DNA of 64,000 nucleotides from Nostoc commune NIES-4072 (GTDB lineage: Bacteria > Cyanobacteriota > Cyanobacteriia > Cyanobacteriales > Nostocaceae): contig NZ_BDUD01000001.1 in the NCBI RefSeq assembly GCF_003113895.1, positions 6,948,559-7,012,558 on the forward strand, read 5' to 3'. The notes beneath the pieces are model-generated. The model saw nothing but the letters and a program-made list of their open reading frames with translations, was not told the DNA's origin and did no database searches. Below, piece by piece: positions 1-64,000 of this stretch. Within the stretch, counting starts at the first letter, position 1, and every line of letters begins with the position of its first letter. The position numbers and the translations under genes were made by a program.

Positions 1-169
1 TGAAACCGTGCATAAGTTGACTATAAACCGTGCTTTAATTCCTTGATAAAAGCGTCAATCGCCTTTCCTGCCGTTGATTGCTTACCCACTTTAAGTTTAT
101 TCAAAGTGCGATCGCGGGTTAGGATTAACTCTTCATTGCTTAATTGCCCGGTAGCACTATTCTCGGATT

Positions 170-439
170 CTACCGGGCTTTCAATTTTCCCCGCAGTTCC
201 TCCAGTTGCGCCTCTAATTGCGATCGCACTTCAGCTAGGCTTGCTTCTACTTCTTGCTTAACCAATGATTTCATGTCTACAGGTGTAGACAATTTTCTAG
301 ATGTATCTGTAGACAGCCCTAGACATTCTATCATTCTCCTTTGAGCCGTCTGGTTTAATGTTTCACCCTCTATTTGCAATGCTTCTAATACTGCTACAGC
401 CTCATCAGGCAAGCGAAACGAAAATTGTTTGCTAACCAT
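170..439 (-). CDS. Small ribbon-helix-helix-like protein, possibly frameshifted
   Basis: 89-residue protein. Its N-terminus (QFSFRLPDEAVAVLEAL, then LNQTAQRRMIECLG) resembles ribbon-helix-helix or plasmid-type DNA-binding proteins of cyanobacteria. The C-terminal third is an Ala/Glu/Leu-rich, probably coiled-coil stretch. It ends at 170 in one frame, but the shifted frame stays open to a stop at 21-23 and reads like genuine protein (for example KLKVGKQSTAGKAIDAFIKEL). The native gene may therefore be longer and broken by a single-base change near 180-195. It lies in the element left of nifD. Function is unknown; DNA binding is inferred from the pattern only. Confidence 0.5.
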   Translation of the reverse strand: MVSKQFSFRLPDEAVAVLEALQIEGETLNQTAQRRMIECLGLSTDTSRKLSTPVDMKSLVKQEVEASLAEVRSQLEAQLEELRGKLKAR

Positions 440-1200
440 AACCCTGTCCTTGTCTACACTGCCTACAATATTAGATGGTTTCAGCTTCGCTGTCTACAGC
501 TATGTTGACATTGTATTCAAGGTTGTCGTATTCTTAGTGTAGACAGATGAAAACAGGAATTGACTTAGGTTGCAGCGAGTAAGTCGTAGCGTCGTTTCGC
601 TCCCCTAGTAACCACATGGGATGGATAAATCAGTAAACCAAAAAGTTTTTTAGAAGCAAAACCCAAGCAAACATTTCAGCCAAAGCCAGGGATATCACAA
701 AACAACGTTTTGTTGAGCATTTCAGACGATCACTCTAGTTATCTTTAAGCGATCGCTCTAACCCACCTTCCGCACCCTAACTGTCACAAAGGTGTTTTCA
801 CTGTTTTTTAGAATAAAACAAAGCTAGTTTATATACTTAATCTCCTTGTTTTAACTGAGATTAAAAATTATGTCAGCATAATTTTTAGCTCAAAACCTGT
901 CAAAAGTTAAGTGATTACCGATTGTGACACTCTGGGTGCGGAATGTGGGCTCTAAGATCCTTCTAAAACCAATGGTCAATACTCCTGATTAACGATGGCT
1001 GAAACCCTTATTATTACGTTGGTTTTCAAAAGTTTGTGGTTTACTGTAAATGATCATCTGGCTAAAAGAAGCCCGATCGCTTTTTACAACGACAAATAAG
1101 GTCAGCGCTTGAATGCGCCCCGGCAAGAGAGTCTTTCACCTCTCCCCCACCGGCACGACTTCCCCCTTACAAGTTCTCACGCCACTAAGGAGGCAATAGT
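440..1200. other. Intergenic stretch with one MITE
   Basis: No convincing gene. It holds the 188-base MITE at 762-949, two GCGATCGC-type sites, and a purine-rich ribosome-binding site (AAGGAGG) just before the gene at 1201. Confidence 0.6.
762..949. mobile_element. 188-bp MITE derived from the IS1634-type element at 34512-36716
   Basis: Inverted termini begin CCCACCTTCCGCACCC on the left and CCCACATTCCGCACCC on the right. The element is flanked by a perfect 6-base duplication, CTCTAA (756-761 and 950-955). The first 42 bases match the right end of the IS at 34512-36716 with three differences, including bases inside the terminal repeat. It has no coding capacity, so it must be mobilised in trans. 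Confidence 0.85.
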
Positions 1201-1491
1201 ATGTTAGCGTCAGACGCGCCCACTTTGGGCATTTTTCGTCAAGCGTCAAAGTTTTGGCGTTTGCGGATCAGTAAAGAATTCGACAAGCCCGAATATTACA
1301 TTGGTCAGACCGTGCTGCACAAGATGAAAGTGAGGCAGGGTGAAATTTTGCATCCGGTCACGGTAATAGGCTTGAGATGGTCTGGGCTTGATTGGATGTA
1401 CGCCGTCGAATTGCCAGAAGATCATCCACAGTTTCATCATGAGAATCATGGCTGGGATGAACTGGAAGGCTATTTGCTAGAGGCGATGTAA
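1201..1491 (+). CDS. Small unknown protein, possibly DUF1392-like
   Basis: 96 residues. The start is well supported by AAGGAGG eight bases upstream. The protein contains YYIGQTVLHKMKV followed by GLRWSGLDWMYAVELPED, a pattern resembling the small cyanobacterial DUF1392 family (a V..G..W....W.Y.VEL core). No membrane segment or catalytic motif is visible. It lies alone in the element left of nifD, with a bidirectional terminator about 270 bases downstream. Function unknown. Confidence 0.6.
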   Translation: MLASDAPTLGIFRQASKFWRLRISKEFDKPEYYIGQTVLHKMKVRQGEILHPVTVIGLRWSGLDWMYAVELPEDHPQFHHENHGWDELEGYLLEAM

Positions 1492-1501
1492 TTAAAATGC
1501 C

Positions 1502-1741
1502 TTGGCAGGGGCGATCGTCATTGAGGCGATCGCACTTCTACTTAGACTGTTACTTGAAGACTTTTTGAAAGATAAATATCCCAACATTTATCAAAGCGCG
1601 TGTGAAATTGTTGAGTTACGGCCAAAACGGTACTTACACATATCACTAGTTGATGAAGTTGCTTTATTTAGCTATTTCATCCTAGAAATTAATGATTGGG
1701 TAAAAGACAAAGGCAGCAGTGATTGCAGCCTTTCGAGGTAG
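1502..1741 (+). CDS. Possible small protein of unknown function
   Basis: 79 codons starting at TTG, 10 bases after the preceding gene. The N-terminus is hydrophobic (AIVIEAIALLLRLLLEDFL), followed by a plausible globular stretch (KYPNIYQSACEIVEL, then ILEINDWVKDKG). There is no ribosome-binding site of note and no recognised family. It may be a gene remnant or a chance reading frame. Confidence 0.28.
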   Translation: MAGAIVIEAIALLLRLLLEDFLKDKYPNIYQSACEIVELRPKRYLHISLVDEVALFSYFILEINDWVKDKGSSDCSLSR

Positions 1742-1761
1742 TGCGCGTGGACTACAAAAAA

Positions 1762-1795
1762 AACGACCTCCAGTCAACGACCGGGGGTCGTTTTT
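1762..1795. terminator. Bidirectional rho-independent terminator
   Basis: A 10-base stem (AACGACCTCC with GGGGGTCGTT, one G-U pair) encloses an 11-base loop. It is preceded by a run of A and followed by TTTTT, so it could work on both strands. It lies after the small genes at 1201-1741. Confidence 0.7.
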
Positions 1796-2237
1796 GTGAG
1801 CGATCGCTCACCGCTCGTTGCAACGCTTCCTAACTTCCAACTCCTGACTTCCGACTTCCACTGACTAGCTGGTGAAGTTGTAAGTTGAAGTCGGAAGTTA
1901 CCGCAACGTGCAGCAGCAAAACCAGCCGCCGCCGATTGCGTACAAAAACGTCGGGGAATCGCGGTAAAGAACTTCATACAAACCTTAAGGTTTAGCCATT
2001 GTTGAGCGGCGATCGCCCGTAGAACAATCGTCGCTACGGAGCCTTAACCCCTCCGTTCGTAGAACAGTCGCAACGTAAACAATGCTTCGGTATAGTATCC
2101 CGAAGTCAGGGGTGTACCCATATTTTGCAAAAATTAACTGGACTAAATTAGGTTATCCGTTAGCAAACTACTGGAGTTACTCTCTTCGACATTAACCCCA
2201 AAGAGAGGGACACATCACAGCAGGTCTGTAGCAATGC

Positions 2238-2297
2238 CACTTGCTCAAAAAATTATGTTAATAGGTTAACCCGTTAACAAAATGTTTTGAGCAAGTG
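2238..2297. repeat. 60-bp inverted repeat with 13-base arms
   Basis: Arms CACTTGCTCAAAA and TTTTGAGCAAGTG are perfectly complementary. Inside them, GTTAATAGGTTAAC and CCGTTAAC motifs add further pairing. No T-run follows, so a terminator is less likely than a hairpin or protein-binding site. Confidence 0.6.
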
Positions 2298-2397
2298 AAA
2301 CTCGGTCGAGGGTTAAGGCTCGACCGGGAGAGTTGGCGGTCAGTCTCTAAAAACAGCAGGAATTTCAAACCACGCTAAAACTTCTGGGAAATATCTA

Positions 2398-2522
2398 AGG
2401 GACTTCCAAATAAAAAAATATACAACTATTTATTGTGGGGTGGGCAACATGAGCGCCCATAGTCAAAGGCGGGCAAGATGCCCACCCCACAAGATTGGAT
2501 AATTTATTTCTTGGAAGTCCCT
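2398..2522. mobile_element. 125-bp MITE with AGGGACTTCC ends
   Basis: The ends are AGGGACTTCCA and its complement. Next to the ends lie AT-rich stretches, and in the middle is a GTGGGGTGGGC / GCCCACCCCAC hairpin. The right end, read inward, resembles the left end of the ISAzo13-type element at 63470, suggesting a non-autonomous relative. Confidence 0.75.
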
Positions 2523-3324
2523 AATATGTTCGAAAAACAAACCACGCCAATATTTCTTAGACAAGTTAACTTGTCGCTGGTTTAATTCTTCTAAAAATCA
2601 ACGGTTTCGCGTGTATTTCCCCCACTACTCTAAGCGTTGCTTAAAACTTGGTCGAATTGACTGGAGAAGTATACTTCTCCGGTTAGAAAAAATGGCTAAA
2701 AATCACTATTAGCAAGGACTTCAAAAAATAAGGGGAGGGTTTAACCCTTTCCGCTTAAAAAACACTAGCCGCACACTCATGCAGCTAAAAGTCGAGAGTG
2801 CAGCAACTCATTACTGCGTTGCATCCTGACGCAGACTGTACAGCAGTTCTCGCCAGCATCAAATTTTTGCAACGGTAGAGCGTGAGTGGCGCGAATTTTA
2901 CGACCGCACACAGTCAACCAAGTTTGCGATCGCGGATTTTCGTTATCCATTAAGTGCAGCACTCCGTTTTTGCTTATCTGCCTTCCCAATACTTCCATGC
3001 CAATACACTCGCGTTTTAGCCTAGTGTATAAACTTTGACAGATACCCTGCAAGCTGTTGCAAAAATTTGCTAGACAACCTATAGGTTATCCGCCAGCGAA
3101 TTTTGACTTATGCACCACTGTTGCATCTCTAGTTGAGAGTTGCTCGATTACTAATTCTGTGGGTATACAGCTAAAACTTCACACCCTTAAGCCACAATTT
3201 GCAAATCAAATTACCATTTTACTAGAGTTTTGGATGTTTAAATCGCAAGCTTTAAGACAAAAACAAGCCACGCGAAACGCAGACTTGCAAAACCATTGGT
3301 ACACAAGCGTTGTAGACTTTCAGC

Positions 3325-3799
3325 TACCGTATACCCTGGTTGGAATACAACTTCTTCGGCCCCACCAAGATTGCTGAATCTTTACGGGAAATCGCTTCCA
3401 AGTTTGACGAAACAATCCAAGCAAACGCTGAGAAAGTTATCGCCAAGTATCAGCCCACAATGGATGCGGTAGTTGCTAAGTACCGCCCCCGTTTAGAAGG
3501 TAAGACTGTTGCCATCATGGTTGGTGGTCTACGTCCTCGCCACGTTGTCCCAGCTTTCCAAGACTTGGGCATGAAGATGATTGGTACAGGTTATGAGTTC
3601 GCTCATAACGATGACTACAAACGTACCACTCACTACATCGAAAACGGCACCATCGTTTATGACGACGTTACCGCTTACGAATTCGAGGAATTTATCAAGG
3701 CGCTGAAGCCTGACCTAGTAGCTTCTGGTGTGAAAGAGAAGTACGTCTTCCAAAAGATGGGTCTACCTTTCCGTCAAATGCACTCTTGGGATTACTCCG
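3325..3799 (+). CDS. nifD: nifD, middle piece (nitrogenase MoFe protein alpha subunit)
   Basis: Encodes the NifD segment from [17 protein letters not shown] through [39 protein letters not shown] and [22 protein letters not shown]. NifD binds the FeMo-cofactor; the His codon in QMHSWDY (3781-3783) corresponds to the homocitrate-side cofactor ligand (His442 in Azotobacter numbering). The frame is interrupted right after it at the GGATTACTCCG repeat and resumes at 20219. The 5' part of the gene is also missing immediately upstream, replaced by another element. It is not a pseudogene: the sequence is intact up to both junctions, as expected of a gene rebuilt in heterocysts. Confidence 0.95.
3789..3799 (+). 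repeat. Left recombination repeat of the nifD element
   Basis: GGATTACTCCG within nifD codons for W-D-Y-S. It is identical to the right repeat at 20219-20229. Confidence 0.95.
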
Positions 3800-4118
3800 A
3801 ACCTAGCGATCATTCTTCAACATCATATAATGCAAGGTTTTTTAGCGGCGAGAGAAAAAAGCAGCCCATTTTTAGCCTAAATGCAAGTTGCAGGGTTATG
3901 TAGTAACAATCTGTTTTGATGCTTTAGACAGTATAACTCTATATGGAGTCTGGTTTTTATATTTTGCTTGCATTTTGCTTAAATAATAACTGTAAAATGA
4001 AAGACTATTTATAATGACGATTTTTTAGATTAAATGGTGCGTAATGTCTAAATTGAGCAGCAGATAACAAACCTCATCCGCTGATTATTATAACGCTACT
4101 TGAATTGGCAACTTTAAA
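3800..4118. other. Intergenic stretch at the left end of the nifD element
   Basis: AT-rich. The reading frame of nifD runs on into the element and stops at about 3903; that tail is not NifD. Nothing else recognised. Confidence 0.6.
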
Positions 4119-4646
4119 TTATAAATTGTTAAATTGCCGATCTAGAAAATTTATAAATAGTGTTGCTTGCTGATAAAGCTTATAAACTTCTTCCGCTGTC
4201 TTTTCGATAGTGCAATCTGCAAAGTTTTGATGCACTAACTTATTACGCTCATTGCCTAGCTCTAGAAATGACTTAATTGCAGAATCTAAATTAGTATCTT
4301 CTTTTACATCTTTTAATCTATTTTCTTTAAATGTCTTACCGAATAAAGAAAAAAATTTGTTAGCATTTCTTCCTTCCCAATCAAAATATGTATGATATTG
4401 TCTTTCGATCGCCTTCTGCTTAACTATTGAAACAATGCATTCATCATTCTGAGTTTTATACTCAATAAATGTTTGAACCATTCTACAAATCTCATGCTCA
4501 AAGTAGCTTGCTGCTGAGAGTAGTAAAGTTTTGGTAAAAACAGTATTAAATTGAACCATAAAAGATGGCTCATTTTTGTCCTCTAGGAATTTTAGAAGGT
4601 CTAAATTATCTTGATAAATTCGGTCAACAATACTTTGTTTTATCAT
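4119..4646 (-). CDS. HEPN-domain protein (RiboL-PSP-HEPN-like)
   Basis: 175 residues, all-helical in appearance. LLSAASYFEHEICRM near residues 42-57 and the late motif GNERNKLVHQNFAD (R-N-x-x-x-H) are typical of HEPN domains, whose R-x4-6-H motif is the RNase active site in many toxins and defence proteins. It follows the truncated DUF262 gene with a 4-base overlap, so the two form one transcription unit. DUF262 (ParB-like nuclease) genes are often paired with a HEPN gene, in putative defence or toxin-antitoxin modules. The gene looks intact, but its partner is not. Confidence 0.75.
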   Translation of the reverse strand: MIKQSIVDRIYQDNLDLLKFLEDKNEPSFMVQFNTVFTKTLLLSAASYFEHEICRMVQTFIEYKTQNDECIVSIVKQKAIERQYHTYFDWEGRNANKFFSLFGKTFKENRLKDVKEDTNLDSAIKSFLELGNERNKLVHQNFADCTIEKTAEEVYKLYQQATLFINFLDRQFNNL

Positions 4647-5581
4647 AAATCACAATTGTTTACGCAGAATGCCGCTTTTTGTAATCTTTTGTTGACATTT
4701 TCCTTACTAGTAGTTTGAGATTGTATGGCTTCTACAAACTCTATATCGCTTTTTAGTTCTTCGAGCTTTTCAGTATCTATCTTTCCTTCAACAAGCTGAC
4801 GTGTTTCAAAAAAATGTCCACATTGAGCGACAAATACCGCTTCAAAGATAGAAATATTAAACTTATTAGTTGTCTTTCGATAAAATGCTTTTTCTGGCAA
4901 TTCTGAGCAAGCTTCTAAAAAAGAGTGGAATAGCTTTTCAAGGTAATCTATTTGTTCAGTTCTCAATTTTTTACAGTTTTTAGAAAAGCTATTGAGAAAC
5001 TTAACCATAGACGACTGATATTCTTGGCGCTCAACTAACATTGCAAATCCTCTTAAGAGAATTTCAATGTCTTTCATATTCAGATCCGGTTCGTAAACTC
5101 CAATTATTCGTCGCCAGGCAGGTAAAGTATTGAGCCGATACAACATATTGTAGAAATCAGAATAATATAGGCTTGTCCTAATCTCTTGAGGTTTTAAATT
5201 TATACCGCCAGAGTTTAGGCGATTAAAAATTTCATATATACAAGAATCATCTTCTTCTGGAAAATTCTGCTTGATTATGATATTTCTTATAGTTCGCAAA
5301 TCGAATGCAATCTTATATTCATCTAGGGTTGAGTAGTTGATTTTATTTAGCTTATTGGGATGATTTGGTAAATTTGAGGGCAATTGCAAGTTGAATTTAG
5401 TGAAATAGGCATCATCTCCCAGAATTTCATCTGGAATCTTGCCATTTTCCTCAAAAATTCGCCTCAAAATAGTTCTCTTTTCGTCTTTTGGAAAGCGTTG
5501 TTCAATGAAATAGTAGAGAGACATTAAGCGTTGTTGCCCATCTATTACCAAAAATTTGTTTCTGAGGATTTGATGAGTTAG
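4643..5581 (-). pseudogene. DUF262 (GmrS-like, ParB-fold) gene missing its 5' end
   Basis: The open frame reads ILRNKFLVIDGQQRLMSLYYF, containing the hallmark DGQQR of DUF262 proteins, then RFPKDEKRTI and IFNRLNSGGINLKPQEIR, both typical of the family. An in-frame stop lies at 5582-5584. No methionine start precedes NKFLVIDGQQR, so the usual first 70-100 residues (including the PPYQR-type motif) are absent. Translation from an internal TTG at 5551 is possible but would lack part of the nuclease fold. It overlaps the downstream HEPN gene by 4 bases. Likely a decayed defence module in the nifD element. Confidence 0.8.
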
Positions 5582-6001
5582 TCATTCTAAATTACCTAAG
5601 ATACAAAGTGCCAATTGCTTTACTCCCAATGTCGAAACTATACTAACCGTTAACTTCATCGTAACTAGGTGCTGAACATTAACACATAACCTTTAACCAT
5701 TGACCTCATTCAGAAAGGAAGCTGATTAACTACATATTATACATATTTTCCGTATAACAATCCTTACTTAGAGTACTCGTAAATTTCGTGAATAAAATTC
5801 GCTCAAGCAAAGCCTAAGTAAATCAGCAAACTTCTACCTCTAATCTTTTGGCATTGTTGGTTACTCATAACTGTGATCGCCCCAACTTGCCAACACGCCA
5901 CTGTATATTTAGAGATTGTGTGTAAAATGCACGAGAAGTAAACCGTTGTAGCGATCGCCCCAGTTCGACAACACGCCACTATATATTTATACTGGGTGAA
6001 G
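5582..6001. repeat. Intergenic stretch with a 40-base direct repeat
   Basis: No gene. Two imperfect copies of a motif, GATCGCCCCA then CAACACGCCACT then TATATTTA, lie at about 5875-5914 and 5953-5990, 78 bases apart. Confidence 0.6.
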
Positions 6002-6235
6002 TTAAGCGATCGCCTCTAACTCAGGAATGTGTTCAGTATTATTGCTTTCAAACAGTCGGTCAATTTCTTCCTCAACAATATCCCATCCATCTCGATCCTC
6101 AGCTCCATTCTGCAAATAATCAATCCATATTGGCTCTACAGGAAGAAATTTGATTGCCATCTGAGCATTAACCAAGGTTCCAATATGAGTTTTACCCGCT
6201 CCTTTTGGGCCAACTAATATGAATAGCGTTTTCAT
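6002..6235 (-). CDS. Short P-loop protein, probably a kinase fragment
   Basis: 77 residues from ATG at 6235. It begins MKTLFILVGPKGAGKTHIG, a clear Walker A motif (GPKGAGKT), and continues FLPVEPIWIDYLQ, followed by an acidic tail. Complete P-loop kinases of this type are 170 residues or more, so this protein probably lacks its C-terminal half. The tail runs into a GCGATCGC-rich stretch and stops. It may still be expressed. The neighbour at 6275 is 40 bases upstream on the same strand. Confidence 0.6.
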   Translation of the reverse strand: MKTLFILVGPKGAGKTHIGTLVNAQMAIKFLPVEPIWIDYLQNGAEDRDGWDIVEEEIDRLFESNNTEHIPELEAIA

Positions 6236-6274
6236 TATATTTGTCAAGGAAGTTTAAGCAATTATTTTTGGGCT

Positions 6275-6853
6275 TCAGTCTGGAAAAGCTAAACCAGTCA
6301 TCGGGTCACGAATATACAACCCTAATGTGAGACTACGTATTGCTTCATCCCAAACGGGTATTAATTGTTCTGCTTGATCTGCCCAATAATCAAATGTAAT
6401 CAAGCACTGAATATTCGACCCCAAAGCAATGCAAGTCCGCGAAAAAGCTTCCCGTGGTTCTTCCTGAGTATCAATGAACTTCATCTCTGTCCAGACAATT
6501 TTAGCGGTTTGGCGCTTGACGGTAATAATTTCTCCCTTAGCAATGATGTTGCGGCTGTCGTTTTCCAAGACTTTCTTTAAGGTAGATTTTAGCGGAAACT
6601 TGCTCCAATCATTAGGTGGCAGAGGATTGAAAGATACTTCCAGACAGCAATCATCGTTGGGGGGTTTTTTATCGAGGAACTTGAAGGATTTTTCTTGTGG
6701 CTCAAAAACCCAATCCTGGGGAACATTGAAGCGAACAGCTCCGCGATTCGCAACAAATATTTTATAGCCTGATGGAGATTCCCAATGATGGTCAGGCTTT
6801 AGTTCAAGGGTTTCTTTAATCCACTGGAGATTGCTTTTTTTACGCTTTGCCAT
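6275..6853 (-). CDS. Conserved unknown protein
   Basis: 192 residues from ATG at 6853. The lysine-rich start (MAKRKKSNLQWIKETLEL) is followed by HHWESPSGYKIFVANRGAVRFNVPQDW and a central beta-rich region that could form a PsbP/DUF1795-like fold. No signal peptide, membrane segment or catalytic motif is visible. It lies upstream of the short P-loop gene on the same strand, so they may be co-transcribed. I do not recognise a function. Confidence 0.65.
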   Translation of the reverse strand: MAKRKKSNLQWIKETLELKPDHHWESPSGYKIFVANRGAVRFNVPQDWVFEPQEKSFKFLDKKPPNDDCCLEVSFNPLPPNDWSKFPLKSTLKKVLENDSRNIIAKGEIITVKRQTAKIVWTEMKFIDTQEEPREAFSRTCIALGSNIQCLITFDYWADQAEQLIPVWDEAIRSLTLGLYIRDPMTGLAFPD

Positions 6854-7221
6854 AGTGTTTGTGCCAATCTGCTGAAGAGTGCGTAGGCGTTAGCTTGTCT
6901 AAGATACCGCCTAATTTGGGTCGTAAACAATCATCAACTTTGTTAATGTTATCAAATTGCTAGTATTTAGTAGCGCTCTTATATTACTCTTACCAAATAA
7001 AAATTAAAAATCTTGATTTTTATTCATCGGCTTTATGAATCTATAGGTAAGTTAGGGAGCCACAGTAAACTCAACAAGCTAAGGCTCTTCTTCAGCTTAG
7101 GACTGGCGTTGAAGGTTTGGGCAACCCCAAGAAGCGGAGGATTTCACTCAGGATATTTTTTTGAACCAGCAAGCGATCGCTAAGAACCTATTTAGCAATT
7201 TTAACGGTAAAACTCAACCTT
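6854..7221. other. Intergenic stretch between divergent genes
   Basis: About 370 bases separating the minus-strand gene at 6275 from the plus-strand TraX-like gene. AT-rich, promoters expected for both; no repeat or RNA recognised. Confidence 0.5.
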
Positions 7222-7872
7222 ATGATTAAATTTTCAGCTTTCAGCATTAAAATCTTAGCCGCAGTGTTCATGGTTATGGATCATGTGTGCTATTTGTTAA
7301 TGCCAGACTTTTTAATATTGCACTTTATTGGGCGATTGAGCTTTCCCCTCTTTGCATGGCTTCTAGCTAAAGGCGAAAAACACACCCAAAATGTGTACCG
7401 CTATGGAGGCAGGTTATTAATTACAGCAATTATATCTCAGCCAATCTATACTGTTGTTTTCCAAAAGTTCTCATTTAATATTCTCTTCACGCTTCTTCTT
7501 GGACTTGTGATGTTGCGCTTAATAAAGCTTTGTCCGCAATTATGGCAGCAATTAATAATTATTGGATTGTGTGCAGCAGTTTCTGAGGTCTTGGGCTTTG
7601 AGTATGGAGGATATGGGATTGGAGTAATTTTATTGATGTCTTTAATAGATAAACTCAACCCCAGAGTATGGTTGCTCTACTGGTGCATCTTACACTTGAT
7701 TATAGTAATTTTATCTATAAATTATATATTTCAAATTTGGGCAATTTTTGCAGGATTCATTGTTTTTCAATTTAATGGTAGACAAGGTTCACGGGCTAGA
7801 TGGTTTTATCTATTCTACCCGGCTCACTTAATAATTTTAGGTATAATTAATTATTTAATCCAGTCCAGGTAG
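7222..7872 (+). CDS. TraX-family membrane protein
   Basis: 216 residues, strongly hydrophobic, with about seven predicted membrane segments. The N-terminus (IKILAAVFMVMDHVCYLL, then HFIGRLSFPLFAWLLAKG) and the C-terminal YLFYPAHLIILGIINYL are characteristic of the TraX family, named for the F-pilin acetylase. Bacterial chromosomal members probably acetylate unknown substrates. The length is slightly below the usual 220-250 and looks complete. The GRLSFPLFAW motif with arginine and the conserved MDH are present. It stands alone in the nifD element; the actual substrate is unknown. Confidence 0.85.
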   Translation: MIKFSAFSIKILAAVFMVMDHVCYLLMPDFLILHFIGRLSFPLFAWLLAKGEKHTQNVYRYGGRLLITAIISQPIYTVVFQKFSFNILFTLLLGLVMLRLIKLCPQLWQQLIIIGLCAAVSEVLGFEYGGYGIGVILLMSLIDKLNPRVWLLYWCILHLIIVILSINYIFQIWAIFAGFIVFQFNGRQGSRARWFYLFYPAHLIILGIINYLIQSR

Positions 7873-7940
7873 TATTTACGATTTGATAAGCGTATCAACA
7901 ATGGGTTAAGCCTACACTCAATTTATTAATATTCTCAATT

Positions 7941-8606
7941 TTATTCCTTTGGACAACTATCAGACACACCATAAACATAAGTAGCTTTGTATTCTTTTGC
8001 CTCATTTTTACGAGCATATCCAAGTTTTATTTGTTCGTTAGTTCTGACAAATACTCCTTCTACCCATTTTTTTGACTGGGTGTTTGCCCTGCGAACAGAT
8101 AAGTGATTTATGGGAATAGCGTCATCTAATTCAATTGAAACAATTCTGCTTCCATTCCATCGGGTAACTTCGGGTGGAGCAAATAGATAGATAAAGTTAG
8201 TATTGGAGCCTGATGGTTGTACAACGATGCGGTCAATCACTTTAGCTGGTCTAATAATTTTTCGCCTGAATCTATCAGACAATTCAAATTCTGCAACATC
8301 GGGAAAATTACCTCCAATCATTAAAACCTGCTTGATCAAATTTTGGCTGGGATCAAGCATGACAGCACTTAACTCAATTTGGGTAATTTCACTATCGGCA
8401 GAGATTTGAAACCGTCCCCTTGGAATACCATCCATACTCAAGGCTCGACCATCTTCAGTTTTGTAAGGGAGTTTAATTTGAGGCAAGCTTAAAGTAACTA
8501 TCTGGTTTTCACATTTTGCTGCCGTAAGAAAGTACTTACTGGCTACAACGACAGCAATTGTTACAATTGCCGCAGCAATAATCACAAGTGGACTTTTCCG
8601 CATCAT
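7941..8606 (-). CDS. Membrane-anchored unknown protein
   Basis: 221 residues. Residues 6-28 (LVIIAAAIVTIAVVVASKYFL) form an N-terminal membrane anchor, so the remainder is probably outside the cytoplasm. The body is beta-rich with no known motif; two cysteines occur (in KCENQ and DSCPKE). It is convergent with the TraX-like gene. Nothing recognised by family. Confidence 0.6.
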   Translation of the reverse strand: MMRKSPLVIIAAAIVTIAVVVASKYFLTAAKCENQIVTLSLPQIKLPYKTEDGRALSMDGIPRGRFQISADSEITQIELSAVMLDPSQNLIKQVLMIGGNFPDVAEFELSDRFRRKIIRPAKVIDRIVVQPSGSNTNFIYLFAPPEVTRWNGSRIVSIELDDAIPINHLSVRRANTQSKKWVEGVFVRTNEQIKLGYARKNEAKEYKATYVYGVSDSCPKE

Positions 8607-9507
8607 TTTTTATAATCTTAATGCCAATAAAGACTATTTTATACAGCTTTTTCTATACCTCAACAGAGGATTTACGGTTATTAGGATGGCAATAGTGATG
8701 TTTTGCTTGTGTTGGATATTTGGAATGTTTGAGATCATAGGTGCGTTACGACAGCGCACCCTACTTGAAACGTGCGATCATATTTGAAGCTAAAATAATC
8801 AACTCATGTTATGCGAAAAGATTAAGCCAGAACTATAGGAATCGTATTTGATTTTTGAAATTATCTATGTGGGCGGGGAGTAGGGAGTAGGGAATTAGGC
8901 TTTTGAACTGTACCGAGTTTTTTCAGAAATCAATTATTAGTCCTATATCCCCTAACTAAAGGGCGATCGCAAAAAAAAGAGCGATCGCAAAAAATTTGTA
9001 ACTTGCATTTTACTAATAAACGAACCGATGGTTTATATTAAACAGACTTCACTTTATTTATTTAGCCTAACCTACGGCTAAACATAAATCTGCTGTAACC
9101 CATACAGTAATTAAAAAAACTAATTTAAGCAATTACCAAATTCTATTTTTCTTAACGAAAAAGCTCAAAAACTAGATATATTTATCTACAAAGATAGATG
9201 CTATACAGTTATATATCTTTCTTGAGAAGGATATATTTTTTAAAAAATTACTTTTATTAGACTATAAATTGAAAATAAATAGTAGATATACATTTCATTC
9301 AATGATATTCATCAGATAAATCTCTTATAAATCTTAGTCTTTTGTTAATGTTTACCAGCTATGATGCCATAGTAGTGAATAATAATTCGGATTTACATAT
9401 CTAGGGATAATTGTGTCATCCAGGAAAAATGCCCTAGATTTATCCCTCAAACTGCAAAATGTAGCCGAAAACAACTACTGAATAGGTAAATCTTTGAGGT
9501 AACAAGC
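8607..9507. other. 900-base AT-rich region upstream of the carotenoid protein gene
   Basis: Contains the MITE-like repeat at 8834-8947, two GCGATCGC sites at about 8963-8988, and a very AT-rich stretch from 9100 to 9400. The last part should hold the promoter of the gene at 9508, with GAGG about 8 bases before the start codon. No gene seen. Confidence 0.55.
8834..8947. mobile_element. Divergent 114-bp member of the TATAGGA MITE family
   Basis: Ends TATAGGAATC and its near-complement AGTCCTATA. Inner motifs TTTGATTTTTGAA and CAGAAATCAA match the termini of the three longer copies at 13031, 33243 and 47488, but the interior is different. Confidence 0.65.
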
Positions 9508-10467
9508 ATGAGTTATACTATCGAATCTGCACGGAATATTTTTTCTAGCACGCAAGTGGCAGATGCTGTTCCAGCCACTACGGCAATGTTTGCTAAACTC
9601 AACGTTGACGATCAATTGGCATTTCTCTGGTATGCCTATGCTGAACTAGGTCGTACAATTACTCCAGCTGCTCCCGGAAAAGCAAATCTCCAATTAATGG
9701 AAGGTATATTCAACGATATTAAGCAGATGTCTCATGAACAACAAACGCAGTTAATGAGAGATTTAGCAAGTAATGCAGATACTCCTATCAGCCGTTCTTA
9801 TGCATACTTTGGTGTCAATGCTAAATTGGGATTCTGGTGGCAGTTAGGAGAGTGGATGAAACAGGGTATAGTCGCTCCTATGCCAGCTGGCTATCAAATG
9901 TCACCTCAAGTTAAAGCAGTGCTAGAAGCTGTTCAGAAAATCGATCAGAGTCAGCAAATTACTGTACTACGCAATACTGTAGTAAATATGGGGTTTGATC
10001 CGTCTCTGGCTGATAATAAACAGGCAGAAGTCATCAACTTTAAGTTCCCACGTTCATCTCTAAGTCCCCAATTTACTATTGAGGGAGTTACAGAGCCAAC
10101 AGTGCTGAAATACATTGAAGCTATGAATGCAGATAACTTTGAAGCTGCTGTTGCTTTATTTGCTAATAATGGTGCGCTGCAACCACCTTTCCAAAAACCA
10201 ATTGTTGGCCGAGAAGCTATCACTGCTTACCTAAGAGATGAGGGACAAGGGTTAGTCATGAAGCCAACCAAAGGTGTTTCGGAAACTATAGAAGATGGTT
10301 ATACCCAGCATAAAGTTACTGGTACAGTCGAAACTCCTTGGTTTGGGGGTAATGTTGGGATGAACATTGCTTGGCGATTTTTACTCGATCCTCAAGGTCA
10401 AATTTACTTTGTGGCTATTGACTTACTTGCTTCTCCCAAAGAACTACTTAACCTAACTCGCAAGTAA
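9508..10467 (+). CDS. Orange carotenoid protein
   Basis: 319 residues. OCP is a cytosolic, blue-light-activated protein that binds a keto-carotenoid and quenches phycobilisome excitation. The N-terminal helical domain (1-165) keeps the carotenoid-contacting residues at the usual positions: W41, Y44, W110 and R155. The C-terminal NTF2-like domain (from about 190) has LKY near 201-203 and MNIAW with W289, matching the tyrosine and tryptophan that hydrogen-bond the carotenoid in OCP1. The interdomain linker is short and differs from OCP1, so another OCP clade (OCP2 or OCPX) is possible. No FRP or ketolase gene is nearby. Its place inside the nifD element is unusual. Confidence 0.93.
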   Translation: MSYTIESARNIFSSTQVADAVPATTAMFAKLNVDDQLAFLWYAYAELGRTITPAAPGKANLQLMEGIFNDIKQMSHEQQTQLMRDLASNADTPISRSYAYFGVNAKLGFWWQLGEWMKQGIVAPMPAGYQMSPQVKAVLEAVQKIDQSQQITVLRNTVVNMGFDPSLADNKQAEVINFKFPRSSLSPQFTIEGVTEPTVLKYIEAMNADNFEAAVALFANNGALQPPFQKPIVGREAITAYLRDEGQGLVMKPTKGVSETIEDGYTQHKVTGTVETPWFGGNVGMNIAWRFLLDPQGQIYFVAIDLLASPKELLNLTRK

Positions 10468-10848
10468 AATTACTTTGTCTTATATACAAGGTAATTGCGC
10501 TTGTTGAAGATGATGTTTTAAAAGATTTTTTGCTCTCATAGTTAGCAAATTATTGCATATTAGCACATAGCTAAAATATGAATTTAGCGTTGTAATAACC
10601 CTAGCAGAAGTGCAAAATTATAACTTTCGGGGCTTTTAAAACATCCTCTAAGCGCCATAACGCTCATTAATTAAAATCTCAATAAATGCTCGGTTCTAAG
10701 GGAACCGAGCTTCAGTCAAATGTAGGCAAACTAGCGTAAATTGGCTGTTCACTCAAACCAACGTCAACTACCTTTCTCAGTGTTGCTGATCCAAAAAAGC
10801 GTTATGCTGCCGCGTTATTCTCTATCAATTTTGACTCAAAACAACAAC
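10468..10848. other. Intergenic stretch between convergent genes
   Basis: Contains the hairpin at 10688-10710; otherwise AT-rich with nothing recognised. Confidence 0.5.
10688..10710. terminator. Possible terminator hairpin
   Basis: A 9-base perfect stem, GCTCGGTTC with GAACCGAGC, around a 5-base loop. It lies between the convergent genes at 9508 and 10849 but lacks a T-run, so it may act as a factor-dependent terminator or simply a hairpin. Confidence 0.4.
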
Positions 10849-11842
10849 TTATCGTAAAAAGTTTATTGCATCTGGCTGCTTTAGATGATCAACTTCCCCT
10901 ATTTTCTGTATCCAGTCTCGTCTAAGTTGGGTACGTTCCATAGTTGTGCCAAATTCATCAATCCAAACATCTGAAGCAACTTCCTGTAAGAAAATCTGCC
11001 ATTCAGTACGTACACCTTCAGCACGTAATACCCGATCAACAAATTCTTCAACAATAGCGAAGCCTGCTTGACTTGGTTCTTTTAAGAGAGTCTTAAGTTC
11101 TTTTTCACAGTTGTTAACTGCTTCAGCTTGAGCTTTAGAGAGATTATTTACAATTTTCTCAGCAGGGGGAGATGTATGTATTCTTCCTGTCTTTATATCT
11201 ATCCATTTGTCTAGAAAACCTACTTCAAGGCTGTAGGTTGTTCTATTGGGAGTTAAAACATCTAGATGCCTTCTAATTCTATGTTGAACCAGTCCACGAT
11301 ATTGAAGGTCGAAGGTTGCAAGGGTCTGAAAACCAAGTTTTAAACCAGCTAAATTTTCTGGAATCTTTTCTGCTAACTCTTTTAAGAATTCACTACCATT
11401 ACCTTCCGCAATCTTTTCCAATTTGCCATGAGTCTTTAAAACTCCTACTACACGAGACTTTGCTTGCTCTAAAGATTCCTTTAATGCAATATCCAAAGAA
11501 AGAAACTGTTTTGAAAGATGAGTACGTATTTCATGCAAAGACTCAGCATAAGCAGTCATGTATGCCCCATTAGCATAACACTTTTGCTGAATCTCCTCCA
11601 ATTCAGGAATTCCCGTTTCTGAGCGACAAGCCGCGATCGCAGAATCAACGGCGGACTTAAAGTTTTTATCATCGGTATCTCGTTCAGAGATCATTGATGA
11701 AGTTAGACGTTCAAGTTCTCTTGTCAAATCATTCCAAAACTTTCCAAAAAGTTCAAGGAATTTTGGAAACCAATCATCTCTTGATGCTTGCCTCCAAGCA
11801 TCCTTAGCTTTTTCTAACTCAACAGCAACAGTTCTTTACTGA
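10849..11842 (-). pseudogene. C-terminal part of a large helical protein, 5' end lost
   Basis: The open frame encodes about 330 residues of charged, helical, coiled-coil-like sequence (for example LSKAQAEAVNNCEKELKTLL, SLDIALKESLEQAKSR). It is open upstream of the first possible start (TTG at 11727), with FLELFGKFWNDL in frame, until a TAA near 11845, and no ATG precedes it. The composition resembles the helical region of dynamin-like or other large GTPases, but no GTP-binding motif is present. I therefore cannot assign a function. Probably a truncated gene in the nifD element. Confidence 0.5.
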
Positions 11843-12004
11843 TTGTCCTTCACTAAACTTGATTTGAGAAATATTGAGTAGTTCTATAGCTGAGTATTCC
11901 CAAGAACACACAGATTGCAACAGTAGCCCTACGAAGTTTTTCCCAGCAACAATTCAATCGTGGCCTCAAGCTACATTAAAGACTTATGCTTATTTAGCGT
12001 TCCC

Positions 12005-12345
12005 CTTTAGTTAGCAAAATGAGCTTTTACTTTCTCAAAATGCCTTATGACTTATTCATTTAGGTATTTGTCACACACAAAATAAGCTTTTACTTTCTCA
12101 AAATGACTTATGAATTATTCATTTTGGCGTTTTCTACAAGTAAAATAAACTTTTACTTAATCAAAATGCTTTATGACTTATTTATTTGGGTGTTTTCTGC
12201 AAGTAAAATAAGCTTTTACTTTCTCATTATGGTGTTTTCCGCAAGTAAAAGAAGCTCTTACTTTCTCCAACCCCAGTTTACTTTCTTATTTCAGTAGTTC
12301 GCGCATTCATGACAAAGATCGCTATGTAGCAAAAACTATTGCAGA
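12005..12345. repeat. Degenerate tandem repeat, family shared with 50500-50745
   Basis: Four to five diverged units of about 65-75 bases, each with a core such as AAGCTTTTACTTTCTCAAAA, then TTATGACTTATTCATTT and a TGTTTTC.GCAAGTAAAA piece. The block closes with CCCCAGTTTACTTTCTTATT, a TCAGTAGTTCGCGCATTCAT motif and CTATGTAGCAAAA. A second block with the same closing motifs lies at 50500-50745. The stretch from 11843 to 12430 has no convincing gene. Confidence 0.7.
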
Positions 12346-12430
12346 TTTGCCGGAATTCTCTCAAGCTGATCTATAGGTCAGTTATTTAAGGTAAAGAATA
12401 TTAACCATACTAGATTCCAAGGTGTAGATT

Positions 12431-12856
12431 ATGGCTCGTAGAAAAAGAACTTCCGTAGTGTTAGAAAAAGCAGTGCGCCGTGCCGCTAGCATAAACTCAA
12501 TTGATCCGAGATTAGATTTAGGCAATGGACTTACCTTACCTGCTTTTTCAACCCTGATCGAGAAGATGCGATCTCAAGAAAATGCTTACAATAGTGCCCT
12601 TTCTAGCTTGGATAAGTTGTATCAGGAAATGCTGGAAACAGAAAGCGAGTTGGGAGATATGACAGAATACATGCTGATGGCAGTTGGGACTCGATATGGT
12701 AAAAACAGTGTAGAGTATGGCATGGCAGGAGGAGTTCCTAAAAGCCAGCGTCGTAAGGGACTGCGAGGCCAGTCGCAAACTCCTAACGCGGAGCAACCGT
12801 CATTTGTTGCCAGTCTGGAAGGCAAGAATGGAAAGAAAACAGTAGCGACAAGTTAA
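12431..12856 (+). CDS. Conserved unknown protein, plasmid/element type
   Basis: 141 residues with a basic N-terminus (MARRKRTSVVLEKAVRRA). A helical core, LIEKMRSQENAYNSALSSLDKLYQEML, is followed by GTRYGKNSVEYGMAGGVPKSQRRKG and a disordered tail. The pattern matches small unknown proteins frequent in cyanobacterial genomes. No domain with known activity. Intact and preceded by a long non-coding repeat. Confidence 0.65.
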   Translation: MARRKRTSVVLEKAVRRAASINSIDPRLDLGNGLTLPAFSTLIEKMRSQENAYNSALSSLDKLYQEMLETESELGDMTEYMLMAVGTRYGKNSVEYGMAGGVPKSQRRKGLRGQSQTPNAEQPSFVASLEGKNGKKTVATS

Positions 12857-13030
12857 GATGTGCGCTAGTAATCAAAATTTTGTCAAACCCAAATAATTGC
12901 GTAGGCGCAGCGCGTCGTAGACATCGCTGTTTTACCAAAATATTTATCCATTAGTAGCCGCGCAGTCTAACGCACCCGACAGCTTGACAAAAAAATTAAA
13001 CAAAGGTGAGTATGTGAGCATCTTGGGAAC

Positions 13031-13184
13031 TATAGGATTACTATTTGATTTTTGAACGAAATTAAGTATTGTAGAGTGTGTTAGAACGGAGTTCGTAACG
13101 CACTATGAACACGAGTTTGATGCCGTACTCTCCGTGCTAACACATCCTACGTATATTTTCTCCAAATCAAACCGGATTCCTATA
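13031..13184. mobile_element. 154-bp MITE, copy A of the TATAGGA family
   Basis: Ends TATAGGATTAC and its near-complement GGATTCCTATA. The interior GTAGAGTGTGTTAGAACGGA, then GTTCGTAACGCACTATGA and CTAACACATCCTAC, is almost identical to copy B (33243-33395) and close to copy C (47488-47640). The surrounding 12857-13249 contains no gene. Confidence 0.8.
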
Positions 13185-13249
13185 TAGAAGCAAATCAGAT
13201 TAAACTCAACTTCTAGTTTCCAATGAAAACTCACTATTCTAGTAGCGGA

Positions 13250-13577
13250 ATTTAAAAGCGTCGATATTCATGAGGGCATCGATAGTACCTTGATGATTTT
13301 GCAACACCGCCTCAAAGCTAAACCAGAACAACCTGAAATTGAGGTGATCAAAGACTATAGCAATGTACCTCTAGTAGAATGCTATGCCGGACAACTCAAT
13401 CAGGTGTTTATGAATATTTTAGTTAATGCGATTGATGCCTTAGAAGAAAGCAATGCCTTGCGTACTTATCAGGAGATTAACGACAATCCTAGTCAAATTA
13501 TAATTCGCACATCGGTAGTTAATTCAACCTGGGTAGAAGTAGCGATCGCTGGCTACAATACACCACTTTCTAAGTAA
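13250..13577 (+). pseudogene. Histidine-kinase fragment (ATPase N-box region)
   Basis: The open sequence reads VDIHEGIDSTLMILQHRLK, then QLNQVFMNILVNAIDALEE. This is the region between the phospho-His helix and the N-box of a sensor histidine kinase. The H-box, G-boxes and sensor domains are missing on both sides; the frame ends soon after VEVAIAGYN, where DNGPGI would be expected. A remnant, not a functional kinase. Confidence 0.8.
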
Positions 13578-13578
13578 T

Positions 13579-13668
13579 CTAGCTTGACAAATGATTTTTA
13601 AACAGTTCTAGAACATGTTGCCAAGCATCAGGAGCAGCTTCAGGATTGTAACTTGGGTGTTGTTCCAT
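13579..13668 (-). pseudogene. C-terminal scrap of a dienelactone-hydrolase-like gene
   Basis: 29 codons reading MEQHPSYNPEAAPDAWQHVL and ELFKNHL before a stop. The YNPEAA.DAW pattern is the usual C-terminus of dienelactone hydrolase family proteins. No upstream part is present. Confidence 0.55.
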
Positions 13669-13939
13669 AAGTGTTAATTTCGATGTTTGTTGTTTCTAGC
13701 ATCTTTGTTTCGGCTGATTTTATACCAACTCATTTATTTTGACTGGTTTTCGACACAGACGGGCACAAACATCAGAAGTATTGCTCTCCGACTTTATAGC
13801 TATGAGCAGATCAAAGAAATTTCTAACTTTTGAATAGATACCATCTCAAACTTCTGGAAGATTCCAAGGGTTTTTGATTTGTGCGACCTTACATAAAGTA
13901 AGCATAAAGACTCAAAATTAATAACCAGAAGAAAAAACA

Positions 13940-14479
13940 ATGCCAGATCAAAGTTTTAGAACAGATATTCCAGAAGTTGACACAACAGAGATTGAAGATA
14001 CTCGAACTGCGATCGCAGACGAACATCACTCCTTTCTTGAAAAGGTCATGGTTAGAAGCGGATTTGCAGATTTGTATGACGCAAGAGACTTTACCGAAGT
14101 TGTGTATCGCGTGATGCGCGACGTAATGACCACAGAAGCCAGCGATCGCGTCGAAGCAGAACTGCATACAGAAGCTATACCTACTGATGAGAAAGCACTC
14201 CAGTTTGAAGTGTCCGATCTCTGGAAAGACACCAATCCAATTGTGGGATTTTTGAGCCGGGTTCGTCCACCCTGGAAAGGCCCAGGTATCTTCAATATCG
14301 ATTCCGATCGCTTCTTGTTCCGAGTTGCTAATGAAAGCGGAATGCCGCGATCAGTTGAGCGAGAACAAGCGGTTAAAGCAGTGTTTTCTGCCACCAAAGA
14401 CGAACTTTCCGAAGAGCGGATTCAGGAAATTGCTAGCTGGCTACCTGATTATGTACGTCAGCTTTGGGAGCAAGCTTAA
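13940..14479 (+). CDS. DUF2267-family protein
   Basis: 179 residues, two helical repeats. HHSFLEKVMVRSGFADLYDA plus DFTEVVYRVMRDVM, and later QAVKAVFSATKDELSEERIQ plus EIASWLPDYVRQLWEQA, fit DUF2267. The (L)P.(Y/F)V..LW motif in the last 15 residues is typical. DUF2267 proteins are small, soluble, and of unknown role. The gene is intact, followed by a GTTTGCG...CGCAAAC hairpin with T-run at about 14507-14537 that probably terminates it. Confidence 0.8.
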   Translation: MPDQSFRTDIPEVDTTEIEDTRTAIADEHHSFLEKVMVRSGFADLYDARDFTEVVYRVMRDVMTTEASDRVEAELHTEAIPTDEKALQFEVSDLWKDTNPIVGFLSRVRPPWKGPGIFNIDSDRFLFRVANESGMPRSVEREQAVKAVFSATKDELSEERIQEIASWLPDYVRQLWEQA

Positions 14480-14544
14480 TTAGAAGTATAGAAAAGTCAA
14501 GTCTGTTTGCGAGTAGCGATCGCAAACAGGCTTTTTAAATAGGT

Positions 14545-14883
14545 TTAGCCTACAGCAAACTCTGTATACTGCCTTACATGAGGTGCATGATATGCTATCA
14601 CAATATCTTGCTTAGGCACTCCCTCGCTCACAAGTTGATCTGCGATCGCATCCTCCGTTCCGTCATGCTGCACCCAAATCTTCCCATCCTTGATATCTAT
14701 ATGCAGCACACAGCCATAAATCCGGGTACTACTATCCTTCCATCCCACATGCACAAGCTGATAGTGGTCTTTTGTAGTATCAAAAATGGTTTGACTTTCT
14801 ACTGGATCGCTCTTAGAACGCAACTTTGCTCGCGCCGTCAATAATTTCTGAATTAGTTCACGATACAAATTTAGCTTATCCAT
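14545..14883 (-). CDS. xisI: XisI-family protein
   Basis: 112 residues. LNLYRELIQKLL at the start, then IFDTTKDHYQLVHVGW, IYGCVLHIDIKDGKIWVQHD and the ending GVPKQDIVIAYHAPHVRQYT are characteristic of the XisI family. It was first described as a factor controlling fdxN-element excision in Anabaena. Homologues are widespread and may instead form endonuclease-like or toxin-antitoxin-like pairs with XisH. It overlaps xisH by 13 bases, so the two are translated together. There is no fdxN gene here; the pair sits in the nifD element. Confidence 0.92.
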   Translation of the reverse strand: MDKLNLYRELIQKLLTARAKLRSKSDPVESQTIFDTTKDHYQLVHVGWKDSSTRIYGCVLHIDIKDGKIWVQHDGTEDAIADQLVSEGVPKQDIVIAYHAPHVRQYTEFAVG

Positions 14884-15287
14884 TCTGCAATCTCCTGTTT
14901 TTCTGTGTCATACACCAAAAGGGGAATTTTGTTACGGACAATGACCGTTTGAATAAATGGATATCTGAAAAATCGCTTATAAACGTCAAGCGGAACAGCC
15001 AAATACAACCGCCGATCTGGATCGTCATCTTCCAAAGCAATACGGTAGTTAATAAATTGTCCAATTGCAGTATGAAACTCAGAAATTGTTGAGGGTGCTA
15101 AAAACGTTTTGATTTCAACTGCAATCTTTTCCTCATCCTTTGTCGCTGCTAGCAACAGTTCCGCACCCAAGTCGATGTAAAAATCAACAAACCCTAAATC
15201 AATGTGGTACGGATCGTGAGTAATTACCCACCCTTGCTTCTCAAGAGCAGTTCTGACTAATTCATGAAACCTATCTCTTGCAGACAT
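14871..15287 (-). CDS. xisH: XisH-family protein
   Basis: 138 residues, ARDRFHELVRTALEKQGW at the start. DLGAELLLAA then EEKIAVEIKTFLAPS gives the D-x(n)-E-x-K pattern of PD-(D/E)XK nuclease folds. It ends YRIALEDDDPDRRLYLAVP and PLLVYDTEKQEIAEWI. XisH is needed with XisF and XisI for fdxN-element rearrangement in Anabaena PCC 7120. Here it is the first gene of an xisH-xisI pair within the nifD element, so it may affect that element or serve another role. Confidence 0.92.
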   Translation of the reverse strand: MSARDRFHELVRTALEKQGWVITHDPYHIDLGFVDFYIDLGAELLLAATKDEEKIAVEIKTFLAPSTISEFHTAIGQFINYRIALEDDDPDRRLYLAVPLDVYKRFFRYPFIQTVIVRNKIPLLVYDTEKQEIAEWIS

Positions 15288-15423
15288 CGTAGACAGCTAA
15301 CCAGAAAGATAAAGTCTTTTGTAGAAAAAAGAATATATATACCCCAGGATTATATTACCTCACAAGTAAATCTGTGACAAAATAATATTGTTGTTTTATA
15401 GCCAGTGCGATCGCTTACGACCT

Positions 15424-15993
15424 ATGATTTCTACCATCTCGCGCCGCTACAGCTTAGATGAATATCGCGCGATCGAAGAAAAAGCCGAAGGACGGAGCGA
15501 ATATCGAGATGGAGAAATTGTACCCATGCCTGGAGGAACGCTCAAACACAGCCGCATCGGTCGGAACATTCTAACCTATTTTAGTACAGTGCTGCGCGAT
15601 ACTCAATTCGAGCCAATTAACAGCGATTTACGGCTGTGGATTCCTGAACATCGACGCGGAGTCTACCCAGATGTAATGGTTTTTGACGGTGAACCGCAAC
15701 TAAATGGCGATCGCTTAGATGAAGTCTTAAATCCGACGCTAATTGTTGAAGTCCTATCTCCTTCCACCGCAGATTACGACCGACTCAGTAAATTTCGGAT
15801 GTATCGCTCAATTGAGAGTTTTAGCGAATATTTATTAGTAGAACAGAATGAACCTTTCGTGGAACGCTACAGTAAACAAGCCAAAGGTTGGTTGCTCAGT
15901 GATTTTAGCGGTCTAGAGCTATCTATTTCTTTGGATTCGCTTAGTATTGAATTGCCGATGACAGAAATTTATCGCGGCGTTGCTTTTGAGTAA
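15424..15993 (+). CDS. Uma2-family (DUF820) nuclease-like protein
   Basis: 189 residues from ATG at 15424 (MISTISRRYSLDEYRAIEEK). The Uma2 signature is clear: YRDGEIVPMPGGTLKHSRIG, then YPDVMVFDGEP and PTLIVEVLSPSTADYDRLSK. This family has a PD-(D/E)XK restriction-endonuclease fold with D in PDV and E-V in VEVLSPST as active-site elements. It is hugely expanded in cyanobacteria and of uncertain role. A longer frame begins at 15388, but the ATG at 15424 fits the family N-terminus better. Confidence 0.85.
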   Translation: MISTISRRYSLDEYRAIEEKAEGRSEYRDGEIVPMPGGTLKHSRIGRNILTYFSTVLRDTQFEPINSDLRLWIPEHRRGVYPDVMVFDGEPQLNGDRLDEVLNPTLIVEVLSPSTADYDRLSKFRMYRSIESFSEYLLVEQNEPFVERYSKQAKGWLLSDFSGLELSISLDSLSIELPMTEIYRGVAFE

Positions 15994-16081
15994 AGTAACT
16001 CTGGCTTTTTGCGACAACGCACGCTAAGTAAGGGATGCGTACTAAACAGAGATTTATCCTGTAATTACTTTTTAGATAAAT

Positions 16082-16417
16082 TCATGCTACGCCATACTGC
16101 GTATATTGACGCAGGTAAGATGGCTGTAATCCCAAAACAATATCTTCTTTAGATACTCCCATGTCAGTCAAATCTTCAGCAATTTGGATATCGGTCATAT
16201 TATGCTGAATCCATATCTTTTCATTTTTGATATCGAGATGTATCACACAATTATAAATTCGGTCATATCCATCCCAACCAATCTCTAGAATCTGGTAATG
16301 ATCTCGCGTCGTATCGAATATCAATTGGATTTCAACATCTTGCTCTGAAGGTTGGTAACTGCCATACTTCGTTAGTAAATTTTGAATATATTCACGATAC
16401 TGGTCTAGCTTTGCCAT
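16082..16417 (-). CDS. xisI: XisI-family protein, without an xisH neighbour
   Basis: 111 residues, paralogous to the XisI at 14545: LDQYREYIQNLLTKYGSY, IFDTTRDHYQILEIGWDGYD, IHLDIKNEKIWIQHN and GVSKEDIVLGLQPSYLRQYT. No xisH adjoins it; just downstream of its start is a degenerate IS5-type transposase. The insertion may have removed the xisH partner, which would normally lie on the upstream (right) side at about 16418 and beyond. The gene itself looks intact. Confidence 0.9.
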   Translation of the reverse strand: MAKLDQYREYIQNLLTKYGSYQPSEQDVEIQLIFDTTRDHYQILEIGWDGYDRIYNCVIHLDIKNEKIWIQHNMTDIQIAEDLTDMGVSKEDIVLGLQPSYLRQYTQYGVA

Positions 16418-16484
16418 TAGACATCTCCAAAATAGTATATTTTGTGGTAAAAAAACATCATGAGAAGTTTTTTAACACGAAAAT

Positions 16485-17407
16485 ATGAGTGACATACTGA
16501 ATCACATTGAGGAGAATCGAAAAGAAACAAAGCGATTAATTGGTATGAAGTATGAACAGTTACAACAATTAATCCAAAATGCGGAGCAGTTACATCATGA
16601 GAAACAAGCGTTGTTAGAATCCAAAAAAGTTAGAATTATTACTGGTGGTGGAGGTCGTAAACCAAAACTATCTATTAAAGAACAAATAATTTTAACCTTA
16701 GTATATCTGAGGCACATGACAAGTTTTCAACTTTTGGGTATCCAGTTTGGAGTCAGTGAGTCTACGGCAAATGATACGTTTAATTATTGGTTGCCTCTTT
16801 TGAGATAACTGTTACCATCCAGTTTAATTGAACAAGTAAAAAAAAAGAATCTGACTATGAATTAGTTAAAGAAATACTCACAGATTATGAATTAATTGTA
16901 GATAGCTATGAGCAAGTGAGGGAAAGACTTAGAGACAATAAATAGCAAGAAGAATATTACTCAGTTAAGGCAAGTAAACATACATTTAAAAGTCAGATAA
17001 TTATCCTGCCTAATAGTAGTGATATTGTTGATGTTGTGGCAGGAGAACCTGGATCAAAAAGCGATATAACAATGTTTAGAGAAAATCGTGATAACTTTGA
17101 CCAAAAACAAAGTTTTAAGGGAGATTTGGGTTATATAGGAGAAGATTTAATTGATACTCAGATTAAGAAACCAAGAAATAAAGAGTTAACAACTAAACAG
17201 AAAACATCAAACAAGGAGTTTTCATCAAAACGAGTATTTGTTGAACATCGAATTCGCTCAGTAAAAATTTTTCGAGTTGTTCAAGACAGATTTAGGTTGA
17301 ATCCTAAGAAGTATGAACAAGTTATCTTGACTATTTGTGGACTAGTAAGATTACGAATTGGATCGCTAATATTACCAGTAGAAATATATCCTATGCCGTC
17401 AGGCTAA
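16485..17407 (+). pseudogene. Degenerate IS5-type transposase
   Basis: The N-terminal 107 residues (EEQ-type helical start, then GGGGRKPKLSIKEQIILTLV and GVSESTANDTFNYWLPLLR) form the helix-turn-helix half. The C-terminal half from 17036 reads VAGEPGSKSDITMFRENRD, GDLGYIGED and KRVFVEHRIRSVKIFRVV, the DDE half. Between them lie a frame change near 16805 and an in-frame TAG at 16942-16944. Rejoined, the frame spells a normal IS5-family transposase of about 300 residues. It is dead in its present form. I could not define terminal inverted repeats. Confidence 0.8.
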
Positions 17408-17554
17408 AATTAATGCATATAACTACATATTTTTGCCTTGTTATTATCAGCAAGTATCTCAAATTCCTATTTTATCGTACTGATTAGCTAGCTTTTGATG
17501 TTTGCATCGGCATCTTATAAACTAGTTACAGCAAAGCTTTGATAGTTTTCGGAG

Positions 17555-17725
17555 ATGTCTATTTATCGTGACGAGGTGAAAGAAATTCGTCGGGTATTCA
17601 ACCTTAAGCACGAGGGCGAACTTTGGGAAGTGATAGAAGTATTAGAACCAAACGGTTCAAAGACCAAGTTATTAAGAGATGTTCGTGAACAATATCGTCT
17701 GCGACCATCTGCTGATAATCTTTAG
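17555..17725 (+). CDS. Small unknown protein
   Basis: 56 residues, MSIYRDEVKEIRRVFNLKHE, with GGAG directly before the ATG. Charged and soluble, including LWEVIEVLEPNGSKTKLL. It could be a small antitoxin-like or regulatory protein; no family recognised. The nearest neighbours are the dead IS5 transposase and the convergent PIN toxin gene. Confidence 0.4.
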   Translation: MSIYRDEVKEIRRVFNLKHEGELWEVIEVLEPNGSKTKLLRDVREQYRLRPSADNL

Positions 17726-17768
17726 TCACATTATATTGCTGCGCGATCGCCCCGTGGTCGATTAGCAT

Positions 17769-18242
17769 TTAAGAATGCTTATCTAACAACTTTTGAAACA
17801 AACTATCAGATGCCCAGAAAGATGTGTTTTTAAGGCTTTGGATAGTAACAGGTAAATTGATGAGCTTCATCGTTGTTGCCTGATCCAGAATTCCCAAGAT
17901 ACCTGTGATAACCAAATTTCTATCTTTGGCAATGCGTCTTGCTTTCATGTCGTCTAATATAAGTAAATCTGCATTGAGTTCCTGAGCTAGCAGTATAGCC
18001 TCAGATTCACCAAGATCGAGCAAATTTGCAATCGCATCCGTACTTTGGCTAACGGGTTGAATTTTTAACCAGCTGGGTGGTGTTGCAATCCAAGCTTGGA
18101 CAGGTAGTGGAGCAAGTTTATCAGATAGCTCAGTGTAAACTGCTTGAGGAATGATAATTTGCTGAAATAGTTCTGGTAGGAGGTTAATTTGCCCAATCAA
18201 AATTAGGTAGTTGATTGGAGAAGTGTTGGAGACAATAATCAT
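17769..18242 (-). CDS. PIN-domain toxin, DUF3368 type
   Basis: 157 residues. MIIVSNTSPINYLILIGQ (the usual IVSDTSPL motif, here with N in place of the first acidic residue D), then LGESEAILLAQELNADLLIL and DDMKARRIAKDRNL give the later acidic residues of a PIN-fold RNase. The DUF3368 group forms type II toxin-antitoxin pairs with UPF0175 proteins, as here: the antitoxin precedes it with a 4-base overlap. The D-to-N change at the first catalytic position may reduce activity. The module may stabilise the nifD element. Confidence 0.85.
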   Translation of the reverse strand: MIIVSNTSPINYLILIGQINLLPELFQQIIIPQAVYTELSDKLAPLPVQAWIATPPSWLKIQPVSQSTDAIANLLDLGESEAILLAQELNADLLILDDMKARRIAKDRNLVITGILGILDQATTMKLINLPVTIQSLKNTSFWASDSLFQKLLDKHS

Positions 18243-18508
18243 TCAGTAGCTAGTAGGTTACGAATCGCTTGAACATCTTGTTCTAAGTCTTCTTCAGTGT
18301 AGGGTAAATAAGCTTGTTCACGTTTGAGGAATTCATAAGTTTCCCATCGAGAAGATAAATTCAGCATTCGGTGAACTTCGGCGGCTCCAATGCGACCTTG
18401 GCGATAATTATCAGCTGCTATAAGTTCCAAAACTCTCCGGGAAATGTTAGTGGGTTGTACTTGTAATTGATTAGCTATATCATCGGGGAGTTCAATGATA
18501 ATTTGCAT
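18239..18508 (-). CDS. UPF0175-family antitoxin
   Basis: 89 residues. MQIIIELPDDIANQLQ and RRVLELIAADNYRQGRIGAA, then EVHRMLNLSSRWETYEFLKR fit UPF0175, a small DNA-binding antitoxin family. It is the first gene of the pair with the DUF3368 PIN toxin, ATGA overlap. Presumably autoregulates its own promoter, about 180 bases from the end of xisA. Confidence 0.88.
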   Translation of the reverse strand: MQIIIELPDDIANQLQVQPTNISRRVLELIAADNYRQGRIGAAEVHRMLNLSSRWETYEFLKREQAYLPYTEEDLEQDVQAIRNLLATE

Positions 18509-18688
18509 AAGTTATACTCCTTGGTTAATTTTAACTTTTGCAGTCATCCTGTGATGAAATTATAATCCATACATGACCTCGTTTTTCTTGTATGTATATG
18601 CTCTATGGCTAGCAAAAGTCAATAACGATAGTTCTTCACCCATAAACCATAGCAAATTATATAAAATTGGTATGATTTATCAGTAAAT

Positions 18689-19990
18689 TTAACTTTGTTT
18701 ATAAACTATTTCCATTCTCAACTTCTCAATCTCTAACCTCAATTTGTCATTCTCCATCCTCAACTTAGCATTCTCCTCTCTAATCAACTCAATTTCATTC
18801 CTCTTACTCAACGCCTGATTAATCGCCAATTTCCGCATATCTAGCGAAAACCAACGCTGATAAGTTTGGGTATGAACTTGCACACTATGCCCCAAATTAT
18901 CCGCCGCCGCTTTAATTGGTATCCCTAGAATATGCGCCCGGATTGCCCAAGCGTGACGTAAATCATAAGGTTTAAAATCTAATCCTATTTTGCGAAACCA
19001 CCAACTAACTCGTTGTGTTAACGCCGTTATATCAGCATGATTAGTGTTATCTTTTTTAGCGATCGCCCTCCTCAACATCTCTAAATACTTCGGATTTCTC
19101 AAATCAAAATCCTCAATCCATTGCCGATATAATGGTAGTGCTTCTCTCTCACCAGTTTTACAATCTTTATCAACTTTCCATGTCAAATCAGCATTTTCTT
19201 GACTCAACCACCAATCAAGATCGGGATTAATAAAAAGTTCCCTTGGACGTAAACCAAAAACTGCTAACATTCCATAAGTCCACCGCCAAAGTTGCCAACT
19301 ATCTTGAACGTTTTGATTAACTTGATTACCTCTGTTATTTTGATAATCTTCAAACTTGATAATTCCCTCAGATATTTCTGCATCGGTCGGTATATTCCGG
19401 GAATTATTCTCAGGCATTTTGGAATATTTAGATAAATCGATTTCGATATTGAATGTCACACAAAATGCTGCGATCGCTCTAGCTGCATTATACTTAGCCC
19501 ATTCTTTATCAATTTGCTCAATTGAACTGATCAGATTTTCCGCAGTTGCCAAATCTTGAGTATTGGTAAATCTCTTTGTACGAGAAAAGTAATAAAAAAA
19601 AGTATGTTCGCTTTTCGTTGTGCGTTTATGAGTTTTAAAATACTCTTTCTCAAATTTTTCTAGTAATTCTCCTATAGTTTTAAAATCTTTTTTAATTGCC
19701 TCATTTCCTAAATATTTATCATTCCATTCAAAAGTTTTACGAGCGATTAACTTCCCTAACTCATAAGCTTCTTCCTCAGCCGTCTTGAGTCCATCCAAGT
19801 TAGCGGGAATATTCAAACTGAGATTGTATTGCTTTCTTCCAGTTCCATTACTGTCCTTGTCTCCTGGTTTAATTGGTAACGTCGCCCGTAATTGCAGACT
19901 TCCATTCGATTCTCTAATTGTCACCTTTGCCTTTGCAGACTTCAAACGCAGATTAACTTTTTCTAATTCTAGTAGTACTTTCGTTCTCAT
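18689..19990 (-). CDS. xisA: XisA-type site-specific recombinase of the nifD element
   Basis: 433 residues. Tyrosine-recombinase family in the XisA/XisC branch: FGLRPRELF carries the first Arg, DFKPYDLRHAWAIRAH the His/Arg box, DNLGHSVQVHTQTYQRW the GH motif and likely catalytic Tyr. A C-terminal coiled coil (ELIREENAKLRMENDKLRLE) follows. It is homologous along its whole length to the hupL-element recombinase at 40456 (shared [17 protein letters not shown] core). Its start is 228 bases from the right GGATTACTCCG repeat, the arrangement known from Anabaena, where XisA excises the nifD element in heterocysts. It has no helper gene adjacent. Confidence 0.95.
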   Translation of the reverse strand: MRTKVLLELEKVNLRLKSAKAKVTIRESNGSLQLRATLPIKPGDKDSNGTGRKQYNLSLNIPANLDGLKTAEEEAYELGKLIARKTFEWNDKYLGNEAIKKDFKTIGELLEKFEKEYFKTHKRTTKSEHTFFYYFSRTKRFTNTQDLATAENLISSIEQIDKEWAKYNAARAIAAFCVTFNIEIDLSKYSKMPENNSRNIPTDAEISEGIIKFEDYQNNRGNQVNQNVQDSWQLWRWTYGMLAVFGLRPRELFINPDLDWWLSQENADLTWKVDKDCKTGEREALPLYRQWIEDFDLRNPKYLEMLRRAIAKKDNTNHADITALTQRVSWWFRKIGLDFKPYDLRHAWAIRAHILGIPIKAAADNLGHSVQVHTQTYQRWFSLDMRKLAINQALSKRNEIELIREENAKLRMENDKLRLEIEKLRMEIVYKQS

Positions 19991-20034
19991 GTGTTCTTTT
20001 TGCTGCTGTGCTTGCAGAGATGAGCAAAAAAACG

Positions 20035-20094
20035 GGCGATTGTTTAATCGCCTTGGTTCAGGACAACATTTAGATGATGCGTGAGTCCTGAACC
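20035..20094. promoter_or_regulatory. Two hairpins upstream of xisA
   Basis: GGCGATT...AATCGCC (20035-20052) and GGTTCAGGAC...GTCCTGAACC (20055-20094, 10-base perfect arms) lie 45-105 bases upstream of the xisA start, between it and the recombination repeat. They could be binding sites or RNA structures that limit xisA expression; this is inference. Confidence 0.4.
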
Positions 20095-20218
20095 TGATTA
20101 TGCTGTGTTTTTAGCCTATATTTAGGCTAAAAATAAATGTGTTCTCAGAAAACAATGTTTATCGCTGACACTGTTTACTGCAAACATTAAACAGTTGAAA
20201 AGAATTAAACCACAAAAA

Positions 20219-20229
20219 GGATTACTCCG
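20219..20229 (+). repeat. Right recombination repeat of the nifD element
   Basis: GGATTACTCCG, identical to 3789-3799. Confidence 0.95.
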
Positions 20230-20378
20230 GCCCTTATCACGGTTATGACGGCTTTGCCATCTTCGCTCGTGATATGGACTTGGCACTCAACAGCCCAACT
20301 TGGTCATTAATTGGCGCTCCTTGGAATGAAAAAGCTCAGGCTAAGAAGGCTGAAGCTAAGGCTAAGGCTGCCGTCTAG
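20219..20378 (+). CDS. nifD: nifD, 3' piece
   Basis: Encodes the last ~53 residues of Nif[21 protein letters not shown], then [18 protein letters not shown] and an Ala/Lys-rich tail ending at TAG 20376-20378. The frame continues that of the 3325-3799 piece through the shared GGATTACTCCG repeat. Without excision this part has no start codon and is not made. nifK follows 249 bases downstream. Confidence 0.96.
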
Positions 20379-20521
20379 GGAAATGGGAGAGAGCGATAAG
20401 TAAGGATAACCTGGGGCTAAAACCCCAGGAGGGAGTTGGGAATCCAAAATTCAAAATTGAAAGATTAAAATTTCTTTTGATTTTTGCATTTTGAATTTTG
20501 AATCATATTCCCATCTCCCTT

Positions 20522-20577
20522 GTAAAGACGCGTAGACGCTCGAAGAGCGGCTTCTCGCAGAGTATAATCGCGTCTCT
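20522..20577. repeat. 56-bp repeat, inverted copy of 22748-22804
   Basis: GACGCGTAGACGCTCGAAGA, then GCGGCTTCTCGCAGAGTATA, ending in CGCGTCTC. The same sequence, reverse-complemented with few changes, lies at 22748-22804. The GAGACGC / GCGTCTC ends are those of a common cyanobacterial mini-element. Confidence 0.8.
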
Positions 20578-20627
20578 CCCTCCTCAATCAGTAAAAGAAT
20601 TCAGTAAGCTTGGAGATCCAGAAAGAA

Positions 20628-22163
20628 ATGCCTCAGAATCCAGAAAAAATTCAAGATCACGTCGAGTTATTCCACCAACCTGAGTACCAACAGCTATTTG
20701 AAAACAAAAAGCAGTTTGAAAACGGTCACGAAGCCGAAGAAGTACAACGGGTTGCAGAGTGGACAAAGGGTTGGGATTATCGTGAAAAGAACTTCGCTCG
20801 TGAAGCTCTAACCGTTAACCCTGCTAAAGGCTGCCAACCACTAGGAGCAATCTTTGCTGCTGTTGGTTTTGAAGGTACTCTACCTTTCGTTCAAGGTTCT
20901 CAAGGTTGCGTTGCTTATTTCCGCACCCACTTAACCCGCCACTACAAAGAACCATTCTCTGGTGTATCTTCTTCAATGACTGAAGATGCAGCCGTGTTTG
21001 GTGGTCTGCAAAACATGATTGACGGGTTGGCGAACTCTTACCAACTCTACAAGCCTAAGATGATCGCTGTCTGCACCACCTGTATGGCAGAAGTAATTGG
21101 TGATGACTTACAAGCCTTCATCAACAACTCTAAGCAAGCTGGTTCAGTTCCTCAAGATTTCCCAGTACCTTACGCTCACACCCCTAGCTTTGTCGGTTCC
21201 CACATCACTGGTTACGACAACATGATGAAGGGAATTCTTTCTAACTTGACCGCAGGTCATAAGAAAGAAACCAGCAATGGTAAAATCAACTTCATCCCAG
21301 GTTTTGACACCTATGTAGGTAACAACCGCGAAATCAAGCGGATTGCTTCTTTGTTCGGCTTTGACTACACAATTTTAGCCGACAACAGCGACTACTTGGA
21401 TTCACCAAACACAGGTGAGTTCGATATGTACCCAGGTGGTACAAAGTTAGAAGATGCAGCAGATTCAATCAATGCGAAAGCAACGATCGCTCTGCAAGCC
21501 CACTCTACACCCAAAACCCGCGAGTACATCGAAAAAGAATGGCATCAACCAACCTCAGTTTCCCGTCCTTGGGGCATTAAGGGTACTGATGAGTTCTTGA
21601 TGAAACTCAGCGAATTGAGCGGTATCCCCATTCCCGAACAATTAGAAATTGAACGCGGTCAGGCAGTTGATGCCATGACTGACTCCCACTCATGGATTCA
21701 CGGCAAGCGCTTCGCTATCTACGGCGAACCAGATTTAGTATACAGCGTAGTTGGCTTTATGCTAGAAATGGGTGCTGAACCTGTGCATATCTTAGTTCAC
21801 AACAGCAACGAAGTATTTGAAGCAGAAATCAAAGAACTGCTTGCTTCTAGCCCCTTCGGTCAACATGCAACTGTTTGGCCTGGTAAGGACTTGTGGCACA
21901 TGCGTTCACTGTTGTTCACCGAACCAGTAGACTTCCTGGTTGGTAACACCTACGGTAAGTACCTGTGGCGTGACACCAAGATTCCCCTCGTGAGAATCGG
22001 CTACCCCATCATGGATCGCCACCACCTACACCGCTATGCCACCATTGGTTATCAAGGCGTGATCAACCTCCTCAACTGGACTGTAAACACCCTGTTTGAA
22101 GAAATCGATCGCAACACCAACATTCCTTCTAAGACAGATATTTCCTACGACTTGATTCGTTAG
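20628..22163 (+). CDS. nifK: NifK, nitrogenase MoFe protein beta subunit
   Basis: 511 residues from ATG at 20628 (MPQNPEKIQDHVELF, matching the usual NifK start). NifK pairs with NifD in the alpha2beta2 MoFe protein and helps hold the P-cluster. The three beta-subunit P-cluster cysteines are in NPAKGCQP (C69), GSQGCVAYF (C94) and TTCMAEVIGDD (C152). Full length and intact. It is expected to be expressed in heterocysts with upstream nif genes and the rebuilt nifD. The two 56-base inverted repeats at 20522 and 22748 flank it. Confidence 0.98.
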   Translation: MPQNPEKIQDHVELFHQPEYQQLFENKKQFENGHEAEEVQRVAEWTKGWDYREKNFAREALTVNPAKGCQPLGAIFAAVGFEGTLPFVQGSQGCVAYFRTHLTRHYKEPFSGVSSSMTEDAAVFGGLQNMIDGLANSYQLYKPKMIAVCTTCMAEVIGDDLQAFINNSKQAGSVPQDFPVPYAHTPSFVGSHITGYDNMMKGILSNLTAGHKKETSNGKINFIPGFDTYVGNNREIKRIASLFGFDYTILADNSDYLDSPNTGEFDMYPGGTKLEDAADSINAKATIALQAHSTPKTREYIEKEWHQPTSVSRPWGIKGTDEFLMKLSELSGIPIPEQLEIERGQAVDAMTDSHSWIHGKRFAIYGEPDLVYSVVGFMLEMGAEPVHILVHNSNEVFEAEIKELLASSPFGQHATVWPGKDLWHMRSLLFTEPVDFLVGNTYGKYLWRDTKIPLVRIGYPIMDRHHLHRYATIGYQGVINLLNWTVNTLFEEIDRNTNIPSKTDISYDLIR

Positions 22164-22204
22164 AAATTGCGTAGAAACACAACGTGTTAATTAAAGGGTG
22201 AAGA

Positions 22205-22320
22205 AGGGGAGTCGGGAGTAGGGAATAGGGAATGGGGACTGGGGACTAGGGACTGGGAAAATACCCAATGCCCAATACCCAATACCCAATGCCCAATCCC
22301 CAATCCCCAATCCCCAACTC
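22205..22320. repeat. Short tandem (heptamer-type) repeats after nifK
   Basis: Runs of GGGACTA/GGGACTG followed by CCCAATA, CCCAATG and CCCAATC heptamers, which fold back on each other. Typical STRR-type intergenic repeat of heterocystous cyanobacteria. Confidence 0.8.
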
Positions 22321-22358
22321 CCCTTTTTCTTGCTAGCATTTACCGAAGGTATATATAG

Positions 22359-22712
22359 ATGGAAACCATCAATCACACTCACGAACATACTCACACTCAT
22401 CCTCATCCTCATCCTAATTACCATCCACCAAACCAGAAAAAACGAGGGTGGTTCAACAATCTTCTTAATCCGTTGCGCCGTGTGGTGGATGAAATTGAGG
22501 TTAAAAATAATCGCATCGCTCATCTAATTTGTCAAACAATTCCTTGTTGTTGTCCCTTTGAGCGACAAATTAAATTATTTGGGAAGTGTATTGATATCCC
22601 ACCACTATGTAAACTCAATCCTTTATATGACGAATTTGTAGGATTGCGTTTCCGCGCTCTATCTTACCTGACCGATGTCTGTGGAGAGGATGTCACAAGA
22701 TACATTTGTTAA
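22359..22712 (+). CDS. Mo-dependent nitrogenase family small protein
   Basis: 117 residues. The C-terminal ~85 residues (NNLLNPLRRVVDEIEVKNNR, then LICQTIPCCCPFERQIKLFG and LNPLYDEFVGLRFRALSYL) match the Mo-nitrogenase C-terminal family (Mo-nitro_C), found as free-standing proteins in cyanobacteria. The CCC cluster and a later Cys are conserved-looking. The first 25 residues carry about nine histidines in an HTHEHTHTHPHPHP stretch, likely metal-binding. Located between nifK and nifE in the same orientation, it may assist nitrogenase or metal handling; the function is unproven. Confidence 0.85.
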   Translation: METINHTHEHTHTHPHPHPNYHPPNQKKRGWFNNLLNPLRRVVDEIEVKNNRIAHLICQTIPCCCPFERQIKLFGKCIDIPPLCKLNPLYDEFVGLRFRALSYLTDVCGEDVTRYIC

Positions 22713-22747
22713 TTATTGGGCATGGGGCATTGGTCATTAGTCATTGG

Positions 22748-22804
22748 TAGAGACGCAATTATACTCTGCGAGAAGCCGCTCTTCGAGCGTCTACGCGTCT
22801 ATAC
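22748..22804. repeat. 57-bp repeat, inverted copy of 20522-20577
   Basis: GAGACGCAATTATACTCTGC, GAGAAGCCGCTCTTCGAGCG, then TCTACGCGTCT. It is the reverse complement of the copy before nifK. Confidence 0.8.
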
Positions 22805-22860
22805 AATAGTCAATTCAAATGACAAATGACAAAGGACAATTAACAATTAAGAGAAGAGAG

Positions 22861-24240
22861 ATGAAAAGCACCCAAGGTAAAATCAACGAACTGCTGACTG
22901 AGACAGGATGCGAACATAATCAGCACAAACAAACAGAAAAGAAAAACAAGTCTTGCGCTCAACAGGCACAACCTGGCGCGGCTCAAGGGGGCTGTGCCTT
23001 TGATGGTGCAATGATTGCTCTAGTGCCGATCGCAGATGCTGCTCATTTAGTCCACGGGCCGATCGCCTGTGCTGGTAATTCCTGGGGCAGTCGTGGTAGT
23101 CTGTCGTCTGGCCCTCAACTCTACAAAATGGGCTTTACTACTGACTTGGGTGAAAATGATGTCATCTTCGGTGGCGAAAAGAAACTCTACAAAGCGATTC
23201 TGGAACTTCACGAGCGCTACCAACCAGCAGCAGTATTCGTCTATGCCACTTGCGTTACAGCTCTAATTGGCGATGATATGGATGCTGTCTGCAAAGCGGC
23301 GGCTGAAAAAATTGGTATTCCTGTTGTTCCCGTCATTGCCCCAGGATTCATTGGCAGTAAAAATCTCGGCAACCGTTTCGGTGGTGAATCTTTATTAGAA
23401 TATGTTGTCGGCACAGCAGAACCGGAACATACAACGCCCTATGATATTAACTTAATCGGTGAATATAACATCGCCGGTGAAATGTGGGGAGTAACACCAC
23501 TGTTAGAAAAATTAGGCATCCGTATTTTGTCTAAAATTACGGGCGATGCTCGCTACAATGAAATTCGCTACGCCCACCGCGCCAAGCTCAACGTCATGAT
23601 CTGCTCGCGAGCGTTGCTCAATATGGCGAGAAAGATGGAGGAGCGTTACAACATCCCTTACATTGAAGAGTCTTTCTACGGCATCGATGATATGAATCGC
23701 TGTCTGCGAAACATCGCCGCTAAATTAGGCGACGCTGATTTACAGGAGCGGACAGAAAAGCTAATTGCAGAAGAAACGGCTGCTTTAGATTTGGCATTGG
23801 CTCCTTATCGCGCTCGACTCAAAGGTAAGCGGGTTGTTTTGTATACTGGTGGTGTCAAGAGTTGGTCGATTATCTCGGCTGCTAGAGACTTAGGCATTGA
23901 AGTTGTTGCTACCAGTACTCGAAAAAGTACTGAAGAAGATAAAGCCAAAATCAAGAAGTTGATCGGCAACGATGGCATCATGCTGGAGAAAGGCAACGCT
24001 CAAGAATTGTTACAACTGGTTAAAGACACTCGCGCAGATATGCTGATTGCTGGTGGACGTAACCAATACACAGCTTTGAAAGCTAGAATTCCTTTCCTTG
24101 ATATCAACCAAGAACGCCACCATCCTTATGCAGGTTATGTGGGAATGATTGAGATGGCGCGGGAATTGTACGAAGCTCTGTATAGCCCGATTTGGGAACA
24201 AATACGCAAACCCGCTCCTTGGGACGAGGAGGAAGTTTAA
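22861..24240 (+). CDS. nifE: NifE, FeMo-cofactor scaffold subunit
   Basis: 459 residues from ATG at 22861, preceded by AGAGAAGAGAG. NifE with NifN forms the scaffold on which the FeMo-cofactor precursor matures. Conserved features: [35 protein letters not shown] with its Cys, [16 protein letters not shown], and the later [16 protein letters not shown] and [11 protein letters not shown]. The start at 22861 is preferred over an earlier GTG/ATG frame because [12 protein letters not shown] fits NifE. It overlaps nifN by one base (TAATG). Confidence 0.97.
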
Positions 24241-25577
24241 TGGCGATCGTTACCGCTTCTAACAAAGCACTGACAGTTAATCCCCTCAAGCAGAGTCAAG
24301 CTTTGGGCGCAACCTTAGCCTTTTTGGGATTGAAAGGGACAATGCCCTTATTCCACGGTTCTCAAGGTTGTACTGCTTTCGCTAAAGTTGTCCTAGTACG
24401 GCATTTCCGGGAAGCGATTCCCCTAGCTACGACAGCGATGACGGAAGTCACTACAATCTTGGGTGGTGAAGAGAATGTAGAGCAAGCGATTCTGACTCTG
24501 GTAGAAAAGGCTAATCCAGAAATTATTGGTTTATGTAGTACTGGGTTAACGGAAACTAGAGGCGATGACATTGAAGGTTTTCTGAAGGAAATCCGCGATC
24601 GCCATCCCGAATTGAATAATTTAGCGATCGTTTTTGCACCTACCCCAGATTTTAAAGGTGCGTTGCAAGATGGCTTTGCTGTTGCTGTCGAAAGCATAGT
24701 TAAGGAAATTCCTCGCGCAGGTGGACTCAGAACTGAACAAGTCACGGTTTTGGCGGGTTCTGCCTTCACACCTGGAGATGTACAGGAAATCAAAGAGATA
24801 ATCACGTCCTTTGGACTAGTGCCGATCTTTGTACCTGACCTTGGCGCTTCTCTAGATGGACATTTAGAGGATGCTTATAGTGCAGTTACAGTCAGTGGAA
24901 CTACCTTAAAACAGCTACGAGAAGTAGGTAGTTCTGCCTTTACCCTGGCATTGGGTGAAAGTATGCGGGGGGCTGCCAAGATTCTCGAAGAACGCTTTGG
25001 CACACCTTACGAGGTGTTCGGCGAACTGACGGGATTAGAACCAGTAGATGAGTTTATCCAAGCATTGGCAATTCTGAGCGGTAACAGCGTACCCGAAAAA
25101 TACCGCCGCCAACGTCGTCAGTTGCAAGATGCGATGCTGGATACTCACTTTTACTTCGGTGCAAAACGAGTTTCTTTGGCGCTGGAACCAGACTTGTTGT
25201 GGTCAACGGTGCATTTCCTGCAATCGATGGGAGCGCAAATTCATGCAGTGGTGACAACCACGCGATCGCCCCTCTTAGAAAAACTCCCAGTTAAAAGCAT
25301 CACCATCGGCGACTTAGAAGACTTTGAGAGTCTAGCAGGCGGTTCTGATTTGCTGATTGGTAACTCGAATGTGGGTGCGATCGCAAAACGCCTTTCGATT
25401 CCTCTTTATCGTTTAGGATTGCCCATTTATGACCGCTTAGGTAATGGTCAATTTACCAAAGTTGGTTATCGAGGCACGATGGAAATTGTGTTTGGCATCG
25501 GCAACCTGTTTTTAGAGGCAGAAGAAGCGAGAGTTAAACAATTCCAAGAGTTCGGAACTGTGAGCGCTGAGTTTTGA
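24240..25577 (+). CDS. nifN: NifN, FeMo-cofactor scaffold subunit
   Basis: 445 residues. The start ATG at 24240 overlaps the nifE stop codon, giving [20 protein letters not shown]; upstream in-frame starts lie inside nifE and are not needed. The motifs FHGSQGCTAFAKVVLVRHFR and LCSTGLTETRGDDIEGFL are typical of NifN. It partners NifE in cofactor assembly and resembles NifK structurally. Translation is probably coupled to nifE. Full length. Confidence 0.97.
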   Translation: MAIVTASNKALTVNPLKQSQALGATLAFLGLKGTMPLFHGSQGCTAFAKVVLVRHFREAIPLATTAMTEVTTILGGEENVEQAILTLVEKANPEIIGLCSTGLTETRGDDIEGFLKEIRDRHPELNNLAIVFAPTPDFKGALQDGFAVAVESIVKEIPRAGGLRTEQVTVLAGSAFTPGDVQEIKEIITSFGLVPIFVPDLGASLDGHLEDAYSAVTVSGTTLKQLREVGSSAFTLALGESMRGAAKILEERFGTPYEVFGELTGLEPVDEFIQALAILSGNSVPEKYRRQRRQLQDAMLDTHFYFGAKRVSLALEPDLLWSTVHFLQSMGAQIHAVVTTTRSPLLEKLPVKSITIGDLEDFESLAGGSDLLIGNSNVGAIAKRLSIPLYRLGLPIYDRLGNGQFTKVGYRGTMEIVFGIGNLFLEAEEARVKQFQEFGTVSAEF

Positions 25578-25598
25578 ATTAACGCTTGAAAATTCAAA

Positions 25599-25731
25599 AC
25601 AGTTCAGTTAAGAGTTGATCCTCCCTAACCCTCTTTTTTAAGGAGTGAATAGAACAAGTTTTAAATTAGCCCCCTTTTTAAGGGGGGTTGGGGGGATCTT
25701 TAAAAGCTAAATATTACTAACTGAACCGTAT
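25599..25731. mobile_element. 133-bp MITE-like repeat between nifN and nifX
   Basis: Ends ACAGTTCAGTTA and TAACTGAACCGTAT are near-complementary. The interior holds CCCCCTTTTTAAGGGGGG, a hairpin motif common in cyanobacterial intergenic repeats. A half-match of the end (TTAACTGAACTGTATTG) also occurs near 60652. Confidence 0.65.
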
Positions 25732-25768
25732 TGCTTCAAAATTCAAAACTTTAGAGAGGAGAATTACA

Positions 25769-26182
25769 ATGAAAATAGCCTTCACGACGAGTGACCGAGT
25801 TCATATTAATGCTCACTTTGGATGGGCAAAAATGATTGATGTTTACGAAATTACCGATGAGGGATATCACTTCGTAGAAACCCTCACCTTTGAAGGCGAA
25901 CTCAAAGAAGATGGGAATGAAGACAAAATCACCCCAAAACTTGAGGCAATAGGCGACTGTACGATTATTTACGTAACAGCAATTGGTGGTAGTGCCGCCG
26001 CTCGGTTAATCAAGAAAGGTGTCACCCCAGTGAAGGCGCGATCGGAAGAAGAAGAAATTAGTGAAGTGCTAAACAAGCTAGTGAAAACCCTCAAAGGTAA
26101 TCCTCCACCTTGGTTGCGTAAAGCTTTACAGCCAAAAACCACAAACTTTGCTGATGAAATCGAAGACGAAGCAACAGTATGA
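25769..26182 (+). CDS. nifX: NifX, cofactor-binding nitrogenase accessory protein
   Basis: 137 residues, MKIAFTTSDRVHINAHFGWA, then DCTIIYVTAIGGSAAARLIK and VKARSEEEEISEVLNKL. NifX belongs to the NifB/NifX/NafY family and carries FeMo-cofactor precursors between NifB and NifEN. The GAGAGGAGAA ribosome-binding site lies before the ATG. Overlaps the next gene by 4 bases (ATGA). Confidence 0.95.
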   Translation: MKIAFTTSDRVHINAHFGWAKMIDVYEITDEGYHFVETLTFEGELKEDGNEDKITPKLEAIGDCTIIYVTAIGGSAAARLIKKGVTPVKARSEEEEISEVLNKLVKTLKGNPPPWLRKALQPKTTNFADEIEDEATV

Positions 26183-26655
26183 CCGCAAATAATAGTGTGA
26201 ACGGAACCGCTACAACTGAAGTCTTGAACTCACCTTTCCTTAAGGTATTAATCAAACAAATCCGTGGTCAAGACAGTTATGGAGTTTATCGTACTTGGTC
26301 AGATGAGTTGATTCTCAAACCCTTTATTGTCACCAAACAAAAGAAACGGGAAATCTCCGTTGAGGGCGAAGTTGATGCGGTAACTCAAGCCCGGATAATG
26401 GCATTTTTTCGAGCTGTAGCGGCTGGAATTGAACAAGAAACAGGTTTGATATCCCAGGTTGTAGTTGATTTGAGCCATGAAGGATTTGGCTGGGCGCTAG
26501 TTTTTTCTGGCCGTCTTTTGCTAACTGTGAAAACCCTGCGAGATGCTCACCGCTTTGGCTTTGACTCGCTAGAGAAATTAGCAGAAGAGGGAGAAAACTA
26601 CGTCAAAAAAGGTCTTGATTTGGCGAAGCGCTTTCCTGAAGTTGGCAAAATTTAA
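26179..26655 (+). CDS. NifX-associated protein (DUF269)
   Basis: 158 residues. FLKVLIKQIRGQDSYGVYRT, DELILKPFIVTKQKKREI and later LSHEGFGWALVFSGRLLL fit the DUF269 family, which almost always follows nifX in nif clusters. Helical and soluble; role unknown, but conserved in molybdenum nitrogenase operons. ATGA overlap with nifX implies coupled translation. Confidence 0.93.
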   Translation: MTANNSVNGTATTEVLNSPFLKVLIKQIRGQDSYGVYRTWSDELILKPFIVTKQKKREISVEGEVDAVTQARIMAFFRAVAAGIEQETGLISQVVVDLSHEGFGWALVFSGRLLLTVKTLRDAHRFGFDSLEKLAEEGENYVKKGLDLAKRFPEVGKI

Positions 26656-26808
26656 TTAGTTAGGAGTTAGGAGTTAGGAGTTAAGAGTTAATAGTTAGGA
26701 GTTAGTAATTAAGTTAACTCTTAATTGATAATTCATGATTTACAGTTCTTAATTTATAACTCATAACTCATAACTCATAACTTATAACTCCTAACTTTTA
26801 GAAAAGGA
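26653..26808. repeat. Heptamer-type tandem repeats
   Basis: Units of GTTAGGA, then CTCATAA/CTTATAA units, complementary to the first part. STRR-type intergenic repeat in front of the gene at 26819. Confidence 0.8.
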
Positions 26809-26818
26809 GTGGCTGATT

Positions 26819-27034
26819 GTGCAAGCAGAAGACACGAGTATTGAGGAACTACAAGGACAAATCAGACGGCTTAACAGCAAAGCAGGTCAAATGAAAATGG
26901 ATCTGCATGATTTAGCTGAAGGTCTGCCAACAGATTACAACCAACTTATGGATGTTGCCGCCGCAACTTATGAAATCTATCGCAAGTTAGATGAACTGAA
27001 GCAACATCTGAAAAAATTGGAGAATGCTAAATGA
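26819..27034 (+). CDS. CCE_0567-type small nif-cluster protein
   Basis: 71 residues starting with GTG, with AAAAGGAG ten bases upstream. TSIEELQGQIRRLNSKAGQM then MDLHDLAEGLPTDYNQLMDV and KLDELKQHLKKLE form a two-helix hairpin, the fold known for the CCE_0567 (DUF683) family, linked to metal or Fe-S handling in nif clusters. Overlaps nifW by 4 bases (ATGA). Confidence 0.9.
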   Translation: MQAEDTSIEELQGQIRRLNSKAGQMKMDLHDLAEGLPTDYNQLMDVAAATYEIYRKLDELKQHLKKLENAK

Positions 27035-27348
27035 CTGGAACTATTGATCAATTCAAGAAGCTCGTAGATGCAGAAGAATTTTTTCAATTCTTTAACATGT
27101 CCTACGACTTAGAAGTTGTAAATGTAAATCGTCTACATATTCTGAAAAAGTTCTCTCAATACATGCAGGAAATTGATGATAATTCTTTTGACATGAATCA
27201 AGAAGAGAGACTAAATCAATATTCTTTGGCTTTGCAAAAAGCTTATCAGGTATTTGTCGAATCAACACCTCACGAACAAAAGCTGTTTAAAGTGTTTAAC
27301 GACAAGCCGAAAAATGTAGTCACACTGACAGAAATCACTTCTGATTAG
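27031..27348 (+). CDS. nifW: NifW, nitrogenase-stabilising protein
   Basis: 105 residues. FKKLVDAEEFFQFFNMSYD, VNRLHILKKFSQYMQEID and LQKAYQVFVESTPHEQKLFK are typical of NifW, which protects the MoFe protein from oxygen or aids its assembly. The start ATG overlaps the preceding gene. Followed after 10 bases by hesA with its own strong ribosome-binding site. Confidence 0.95.
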   Translation: MTGTIDQFKKLVDAEEFFQFFNMSYDLEVVNVNRLHILKKFSQYMQEIDDNSFDMNQEERLNQYSLALQKAYQVFVESTPHEQKLFKVFNDKPKNVVTLTEITSD

Positions 27349-27358
27349 GAGGTATAAA

Positions 27359-28168
27359 TTGGTTAACCTAACGCCTACCGAATTAGAACGCTATCGTCGC
27401 CAAATGATGCTTCCGAATTTTGGCGAAACAGCACAGAAACGCTTGAAGTCAGCGACAGTTCTGGTGACAGGTGTGGGAGGATTAGGCGGTACGGCGGCGC
27501 TTTACCTAGCAGTAGCGGGCGTTGGGCGGCTAATTCTAGTCCGGGGTGGTGACTTGCGGCTAGATGATATGAATCGTCAGGTTCTTATGACTGATGATTG
27601 GGTAGGTAAGCCAAGGGTATTCAAAGCTAAAGAAACTCTGGATGCGATTAATCCTGATGTCCAAGTGGAAGCTGTTCATGATTACATTACCCCGGAAAAT
27701 GTAGACTCATTAGTGCAATCCGCCGATATGGCTCTTGATTGCGCCCACAACTTTACAGAGCGCAATTTGTTAAATGAAGCCTGTGTGCGATCGCGTAAGC
27801 CAATGGTGGAAGCCGCAATGAATGGGATGGAGGCTTACCTAACGACGATTATTCCTGGTGTGACTCCTTGTTTATCTTGTCTGTTTCCAGAAAAGCCTGA
27901 TTGGGATCAGCGCGGCTTTTCAGTTCTAGGCGCTGTTTCTGGAACCCTAGCTTGTTTAACAGCTTTGGAAGCTATCAAGCTGATCACCGGGTTTAGTCAG
28001 CCTCTATTGTCGCAATTGCTGACAATCGACTTAAATCGGATGGAATTTGCTAAACGCCGTTCTCACCGCGATCGCTCTTGTCCAGTATGCGGTAATAGTG
28101 CGCCTTGGAGACACGCGCAATCCAATTCGATGGAACCCACAGCCACAGGTATTGCACAAAATAGTTAA
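27359..28168 (+). CDS. hesA: HesA, ThiF/MoeB-family adenylyltransferase-like protein
   Basis: 269 residues with a TTG start directly after TTAGGAGGTATAAA. ELERYRRQMMLPNFGETAQK and VLVTGVGGLGGTAALYLAVA give the Rossmann/ATP-binding motif of the ThiF-MoeB-UbaA family. Cys pairs CLSC and CPVC could bind zinc. HesA is conserved next to hesB and fdxH in heterocyst nif clusters and has been linked to cofactor or molybdenum handling. Full length. Confidence 0.94.
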   Translation: MVNLTPTELERYRRQMMLPNFGETAQKRLKSATVLVTGVGGLGGTAALYLAVAGVGRLILVRGGDLRLDDMNRQVLMTDDWVGKPRVFKAKETLDAINPDVQVEAVHDYITPENVDSLVQSADMALDCAHNFTERNLLNEACVRSRKPMVEAAMNGMEAYLTTIIPGVTPCLSCLFPEKPDWDQRGFSVLGAVSGTLACLTALEAIKLITGFSQPLLSQLLTIDLNRMEFAKRRSHRDRSCPVCGNSAPWRHAQSNSMEPTATGIAQNS

Positions 28169-28287
28169 TTTTCGTCATTAGTCATTGGTCATTAGTCATT
28201 AGTGAATAACAAAGGACAACTGACAAATGACGAAGGACAACCCCACCTGAAATCAGAACAACTAATCGCTACAAATCAGGAGACTTA

Positions 28288-28665
28288 ATGGCCGTTATTT
28301 TATCAGAAAAAGCAGAATTTCATCTGCGGGCATTTCTCAAAGGTTCCGCACCCGACGCTAATGGCGCAACTAAAGGTGTCCGCATCTCTGTAAAAGATGG
28401 TGGTTGCAGTGGCTACGAATATGCGATCGATATCACTAGCAAGCCTCAACCAGATGATTTGGTAAGCCAGCAAGGCAAAGTGCTGGTTTACGTTGATGCC
28501 AAAAGTGCGCCGTTATTAGACGGAGTTATTGTTGACTTCGTTGAGGGAGTGATGGAAAGCGGTTTTAAATTCATCAACCCCAATGCAACTGATACCTGCG
28601 GTTGTGGAAAGTCCTTTAAAACAGACGACGGTACGCCTACTGGTGTACCTTGCAGCCAAAGCTAA
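28288..28665 (+). CDS. hesB: HesB, A-type iron-sulfur carrier
   Basis: 125 residues. VRISVKDGGCSGYEYAIDI supplies the first conserved Cys and TDTCGCGKSF the C-x-C pair of IscA/HesB carriers, which deliver Fe-S clusters. This paralogue belongs to the nif-linked HesB branch. It lies between hesA and fdxH; heptamer repeats at about 28170-28245 separate it from hesA. Confidence 0.95.
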   Translation: MAVILSEKAEFHLRAFLKGSAPDANGATKGVRISVKDGGCSGYEYAIDITSKPQPDDLVSQQGKVLVYVDAKSAPLLDGVIVDFVEGVMESGFKFINPNATDTCGCGKSFKTDDGTPTGVPCSQS

Positions 28666-28893
28666 CATCATTTCGTTAGTGCTAAGTCAATTGTAGAGAT
28701 TTCCCATAAACACACTCCGCAGAGTTTCAATGCTCTTGAGGTAGCTTCTAGTTCGCTTTGTATCCCTTACCCCTATAGAGAAGCTGACTAAACTTAGCAT
28801 CTCTGTAAGAAGAAGGGAAGCAAAAAGTAGGATAGGTTGCTCAAAAAATTCGGAAATTAGACCAACTGTATAACGTTTGAGGAGAATCTGAAA

Positions 28894-29193
28894 ATGGCTA
28901 CCTACCAAGTTAGATTAATCAACAAAAAAGAAGACCTCGACACCACAATTGAAGTTGACGAAGAGACAACAATCTTAGACGCAGCGCACGAAAACGATAT
29001 TGACTTACCAGCTTCTTGTCAAGCAGGTTCTTGCTCTAGTTGTGTTGGCAAGGTCGTTGAAGGTGAAATTGATCAAGAAGATCAAAACTTCCTAGATGAC
29101 GAACAGATTTCTAAGGGATTCGCTCTACTTTGTGTCACTTATCCCCGTTCTAATTGCACAATTAAGACACATCAAGAACCCTATCTCGTCTAA
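28894..29193 (+). CDS. fdxH: FdxH, heterocyst [2Fe-2S] ferredoxin
   Basis: 99 residues. [15 protein letters not shown] with a later C in ALLCVTYP form the plant-type [2Fe-2S] binding pattern C-x4-C-x2-C...C. Lysine-rich N-terminal [10 protein letters not shown] and the nif-cluster position identify FdxH, the direct electron donor to nitrogenase reductase in heterocysts, rather than the photosynthetic PetF. GGAGAATC precedes the ATG. Confidence 0.96.
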
Positions 29194-29765
29194 ACTATTA
29201 TTTTGGTTGCTGCCTAAGGCAATCAAATAAAAAATGAAGGATGAAGGATGAAAATATACTTCCTTCTTCCCTTCACAAGCCCTAATTTATAATTCAAATC
29301 TTTTCCACTTTTAGTATTTCTGGCTGTTCATTAGAATTATTAAGAATGGGAAAGCGAGGAATCGTAACCTTCTGTAAAAGTCAAGATTAAACAATATTTA
29401 AAAAACTGATATCAAAGGGAGTAACGTCAGGAATGATTCTGACTTTAGAATAAAAGTTTCTCTCATTAATTATTAAAATAATAAACACATATATAGAACT
29501 AAATATAGAAAGTAGCTGTGTTATTTATATCCGCATTATTGATAAATAATTAACATCTATATAATATTATCTTGATAAAATAATTATTAATTTATAATTA
29601 AAAGGGTATGGAGCAAGCACTGATTGCAACTAAGAATTACGAATTACATTGACCTCACTCCTTTCTTAATTAATTTCAGGAGTGAGGTCACTAAATTTAT
29701 AGAGATGAATGCAATTTCGTATTACAGACAAAGCTGCTTGCAAGAAAAAGCAACTTGCTTATTTT
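29194..29765. other. AT-rich stretch downstream of fdxH
   Basis: No gene. Contains a hairpin at 29650-29690; the rest (29400-29610) is very AT-rich. Confidence 0.55.
29650..29690. terminator. Probable terminator hairpin
   Basis: Perfect 13-base arms TGACCTCACTCCT and AGGAGTGAGGTCA around a 15-base loop. It lies between convergent fdxH and the mop gene. No clear T-run; strength uncertain. Confidence 0.5.
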
Positions 29766-29975
29766 TTAATCCACAGCAACTATCACATCTGATGATTTAA
29801 TCACGGCATAAGCTTGCTTACCTTCTACAAGTCCTAGCTTTTCCGCCGATGATTTTGTGATTATTGACACTAACTCTACTCCTGGTGCCACTTCTAAAGT
29901 TATCTCAGTATTAACTGTACCAGGAACAACTTTTTTTACAGTACCTTTGAGAGAATTACGAGCGCTAATTTCCAT
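29766..29975 (-). CDS. Mop-type molybdate-binding protein (molbindin)
   Basis: 69 residues from ATG at 29975. MEISARNSLKGTVKKVVPGT, then EITLEVAPGVELVSIITKSS and GLVEGKQAYAVIKSSDVIVA is a classic single Mop/TOBE domain. Such molbindins form hexamers that bind molybdate or tungstate, giving a store for nitrogenase cofactor synthesis. Its place at the end of the nif cluster fits. Upstream TTG at 29990 is an alternative start. Confidence 0.92.
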   Translation of the reverse strand: MEISARNSLKGTVKKVVPGTVNTEITLEVAPGVELVSIITKSSAEKLGLVEGKQAYAVIKSSDVIVAVD

Positions 29976-30508
29976 GTTTTTACTTGCCAACTTTAGCTAT
30001 TTATACTTTAGTAAATTAGCAAATTTTAATATTATAAATGTTATTTTTTTAAATATCTTAATAATTCTGAAATAATTCTCATTTGCCTAACGGTTAAACC
30101 TCTAGGTGATGATCTTTACAAGAAAGTGTGGTAATGTGCTACAAAACTCAGGCTCAAACAATTTTAAAAAATAATAGGCATTATCAAAAATAGAGTTATC
30201 GATTAACGAGTGCTAGATAACATTTTTACATTTATACTTCCTAACAAAAGTCGCATCAAGTATTAGAATAATTTTTTAATAAGTTTGTTGGAAAACTTTA
30301 GCATTGTTTAAATAATAAGAAAAAATCTTAAATTTATCTTTATAAATGATTCAGAGTTTAAACTTATAAAGTTGATAGCATATATGTAAGTGAAAATAAT
30401 TTAGTAGATAACATTTTTCTAAAAATGGTGGGCATTGCTCACCATTCTATTTGTCAAGCAAATTTATATTAGTAAATTAGTGCAGATTAAGCTAATTAAG
30501 GAATACTC
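29976..30508. other. AT-rich stretch between divergent genes
   Basis: About 530 bases without a gene. It should contain promoters for mop (minus) and the ankyrin gene (plus). No repeat noted apart from AATGGTGGGCATTGCTCACC, a small hairpin at about 30424-30445. Confidence 0.5.
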
Positions 30509-30997
30509 ATGAATCGAACCAACAGTCCAAATTTGAGTGAATCAACAACCCAATGGTTAATAGAAAAAGACTATAATCCTAGCGATTTAAATCAGCCGGG
30601 TGAAAATGGCGATACAGCTTTAATGAAAGCGACAAGAGAAGGAGTTTATACAGTCGTCAAAGAACTAATTGATGCTGGTGCGGATATTAATGCTCGAAAT
30701 AGCGATCGCAACAATGCTTTGTGGTTTGCCTGTTTTGGCAATCACTACGATTTAATTAATTTACTACTTGCTAGCAACATTAATATAGATAACCAAAATG
30801 ATAATGGTGCAACTGTTTTAATGTATGCAGCATCAGCCGGAAAGACAGAAGTAGTCAAGTTACTTTTACAACATCATCCTAATTTATATTTAAAAAACTT
30901 AGACGATTATAAAGCGATAGATTTTGCTAGCAACGTAGAAGTCTTAAGGATAATTAAAAATGCCATCAAGTCAGATATCGGGCAAAGCTTATCATGA
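30509..30997 (+). CDS. Ankyrin-repeat protein
   Basis: 162 residues with three to four ankyrin repeats: NGDTALMKATREGVYTVVKE, RNNALWFACFGNHYDLINLL and GATVLMYAASAGKTEVVKLL. Soluble, no signal. The last 38 bases overlap the start of the SagB-type gene at 30960, so the two are translationally linked. Ankyrin proteins provide binding surfaces; a partner might be the oxidoreductase next to it. Confidence 0.9.
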   Translation: MNRTNSPNLSESTTQWLIEKDYNPSDLNQPGENGDTALMKATREGVYTVVKELIDAGADINARNSDRNNALWFACFGNHYDLINLLLASNINIDNQNDNGATVLMYAASAGKTEVVKLLLQHHPNLYLKNLDDYKAIDFASNVEVLRIIKNAIKSDIGQSLS

Positions 30998-32246
30998 CGC
31001 TACCAAGCATTCTTACTTATCGGTACAACTTGATCCAAATTATGTAGATGCTTCAACACAGCCATCTTCATTTAAAGTTTATCCCAAGTTTTATCGGAGA
31101 GTGAAATTAAATCTCAATAATCCTGTTCATTCTTTTATCTCATTAACCAGTGCAGTAACACTAGAAAAAGTATATAAAGATGGCCCTTATAAACTGCGGG
31201 TGAATCCATCAGCAGGCGCTCTGTATCCTACGGAAGTTTACGTACAGGTTCGCAGGATTGAGGGAATGGTAGATGGTATATACCATGTAGAAGTTGAGAA
31301 TAATTGTCTAACTCTCATCTATGAATTAATTGATGATGGGTTGGAGAATTATATTATACCGGGTAAATGTATCAACGGATTCATCTTTTTAATTAGTTGT
31401 GTTTATTATAGGTCTAGCTGGAAATATCAAAATAGAAGCATAAGATATTGCTTCTTAGATAGCGGACACCATTTAGGTGCAGTTGCAGCTTCAGCTTTTC
31501 TCCACAACCGAGATATACAACTAATTTTTGACTTTGATAAACTTGCTCTCAATTCAGATTTGGGTTTTGAGAATAAGGAGTTTATTACTGCTTGTGCGGT
31601 GTCAGGAGAAATACAAGACAAGAAAATCAGAAGCTTAAGGCTGAAAGTTCCTTTTGTCTCTGGTACTGATTATTTTGAATCTAATCAATTTATTGAAGAT
31701 GCCTATAAAGCAACAACTCTACAAAAGAGTCGCCAGCAGAAATTAGAGTATCCTCAATTTGATTTTGATCGGGATAAATTTTATCAAACAGTTTGGGATA
31801 GACGTTCTATTAGACGTTTCCGGAAAGAGTGTATTTCTCAAGAAGATTATTTATATGTAGTACAACAACTTCAGCAGTCAATACCGACAGAAAATTATGA
31901 GGAAATAGAAATTTACTCAGTGGTGCATCAAGTAGAAGGAATGACACCTGGGTTATATAAAGGTACGTATCTGGTTAAAGCAGGTAACTTTAGTGAAAAG
32001 ACAGGTTACTTATGCATTAATCAGGCTATTGCTAGAGATGGCGCTGTAACTTTATTTTTTGTGTCAGATTATTTAAACTATCAAACTGCTATGCAAATAG
32101 CTGGTTTTCTTGGACAGAGGCTTTATTTAACTAGTAATTATTTGGGAATTCAGTGTAGTGGAATTGGTGCGTATTATGATGACGAAACCCAAGAATTATT
32201 AGAAACAAATAAAGATGTACTTTATGGAATGGTGATTGGAATATAA
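30960..32246 (+). CDS. SagB-type (ThcOx/nitroreductase family) oxidoreductase
   Basis: 428 residues made of two nitroreductase-like halves. The first contains KLNLNNPVHSFISLTSAV and RVNPSAGALYPTEVYVQVR, the SagB signature; the second begins RRSIRRFRKECISQEDYLY. SagB-type proteins are FMN-dependent and, in toxin and cyanobactin pathways, oxidise azolines to azoles. Here no precursor-peptide, cyclodehydratase or transporter gene accompanies it, so the substrate is unknown. It overlaps the ankyrin gene and precedes the small gene at 32265 by 18 bases. Likely one transcription unit at the end of the nif cluster. Confidence 0.88.
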   Translation: MPSSQISGKAYHDATKHSYLSVQLDPNYVDASTQPSSFKVYPKFYRRVKLNLNNPVHSFISLTSAVTLEKVYKDGPYKLRVNPSAGALYPTEVYVQVRRIEGMVDGIYHVEVENNCLTLIYELIDDGLENYIIPGKCINGFIFLISCVYYRSSWKYQNRSIRYCFLDSGHHLGAVAASAFLHNRDIQLIFDFDKLALNSDLGFENKEFITACAVSGEIQDKKIRSLRLKVPFVSGTDYFESNQFIEDAYKATTLQKSRQQKLEYPQFDFDRDKFYQTVWDRRSIRRFRKECISQEDYLYVVQQLQQSIPTENYEEIEIYSVVHQVEGMTPGLYKGTYLVKAGNFSEKTGYLCINQAIARDGAVTLFFVSDYLNYQTAMQIAGFLGQRLYLTSNYLGIQCSGIGAYYDDETQELLETNKDVLYGMVIGI

Positions 32247-32264
32247 GCAGGAAGCTAAAGAGAT

Positions 32265-32639
32265 ATGGCTAGAAAGATGTATTACTTCAATAGTGATGAC
32301 TCACATCCTATGCAACCGACATCTGCGGATATTATACTGCGGCAACAGCTAGAGTATTCTATTAGCAGATACTTTTATGACGCTTGCGATCGCACGATTC
32401 AAAATCTTCTATCTAATTGTCGGTGGTATGTCACAACCCATGCCAATGCTCTAACATTGGTTATTGAGTGTCCCGATCAAGTTACTAATTGGCGTATTTT
32501 GCAAAAAATCGTGCCAATGGGGACATTGCTATATGGAATTGTCAGCAGTGCTAAAATCCGTGTTTGTCCGCCAGAGAGTCAAGGCGTACCTTTTGAAATG
32601 AGAGTAGATGAATTGTCTGTTTATCGGGATTGGGCTTGA
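32265..32639 (+). CDS. Unknown small protein, paralogue of the 61543 gene
   Basis: 124 residues. ISRYFYDACDRTIQNLLSNC, RWYVTTHANALTLVIECPDQ and KIRVCPPESQGVPFEMRVDE are matched by the gene at 61543-61917 (FFLACDRITRVLLSNCQWYL, TLIVDCPD, KIRVYPPFGKGMPFEISVNE). So this is a distinct family with an A-C-D-R-x(5)-L-L-S-N-C core. No known domain. It follows the SagB-type gene by 18 bases, presumably co-transcribed. Soluble; function unknown. Confidence 0.8.
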   Translation: MARKMYYFNSDDSHPMQPTSADIILRQQLEYSISRYFYDACDRTIQNLLSNCRWYVTTHANALTLVIECPDQVTNWRILQKIVPMGTLLYGIVSSAKIRVCPPESQGVPFEMRVDELSVYRDWA

Positions 32640-32658
32640 TTCGATTTTGGATTGTTAA

Positions 32659-33132
32659 TTAAAAGTTGATATTCTGGCTGATAAGTGCAGCTACCTCTTC
32701 AAAAACCAAATCAGCAGAATGTTTGACAACAGGACTTAACTCTAGTCCCAAACCAAGATTTGCCGCCTCAATTAAATAAACTGTTACATCTTCAGGAAAG
32801 TCATTTTGAAAGATTTTCCGTCCGGCGACTAAAGCATTATCCCAACGAAAATCATGCAAGTTATAACTAGGTTCGGGCATTGCTTCCAGTTCTTTTCCTG
32901 GAACTTTAAACACAGCACCCGGTTCAGAACCAGTTGAACTTGCATCAATAATTATTAATTCTTTACTACCTCTAGCTTGAAACATTACTTCCATCCCTGC
33001 GGTGCCACAGTCATATACTCGCACATTAGGGTGAGGTTTTTCAGCTAGATATTTTTGTAAGCGTTGGGCAATAATTACGCCTACTGCGTCGTCACTGCGA
33101 TTTAGATTGCCGCAACCAATAATAGTTAGCAT
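32659..33132 (-). CDS. hupW: HupW, HupL-specific hydrogenase maturation protease
   Basis: 157 residues. MLTIIGCGNLNRSDDAVGVI (G-C-G-N-x4-D-D-x-x-G), IIDASSTGSEPGAVF and HDFRWDNAL are typical of the HyaD/HybD peptidase family. They remove the C-terminal tail of the [NiFe] large subunit after nickel insertion. With only hupSL present in the window, this protease is most likely the HupL-specific HupW. Convergent with the gene at 32265, only 19 bases apart. Confidence 0.93.
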   Translation of the reverse strand: MLTIIGCGNLNRSDDAVGVIIAQRLQKYLAEKPHPNVRVYDCGTAGMEVMFQARGSKELIIIDASSTGSEPGAVFKVPGKELEAMPEPSYNLHDFRWDNALVAGRKIFQNDFPEDVTVYLIEAANLGLGLELSPVVKHSADLVFEEVAALISQNINF

Positions 33133-33134
33133 GG

Positions 33135-33235
33135 GATGAGATTTAATCCGGCGATTTTTTTGCCAGCCAATCTGAAACCATAAATATTGATCGCGTTTAT
33201 CATCGAGTGCTAAAAGGCTCTCTACGTGGTCATCA
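33135..33235 (-). pseudogene. Possible XisI-like remnant
   Basis: Minus-strand frame reads DHVESLLALDDKRDQYLWFQ then IGWQKNRRIKSHP, resembling the DxxRDxYxxxxxGWxxxxRI core of XisI proteins. No complete gene remains. Confidence 0.35.
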
Positions 33236-33242
33236 GGCGAGC

Positions 33243-33395
33243 TATAGGATTACTATTTGATTTTTGAACGAAATTAAGTATTGTAGAGTGTGTTAGAACG
33301 GAGTTCGTAACGCACTATGAACACGAGTTTTATGCCGTACTCTCTGTGCTAACACATCCTACGTATATTTTCAGAAATCAAACCGGATTCCTATA
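33243..33395. mobile_element. 153-bp MITE, copy B of the TATAGGA family
   Basis: Nearly identical to copy A at 13031-13184 (same TATAGGATTAC and GGATTCCTATA ends and interior). Very recent spread is likely. The stretch 33133-33626 has no intact gene. Confidence 0.85.
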
Positions 33396-33626
33396 TTACA
33401 GATGCGGTCATATTCTATGAGAATATTTTTAATAATATTTCTGTAGGTTCTCTCAGCCGCTAGGTCAGCAAATAGCTTAGTATTTTCATACTTGATATGG
33501 AGTGATCGCAATTTAACAATTAATAGTAATTAAAGTTTGTCATACAGGCAATCAGTAGTGATTGAAATAGAGGCTTTGAATAATAATACAGACAAAGCCT
33601 CTGAAAAAGAATTTATCAGCAGGAAA

Positions 33627-34049
33627 CTATAACTCTACGCCATGTTTCTTGGCGATTTCATTCAGTTTATCATACTGATCTTGTGACACTTTAGTTAATA
33701 TCTCTTCAGCCTGTTCTTTAGTACTTCCTTCTTTAGGAATTAAATACTTGACATAAAGAGATACAAAATCAGCAGCGATCGCTAAACCGGATAAAGCATG
33801 TTGGTCTGCTTCTTTGCCTGCGATCGCAGCTACTAAACCAGCTTTAATTGGGTCTGGTTTAACTTTCATGAACTGCTCGACAAGTTTAGGAATGTAGTCT
33901 TCTGGTGGCAAATTATCTAACTTACTTCTATCGGGAGTAAAGTTACATTCTGCGGCTTTCGCTTGCTCTAAAACACACCATTCGATGAATTCCTGCAATG
34001 CTGCATCGGGAACGCGAGGGAGATATTGATGTAGCGCTAAATCAGACAC
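33627..34049 (-). CDS. Conserved unknown protein
   Basis: 140 residues, MSDLALHQYLPRVPDAALQE, then EDYIPKLVEQFMKVKPDPIK and LSGLAIAADFVSLYVKYLIP. Helical, soluble, no recognised domain. It looks intact. It stands alone between hupW and the disrupted hydrolase gene. Confidence 0.65.
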   Translation of the reverse strand: MSDLALHQYLPRVPDAALQEFIEWCVLEQAKAAECNFTPDRSKLDNLPPEDYIPKLVEQFMKVKPDPIKAGLVAAIAGKEADQHALSGLAIAADFVSLYVKYLIPKEGSTKEQAEEILTKVSQDQYDKLNEIAKKHGVEL

Positions 34050-34366
34050 AAGCTTACCGTGTAAATTGCTGTTTTATGCAAATGCATTAAGGCAAGCCTA
34101 ACGCATCGTTTCTAGATGTTTTGGTGTGTTACGCTACGACTTTTGAATAAATAGTTAGATTATGAGATATCTCAAGCAAAAATCATCCTAGAGATAGCAA
34201 TGATGCTCGTCATAGTGAAATAATTGTCGATTAACGGGAAAACCACAATTATGAGCATATATTTTAAAGAATATTTACAGATGTATTCAAGTTGTATTTC
34301 TCATGGGAATCTTAAGAATATTATCACCCGTTTTGATTAATTAGTTTAAGGAAGGCAGAGTTAGCT
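34050..34366. other. Intergenic stretch between divergent genes
   Basis: About 317 bases; promoters are expected for the gene at 33627 and the hydrolase gene. No repeat recognised. Confidence 0.45.
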
Positions 34367-34511
34367 ATGGGAAAAGATTATATTTTATTTCTGCATGGCG
34401 TAAATGTACGGGAATCGAAAGAAAACGAAAGGAACCAGAATTACATCTATGCTGACAAGTTGTTTAACTTGATTGTTGAGTTAGTCCGGGAGAAAGATCG
34501 TAATCGTGAAT

Positions 34512-44715: not shown

Positions 44716-44972
44716 TTGTCATTTGTCCTTTGTTATTTGTCATTTGTCATTTGTCATTTGTCATTTGTCATTTGTTGTTTGTCATTTGTCATTTGTTGTT
44801 TGTCATTGGTATTTTGTCATCAATCATTTCCGAAAAATAATCTTAAACTCTTATCCTCTGTAGGTAAAAACCTAATTTCTGGAGATATCTATTAGTCATT
44901 GGTTTTTCACAAAAGACTAATGACCAATGACCAATGACTAATGACCAATGACTAATGACTAATGACCAATGA
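44714..44972. repeat. Heptamer repeats between hupS and hupL
   Basis: First a run of about 16 TCATTTG/TTTGTCA-type heptamers (44714-44835), then after a short gap a run of ATGACCA/ATGACTA heptamers (44905-44972). The two runs are complementary, so a hupSL transcript could form a long hairpin between the genes. Confidence 0.85.
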
Positions 44973-45935
44973 CTAAACAGTAAAAAAGTCTTCTTCTGCC
45001 CAAGGTGGTGCTGCGTCTTTGGCGACCATTGTGAGTAAGGCGTAGTCTTTTTTGTTCACCCCTGGCGGTAATTCTTTAGGAACTCCCATTACTGTTTGGG
45101 TTTTGAATACGGTTCCTGGTTTGAGATCAAAGAAGGGAAATTCTGGTTCTGTGCAACCTAAGCAAGGCATTCCGGCGCGAGTTTTGGATGAGACGCGGTT
45201 CCATAAGATGCGGTTGCAGGAAGAATGAGTCATGGGGCCGCGACAACCCAAGTCATAAAATAGGCAGCCTTTGCGCTGACCAAATTCGGCGGTTGATGCT
45301 TTGTAGGCAAAGTGAACATTGCGGGTACAACCTGTTTGGGTGTAGGTGTTGAAGAAAGTTTGGGGACGATTTAGTTCATCGAAAGCAATGTCTGCTATGC
45401 GTCCAGTAGCGATCGCAACTAATATCTGCGTAATCCAGTCGGGATGAGCGGGACATCCAGGTATATTAATTACAGGTAATCCAGCTTGCGACACAAAGTC
45501 TTTACCTAAAAAACCGCCTTCTTGACGTTTGAGAAATTGTAAACCTTCCGATTCGCTAGGATTGGGTGACATGGCGGGAATTCCTCCCCATGTGGCACAA
45601 TCTCCTACGGCGACGATAAATTGAGCGACTTTAGCGAGGTCTAATAACCAATCTTTCATGGCGCGATCGGCAAAGCGATTCCATTCGCCTGTGCCGTTGG
45701 GCGCATTAACTACACTGCCTTCAAATACCAAGATATCTAAAGGAATTTTGCCAGAAATGCAATCCCGCAGCAGTGTTTGTAAGTCGTTGCCTAGTTCTAA
45801 CCCCAAGGAAGGATGCCAAAGTACCTTGATACCAAAGTCGGCAATTAAATCACAGACTGTCGGTTCTTCAGCGTTGAGAAATGACATGGTGTTGCCGGAA
45901 CAAGCACCACCTTGTAGCCATAGTACGTTAGTCAT
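44973..45935 (-). CDS. hupS: HupS, uptake hydrogenase small subunit
   Basis: 320 residues, MTNVLWLQGGACSGNTMSFL. Cysteines for the Fe-S clusters are in GGACSGNT, GDCATWGG, GCPAHPDW, GCLFYDLGCRGP, SSCNRILW and GMPCLGCTEPEFPF. As in other cyanobacteria there is no twin-Arg signal peptide. HupS passes electrons from H2 oxidised by HupL to the respiratory or photosynthetic chain in heterocysts. First gene of hupSL, transcribed from the right; the intergenic heptamers separate it from hupL. Confidence 0.97.
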   Translation of the reverse strand: MTNVLWLQGGACSGNTMSFLNAEEPTVCDLIADFGIKVLWHPSLGLELGNDLQTLLRDCISGKIPLDILVFEGSVVNAPNGTGEWNRFADRAMKDWLLDLAKVAQFIVAVGDCATWGGIPAMSPNPSESEGLQFLKRQEGGFLGKDFVSQAGLPVINIPGCPAHPDWITQILVAIATGRIADIAFDELNRPQTFFNTYTQTGCTRNVHFAYKASTAEFGQRKGCLFYDLGCRGPMTHSSCNRILWNRVSSKTRAGMPCLGCTEPEFPFFDLKPGTVFKTQTVMGVPKELPPGVNKKDYALLTMVAKDAAPPWAEEDFFTV

Positions 45936-46396
45936 CGGCTAGGTATTTTTGTATTGTTTACCATGCATGATGTAGGTGATAATGCTTGCAAAGTCTCACC
46001 TGTTTATCAATATTTATTTTTCAATACTAAGATATTTTTTATCTAATTTACTTTCATTAAAAAAGAATTAATCATTAACAATAAATTAAATACTCTCAAG
46101 ATTATTTTCAATGGCTATGTCTGTTATATATGTAACACATTTAATAAATGCAAAATGTATAAATAAAAACTACCTTTTGTTTTTAAGCCTTGACCTTAAC
46201 AAACTCAACGTGCTTAATTTATCACGGTTAAAGCTCTTTGATATTAATAATAATTACTATCAACTATTAATTGTCTGAGGTGGCGAGTATTTTAAGCCAT
46301 TAGATTTTCATATAATAAATGAGCCAAAAATAAGGGCACAAAACTTTGCGCCCCGTCAACTATATATCAGTTGTTTTAGGATTTTGGTTGTGCAGC
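45936..46396. other. hup promoter region
   Basis: About 460 bases, AT-rich, upstream of hupS. TTGATA...TATCAA-type inverted motifs occur near 46238-46263. No gene. It should carry the hupSL promoter, but no binding site can be fixed by eye. Confidence 0.5.
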
Positions 46397-46573
46397 TTAC
46401 CTAACAACTTGTTCGTCCAAACCTAACGCTTGAGCTATCTGCTCAATATTCAACCCCAATCCTAATAACTGGGGTATCACTTCTAACTTACCTTCTTTTA
46501 TCCCTTCTTGTTTACCTTCTGCAAAAACATCTTGGTAAAATCTACTTTGCTTTAACTCATTTGAGCCAAACAT
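46397..46573 (-). CDS. Partial duplicate of the 3' end of the DUF2887-type gene
   Basis: 58 codons (MFGSNELKQSRFYQDVFAEG, then LEVIPQLLGLGLNIEQIAQA, LGLDEQVVR). This is about 85 percent identical to the C-terminus of the neighbouring gene at 46592-47407. It arose by a tandem duplication of roughly 200 bases, and it probably has no separate function. Confidence 0.6.
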   Translation of the reverse strand: MFGSNELKQSRFYQDVFAEGKQEGIKEGKLEVIPQLLGLGLNIEQIAQALGLDEQVVR

Positions 46574-46591
46574 TTTTTATCTCCTGCTGTT

Positions 46592-47407
46592 TTAGGATTT
46601 TGATTGTGCAGCTTGCCTAACAACTTGTTCATCCAAACCTAACGCTTGAGCTATCTGTTCAATACTTAAACCCAACCCTAATAGCTGGGGTATCGCTTCT
46701 AACTTACCTTCCTGTCTACCTTCTTGTATACCTTCTTGTTTCCCTTCTTGCCTACCTTCTGCAAAAACATCTTGGTAAAATCTAGTTTGCTTTAACTCAT
46801 TTAATCCAAACATTTTTCCTATCTCCTCCTGGCTCAATCGCGGTAACTTGTAGATTAATATCGTCTCTATTAATTGTATAATTTCCCTAATAGTAGTGAC
46901 ATCTGGAATTTGCTGTCGGGCAATGTTTACTATCTCTACAGCTTTTGTTGTCGCCGTTGATTCGGGTTCGATAATCAGTTTAACTGCCTCCATACCGATT
47001 GATGATGTCTCAATTGAGCTTAATTCGTCGAGATAGACGCGAGTTACTCGTTGAGAGTTGAGTAATTCTGTATATCTTTCAGTATCTCCAGTATCAACGC
47101 TGCGGTTGGGGAAGATGACAACACCACGCCAATTGTTAGTTAATTCGGTTTTGTCGAGATAGTTAAAGATTTCGGTAAATAAACGTGAGTAGAATTTTTT
47201 GTCTGGTTGAAATTGCACTTCAGCAAAATAAATCGGTAATTCTGGCGTATTTGGGAGAAAGACACCATCGATTCTAAACGCCAGTTGTTTAACTTCTACT
47301 GAAGAAAATTGGTAAGCACTAGCTAGTTGCGGTGGTTAATTAATCAGTTCAAAAAAGGTGCTGGGGATACTTTGAAAGATCCGATAGAAGATACTGTCTG
47401 TTTTCAA
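46592..47407 (-). pseudogene. DUF2887/Rpn-like nuclease gene with a nonsense codon
   Basis: The full frame reads KTDSIFYRIFQSIPSTFFEL, IN, stop, PPQLASAYQFSSVEVKQLAF, then RIDGVFLPNTPELPIYFAEV and QFQPDKKFYSRLFTEIFNYL. A TAA at 47336-47338 stands where a Gln codon (CAA) is expected. Members of this family are PD-(D/E)XK nuclease-like proteins related to Rpn/transposase_31; E-V-Q-F-Q is the active-site strand. The part after the stop can begin at a later start (47218) but lacks the N-terminal third. The C-terminus has repeated EG(R/K)QEGKQEG motifs. Confidence 0.85.
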
Positions 47408-47955
47408 AGGTAGCTTGTTTTACAGTTGATGAATATATTTTACACTTCGGCGATCGCGTGGCAACTATTTTGATTACACTAAATATATATAAAATTACTA
47501 TTTAATTTTTGAACAAAATTAAGTATTGTAGAGTGTGTTAGAACGGAGTTCGTAACGCACTATGATCGTGGGTTTGATGCGTTACGCTGTCGCTAACACA
47601 TCCTACATGTATTTTCACAAATCAAACCGGATTCCTCTATGTCAACAATTCAATAAAAAAGATTGAAATTGTATAACACGATGATACAAAAAGTATTTAA
47701 AAAAAATTAGGTGTTTAAAACTGACATTAATATTAGCAATTTCCCCCTAGAATTTTAGAAATAGGGTGTTTTATAGTATTGTATTGAGCATGGCATAAGA
47801 CATTGGCTATAGGGTATTTAGTATTTTCCCTAGTTTCTAGTCTTTAATCCTAGCTCAAATAAAAAAGGGGAATTCCGCCTAAAGGACTCGAAGCCTGCGT
47901 AAATCAGTATGGCCCGTGATTAGATGCGTTTACGTATCTCAATCATTCGTGGGCG
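47408..47955. other. Intergenic stretch with MITE copy C
   Basis: No gene; holds the MITE at 47488-47640 and the upstream region of the hyp operon. Confidence 0.5.
47488..47640. mobile_element. 153-bp MITE, copy C of the TATAGGA family
   Basis: The same interior as copies A and B (GTAGAGTGTGTTAGAACGGA, then GTTCGTAACGCACTATGA), with several changes and decayed termini (TATAAAATTAC; GGATTCCTCTAT). An older copy. Confidence 0.8.
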
Positions 47956-48972
47956 TTGACAGATTCAATTCCCAATTGGCTAGAGTACGGCAGAGTTATG
48001 ACCCCCAGCATTACAGATTCAGCAGTGAAGGCTGCGGTAGCAGCTGTTGCTTCAGAGTCAGCCTCAGCAGAAGAAAAAATCCAGATGCTGATTGAGATAG
48101 CACAGGGTTTTCAAAAAAAGCCCAAAGCTGCCCAAGACTTGCGAAATGCAGTTGGGTTATATTACCGGGCCTATGAAATGTGTGGTGAGGAGTATCCCCT
48201 ATTAAAAGCCAGGGCCCAAGTAGGGATGGCGGGGACATTACAGGCAATACCGGATGCTGATTACCAACTGTTGATGCAAGCTAAAGTCGGTTATGAAGAG
48301 GCATTACCGATTTTACAACAATTAGCTGCGCCAGAGGAAGTGGCAGAGACGCAGATGAATTTTGGTCTGGTGTTGCAGTCGCTAGTGCCGTTTAATTTGG
48401 CGCGGATAACAGACAGCATCCAAGCTTATCATGAGGCTTTGCGGGTGTTTACTTGGGAAGATTATCCTCAAGAATACGCCATTTTGTATAACAATATTGC
48501 GATCGCTTACCTTTCTATGCCCCTAGCATCAGAACGGGAATACTTGCGTCAAGGGTTAGCTGTGCAATCATTTGAGGTAGCACTAAAGCATATTAATCTG
48601 ATTGACCATCCTAGAGAATATGCGATGTTGCAAAATAATTTAGGTAACGCTTTGCAATATTTAGTGAGTTCCCATCCTGTAGAGAATAATTTAAGAGCGA
48701 TCGCAGCTTATGACGAAGCGCTAAAAGTGCGTAACGCCAAAGATACACCTCTAGAGTACGCTAACACAATTTCCAACAAAGCCAACGCCCTATTTAACTT
48801 AGCAGACGACCAGGAAAAACCAGAAGCTGGTAATCCTCAAAATCTTTTGCAAGCGCGTATCTACTATCAAGACGCTTTAGAAATATTTACGAAATACCAA
48901 CAAATTGCCCAAGCAGAGGTAGTAGCCCAAGCACTACAAGATGTAGAAGCAGAAATAGGGAATAGGGAGTAG
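47956..48972 (+). CDS. TPR-type protein, first gene of the extended hyp operon
   Basis: 338 residues made of helical repeats such as QAKVGYEEALPILQQLAAPE, SIQAYHEALRVFTWEDYPQE and RAIAAYDEALKVRNAKDTPL, with spacing of tetratricopeptide repeats. Soluble and likely a scaffold. The frame starts with TTG at 47956; ATG at 47998 is an alternative. In Nostoc strains a set of small genes is co-transcribed ahead of hypF (the extended hyp operon); this gene and the next four fit that arrangement. Confidence 0.8.
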   Translation: MTDSIPNWLEYGRVMTPSITDSAVKAAVAAVASESASAEEKIQMLIEIAQGFQKKPKAAQDLRNAVGLYYRAYEMCGEEYPLLKARAQVGMAGTLQAIPDADYQLLMQAKVGYEEALPILQQLAAPEEVAETQMNFGLVLQSLVPFNLARITDSIQAYHEALRVFTWEDYPQEYAILYNNIAIAYLSMPLASEREYLRQGLAVQSFEVALKHINLIDHPREYAMLQNNLGNALQYLVSSHPVENNLRAIAAYDEALKVRNAKDTPLEYANTISNKANALFNLADDQEKPEAGNPQNLLQARIYYQDALEIFTKYQQIAQAEVVAQALQDVEAEIGNRE

Positions 48973-49036
48973 GTTAGTTATTCTTTCTCCCTCATCTCCC
49001 CACTCCCCTAATTCCTAACAATCAGGACAAAACAGC

Positions 49037-49303
49037 ATGAGAGATATTTTTACCTACTCAAACGTGATAAATTTTCTCACAAGTTTAGCAGATGGTGACT
49101 TGAACATAGCAACAGAATTTGTGTGGTTAATCATCGCCGCAGCCTTGTCTATGGTCGGCGGTGCAATTGGCGGAATGCTGTTAGCTGGTAAAGATATAGG
49201 CTATCAGTTTTCAGCCATGCTTGGTGCATTATTTGCCCCTGCGGGTGTAATTCCCGCCATCTTCTTAGGGCTTGCTGCCTTAAATTTATTGACAAATTAT
49301 TAG
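49037..49303 (+). CDS. Small membrane protein
   Basis: 88 residues with two membrane segments: LIIAAALSMVGGAIGGMLLA and LGALFAPAGVIPAIFLGLAA. Glycine-rich in between. Nine bases separate it from the next small membrane gene; they may form a complex. Conserved position in the extended hyp operon, function unknown. Confidence 0.75.
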   Translation: MRDIFTYSNVINFLTSLADGDLNIATEFVWLIIAAALSMVGGAIGGMLLAGKDIGYQFSAMLGALFAPAGVIPAIFLGLAALNLLTNY

Positions 49304-49311
49304 GAGACAAC

Positions 49312-49536
49312 ATGTTAGAAATAGGGTGGTTTTCAGCCAAGTTATTTTTTAAAGGAAAGCTACTACGTGACCCAGTGTATTTTGTTAAACAAACTACTAT
49401 TGGTATTGCTATAGGTTTCTTACTATTAGTGTTACTCGCACAAGCCCCAATTCCCTTTTACTTACCAATAATATTATCTAGCTTGGTGACGGGTATAATT
49501 ATGCCATTTCTCCTCAAGGACTTCAAAATGAAGTGA
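49312..49536 (+). CDS. Small membrane protein
   Basis: 74 residues, MLEIGWFSAKLFFKGKLLRD. Two membrane segments, TIGIAIGFLLLVLLAQAPIP and LPIILSSLVTGIIMPFLL. The AGGAGACAAC site precedes the ATG. Part of the extended hyp operon; function unknown. Confidence 0.75.
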   Translation: MLEIGWFSAKLFFKGKLLRDPVYFVKQTTIGIAIGFLLLVLLAQAPIPFYLPIILSSLVTGIIMPFLLKDFKMK

Positions 49537-49592
49537 TTAGTCATTGATAAACAACTAATGACTAATGACCAATGACCAATGACTAATGACCA

Positions 49593-50438
49593 ATGACAAA
49601 CCTTGAAGAATTAGTTCAGGAAATTAACCGCTTTGAGGCGATTATATCCGAGTGGGATGAAAGCCAAAGGTGTGTAGCAGTAGGTCTAAAAAGAGCAATT
49701 GAGGCTTTGCATAAAGCTGCATTGACTAACTTGATTAAAAGCCTTAAACAAGAATCAATGCCAGCTTTGCGCCATGCTGTTGCAGATGAATTAGTGTATG
49801 CAGTCTTACTGTATCACGAACTAGTCAAACCACCGAAACCTCTACTTTCACAACGTATTCAGACAGCCCTTGAAGAAGTTCGCCCAGGTTTAAAAAGCCA
49901 TAATGGGGATGTAGAAATAGTGGCAATTAAGCCGCCAGATACAGTAGAAGTCAGATTAATCGGAACTTGCAGCAGTTGTCCAGCTTCTACTTTAACTTTA
50001 TCTCAAGGAGTAGAACAGGCAATCAAAAACCATTGTCCAGAAATTACCAAAGTAGTTGCAGTTGCTAACAACTTTACTGTTAACAACGTAAATTCTGGTT
50101 TAATCAGCCCATTCTCTTCAAAAATAACTTCTACCTGGATCAAAGTAGCGACTATTGATCAAGTTCCGGAATTTAGTGTATTAGCAGTACAACTTGCTGG
50201 TACTTCACTAATTTTACATCGTCAAGGCATTACAGTTAAATCTTACCGTAATGCTTGTACCCATCTAGGATCTCCCTTAGAAAAAGGTAAAGTTGAAAAT
50301 GGTATTATTACCTGTCCTGCCCACGGATTCCAGTACAAATTAGAGACAGGTAAATGCTTAACCGTTCCTGATGTTTCGCTTCAGTCGTATCCAGTCAAGG
50401 TTAAAGACGATAAAGTTTTTGTGAAACTACAAAAATGA
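49593..50438 (+). CDS. NifU C-terminal domain fused to a Rieske-type ferredoxin
   Basis: 281 residues in three parts: a helical N-terminus (1-85), a NifU/NFU domain (about 88-155; RIQTALEEVRPGLKSHNGDV, then LIGTCSSCPASTLTLSQGVE with the C-x-x-C that carries an Fe-S cluster), and a Rieske [2Fe-2S] domain (about 180-280; NACTHLGSPLE and TCPAHGFQYKLETG, C-x-H...C-x-x-H). It could receive or pass on clusters or electrons. Located in the extended hyp operon, consistent with a role in assembling the HupS or Hyp Fe-S centres. Heptamer repeats precede it. Confidence 0.9.
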   Translation: MTNLEELVQEINRFEAIISEWDESQRCVAVGLKRAIEALHKAALTNLIKSLKQESMPALRHAVADELVYAVLLYHELVKPPKPLLSQRIQTALEEVRPGLKSHNGDVEIVAIKPPDTVEVRLIGTCSSCPASTLTLSQGVEQAIKNHCPEITKVVAVANNFTVNNVNSGLISPFSSKITSTWIKVATIDQVPEFSVLAVQLAGTSLILHRQGITVKSYRNACTHLGSPLEKGKVENGIITCPAHGFQYKLETGKCLTVPDVSLQSYPVKVKDDKVFVKLQK

Positions 50439-50499
50439 TGATGCAAAGATAAGATGTCAGCAAATATACTTGGCAATTAGTCAATCACCGCTAATTTGC

Positions 50500-50745
50500 T
50501 TTTTCATTTCAGTAGTTCGCGCATTCATCTTAGTGTTTTGTACAAGCAAAATGCCCGAATGCTTTCTCAATATCTCTAAATTCATTCTCATTTGTGTAAT
50601 TCAGGTATTGATTTTAGTGTTTTGAGAAAGTAAAAAGGCATATTACTTTCTCAAAAGATCATTTGACTTATTCAAACCCCAGTTTGCTTTCTCATTTCAG
50701 TAAATCACGCACTCATGCCAAAAATTTGCTATGTAGCAAAAGTTA
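50500..50745. repeat. Degenerate repeat block, family shared with 12005-12345
   Basis: Motifs TTTCAGTAGTTCGCGCATTC, TTTTGAGAAAGTAAAAAGGC, ATTACTTTCTCAAAA, then CCCCAGTTTGCTTTCTCATT and CTATGTAGCAAAAGTTACTA recur in the block at 12 kb in similar order. The gap 50439-50900 contains no gene. Confidence 0.7.
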
Positions 50746-50900
50746 CTAAAAGCTATCTTGATTTTTAAGCTTGATTAATACAGAAGTTGATTAGAGGTTT
50801 TAACTGAATTTGAAAAAAGCATAATGCAAAACCGTTACTGTTGTTACATGCTAATCAACATTAATGTTTTTAAATAATTATCAGCCTCTATCTGCGGTTC

Positions 50901-52115
50901 ATGGATATCCCAAACATAATTAATTCCATATCACAATTACCGCTAGAAGCAACAGAAAATCCTCAATATTTACCTCTATCACCTCAAGGTGCGGAGGTAA
51001 TTTTAGGTAACATTATTGAACCAGAGCAATTAGTTATACCTGTAGCACCCAATGCCACAACAATGTTTGGGCCTCGTGCTGCTTGTTTATTATCAGAAAC
51101 TGGCCCATTATGGGTATCAGATACAGGACATCATCGATTATTAGGATGGCAGAATTTACCCACTAGAGATAGTCAACCGGCTGATTGGGTAATTGGACAA
51201 CTTGATTTTTATCATGAAGGACAAAATGCTAAAAATATACCAGGAAGGGCAACCTTAAGTGTACCAACAGGGATTTGTGCTTGCGGCGAAGGATTAGCTG
51301 TAGCAGATGCTTGGAATCATCGGGTTTTGATTTGGAAGAATTTACCAGAAGATAACAATGTTCCGGCAGATTTGGTGTTAGGGCAAGTTAATTTTACCAA
51401 TAATGAACCAAATCAAGGAAATCAAGTAGCATCTGCTAGTACAATGCACTGGCCCTATGGTGTTTTCTATCATCAAGGACGGCTATTTATTGCTGACACT
51501 GGTAATCGAAGAGTATTAATTTGGCATCAATTACCAACAGAAAATGGTCAACCTGCTGATGTAGTTTTGGGACAACCAGATATGATATCTCGCAATGAAA
51601 ACGGCGGTGCTTCTCCAACCGCAGCGAGTATGCGTTGGTGTCACGATATCGCTTTTTGGGGAAAAAATCTAGTTGTCAGCGATGCAGGTAATCACCGGGT
51701 AATGATTTGGCAAGGAATACCCACAGAAAATAATGCTCCTTGTGCAGTAGTTTTAGGACAAAAAAGCTTTGATTTTGTGGAAATGAATCAAGGAGTTTAT
51801 TTGCCAAGTGCTAGTAGTTTGAGTATGCCTTATGGTGTAGGAGTGGCTGACGATTGGTTAGTAGTTGCAGATACCGCTAATTCTCGTTTGTTAGGATGGA
51901 AGAAACCAGAATCAATTTTATCACTGCAAGGTGCGGCAGCAGATGGGTTAGCAGGACAAATAAATTTTCAAAGTAAAGGTGAAAATCGTAATTTCGGATT
52001 GCCAAAACGAGACAGCTTAAATTGGTGTTACGGGATAAAAATTTATGGCAATACAGCAGTCATAGCTGATTCTGGAAATAACCGAATTTTGTTGTGGCAG
52101 TTTAATAATTCATAA
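50901..52115 (+). CDS. NHL-repeat protein of the extended hyp operon
   Basis: 404 residues, about six beta-propeller blades with the recurring pattern ADTGNRRVLIWHQLPTENG, QPADVVLGQPD, ADAWNHRVLIWKNLPEDN and SDAGNHRVMIWQGIPTENN. NHL propellers bind proteins. It lies between the NifU-Rieske gene and hypF, 20 bases from hypF. The nitrogen-fixing Nostoc hyp operons carry such a gene at this point; function unknown. Confidence 0.9.
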   Translation: MDIPNIINSISQLPLEATENPQYLPLSPQGAEVILGNIIEPEQLVIPVAPNATTMFGPRAACLLSETGPLWVSDTGHHRLLGWQNLPTRDSQPADWVIGQLDFYHEGQNAKNIPGRATLSVPTGICACGEGLAVADAWNHRVLIWKNLPEDNNVPADLVLGQVNFTNNEPNQGNQVASASTMHWPYGVFYHQGRLFIADTGNRRVLIWHQLPTENGQPADVVLGQPDMISRNENGGASPTAASMRWCHDIAFWGKNLVVSDAGNHRVMIWQGIPTENNAPCAVVLGQKSFDFVEMNQGVYLPSASSLSMPYGVGVADDWLVVADTANSRLLGWKKPESILSLQGAAADGLAGQINFQSKGENRNFGLPKRDSLNWCYGIKIYGNTAVIADSGNNRILLWQFNNS

Positions 52116-52135
52116 TTTTTGAAAGTCAGATTTAT

Positions 52136-54484
52136 ATGGCGGCTGAAGAAATTAGAGTTCGCGGTACTGTTCAAGGAGTAGGATTTCGCCCTACAGTATA
52201 TCGTCTGGCTAAAGCTTGCGGTTTGCATGGAGATGTTTGTAATGATGGTCAAGGTGTATTAATTAGGGTATCTGGTAGTGAGGAAGCAATAACAGAATTT
52301 GTTGCCAGATTGCAAACAGAGTGTCCACCGTTGGCAAAAATTAATCAACTAACAAGAATTATTTATCAAAGTGAATTTAAATTTGATAATTTTGTGATTT
52401 CTACTAGTGTTAGTAATGCTATTAAAACAGAAATTACCCCTGACGCAGCCACTTGTTTGCAATGTCAACAAGAAATATTCGACCCCTTTAGCCGCTTTTA
52501 TCGCTATCCCTTTACCAACTGCACTAATTGCGGCCCACGCCTGAGTATTATTCGTGCGATTCCTTATGACAGAAGCAATACCAGTATGTCTGCGTTTGCT
52601 ATATGTCCCGAATGTTCAAAGGAATACCACGATGTCGAAAATCGGCGTTTTCACGCCCAACCTGTAGCTTGTCATGTTTGTGGCCCTTCAGCTTGGTTAG
52701 AACGCGCTGATGGTAAATCGGTTACTGCTTCCATGTTTTCTATGCTGGATGATGTTGATGCCGTTTGTACCTTATTGCAAAAGGGTGAGATTGTCGCAAT
52801 TAAGGGCTTAGGTGGTATTCATCTGGCTTGCGATGCAACACAGGAAACTGTTGTACAAAAACTGCGTCAGCGTAAAAGGCGCTATCATAAACCCTTTGCT
52901 TTAATGGCGCGGGATATTGAAGTAATTGAACAATATTGTAGTGTTAACATCAAAGAAAAAGAATTATTGACAAGTTCTGCTGCACCAATTGTTTTATTAC
53001 AAGCAACAGGTAAAAAAGTAGTAGCCCCATCGATAGTATCCGGGCAAAATACCCTTGGTTTCATGCTACCTTATACGCCCCTACATCATTTAATTTTGCG
53101 GCGGATGAATCGCCCAATCGTTTTAACAAGTGGCAATCTTGCCGATGAACCACAATGTATTGATAATGACGAAGTAAGAGAAAAATTAGGGACAATCGTC
53201 GATTATTTTCTCTTTCACAATCGAGATATTATTAATCGGGTAGATGATTCTGTTGTGCGTGTTATCGGCGATAAAGCTCAAATAATTCGCCGTGCTAGAG
53301 GATATGCACCAGCAGCAATTAGTTTACCATCAGGATTTAAGAATGTACCGCAAATTTTAGCAATGGGTAGTGAGTTAAAAAATACCTTTTGCTTATTGCG
53401 TGAAGGAGAAGCAATTCTCTCTCAACATCTGGGAGATTTAGAAAATGCTGCGGCTTTTAATGCTTATCAAGAAACTTTGAATTTATACTTAAATTTATTT
53501 GAACATAAACCAGAAGTAATTGCCATTGATAAACACCCTGAATATCTATCAAGCAAACTTGGTAAAGAACTCGCAGATACAAATAAAATCAAAATTCATC
53601 AAATCCAACATCATCACGCGCATATTGCCGCTTGCATGGTAGAAAATGGGATTCCTCTAGATGCGCCTCCAGTATTGGGCATTGCTTTAGATGGTTTAGG
53701 TTATGGTGATGATGGTACACTCTGGGGCGGAGAATTTATTTTAGCAGATTATCGGAAATTTCAGCGACTAGCAACATTTAAACCAGTAGCAATGATTGGT
53801 GGTGAACAAGCCATTTATCAGCCTTGGCGTAATACTTATGCACAATTAATAGCTGCTAATCTTTGGGATGACTGCCGACAACAGTATGCTGATTTAGAAA
53901 TCGTAAAATTTCTGGAAAGCAAGCCACTCAAACTACTCAATCAACTTATTGATAAAAGAATTAACTCTCCTCCAGCGTCTTCCGTGGGGCGATTGTTCGA
54001 TGCAGTGGCGGCGGCTATCGGTATTTATAGAGATGAATGTAGCTATGAAGGACAAGCTGCGATCGCACTTGAAGCTATAGTAGATGTTAGCAGCTTAAAT
54101 AATGATGAAGAAACGCTAATATACCCTTTTAGTTTTAGCATTTCAGATAGTATTTACTGTATAGACCTGCGTCCAATGTGGCAAGCCTTACTCCATGACT
54201 TACAGCAGCAGATTCCCCAACCAGTTATGGCTGCCAAATTTCACAAAGGTTTAGCTAAAGCAATTGTGCAAATGGTTAAACATCTTTCTCGAGAAAATCT
54301 GATTTCTCAGGTAGCCCTAACAGGAGGAGTATTCCAAAATTGTATATTGTTACAGCAAGTTACCAAACAATTAGAAAAATTGGGAATAAAAGTACTCACT
54401 CATAGCTTAGTTCCAGCTAACGACGGCGGCTTATCTTTAGGACAAGCAGTTATTGGAGCAGCACAATTAATACACAAGTATTGA
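52136..54484 (+). CDS. hypF: HypF, carbamoyltransferase for hydrogenase cyanide ligands
   Basis: 782 residues. HypF makes a carbamoyl-adenylate and transfers the carbamoyl group to HypE. Domains in order: acylphosphatase-like (RVRGTVQGVGFRPTVYRLA at 7-25), two zinc fingers (CLQCQQ...NCTNCG and CPECSK...CHVCG), a YrdC-like domain with RKRRYHKPFALMARD, and a Kae1-like domain with IHQIQHHHAHIAACMVE. Full length. Follows the NHL gene closely. Confidence 0.97.
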   Translation: MAAEEIRVRGTVQGVGFRPTVYRLAKACGLHGDVCNDGQGVLIRVSGSEEAITEFVARLQTECPPLAKINQLTRIIYQSEFKFDNFVISTSVSNAIKTEITPDAATCLQCQQEIFDPFSRFYRYPFTNCTNCGPRLSIIRAIPYDRSNTSMSAFAICPECSKEYHDVENRRFHAQPVACHVCGPSAWLERADGKSVTASMFSMLDDVDAVCTLLQKGEIVAIKGLGGIHLACDATQETVVQKLRQRKRRYHKPFALMARDIEVIEQYCSVNIKEKELLTSSAAPIVLLQATGKKVVAPSIVSGQNTLGFMLPYTPLHHLILRRMNRPIVLTSGNLADEPQCIDNDEVREKLGTIVDYFLFHNRDIINRVDDSVVRVIGDKAQIIRRARGYAPAAISLPSGFKNVPQILAMGSELKNTFCLLREGEAILSQHLGDLENAAAFNAYQETLNLYLNLFEHKPEVIAIDKHPEYLSSKLGKELADTNKIKIHQIQHHHAHIAACMVENGIPLDAPPVLGIALDGLGYGDDGTLWGGEFILADYRKFQRLATFKPVAMIGGEQAIYQPWRNTYAQLIAANLWDDCRQQYADLEIVKFLESKPLKLLNQLIDKRINSPPASSVGRLFDAVAAAIGIYRDECSYEGQAAIALEAIVDVSSLNNDEETLIYPFSFSISDSIYCIDLRPMWQALLHDLQQQIPQPVMAAKFHKGLAKAIVQMVKHLSRENLISQVALTGGVFQNCILLQQVTKQLEKLGIKVLTHSLVPANDGGLSLGQAVIGAAQLIHKY

Positions 54485-54560
54485 TATTTGAAAAAACTCA
54501 GAAATAATTCTCTCTGTGTTCTTTGCGCCTCTGCGGTTAGTTTATCTTCAAAATAAAAAA

Positions 54561-54836
54561 ATGTGCTTAGGAATCCCCGGACAAATTGTAGAAATTACCA
54601 ACGCTAACCATAAACTAGCCCTAGTTAACATTGGTGGTGTGAAGCGCGAAGTAAATATTGCCTGCATTGTAGATGAACAACATCCCCCCGAAGCTTGTAT
54701 TGGTGATTGGGTGCTAGTACATGTTGGCTTTGCCATGAATCGAATTAACGAACAAGAAGCAGCAGAAACATTACAACTATTCCAAGAATTAGCAGCAGCA
54801 CAAGCAGGAATTAATACTTGTACCAATTCTGTATGA
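54561..54836 (+). CDS. hypC: HypC, hydrogenase maturation chaperone
   Basis: 91 residues from ATG at 54561: MCLGIPGQIVEITNANHKLA. The Cys next to the start is essential for binding HypD and the large subunit in this family, so the upstream in-frame TTG is not used. GDWVLVHVGFAMNRINEQEA is the conserved OB-fold end. It carries the Fe(CN)2CO group with HypD. Confidence 0.96.
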   Translation: MCLGIPGQIVEITNANHKLALVNIGGVKREVNIACIVDEQHPPEACIGDWVLVHVGFAMNRINEQEAAETLQLFQELAAAQAGINTCTNSV

Positions 54837-54865
54837 AGATGTGCCTATAGTGTAAAAAATAAAGA

Positions 54866-55054
54866 ACGAACCGCCAAGAGCGCCAAGAACGCCTTCGCGA
54901 AGCGTCTCGAAGAGAAGAAATAAGAAATTAAGAGATTTAGCGCAGCTTCACAAAGAAATAGTATTAAATAATAGACTTTTCTTGTCTCACGTAAAGAAAG
55001 GGTTTAAAACTCATCTCTTTCTTCCTTGGCGTTCTTGGCGTCTTGGCGGTTCGT
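54866..55054. repeat. Inverted-repeat element between hypC and hypD
   Basis: Arms ACGAACCGCCAAGAGCGCCA then AGAACGCC, and the complement at the right end (one-base indel), enclose about 130 bases. The sequence belongs to the common cyanobacterial intergenic repeats of GGCGTTCTTGGCG type; related pieces lie before hypC, before hypE (56290-56330) and after the gene ending at 60558. Confidence 0.7.
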
Positions 55055-55101
55055 AAAAAACTCCCCACCACAAAAGCAAAATTAACTATTCCCCAATCCT
55101 T

Positions 55102-56283
55102 ATGAAATATGTTGACGAATTCCGCGAACCGGAAAAAGCTGAAGCCTTACGCCGCGAAATCGCCAAATTATGCAACCAGCTAGAAAAACCCATCAAAATC
55201 ATGGAAGTATGTGGCGGACATACCCATTCCATTTTTAAATATGGTATCGAAGAAATATTACCCCAAACCATCGAACTAATTCATGGGCCTGGTTGTCCAG
55301 TATGCGTTATGCCAAAAGGGAGATTAGATGATGCGATCGCAATCTCTCAAAATCATAACGTCATTTTTGCCACCTTTGGCGATGCAATGCGAGTTCCCGG
55401 TTCCAAAACCACTTTACTGCAAGCTAGGGCGCAAGGTGCAGACATCCGTATGGTGTACTCTCCCTTAGATAGCCTGCAAATTGCCAAAGATAACCCCGAT
55501 AAAGAAGTAATCTTCTTCGCATTAGGCTTTGAAACCACAGCCCCCAGCACCGCCTTCACCATTTTGCAAGCAGCAGCCGAAGAAATTCATAACTTTAGTA
55601 TGTTTTCCAATCACGTTCTCGTGATTCCCGCCCTCAAAGCACTGCTAGATAATCCCGATTTACAACTAGATGGATTTGTTGGCCCTGGTCATGTCAGCAT
55701 GGTAATTGGCAGTGACCCATATCAATTTATTTCTCAACAATATAATAAGCCAATAGTCATCTCAGGATTTGAACCCTTAGATATTCTCCAATCAATTTGG
55801 ATGCTATTGCAACAGCTAGTAGAAAATCGTTGCGAAGTCGAAAATCAATATAACCGAATTGTCCAAAAAAGCGGAAACACAGTAGCCCTGCAAGCCATAA
55901 ATAAAGTTTTTGCCATCCGAGATAGTTTTGATTGGCGCGGCTTAGGTGATATTCCTTATTCAGGATTAAAAATTAAACCTGAATATGCCCAATTTGATGC
56001 CGAACTTAAATTTACCATTCCTAACCTCAAAGTAGCCGACCATAAAGCTTGTAAATGTGGAGAAATTCTCAAAGGAGTCTTAAAACCTTGGGAGTGTAAA
56101 GTATTCGGTACAGCTTGCACACCAGAAACACCAATCGGCACTTGCATGGTATCTTCCGAAGGCGCTTGTGCAGCCTATTACAAATATGGGCGACTCTCCA
56201 CCATTGCCAAAAGAACAATCACCCAAAAACCAAAAATAACTCAAGAACCTCTCCCCGCTTGCGGCTTCTCCTCAGACTTATAA
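55102..56283 (+). CDS. hypD: HypD, iron-ligand assembly protein
   Basis: 393 residues. MEVCGGHTHSIFKYGIEEIL and IHGPGCPVCVMPKGRLDDAI contain the redox-active Cys motifs; ACKCGEILKGVLKPWECKVF and EGACAAYYKYG the cluster-binding C-terminus. HypD carries a [4Fe-4S] cluster and assembles Fe(CN)2CO with HypC. Complete. Confidence 0.97.
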   Translation: MKYVDEFREPEKAEALRREIAKLCNQLEKPIKIMEVCGGHTHSIFKYGIEEILPQTIELIHGPGCPVCVMPKGRLDDAIAISQNHNVIFATFGDAMRVPGSKTTLLQARAQGADIRMVYSPLDSLQIAKDNPDKEVIFFALGFETTAPSTAFTILQAAAEEIHNFSMFSNHVLVIPALKALLDNPDLQLDGFVGPGHVSMVIGSDPYQFISQQYNKPIVISGFEPLDILQSIWMLLQQLVENRCEVENQYNRIVQKSGNTVALQAINKVFAIRDSFDWRGLGDIPYSGLKIKPEYAQFDAELKFTIPNLKVADHKACKCGEILKGVLKPWECKVFGTACTPETPIGTCMVSSEGACAAYYKYGRLSTIAKRTITQKPKITQEPLPACGFSSDL

Positions 56284-56341
56284 TACTCCGCGTACCTCTG
56301 CGCTTCCCTCTGCGTTCCTTTGCGTTAAAAAAATTTTTAAT

Positions 56342-57445
56342 ATGAACATTTCCCCCACAAACCCAATACAAAATCCCCTATTCCAAAAAATAGAACAAGT
56401 CCGCCGTCGCCAAGCAAAACTGCAAGACACTCATATAACTCTCGCACATGGTAGCGGTGGTAAAGCCATGCGTGATTTAATAGACGAAATCTTTATCAGC
56501 AATTTTGATAACCCCATTCTCTCACAACTAGAAGACCAAGCCAGCTTCAACCTAACCCCTCTCCTCCAACAAGGAGACAGACTCGCATTTACAACAGATT
56601 CTTATGTTGTAGACCCGTTATTTTTCCCTGGTAGTGATATAGGAGAATTAGCTATAAACGGTACAGTTAATGATTTAGCTGTAAGCGGTGCAAAACCTCT
56701 ATATTTAACTTGTAGCGTAATTTTAGAAGAAGGATTACCTGTAGAAACCTTACGCCGTGTTGCAGCCAGTATGAAAACAGCCGCAGAAAAAGCGGGTATT
56801 CAAATTGTTACTGGTGACACAAAAGTTGTACATCGTGGTGCTGCCGATAAACTCTTTATTAACACTGCTGGTATTGGTATCATCCCGCGAGGAGTTAACA
56901 TTTCCGCCCAGAATATTAAACCCGGAGATGCAATAATAATTAATGGTGAAATAGGCAATCATGGTACAGCAATTTTAATTGCCCGTGGGGAATTAGCTTT
57001 AGACACTAATATTGAAAGTGACTGTCAGCCGTTGCATAGTTTAGTAGAAACTATTCTCCATACATGTCCTCAAATTCATGCTATGCGAGATGCTACACGC
57101 GGTGGTTTAGCCACAGTACTAAATGAATTTGCTCTCAGTTCAAATGTAGGAATCCGTCTATACGAAGAATTTATCCCGGTGCGGGAAGAAGTCAACGGAG
57201 TTTGCGAAATTCTCGGTTTAGACCCGTTGTATTTAGCTAATGAAGGTAAGTTAATTGTGGTGGTTCCAAAAAAGAATGCTGAAAACGTTTTATCAGCTAT
57301 GAAATTACACCCAGTAGGAAAAGATGCTTGTATTATCGGCGAAGTTATTTCTTCACCTCCAGGTATAGTATTATTAAAAACAGCTTTTGGTGCTGAAAGA
57401 ATTGTTGATATGTTAGTAGGCGACCAATTACCACGAATTTGTTAA
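56342..57445 (+). CDS. hypE: HypE, thiocarbamate dehydratase
   Basis: 367 residues. ITLAHGSGGKAMRDLIDEIF, FTTDSYVVDPLFFPGSDIGE and MRDATRGGLATVLNEFA are PurM-like ATP-binding motifs. The C-terminal PRIC-stop supplies the Cys that HypF carbamoylates and HypE dehydrates to cyanide. Complete; 13 bases before hypA. Confidence 0.97.
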   Translation: MNISPTNPIQNPLFQKIEQVRRRQAKLQDTHITLAHGSGGKAMRDLIDEIFISNFDNPILSQLEDQASFNLTPLLQQGDRLAFTTDSYVVDPLFFPGSDIGELAINGTVNDLAVSGAKPLYLTCSVILEEGLPVETLRRVAASMKTAAEKAGIQIVTGDTKVVHRGAADKLFINTAGIGIIPRGVNISAQNIKPGDAIIINGEIGNHGTAILIARGELALDTNIESDCQPLHSLVETILHTCPQIHAMRDATRGGLATVLNEFALSSNVGIRLYEEFIPVREEVNGVCEILGLDPLYLANEGKLIVVVPKKNAENVLSAMKLHPVGKDACIIGEVISSPPGIVLLKTAFGAERIVDMLVGDQLPRIC

Positions 57446-57458
57446 TAGATTTTATAGT

Positions 57459-57800
57459 ATGCACGAATTTGGAATTACCCAAAATATAGTGGCAATTGTA
57501 ACTGAAAATGCCAAAGGCGTAAAAGTGCAGCGAGTTTTATTAGAAATCGGCAAACTCTCAGCCATCATGCCAGATGCTATCCGATTTTGTTTTGATATTT
57601 GCACTCAAGGCACAGTTTTAGAAGGGGCGACATTAGAAATTTTGGAAATTCCTGGATTAGGGCGATGTCGCCAATGTGGTGCAGAAATTTATTTAGATAA
57701 ACCATTTGGAATTTGTAATTGCGGTAGCGTGCAATTAGATTTAATTACTGGTGAAGAATTGAAAATTAAAGAAATAGAAATAGAGGAATTATGTGTGTAA
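57459..57800 (+). CDS. hypA: HypA, nickel-insertion protein
   Basis: 113 residues, MHEFGITQNIVAIVTENAKG; His2 is the nickel ligand of HypA. CRQCGAEIYLDKPFGICNCG is the structural zinc site. It works with HypB to load nickel into HupL. Overlaps hypB by 10 bases. Confidence 0.96.
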   Translation: MHEFGITQNIVAIVTENAKGVKVQRVLLEIGKLSAIMPDAIRFCFDICTQGTVLEGATLEILEIPGLGRCRQCGAEIYLDKPFGICNCGSVQLDLITGEELKIKEIEIEELCV

Positions 57801-58615
57801 CCTGTGGTTGTTCTGATGATGGTGAAGTCAAAATTACAAATCTGGAAACAGATAAAGCTGAACATAATCATACTCACACTTTACCAGATGGAACTGTCAT
57901 CACTCATTCCCACAATCATGATACTCATATAGAAGCGTCTCAAGTTCATGCCAAAATACACAATACAACGATATCCTTAGAACAGGATATTTTGGCAAAG
58001 AATAACCTGCTAGCTGCTCAAAATCGGGGATGGTTTAAAGGTCGAAATATTCTCGCTTTAAATTTAATGAGTTCTCCCGGTGCAGGTAAAACAACTCTTT
58101 TAACGCGAACCATTAATGATTTAAAGCAGCAATTATCTATTAGTGTCATTGAAGGCGACCAAGAAACTGCTAACGACGCCAAAAAAATTAAAGAAACTGG
58201 TTCTAAAGTCATCCAAATCAATACCGGAACGGGCTGTCATTTAGATGCATCAATGATAGACAGGGGTTTACAACAACTGAATCCGCCACTAAATTCAGTT
58301 GTGATGATTGAAAATGTCGGAAATTTGGTTTGTCCAGCCTTATTTGATTTAGGAGAACAGGCAAAAGTCGTGATTCTCTCTGTCACAGAAGGAGAAGATA
58401 AGCCGATAAAATACCCACACATGTTCCGTGCTAGTGATGTAATGATTATCACTAAAATTGATTTGCTACCTTATCTAGATTTTGATGTGCAAAAGTGCAT
58501 AGAATATGCTGTACAGGTGAATCCTCAAATTCAGATTTTTCAGGTTTCGGCAATTACTGGTGCAGGGTTAGATAATTGGTATAAATGGGTAACTGGTTGT
58601 ATTGTGAACCAGTAA
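57791..58615 (+). CDS. hypB: HypB, nickel-binding GTPase
   Basis: 274 residues. MCVTCGCSDDGEV carries the N-terminal Cys-rich nickel site; HNHTHTLPDGTVITHSHNHD is a His-rich nickel-storage stretch. LMSSPGAGKTTLLTR is the GTPase P-loop and KIDLLPYLDFD the NKxD-like region. GTP hydrolysis drives nickel transfer to HypA or HupL. Last gene of the operon. Confidence 0.97.
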   Translation: MCVTCGCSDDGEVKITNLETDKAEHNHTHTLPDGTVITHSHNHDTHIEASQVHAKIHNTTISLEQDILAKNNLLAAQNRGWFKGRNILALNLMSSPGAGKTTLLTRTINDLKQQLSISVIEGDQETANDAKKIKETGSKVIQINTGTGCHLDASMIDRGLQQLNPPLNSVVMIENVGNLVCPALFDLGEQAKVVILSVTEGEDKPIKYPHMFRASDVMIITKIDLLPYLDFDVQKCIEYAVQVNPQIQIFQVSAITGAGLDNWYKWVTGCIVNQ

Positions 58616-58621
58616 GTTCAA

Positions 58622-58796
58622 ATCGCTCAATATTGCTGTAGCTGAGTACAGGATTGCCAGTAAAGCGGCTGAAGATGGCATTTTGACCCTGGTATCCGAC
58701 ATCAACAGGAGTACCATTGTTCAACTGGCTGTAGTCGGCAACTAGAGTATCAGTGCCAGCGCCACCATCAACAATCCCATCTGTGTCAGTTCTTTA
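58622..58796 (-). pseudogene. Fragment of an RTX-type calcium-binding protein gene
   Basis: Minus-strand frame TDTDGIVDGGAGTDTLVADY then SQLNNGTPVDVGYQGQNAIF resembles the end of hemolysin-type repeat proteins (G-G-A-G-T-D-T-L). About 58 codons only, no start or neighbouring repeats. A remnant. Confidence 0.6.
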
Positions 58797-58977
58797 GGTT
58801 TCTAGCCCGATCGCGTCGATGGAGATAAGTTATGGAAAATTGAGGAGATAATTAAGTCGAATTCGTCTAAAAAATTAAGGTTGAAGCAGAGGACAAGATG
58901 ATTGGTCGTTGAAGACGCGATGAATCGCGTCTCTACATGAGGGTTTTGTTGCTTATTCTGAACTGTATTGATATATA

Positions 58978-59152
58978 ACTCTTTTGACCTGCACATCAAT
59001 TGCATCGACCTGCACATCAATTGCATCGACCTGCACATCAATTGCATCGACCTGCATATCGATTGCATTGACCTGCATATCGATTGCATTGACCTGCATA
59101 TCGATTGCATCGACCTGCACATCGATTGCATTGACCTGCACATCGATTGCAT
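58978..59152. repeat. 21-bp minisatellite, about eight copies
   Basis: Unit GACCTGCACATCAATTGCATC with variants GACCTGCATATCGATTGCAT and T/C changes, in eight near-perfect tandem copies. Because 21 is a multiple of three, several frames stay open: CIDLHIN units on the plus strand, AIDVQVN/AIDMQVD units on the minus strand. Periodic seven-residue repeats would form a helix or beta structure, but no convincing gene surrounds them. Confidence 0.85.
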
Positions 59153-59178
59153 CGGCTATTGTTTGCGTAATTTCTGAC

Positions 59179-59360
59179 TCAAATCTCGAAAGCACCTAAA
59201 GCTTTGAGGACATCTTTTTGAGCTGTCGTGATTCCTGTTACGCCTGTAATATTGGTTCCTTGATAAGGTCTGTCAGGATTGAGTGTTTTTAAACATTCAC
59301 CCGTTTGGGCATCCCAAATCTGAATCGTCCCGTTTTGGCTGCCGCTAGCGATCGCAGCTC
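59179..59360 (-). pseudogene. C-terminal fragment of a WD40-repeat protein
   Basis: Reads IASGSQNGTIQIWDAQTGEC, LKTLNPDRPYQGTNITGVTG, then ITTAQKDVLKALGAFEI and stop. This is the last blade and the typical tail of cyanobacterial WD40/NB-ARC proteins. Nothing of the rest remains. Confidence 0.8.
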
Positions 59361-59382
59361 AATTTGATAACCTGCGATCGCG

Positions 59383-59763
59383 CGGATTCGCAGCAGTCAC
59401 GATAAAATTGGCAAAGCATTGCGCCGTGGACATCACTACCTGCGCGAAACATCCTTTTATGACTCCCCCTTCTCGATTCCCAGACAATGCGAATTAGTTG
59501 CTTGGTCACAGACTTTATTTGACACAGAAGTGTTGATGGTGCTGAATACCAACGGCTTAGAAAATCGCGGTGCAGAAGTGACAGTAGATACTTACATGCA
59601 TCCTCCAGACTCGACCATGACTTTTTTATACAAAAGTGATTGGAGTGATTCATATTTACGCTACCCACCGCGCGGACAAACTGTAGCTGTACAACATCAT
59701 AACGACCTTCGCGCAACTGTACGAATTGATTTGCCTCCTTCAGGAATGGCGATTTTGGCGTAA
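59383..59763 (+). pseudogene. C-terminal fragment of an alpha-amylase-family gene
   Basis: Frame RIRSSHDKIGKALRRGHHYL, RETSFYDSPFSIPRQCELVA and LMVLNTNGLENRGAEVTVDT, ending MAILA-stop. The 'IRSSH..IGKALRRG..YLRE' pattern is the end of the catalytic barrel and beta domain of certain GH13 glycosidases. No 5' part is present. Confidence 0.65.
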
Positions 59764-59924
59764 GCAAACACCAGCATTTGGGCAAAGCTTTGGGATAAAA
59801 ACCTGGTTTAAATTTATAAACTTTTACCATAAGCTTTGCCCAAGAATGAGTAAATATCTCGTTAGTTTATCACAGGTAAAATAGACGTGGGCTAAGTCAC
59901 TATCCACTAACCCCAGAACCTACC

Positions 59925-60152
59925 ATGAATCAAAAAACCTATCAACTTCCACTAACCTTCGAGCAAATTCTTAATCTTGTCCTACAATTACCAGCACAAG
60001 AACAAGAAGAACTCATTCAAGAAATAAAGAGAAATTCTCCAAAAAATAAAGATGAAGATTTACTTAGTGTTTTTGAAAGAATCGGCAGAAATGCTCAAGC
60101 CAAAGGACTAACCGAAGAAATGCTAGAAGAACTACTCGCCGATGAATCATAA
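59925..60152 (+). CDS. Putative antitoxin
   Basis: 75 residues, MNQKTYQLPLTFEQILNLVL then QLPAQEQEELIQEIKRN, with an acidic C-terminus (LTEEMLEELLADES). Typical of small antitoxins that precede PIN toxins; the last 11 bases overlap the next gene. Confidence 0.8.
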   Translation: MNQKTYQLPLTFEQILNLVLQLPAQEQEELIQEIKRNSPKNKDEDLLSVFERIGRNAQAKGLTEEMLEELLADES

Positions 60153-60558
60153 ACTAATTGTCATTGACACAAATGTTTTACTTAGTGCTGCCCTAAGTCC
60201 TGATGGAACAGCCCGTAAAGCTCTAGATAAAATCTATAAAGAATTCTTTATTGCTCAAAGCAATGAAACTTATCAAGAATTAAAGACACGAATTTACAAA
60301 CGTAAGTTTGATAAATATATTTCAAATGAAGAACGGCAAGATTTTTTGGATGTAGTTAAAAAATACAGTAAATTTATAGAAATAAAATCTCAAGTAAACA
60401 TTTGTAGAGATCCAGACGACAATAAATTTTTAGAACTTGCTAAAGATTCCAGCGCCGAGTTTCTGCTCACAGGAGATCAAGACCTTTTATCACTCAATAT
60501 CCTAGCCGAATATCAAAACCAGATAATTACTCCCAGAGACTTTCTTGACCTTGGTTAA
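60142..60558 (+). CDS. PIN-family toxin (COG1569 type)
   Basis: 138 residues, MNHKLIVIDTNVLLSAALSP (first Asp, DTNVLLSA), SNETYQELKTRIYKRKFDKY (Glu) and NICRDPDDNKFLELAKDSSA (Asp cluster), then LLTGDQDLL. This is the complete PIN active site. It forms a toxin-antitoxin pair with the overlapping upstream gene. The hairpin at 60577 may end transcription. Confidence 0.92.
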   Translation: MNHKLIVIDTNVLLSAALSPDGTARKALDKIYKEFFIAQSNETYQELKTRIYKRKFDKYISNEERQDFLDVVKKYSKFIEIKSQVNICRDPDDNKFLELAKDSSAEFLLTGDQDLLSLNILAEYQNQIITPRDFLDLG

Positions 60559-60576
60559 TTTTTTTTGACGAACCGC

Positions 60577-60622
60577 CTTCTCTGCGAGACACTACGTGAA
60601 CGGGCAGTGTCTCGTAGAGAAG
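60577..60622. terminator. Hairpin after the PIN toxin gene
   Basis: Arms CTTCTCTGCGAGACACT and AGTGTCTCGTAGAGAAG are complementary with one mismatch. Part of a mobile-like intergenic repeat; no T-run. Confidence 0.45.
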
Positions 60623-60816
60623 GACGCAAAGAACGCAAAGGAAAAAATATTTAACTGAACTGTATTGGCTTAAATTAGGTAAGTATTAAAACTGTCTTGC
60701 TGTAAAAATTAACTTTATGTTCCAGTAAAAATACTATAGTCATTATGAATATTATTTTTTATATTTGTCTTGCATATTAAATATAAACTATAAAGAAACC
60801 TAAATTATACTTTATT

Positions 60817-60975
60817 ATGTTTCATCTTATTTTCAGTTTTTTCAAATTATTATTTTCGTTATGGGAAAAAGTGCCCGATAGCCTCAAAAAAGAGATAATT
60901 GAGTTGATAGTTAAGGAATTTACAAAACTATTCCGTAATTACTACAGGCATTGGCACGAGAACAAAAATATTTAG
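60817..60975 (+). CDS. Small unknown protein
   Basis: 52 residues: MFHLIFSFFKLLFSLWEKVP then DSLKKEIIELIVKEFTKLFR. An amphipathic or membrane-interacting N-terminal helix is followed by a basic helix. It lies 19 bases before the gene at 60995, so the two probably form one unit. Function unknown. Confidence 0.45.
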   Translation: MFHLIFSFFKLLFSLWEKVPDSLKKEIIELIVKEFTKLFRNYYRHWHENKNI

Positions 60976-60994
60976 TCAATATAATTTGAATAAT

Positions 60995-61369
60995 ATGGAA
61001 AATCATTCAGAAGGCTCTACCATTCAAAATAATCTAGAAAATCTTAATTTTGAAGATTTTTGGGAAGCAGATACAAAAATTCCAAATAACTCTGAAGATA
61101 TTCATGTATCTACAATACAATCCTCTATTACTGCTGCTACTTTAATAGCTAGTGCACCTCTTGCAGCTACATTATTCGGACTGGATGATACACAAAGAAA
61201 AAGTGAAAAATTTAGCAAGGAAGTTTCAGAATATGCAACATCAAAAGAGGTCATATCTTCTTCAAGTAAAAAAATTGGTGAACCAAATGCAAGCGAGACG
61301 GAAGAAGATTTTATAGAAAGAGCAAGCAAGGTGCTTAGAGAAATTTTAAAGGAAAAATTTAAAATTTAA
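60995..61369 (+). CDS. Unknown protein, partner of the 60817 gene
   Basis: 124 residues from ATG at 60995. An acidic, Asn-rich N-terminus is followed by a hydrophobic stretch, ITAATLIASAPLAATLFGLD, and a charged helical end (ERASKVLREILKEKFKI). Could be membrane-associated. No family recognised. Toxin-antitoxin, effector or small membrane protein roles are all possible. Confidence 0.5.
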   Translation: MENHSEGSTIQNNLENLNFEDFWEADTKIPNNSEDIHVSTIQSSITAATLIASAPLAATLFGLDDTQRKSEKFSKEVSEYATSKEVISSSSKKIGEPNASETEEDFIERASKVLREILKEKFKI

Positions 61370-61542
61370 CTAGTCTGTTAAACCGCCTTATTACGGTACT
61401 TACTCATCCCAAACACTTATTTTTGGGGAATAAAATTAAACATATACCATATTGAAACTCTTCCAAAATTGCAACACCCTGCACTTTAGGAGTACAAGGT
61501 GTAAGCAGCTATATTTTGTGTGATTCCCAGTTTCTATTTACC

Positions 61543-61917
61543 TCAAAGCCAATCTCGATAAGCTGATATTTCATTTACGCTGATTTCAAACGGCATCCCC
61601 TTGCCAAATGGCGGATAAACGCGGATTTTACCGTTGCTAGCAAACCGCTCTAACCTATTACCTAACTGGGCAATATTGCTGACTATATGCCAGTAAGATA
61701 CTAAGTCAGGGCAGTCAACAATTAATGTTAGAATGCTAGCATTTGTTGTGAGATACCACTGACAATTAGACAACAAGACTCGCGTAATGCGATCGCAAGC
61801 TAGAAAAAAGCATCTGCCAGTAGACTGTTCTAGCTCCATTTGCAGCATTCCATCCTCTTTTGTTACCTCAGTGGGAGGTAAATCATCGGGAGGAAGCAAG
61901 TAAAGTTTAGAAGACAT
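61543..61917 (-). CDS. Unknown small protein, paralogue of the 32265 gene
   Basis: 124 residues, the same length as the paralogue. Shared core: CFFLACDRITRVLLSNCQWY, TLIVDCPDLVSYWHIVSNIA and IRVYPPFGKGMPFEISVNEI, ending SAYRDWL. It overlaps the end of the luciferase-like gene upstream by 11 bases and is thus translated with it. Both copies accompany a flavoprotein oxidoreductase. Confidence 0.82.
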   Translation of the reverse strand: MSSKLYLLPPDDLPPTEVTKEDGMLQMELEQSTGRCFFLACDRITRVLLSNCQWYLTTNASILTLIVDCPDLVSYWHIVSNIAQLGNRLERFASNGKIRVYPPFGKGMPFEISVNEISAYRDWL

Positions 61918-62914
61918 AATTTCGCACCTCTTGGTTGTAGCGCGTCAAACTCTCCAGGTTTTTTTGCATATCCGAAGCCGAGGGTTTGAGTGCTAACGTA
62001 CCTAAATTTAATTCGTCCTGAAATTTCTTGATTTTGTCTCGACAAGTCTCCACATCACCAATAATTGAGTTCTCAATCAAATAATCTTCGTCGAAACAAA
62101 TGTTTGTGCGATCGAATGGTTTTTGGTTGGGATTCGCACTATTCTGTAATAATTCAGCCGAATTAGCTGTCATTTTCTTGCTAAATTGGCGAATGAAAGG
62201 TAATGCCTCACTCACTGCCTCATCAAATGTTTTGCCAACATAAAAAAAGCGTGCCAGCACGAAATTTTCCGCACCACTAGAATTTAAGGCTCGATATTTA
62301 GCAACAGTATCCTTCAATCTCTGTAGGGAGAATGGCGGCCCACCCATCAAGCTGAAGGAATGTTTAGCAGCAAACTCGATACCATCATCGCCGCCAGTGG
62401 CAACATACACTGGTATTTGACTCTGCAATGGTTTTGGATAAATTGTTAAGCGATCGCATTGATAATACTTGCCATTAAATGATACATCAGTTTCATATAA
62501 CAGCTTTTGAATCAGTGCGATCGCCTCTAGCATCCTGGGACGAGATTCACTTGGGAGTGTCGCAAAATGCTTGTTTTGTTGGGGAAAGGGGCCGCCTTTA
62601 GCAACCCCAAATAATAATCGTCCATTGCACAGGTTATCCAGAGTGGCGATATCTTCCGCTACCCGAATCGGGTTATGGAATGGCAGTAACACCGCCGCAG
62701 TGCCTAATTGGATAGTTGAAGTCAGCCCCGCCAAGTGTGCCATTAACAGCAACATAGAGGGGCTGAGATTGGATTCACTAAAATGATGTTCACTCACCCA
62801 GGCTGACTCAAAACCTAAACTTTCTGCCTGTTTTACTAGCGCGACTTGCTCAAAGATGGCACGATGAGCATCTTGGTGATGATTATCGTAATTGCAGAAA
62901 ATTCCAGTTTTCAT
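61907..62914 (-). CDS. Luciferase-like flavin-dependent monooxygenase
   Basis: 335 residues. AESLGFESAWVSEHHFSESN, then TSTIQLGTAAVLLPFHNPIR and ATLDNLCNGRLLFGVAKGGP are the classical bacterial-luciferase-like (LLM) motifs around the flavin site. The substrate is unknown. The downstream small gene overlaps by 11 bases. It may have a redox role near the hyp/nif region, but proximity is the only evidence. Confidence 0.92.
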   Translation of the reverse strand: MKTGIFCNYDNHHQDAHRAIFEQVALVKQAESLGFESAWVSEHHFSESNLSPSMLLLMAHLAGLTSTIQLGTAAVLLPFHNPIRVAEDIATLDNLCNGRLLFGVAKGGPFPQQNKHFATLPSESRPRMLEAIALIQKLLYETDVSFNGKYYQCDRLTIYPKPLQSQIPVYVATGGDDGIEFAAKHSFSLMGGPPFSLQRLKDTVAKYRALNSSGAENFVLARFFYVGKTFDEAVSEALPFIRQFSKKMTANSAELLQNSANPNQKPFDRTNICFDEDYLIENSIIGDVETCRDKIKKFQDELNLGTLALKPSASDMQKNLESLTRYNQEVRNYVF

Positions 62915-62958
62915 TACTTGCGTTAATACTTTGTGCTGGCTATTCTAGTGGTCGATAG

Positions 62959-63017
62959 GTTTGTAGTAAGCACTAAGCGTGCTTAAATATTTGAGGACTA
63001 AAGTCCCCACTACAAAC
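62959..63017. repeat. 59-bp inverted-repeat element
   Basis: Ends GTTTGTAGT and ACTACAAAC, with an inner AGCACTAAGCGTGCT hairpin and GGACTAAAGTCC palindrome. A common cyanobacterial mini-repeat. Confidence 0.7.
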
Positions 63018-63050
63018 ACCTTTACTCCTCTCCATTAATGCGATCAAAGA

Positions 63051-63416
63051 CTAATTTGCAACCCACTGTAACTCCAACCATAGACGTGGGTTATTGTGTT
63101 TGATGTTCGACATCGGATCGCGCAATAATCGTTTGGCATTCATGCAGACTACTTGTACTAGACCCATGTTGTCTGCTACTTCTCTGAGTATTTCTTTGTG
63201 GGCTTGCACACAGGAAATCATTTCGTCAGAGCAATAAATTCCTATATATTGCAAGCGTCTCGCAGGTCGTCCCCAGAAACAGGTAATGACTTTCACATAA
63301 CACCCGTCTAGTAATTCTCCAACTTTTGGGTAGTATTCGTTGAGGACTCTTGTGAATTCTTTGGCTAAGATATCTTCAGCAATCATTGGAACTGATATTT
63401 CTGTAGCGTCCATCAC
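63051..63416 (-). CDS. Conserved unknown protein
   Basis: 121 residues, MMDATEISVPMIAEDILAKE, KVGELLDGCYVKVITCFWGR and MGLVQVVCMNAKRLLRDPMS. Soluble, with scattered Cys residues; no known domain. Upstream of the luciferase-like gene on the same strand. Function unknown. Confidence 0.6.
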   Translation of the reverse strand: MMDATEISVPMIAEDILAKEFTRVLNEYYPKVGELLDGCYVKVITCFWGRPARRLQYIGIYCSDEMISCVQAHKEILREVADNMGLVQVVCMNAKRLLRDPMSNIKHNNPRLWLELQWVAN

Positions 63417-63528
63417 GCTATTTAATATAACATAATTTTATCAATTAAACATGACAAAATAGCCTATTAAGGGACTTCCAGAAAATAAACTATTCCACTA
63501 GCAAGAATGATAATCATTTTAAAGGGGG

Positions 63529-63569
63529 GGGGAATGAAGGGGCTGCCGACGGCAGCCCCTTCATTCCCC
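63529..63569. repeat. Perfect 41-base palindrome (20-base arms)
   Basis: GGGGAATGAAGGGGCTGCCG, one central A, and its exact complement. It lies between the IS end and the transposase start, where it could block incoming transcription or translation of the transposase. Confidence 0.85.
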
Positions 63570-63617
63570 TTTTGTAGTAATTTGAATAATGATGCTTGTT
63601 TTTGAGTGTGGTAACTG

Positions 63618-64000
63618 ATGGACATAGTATTAACTGATTCTCTCAAAAAGTTGTTGATTGAAACTGTATCTGGATTAAAAGGTGCAGCAAAGCGCAAATT
63701 TATGGCACAGACAGTTCAGGGATTAGGTTTAGGAGGGCAAAGACTTGCACAATCAGAATTAGGATGGAATCGAGACACAATTCGCAAAGGAATAAGAGAA
63801 TTAGAAAGTGGTATTACTTGTATTGATAACATGAGTGGCAAAGGGCGTTATAAAGCAGAAGAACACTTGCCAAATCTTTTAGAAGATATAAAAAATATAG
63901 TAGATTCGCAAAGTCAGACTGATCCTAGTTTTAAAAGTCAAAGACTATATAGCAGACTCAGTGCAGCCGAAGTCAGAAAGCAATTAATTGAAAAATATGG
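63618..64000 (+). CDS. ISAzo13-family transposase, N-terminal part
   Basis: 128 codons run off the window end. MDIVLTDSLKKLLIETVSGL, KRKFMAQTVQGLGLGGQRLA, then LGWNRDTIRKGIRELESGI is the N-terminal helix-turn-helix region of ISAzo13-type transposases (MAQTV.GLG.GGQR). The catalytic part is outside. No frameshift in the visible part. Confidence 0.85.
   Translation, partial: MDIVLTDSLKKLLIETVSGLKGAAKRKFMAQTVQGLGLGGQRLAQSELGWNRDTIRKGIRELESGITCIDNMSGKGRYKAEEHLPNLLEDIKNIVDSQSQTDPSFKSQRLYSRLSAAEVRKQLIEKY

Follow-up and report, generated by a model that had tools for sequence, protein, structure and literature searches.

The nifD gene of Nostoc commune NIES-4072 is interrupted, and the locus raises the question of how many elements divide it, and whether each of them could be removed to restore the gene. 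The DNA studied (the window, 64,000 nucleotides) comprises bases 6,948,559-7,012,558 of contig C1 (7.1 Mb), in a genome of 8.2 Mb and 11 contigs. A first-pass annotation of the window had described a middle piece of nifD at 3325-3799, with a junction of known type on its right and an abrupt loss of NifD similarity on its left. The piece is real, and only its start has to be moved, to 3329-3799 with both repeats included. The right junction is of the known type, as GGATTACTCCG at 3789 recurs at 20219 with the 3' end of nifD next to it, and the break on the left is a precise junction, at which GTATACCCTG at 3329-3338 recurs 5,215 bp leftward on the same strand. On the same contig but beyond the left edge of the window, the 5' piece had been out of view. 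The pieces and the elements between them are listed below; positions prefixed L009 are those of locus L009, which reaches left of the window, and all others are window positions.

L009:1281-2182, same strand and same contig as the middle piece: 5' piece of nifD, ending 1.9 kb left of the window
L009:2173-2182: left copy of GTATACCCTG, the direct repeat that closes the nifD 5' piece
L009:2173-7387 (the right 3.3 kb being window 1-3328): element 1, the nifD-895 element, 5,215 bp as the repeat-to-repeat distance
L009:2294-3700, in the nifD direction: tyrosine recombinase gene of element 1 (468 aa), starting 111 bp inside the left repeat
3329-3338, plus strand: right copy of GTATACCCTG, at the start of the nifD middle piece
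3329-3799, plus strand: nifD middle piece, made up of 460 coding bp and the second repeat
3789-3799, plus strand: left copy of GGATTACTCCG, the direct repeat that closes the middle piece
3789-20218: element 2, the nifD-1355 element, 16,430 bp
18689-19990, minus strand: tyrosine recombinase gene of element 2, at the far end and in the opposite direction, its true start possibly further upstream
20219-20229, plus strand: right copy of GGATTACTCCG, followed by the 3' end of nifD
20219-20378, plus strand: 3' piece of nifD, stop codon included

Fusion of the three pieces at the repeats gives a NifD of 503 codons (503 aa) with no internal stop. The repeats start at nt 893 and nt 1353 of the rejoined gene, 16 codons past Cys282 and 2 codons past His449, respectively, the cofactor-binding residues. 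Both sites are uninterrupted in all 24 relatives with an intact nifD that were examined, drawn from 30 loci; in the other six loci the NifD match stops near the 1355 site and the 895 site reads through. An exact 10-bp match at both ends of a split gene, together with an unbroken gene in 24/24 intact relatives, is not a matter of chance. Extension leftward, which the first-pass annotation had proposed, reaches the 5' part of nifD, whose last bases are the matching repeat GTATACCCTG, and the recombinase gene to be looked for nearby is found just inside the left end of element 1. The possibility of a functional nifD elsewhere had also been raised. A search of the genome for the nitrogenase component family returned seven places, one being the NifD 5' part and another the middle piece; three just downstream in the nif cluster are presumably NifK, NifE and NifN, and two distant ones we assume to be chlorophyll-reductase subunits, so that there is no second NifD among the seven matches. 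Read from the sequence, nifD is in three pieces, separated by two recombinase-bearing elements, and the earlier proposal to this effect is borne out by the pieces, the exact repeats, the recombinase genes and the 503-aa frame.

The pieces have retained the character of a coding sequence. Against 13 relatives, of the 24 intact ones at hand, omega ranges from 0.006 to 0.122 for the 5' piece, from 0 to 0.075 for the middle piece and from 0 to 0.120 for the 3' piece. These values indicate that all three are under strong purifying selection and kept as a working protein, though a break of very recent date would not have altered pairwise omega yet.

The recombinase of element 1 scores 22.2 bits against the Pfam phage integrases, under the cut-off of 27.1, and its one NCBIfam match (24.8 bits) is far under the cut-off of 220; PHROGs classifies it as an integrase (4.5e-14). 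Arg286, Lys310, Tyr378, Arg381, His404 and Tyr413 are invariant in 12/12 aligned rows, one of which is the element 2 recombinase, and correspond to the catalytic set expected of a tyrosine recombinase (R286, K310, Y378-x-x-R381, H404 and the nucleophile Y413). No match was found among 50,697 phage records at E 1e-5, and six peptide patterns revealed no relative in viral contigs; a phage or viral origin of the enzyme is rejected on these two grounds. Distant relatives (24-31% identity) are carried by three plasmids, among them a 17-kb Microcystis plasmid (NZ_CP046059.1:8547-9533, 31%), which fits a small-plasmid ancestry without demonstrating it. Enzymes with 53-54% identity to the element 1 recombinase are also encoded away from nifD pieces, at G003:C1:7241787-7243130, G114:C56:67252-68601 and G104:C40:20408-21757.

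The rest of element 1 is small in content, and its cargo is partly common to other nifD-895 elements:

170-439, minus strand: 89-aa protein with a ribbon-helix-helix look by eye and no Pfam, NCBIfam or PHROG match
1201-1491, plus strand: 96-aa protein of no known family
1502-1741 (L009:5561-5800), plus strand: 79-aa open reading frame of no known family, with similar sequence in other 895 elements

Relatives of the 89-aa protein occur in 9/21 named loci at 39-71% identity, one of them a mere 32-residue match, and those of the 96-aa protein in 8/21 at 68-91%. From the core to the first codon of the recombinase gene (L009:2183-2293) the sequence is strongly conserved, and both arms of an inverted repeat in it, ATTTAGTCC...GGACTAAAT, are present in 21/31 genomes; the repeat is a possible control or arm site.

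Element 2 carries GGATTACTCCG and a recombinase at the far end in opposite direction, an arrangement which is that of xisA in Anabaena PCC 7120. Over 413 residues its recombinase shares 49% identity with the element 1 enzyme. At 9508-10467 element 2 carries an orange carotenoid protein gene of full length (Carot_N 1.1e-66, and NTF2); among the six Carot_N places in the genome, this is one of the two whose open frame is long (348 and 325 aa). Excision of element 2 would strip this gene from heterocyst chromosomes. A pair of XisH/XisI genes and a second XisI are also found in it, at 14545-15287 and 16082-16417, names that come from excision of the fdxN element. Further along the window hupL is split as well (39239-44715), with CACAGCAGTTATATGG at 40324 and 44205. 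This repeat is that of the Anabaena hupL element, and has a chance expectation of 0.04 matches. A third recombinase of the same family lies at 40456-41940, so that three near-full-length members stand within 44 kb. The hupL interruption is a probable third excisable element in the window.

How far the arrangement at the left junction extends was seen from 217 genomes of the family, in 216 of which the NifD query has a match at E 1e-8, paralogues counted. A close relative of the element 1 recombinase (68-100% identity) is present in 33 genomes, the present one included, and the next group, at 57% identity and below, is well separated. In all 33 genomes with this type of recombinase, termed type A, the left junction falls at the identical nifD codon, and the recombinase gene opens the element and is read in the nifD direction. 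The 1355 site is also broken in 30 of the 32 type-A genomes judged (G151 being outside the count), and is not broken in G072 and G197. Six further genomes (G061, G184, G186, G191, G038 and G187) are broken at the same codons and have recombinases 43-57% identical to that of element 1, at the right end and in the opposite direction. At least 39/217 genomes (33 + 6) are interrupted at the nifD-895 site; the numbers of interrupted sites are minimum values, since the piece-by-piece survey was confined to 51/217 genomes picked for a weak best NifD match. A scan of named genomes gave 21 loci, in Nostoc, Desmonostoc, Cylindrospermum, Trichormus, Anabaena, Dolichospermum and Sphaerospermopsis. The nifD-895 elements range in size from 1.8 kb, with little beyond the recombinase (two Dolichospermum loci), to ∼75 kb (G004, from coordinates).

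Other breaks were observed in nifD of the family: near codon 158 in G190, near codon 236 in G027, G028 and G029, and near codon 263 in G014, G031, G077, G173, G186 and G187, the gene being in five pieces in G186 and G187. Two part-length matches of 33-40% identity (query ∼39-214 and 215-493) in G014, G031, G038, G084, G184, G187 and G188 suggest a split nifE in these seven genomes.

The repeats of the type-A genomes allow the point of strand exchange to be narrowed. Left and right copies were compared base by base in 31 of the 33 genomes, omitting G054, in which the right junction was unrecognised, and G151, whose right junction was not retrieved. The two copies are identical in 31/31 over a continuous 7-bp block, TWCCYTG, which in the present genome is as follows:

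3332-3338, plus strand: TACCCTG, the putative strand-exchange (overlap) region, within Ile-Pro-Trp codons

The right edge of the block is sharp, the next base agreeing in 1/31, and its left edge is soft, with agreement of 23/31, 29/31 and 13/31 outward. Lone columns at +11 and +14 to the right also agree in 31/31, owing to a fixed A on both sides. Two wobble bases in the block are unconstrained by the protein code; at the first, 20 genomes have A and 11 have T, at the second, 30 have C and 1 has T, and the left and right copies agree at both in 31/31. On the nifD tree (31 rows, without G014 and G151, 30 scored) the first wobble base has changed 8 times per copy, and 7/7 independent pairs (starred branches) are concordant (sign test p 0.016). 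On the xis tree (32 rows, without G151, 31 with both copies scored) there are 6 changes, and 5/5 pairs are concordant with a p of 0.0625, short of 0.05 with few pairs. A tyrosine recombinase requires a matched strand-exchange region; left/right identity over the 7-bp block despite variation at the wobble bases thus points to the block as the strand-exchange core. The matched cores suggest that nifD-895 elements are, or recently were, functional.

The 1355 site was used as a control in 26 genomes. Its block TACTCCG agrees in 26/26 at six of seven positions and in 25/26 at the other (G167 differs), and columns +1, +12 and +14 also agree in 26/26 as fixed letters; the control is silent on matched change because the left copy is invariant in the block. 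Kinship of the two cores, TACCCTG and TACTCCG, was considered and set aside; they stand in opposite orientation relative to the recombinase-proximal side, so that their likeness, judged by eye, is treated as chance. A palindromic core, GGTATACC, as the source of the two element orientations at the 895 site was likewise discarded, being broken by genomes with GGTATTCC.

We hold it very probable that nifD carries two independent developmentally excised heterocyst-type elements, at the nifD-895 and nifD-1355 sites. In vegetative cells nifD would be dead, in three pieces. During heterocyst development the tyrosine recombinase of each element would recombine its own two direct repeats, a pairing to which position and co-occurrence point, and circles of 5,215 and 16,430 bp would be released to leave a scarless 503-codon nifD, the occurrence and the timing of the excision both being predicted ones. 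The crossover of element 1 would most likely fall inside TACCCTG, within the Ile-Pro-Trp codons, and the predicted sequence of the rejoined nifD after loss of element 1 is GGTATACCCTGGTTGG. In Nostoc sp. N6 excision of nifD and fdxN elements has been confirmed by RNA-seq, in a passage that leaves the nifD site unstated (PMC5987646).

Excision in the present strain is deduced from sequence, which leaves room for a dead insertion, that is, a mobile element that broke nifD with loss of nitrogen fixation. We regard this as very unlikely, as all three pieces keep an open frame and bear the mark of purifying selection (which a recent break would not yet disturb visibly), the recombinase retains the expected residues, and the left and right cores match exactly, as they do in each of the 31 genomes compared. 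Alternatively, element 1 might have no functional recombinase and depend for its removal on the related enzyme of the hupL element or of element 2; the enzymes are homologous (49% identity between elements 1 and 2), and three near-full-length members lie within 44 kb. This too is highly improbable, since element 1 has a complete recombinase gene of its own, the 895 element occurs in G072 and G197 with no 1355 element, and the recombinase type stays with the site across 33 genomes. That an assembly join or a rearrangement accounts for the left break, as might have been supposed when one side of the break was in view and the 5' piece was outside the window, has next to no chance of being right, with the 5' piece 5.2 kb off on the same 7.1-Mb contig and strand, an exact repeat, and an identical left junction in 32 other assemblies.

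The comparison of near relatives bears on the history of the 895 site. One case is G155, which is 98.2% identical to the present genome in the nifD 5' piece, 95.7% in nifH, 96.9% in the nifD middle piece and 93.6% in the element 2 recombinase, and only 76.4% in the element 1 recombinase; the corresponding values of G144 are 97.1% for the nifD 5' piece and 94.5% for the element 1 recombinase. On the xis tree the G155 recombinase groups with those of G007, G054, G055, G050 and G051. Forcing it into the Nostoc group is rejected (p-AU 4e-7), as is forcing G155 nifD into the other group (p-AU 7e-6), in tests with an xis tree of 31 rows (without G014 and G151); these values are weakened by the groups having been chosen after the tree was seen, and the identity gap is independent of the groups. 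Furthermore, the site is empty in five genomes that stand at much the same distance in the nifD 5' piece (97.4-98.2%), namely G110 (98.2%) and, at 97.4-97.8%, G142, G122, G146 and G153. Near relatives with an empty site, an element of the present type or one of another lineage imply that the 895 site turns over.

A broader reading, to which we give slightly less than even credence, is that nifD-895 is a living integration site, with loss and re-acquisition across genera, at which both 7-bp cores vary in step, at the sole positions where the NifD code permits change. If true, it would call for repeated re-integration, or for recombination in cells that leave offspring, beyond one-way excision in terminal heterocysts. 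Whether elements have been kept since entering a lineage, or lost and re-introduced, is left open by Hilton, Meeks and Zehr (2016; PMC4874684), and G155 and its relatives bear on this question as a clear example of a single site that has turned over. The 7-bp block is in addition a base-level prediction of the crossover, which can be checked by a plasmid test. A literature search, with most subscription papers outside its reach, returned no paper on a strand-exchange block or on element replacement at nifD-895.

The two elements of the present genome are members of known variants. The nifD section of Hilton, Meeks and Zehr (2016; PMC4874684) describes four variants, including 1355 (±2), which is the commonest, and 895 (±1), and reports that a gene may hold more than one element, the highest number being the four of Rivularia nifD. 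The repeat of element 1 starts at nt 893, within ±10 bp of 895 when counted along the present gene, and element 2 has its direct repeats, GGATTACTCCG, at nt 1353, within 1355 ±2; the 2-nt offset common to both sites (893/895 and 1353/1355) we take to be a difference in numbering. The first-pass annotation had called the left site a less common insertion point. It is rarer than 1355 in that survey, yet it is the published nifD-895 site and, as seen above, widely interrupted in the family.

Six strains with a nifD-895 element are listed in the survey. In Anabaena cylindrica PCC 7122, Anabaena PCC 7108, Cylindrospermum stagnale PCC 7417 and Microchaete PCC 7126, four of the six, the recombinase gene opens the element and points the same way as nifD (PMC4874684). 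Element 1 is like these in gene, site and placement of the recombinase; it differs from the examples as published there in host and cargo, with nothing marking a separate variant, and the 21 named loci include none of the four strains. The elements of Rivularia PCC 7116 and Calothrix PCC 7103 share the nifD-895 site and differ in that the recombinase gene sits at the far end and reads against nifD (PMC4874684), a layout also found in G061, G184, G186, G191, G038 and G187. Element 2 is like the nifD-1355 (xisA) element in its site (PMC4874684), and here measures 16.4 kb; its cargo, which may differ from that of other 1355 elements, includes the orange carotenoid protein gene. Outside cyanobacteria, the SP-beta prophage in spsM of Bacillus subtilis is alike in being a mobile element whose removal during differentiation restores a gene (PMC4191935); it is a prophage of a sporulating bacterium, and its likeness to element 1 is one of mode of action. 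Both insertion points having already been published, the locus is a good fresh example of a known arrangement, and not another kind of system.
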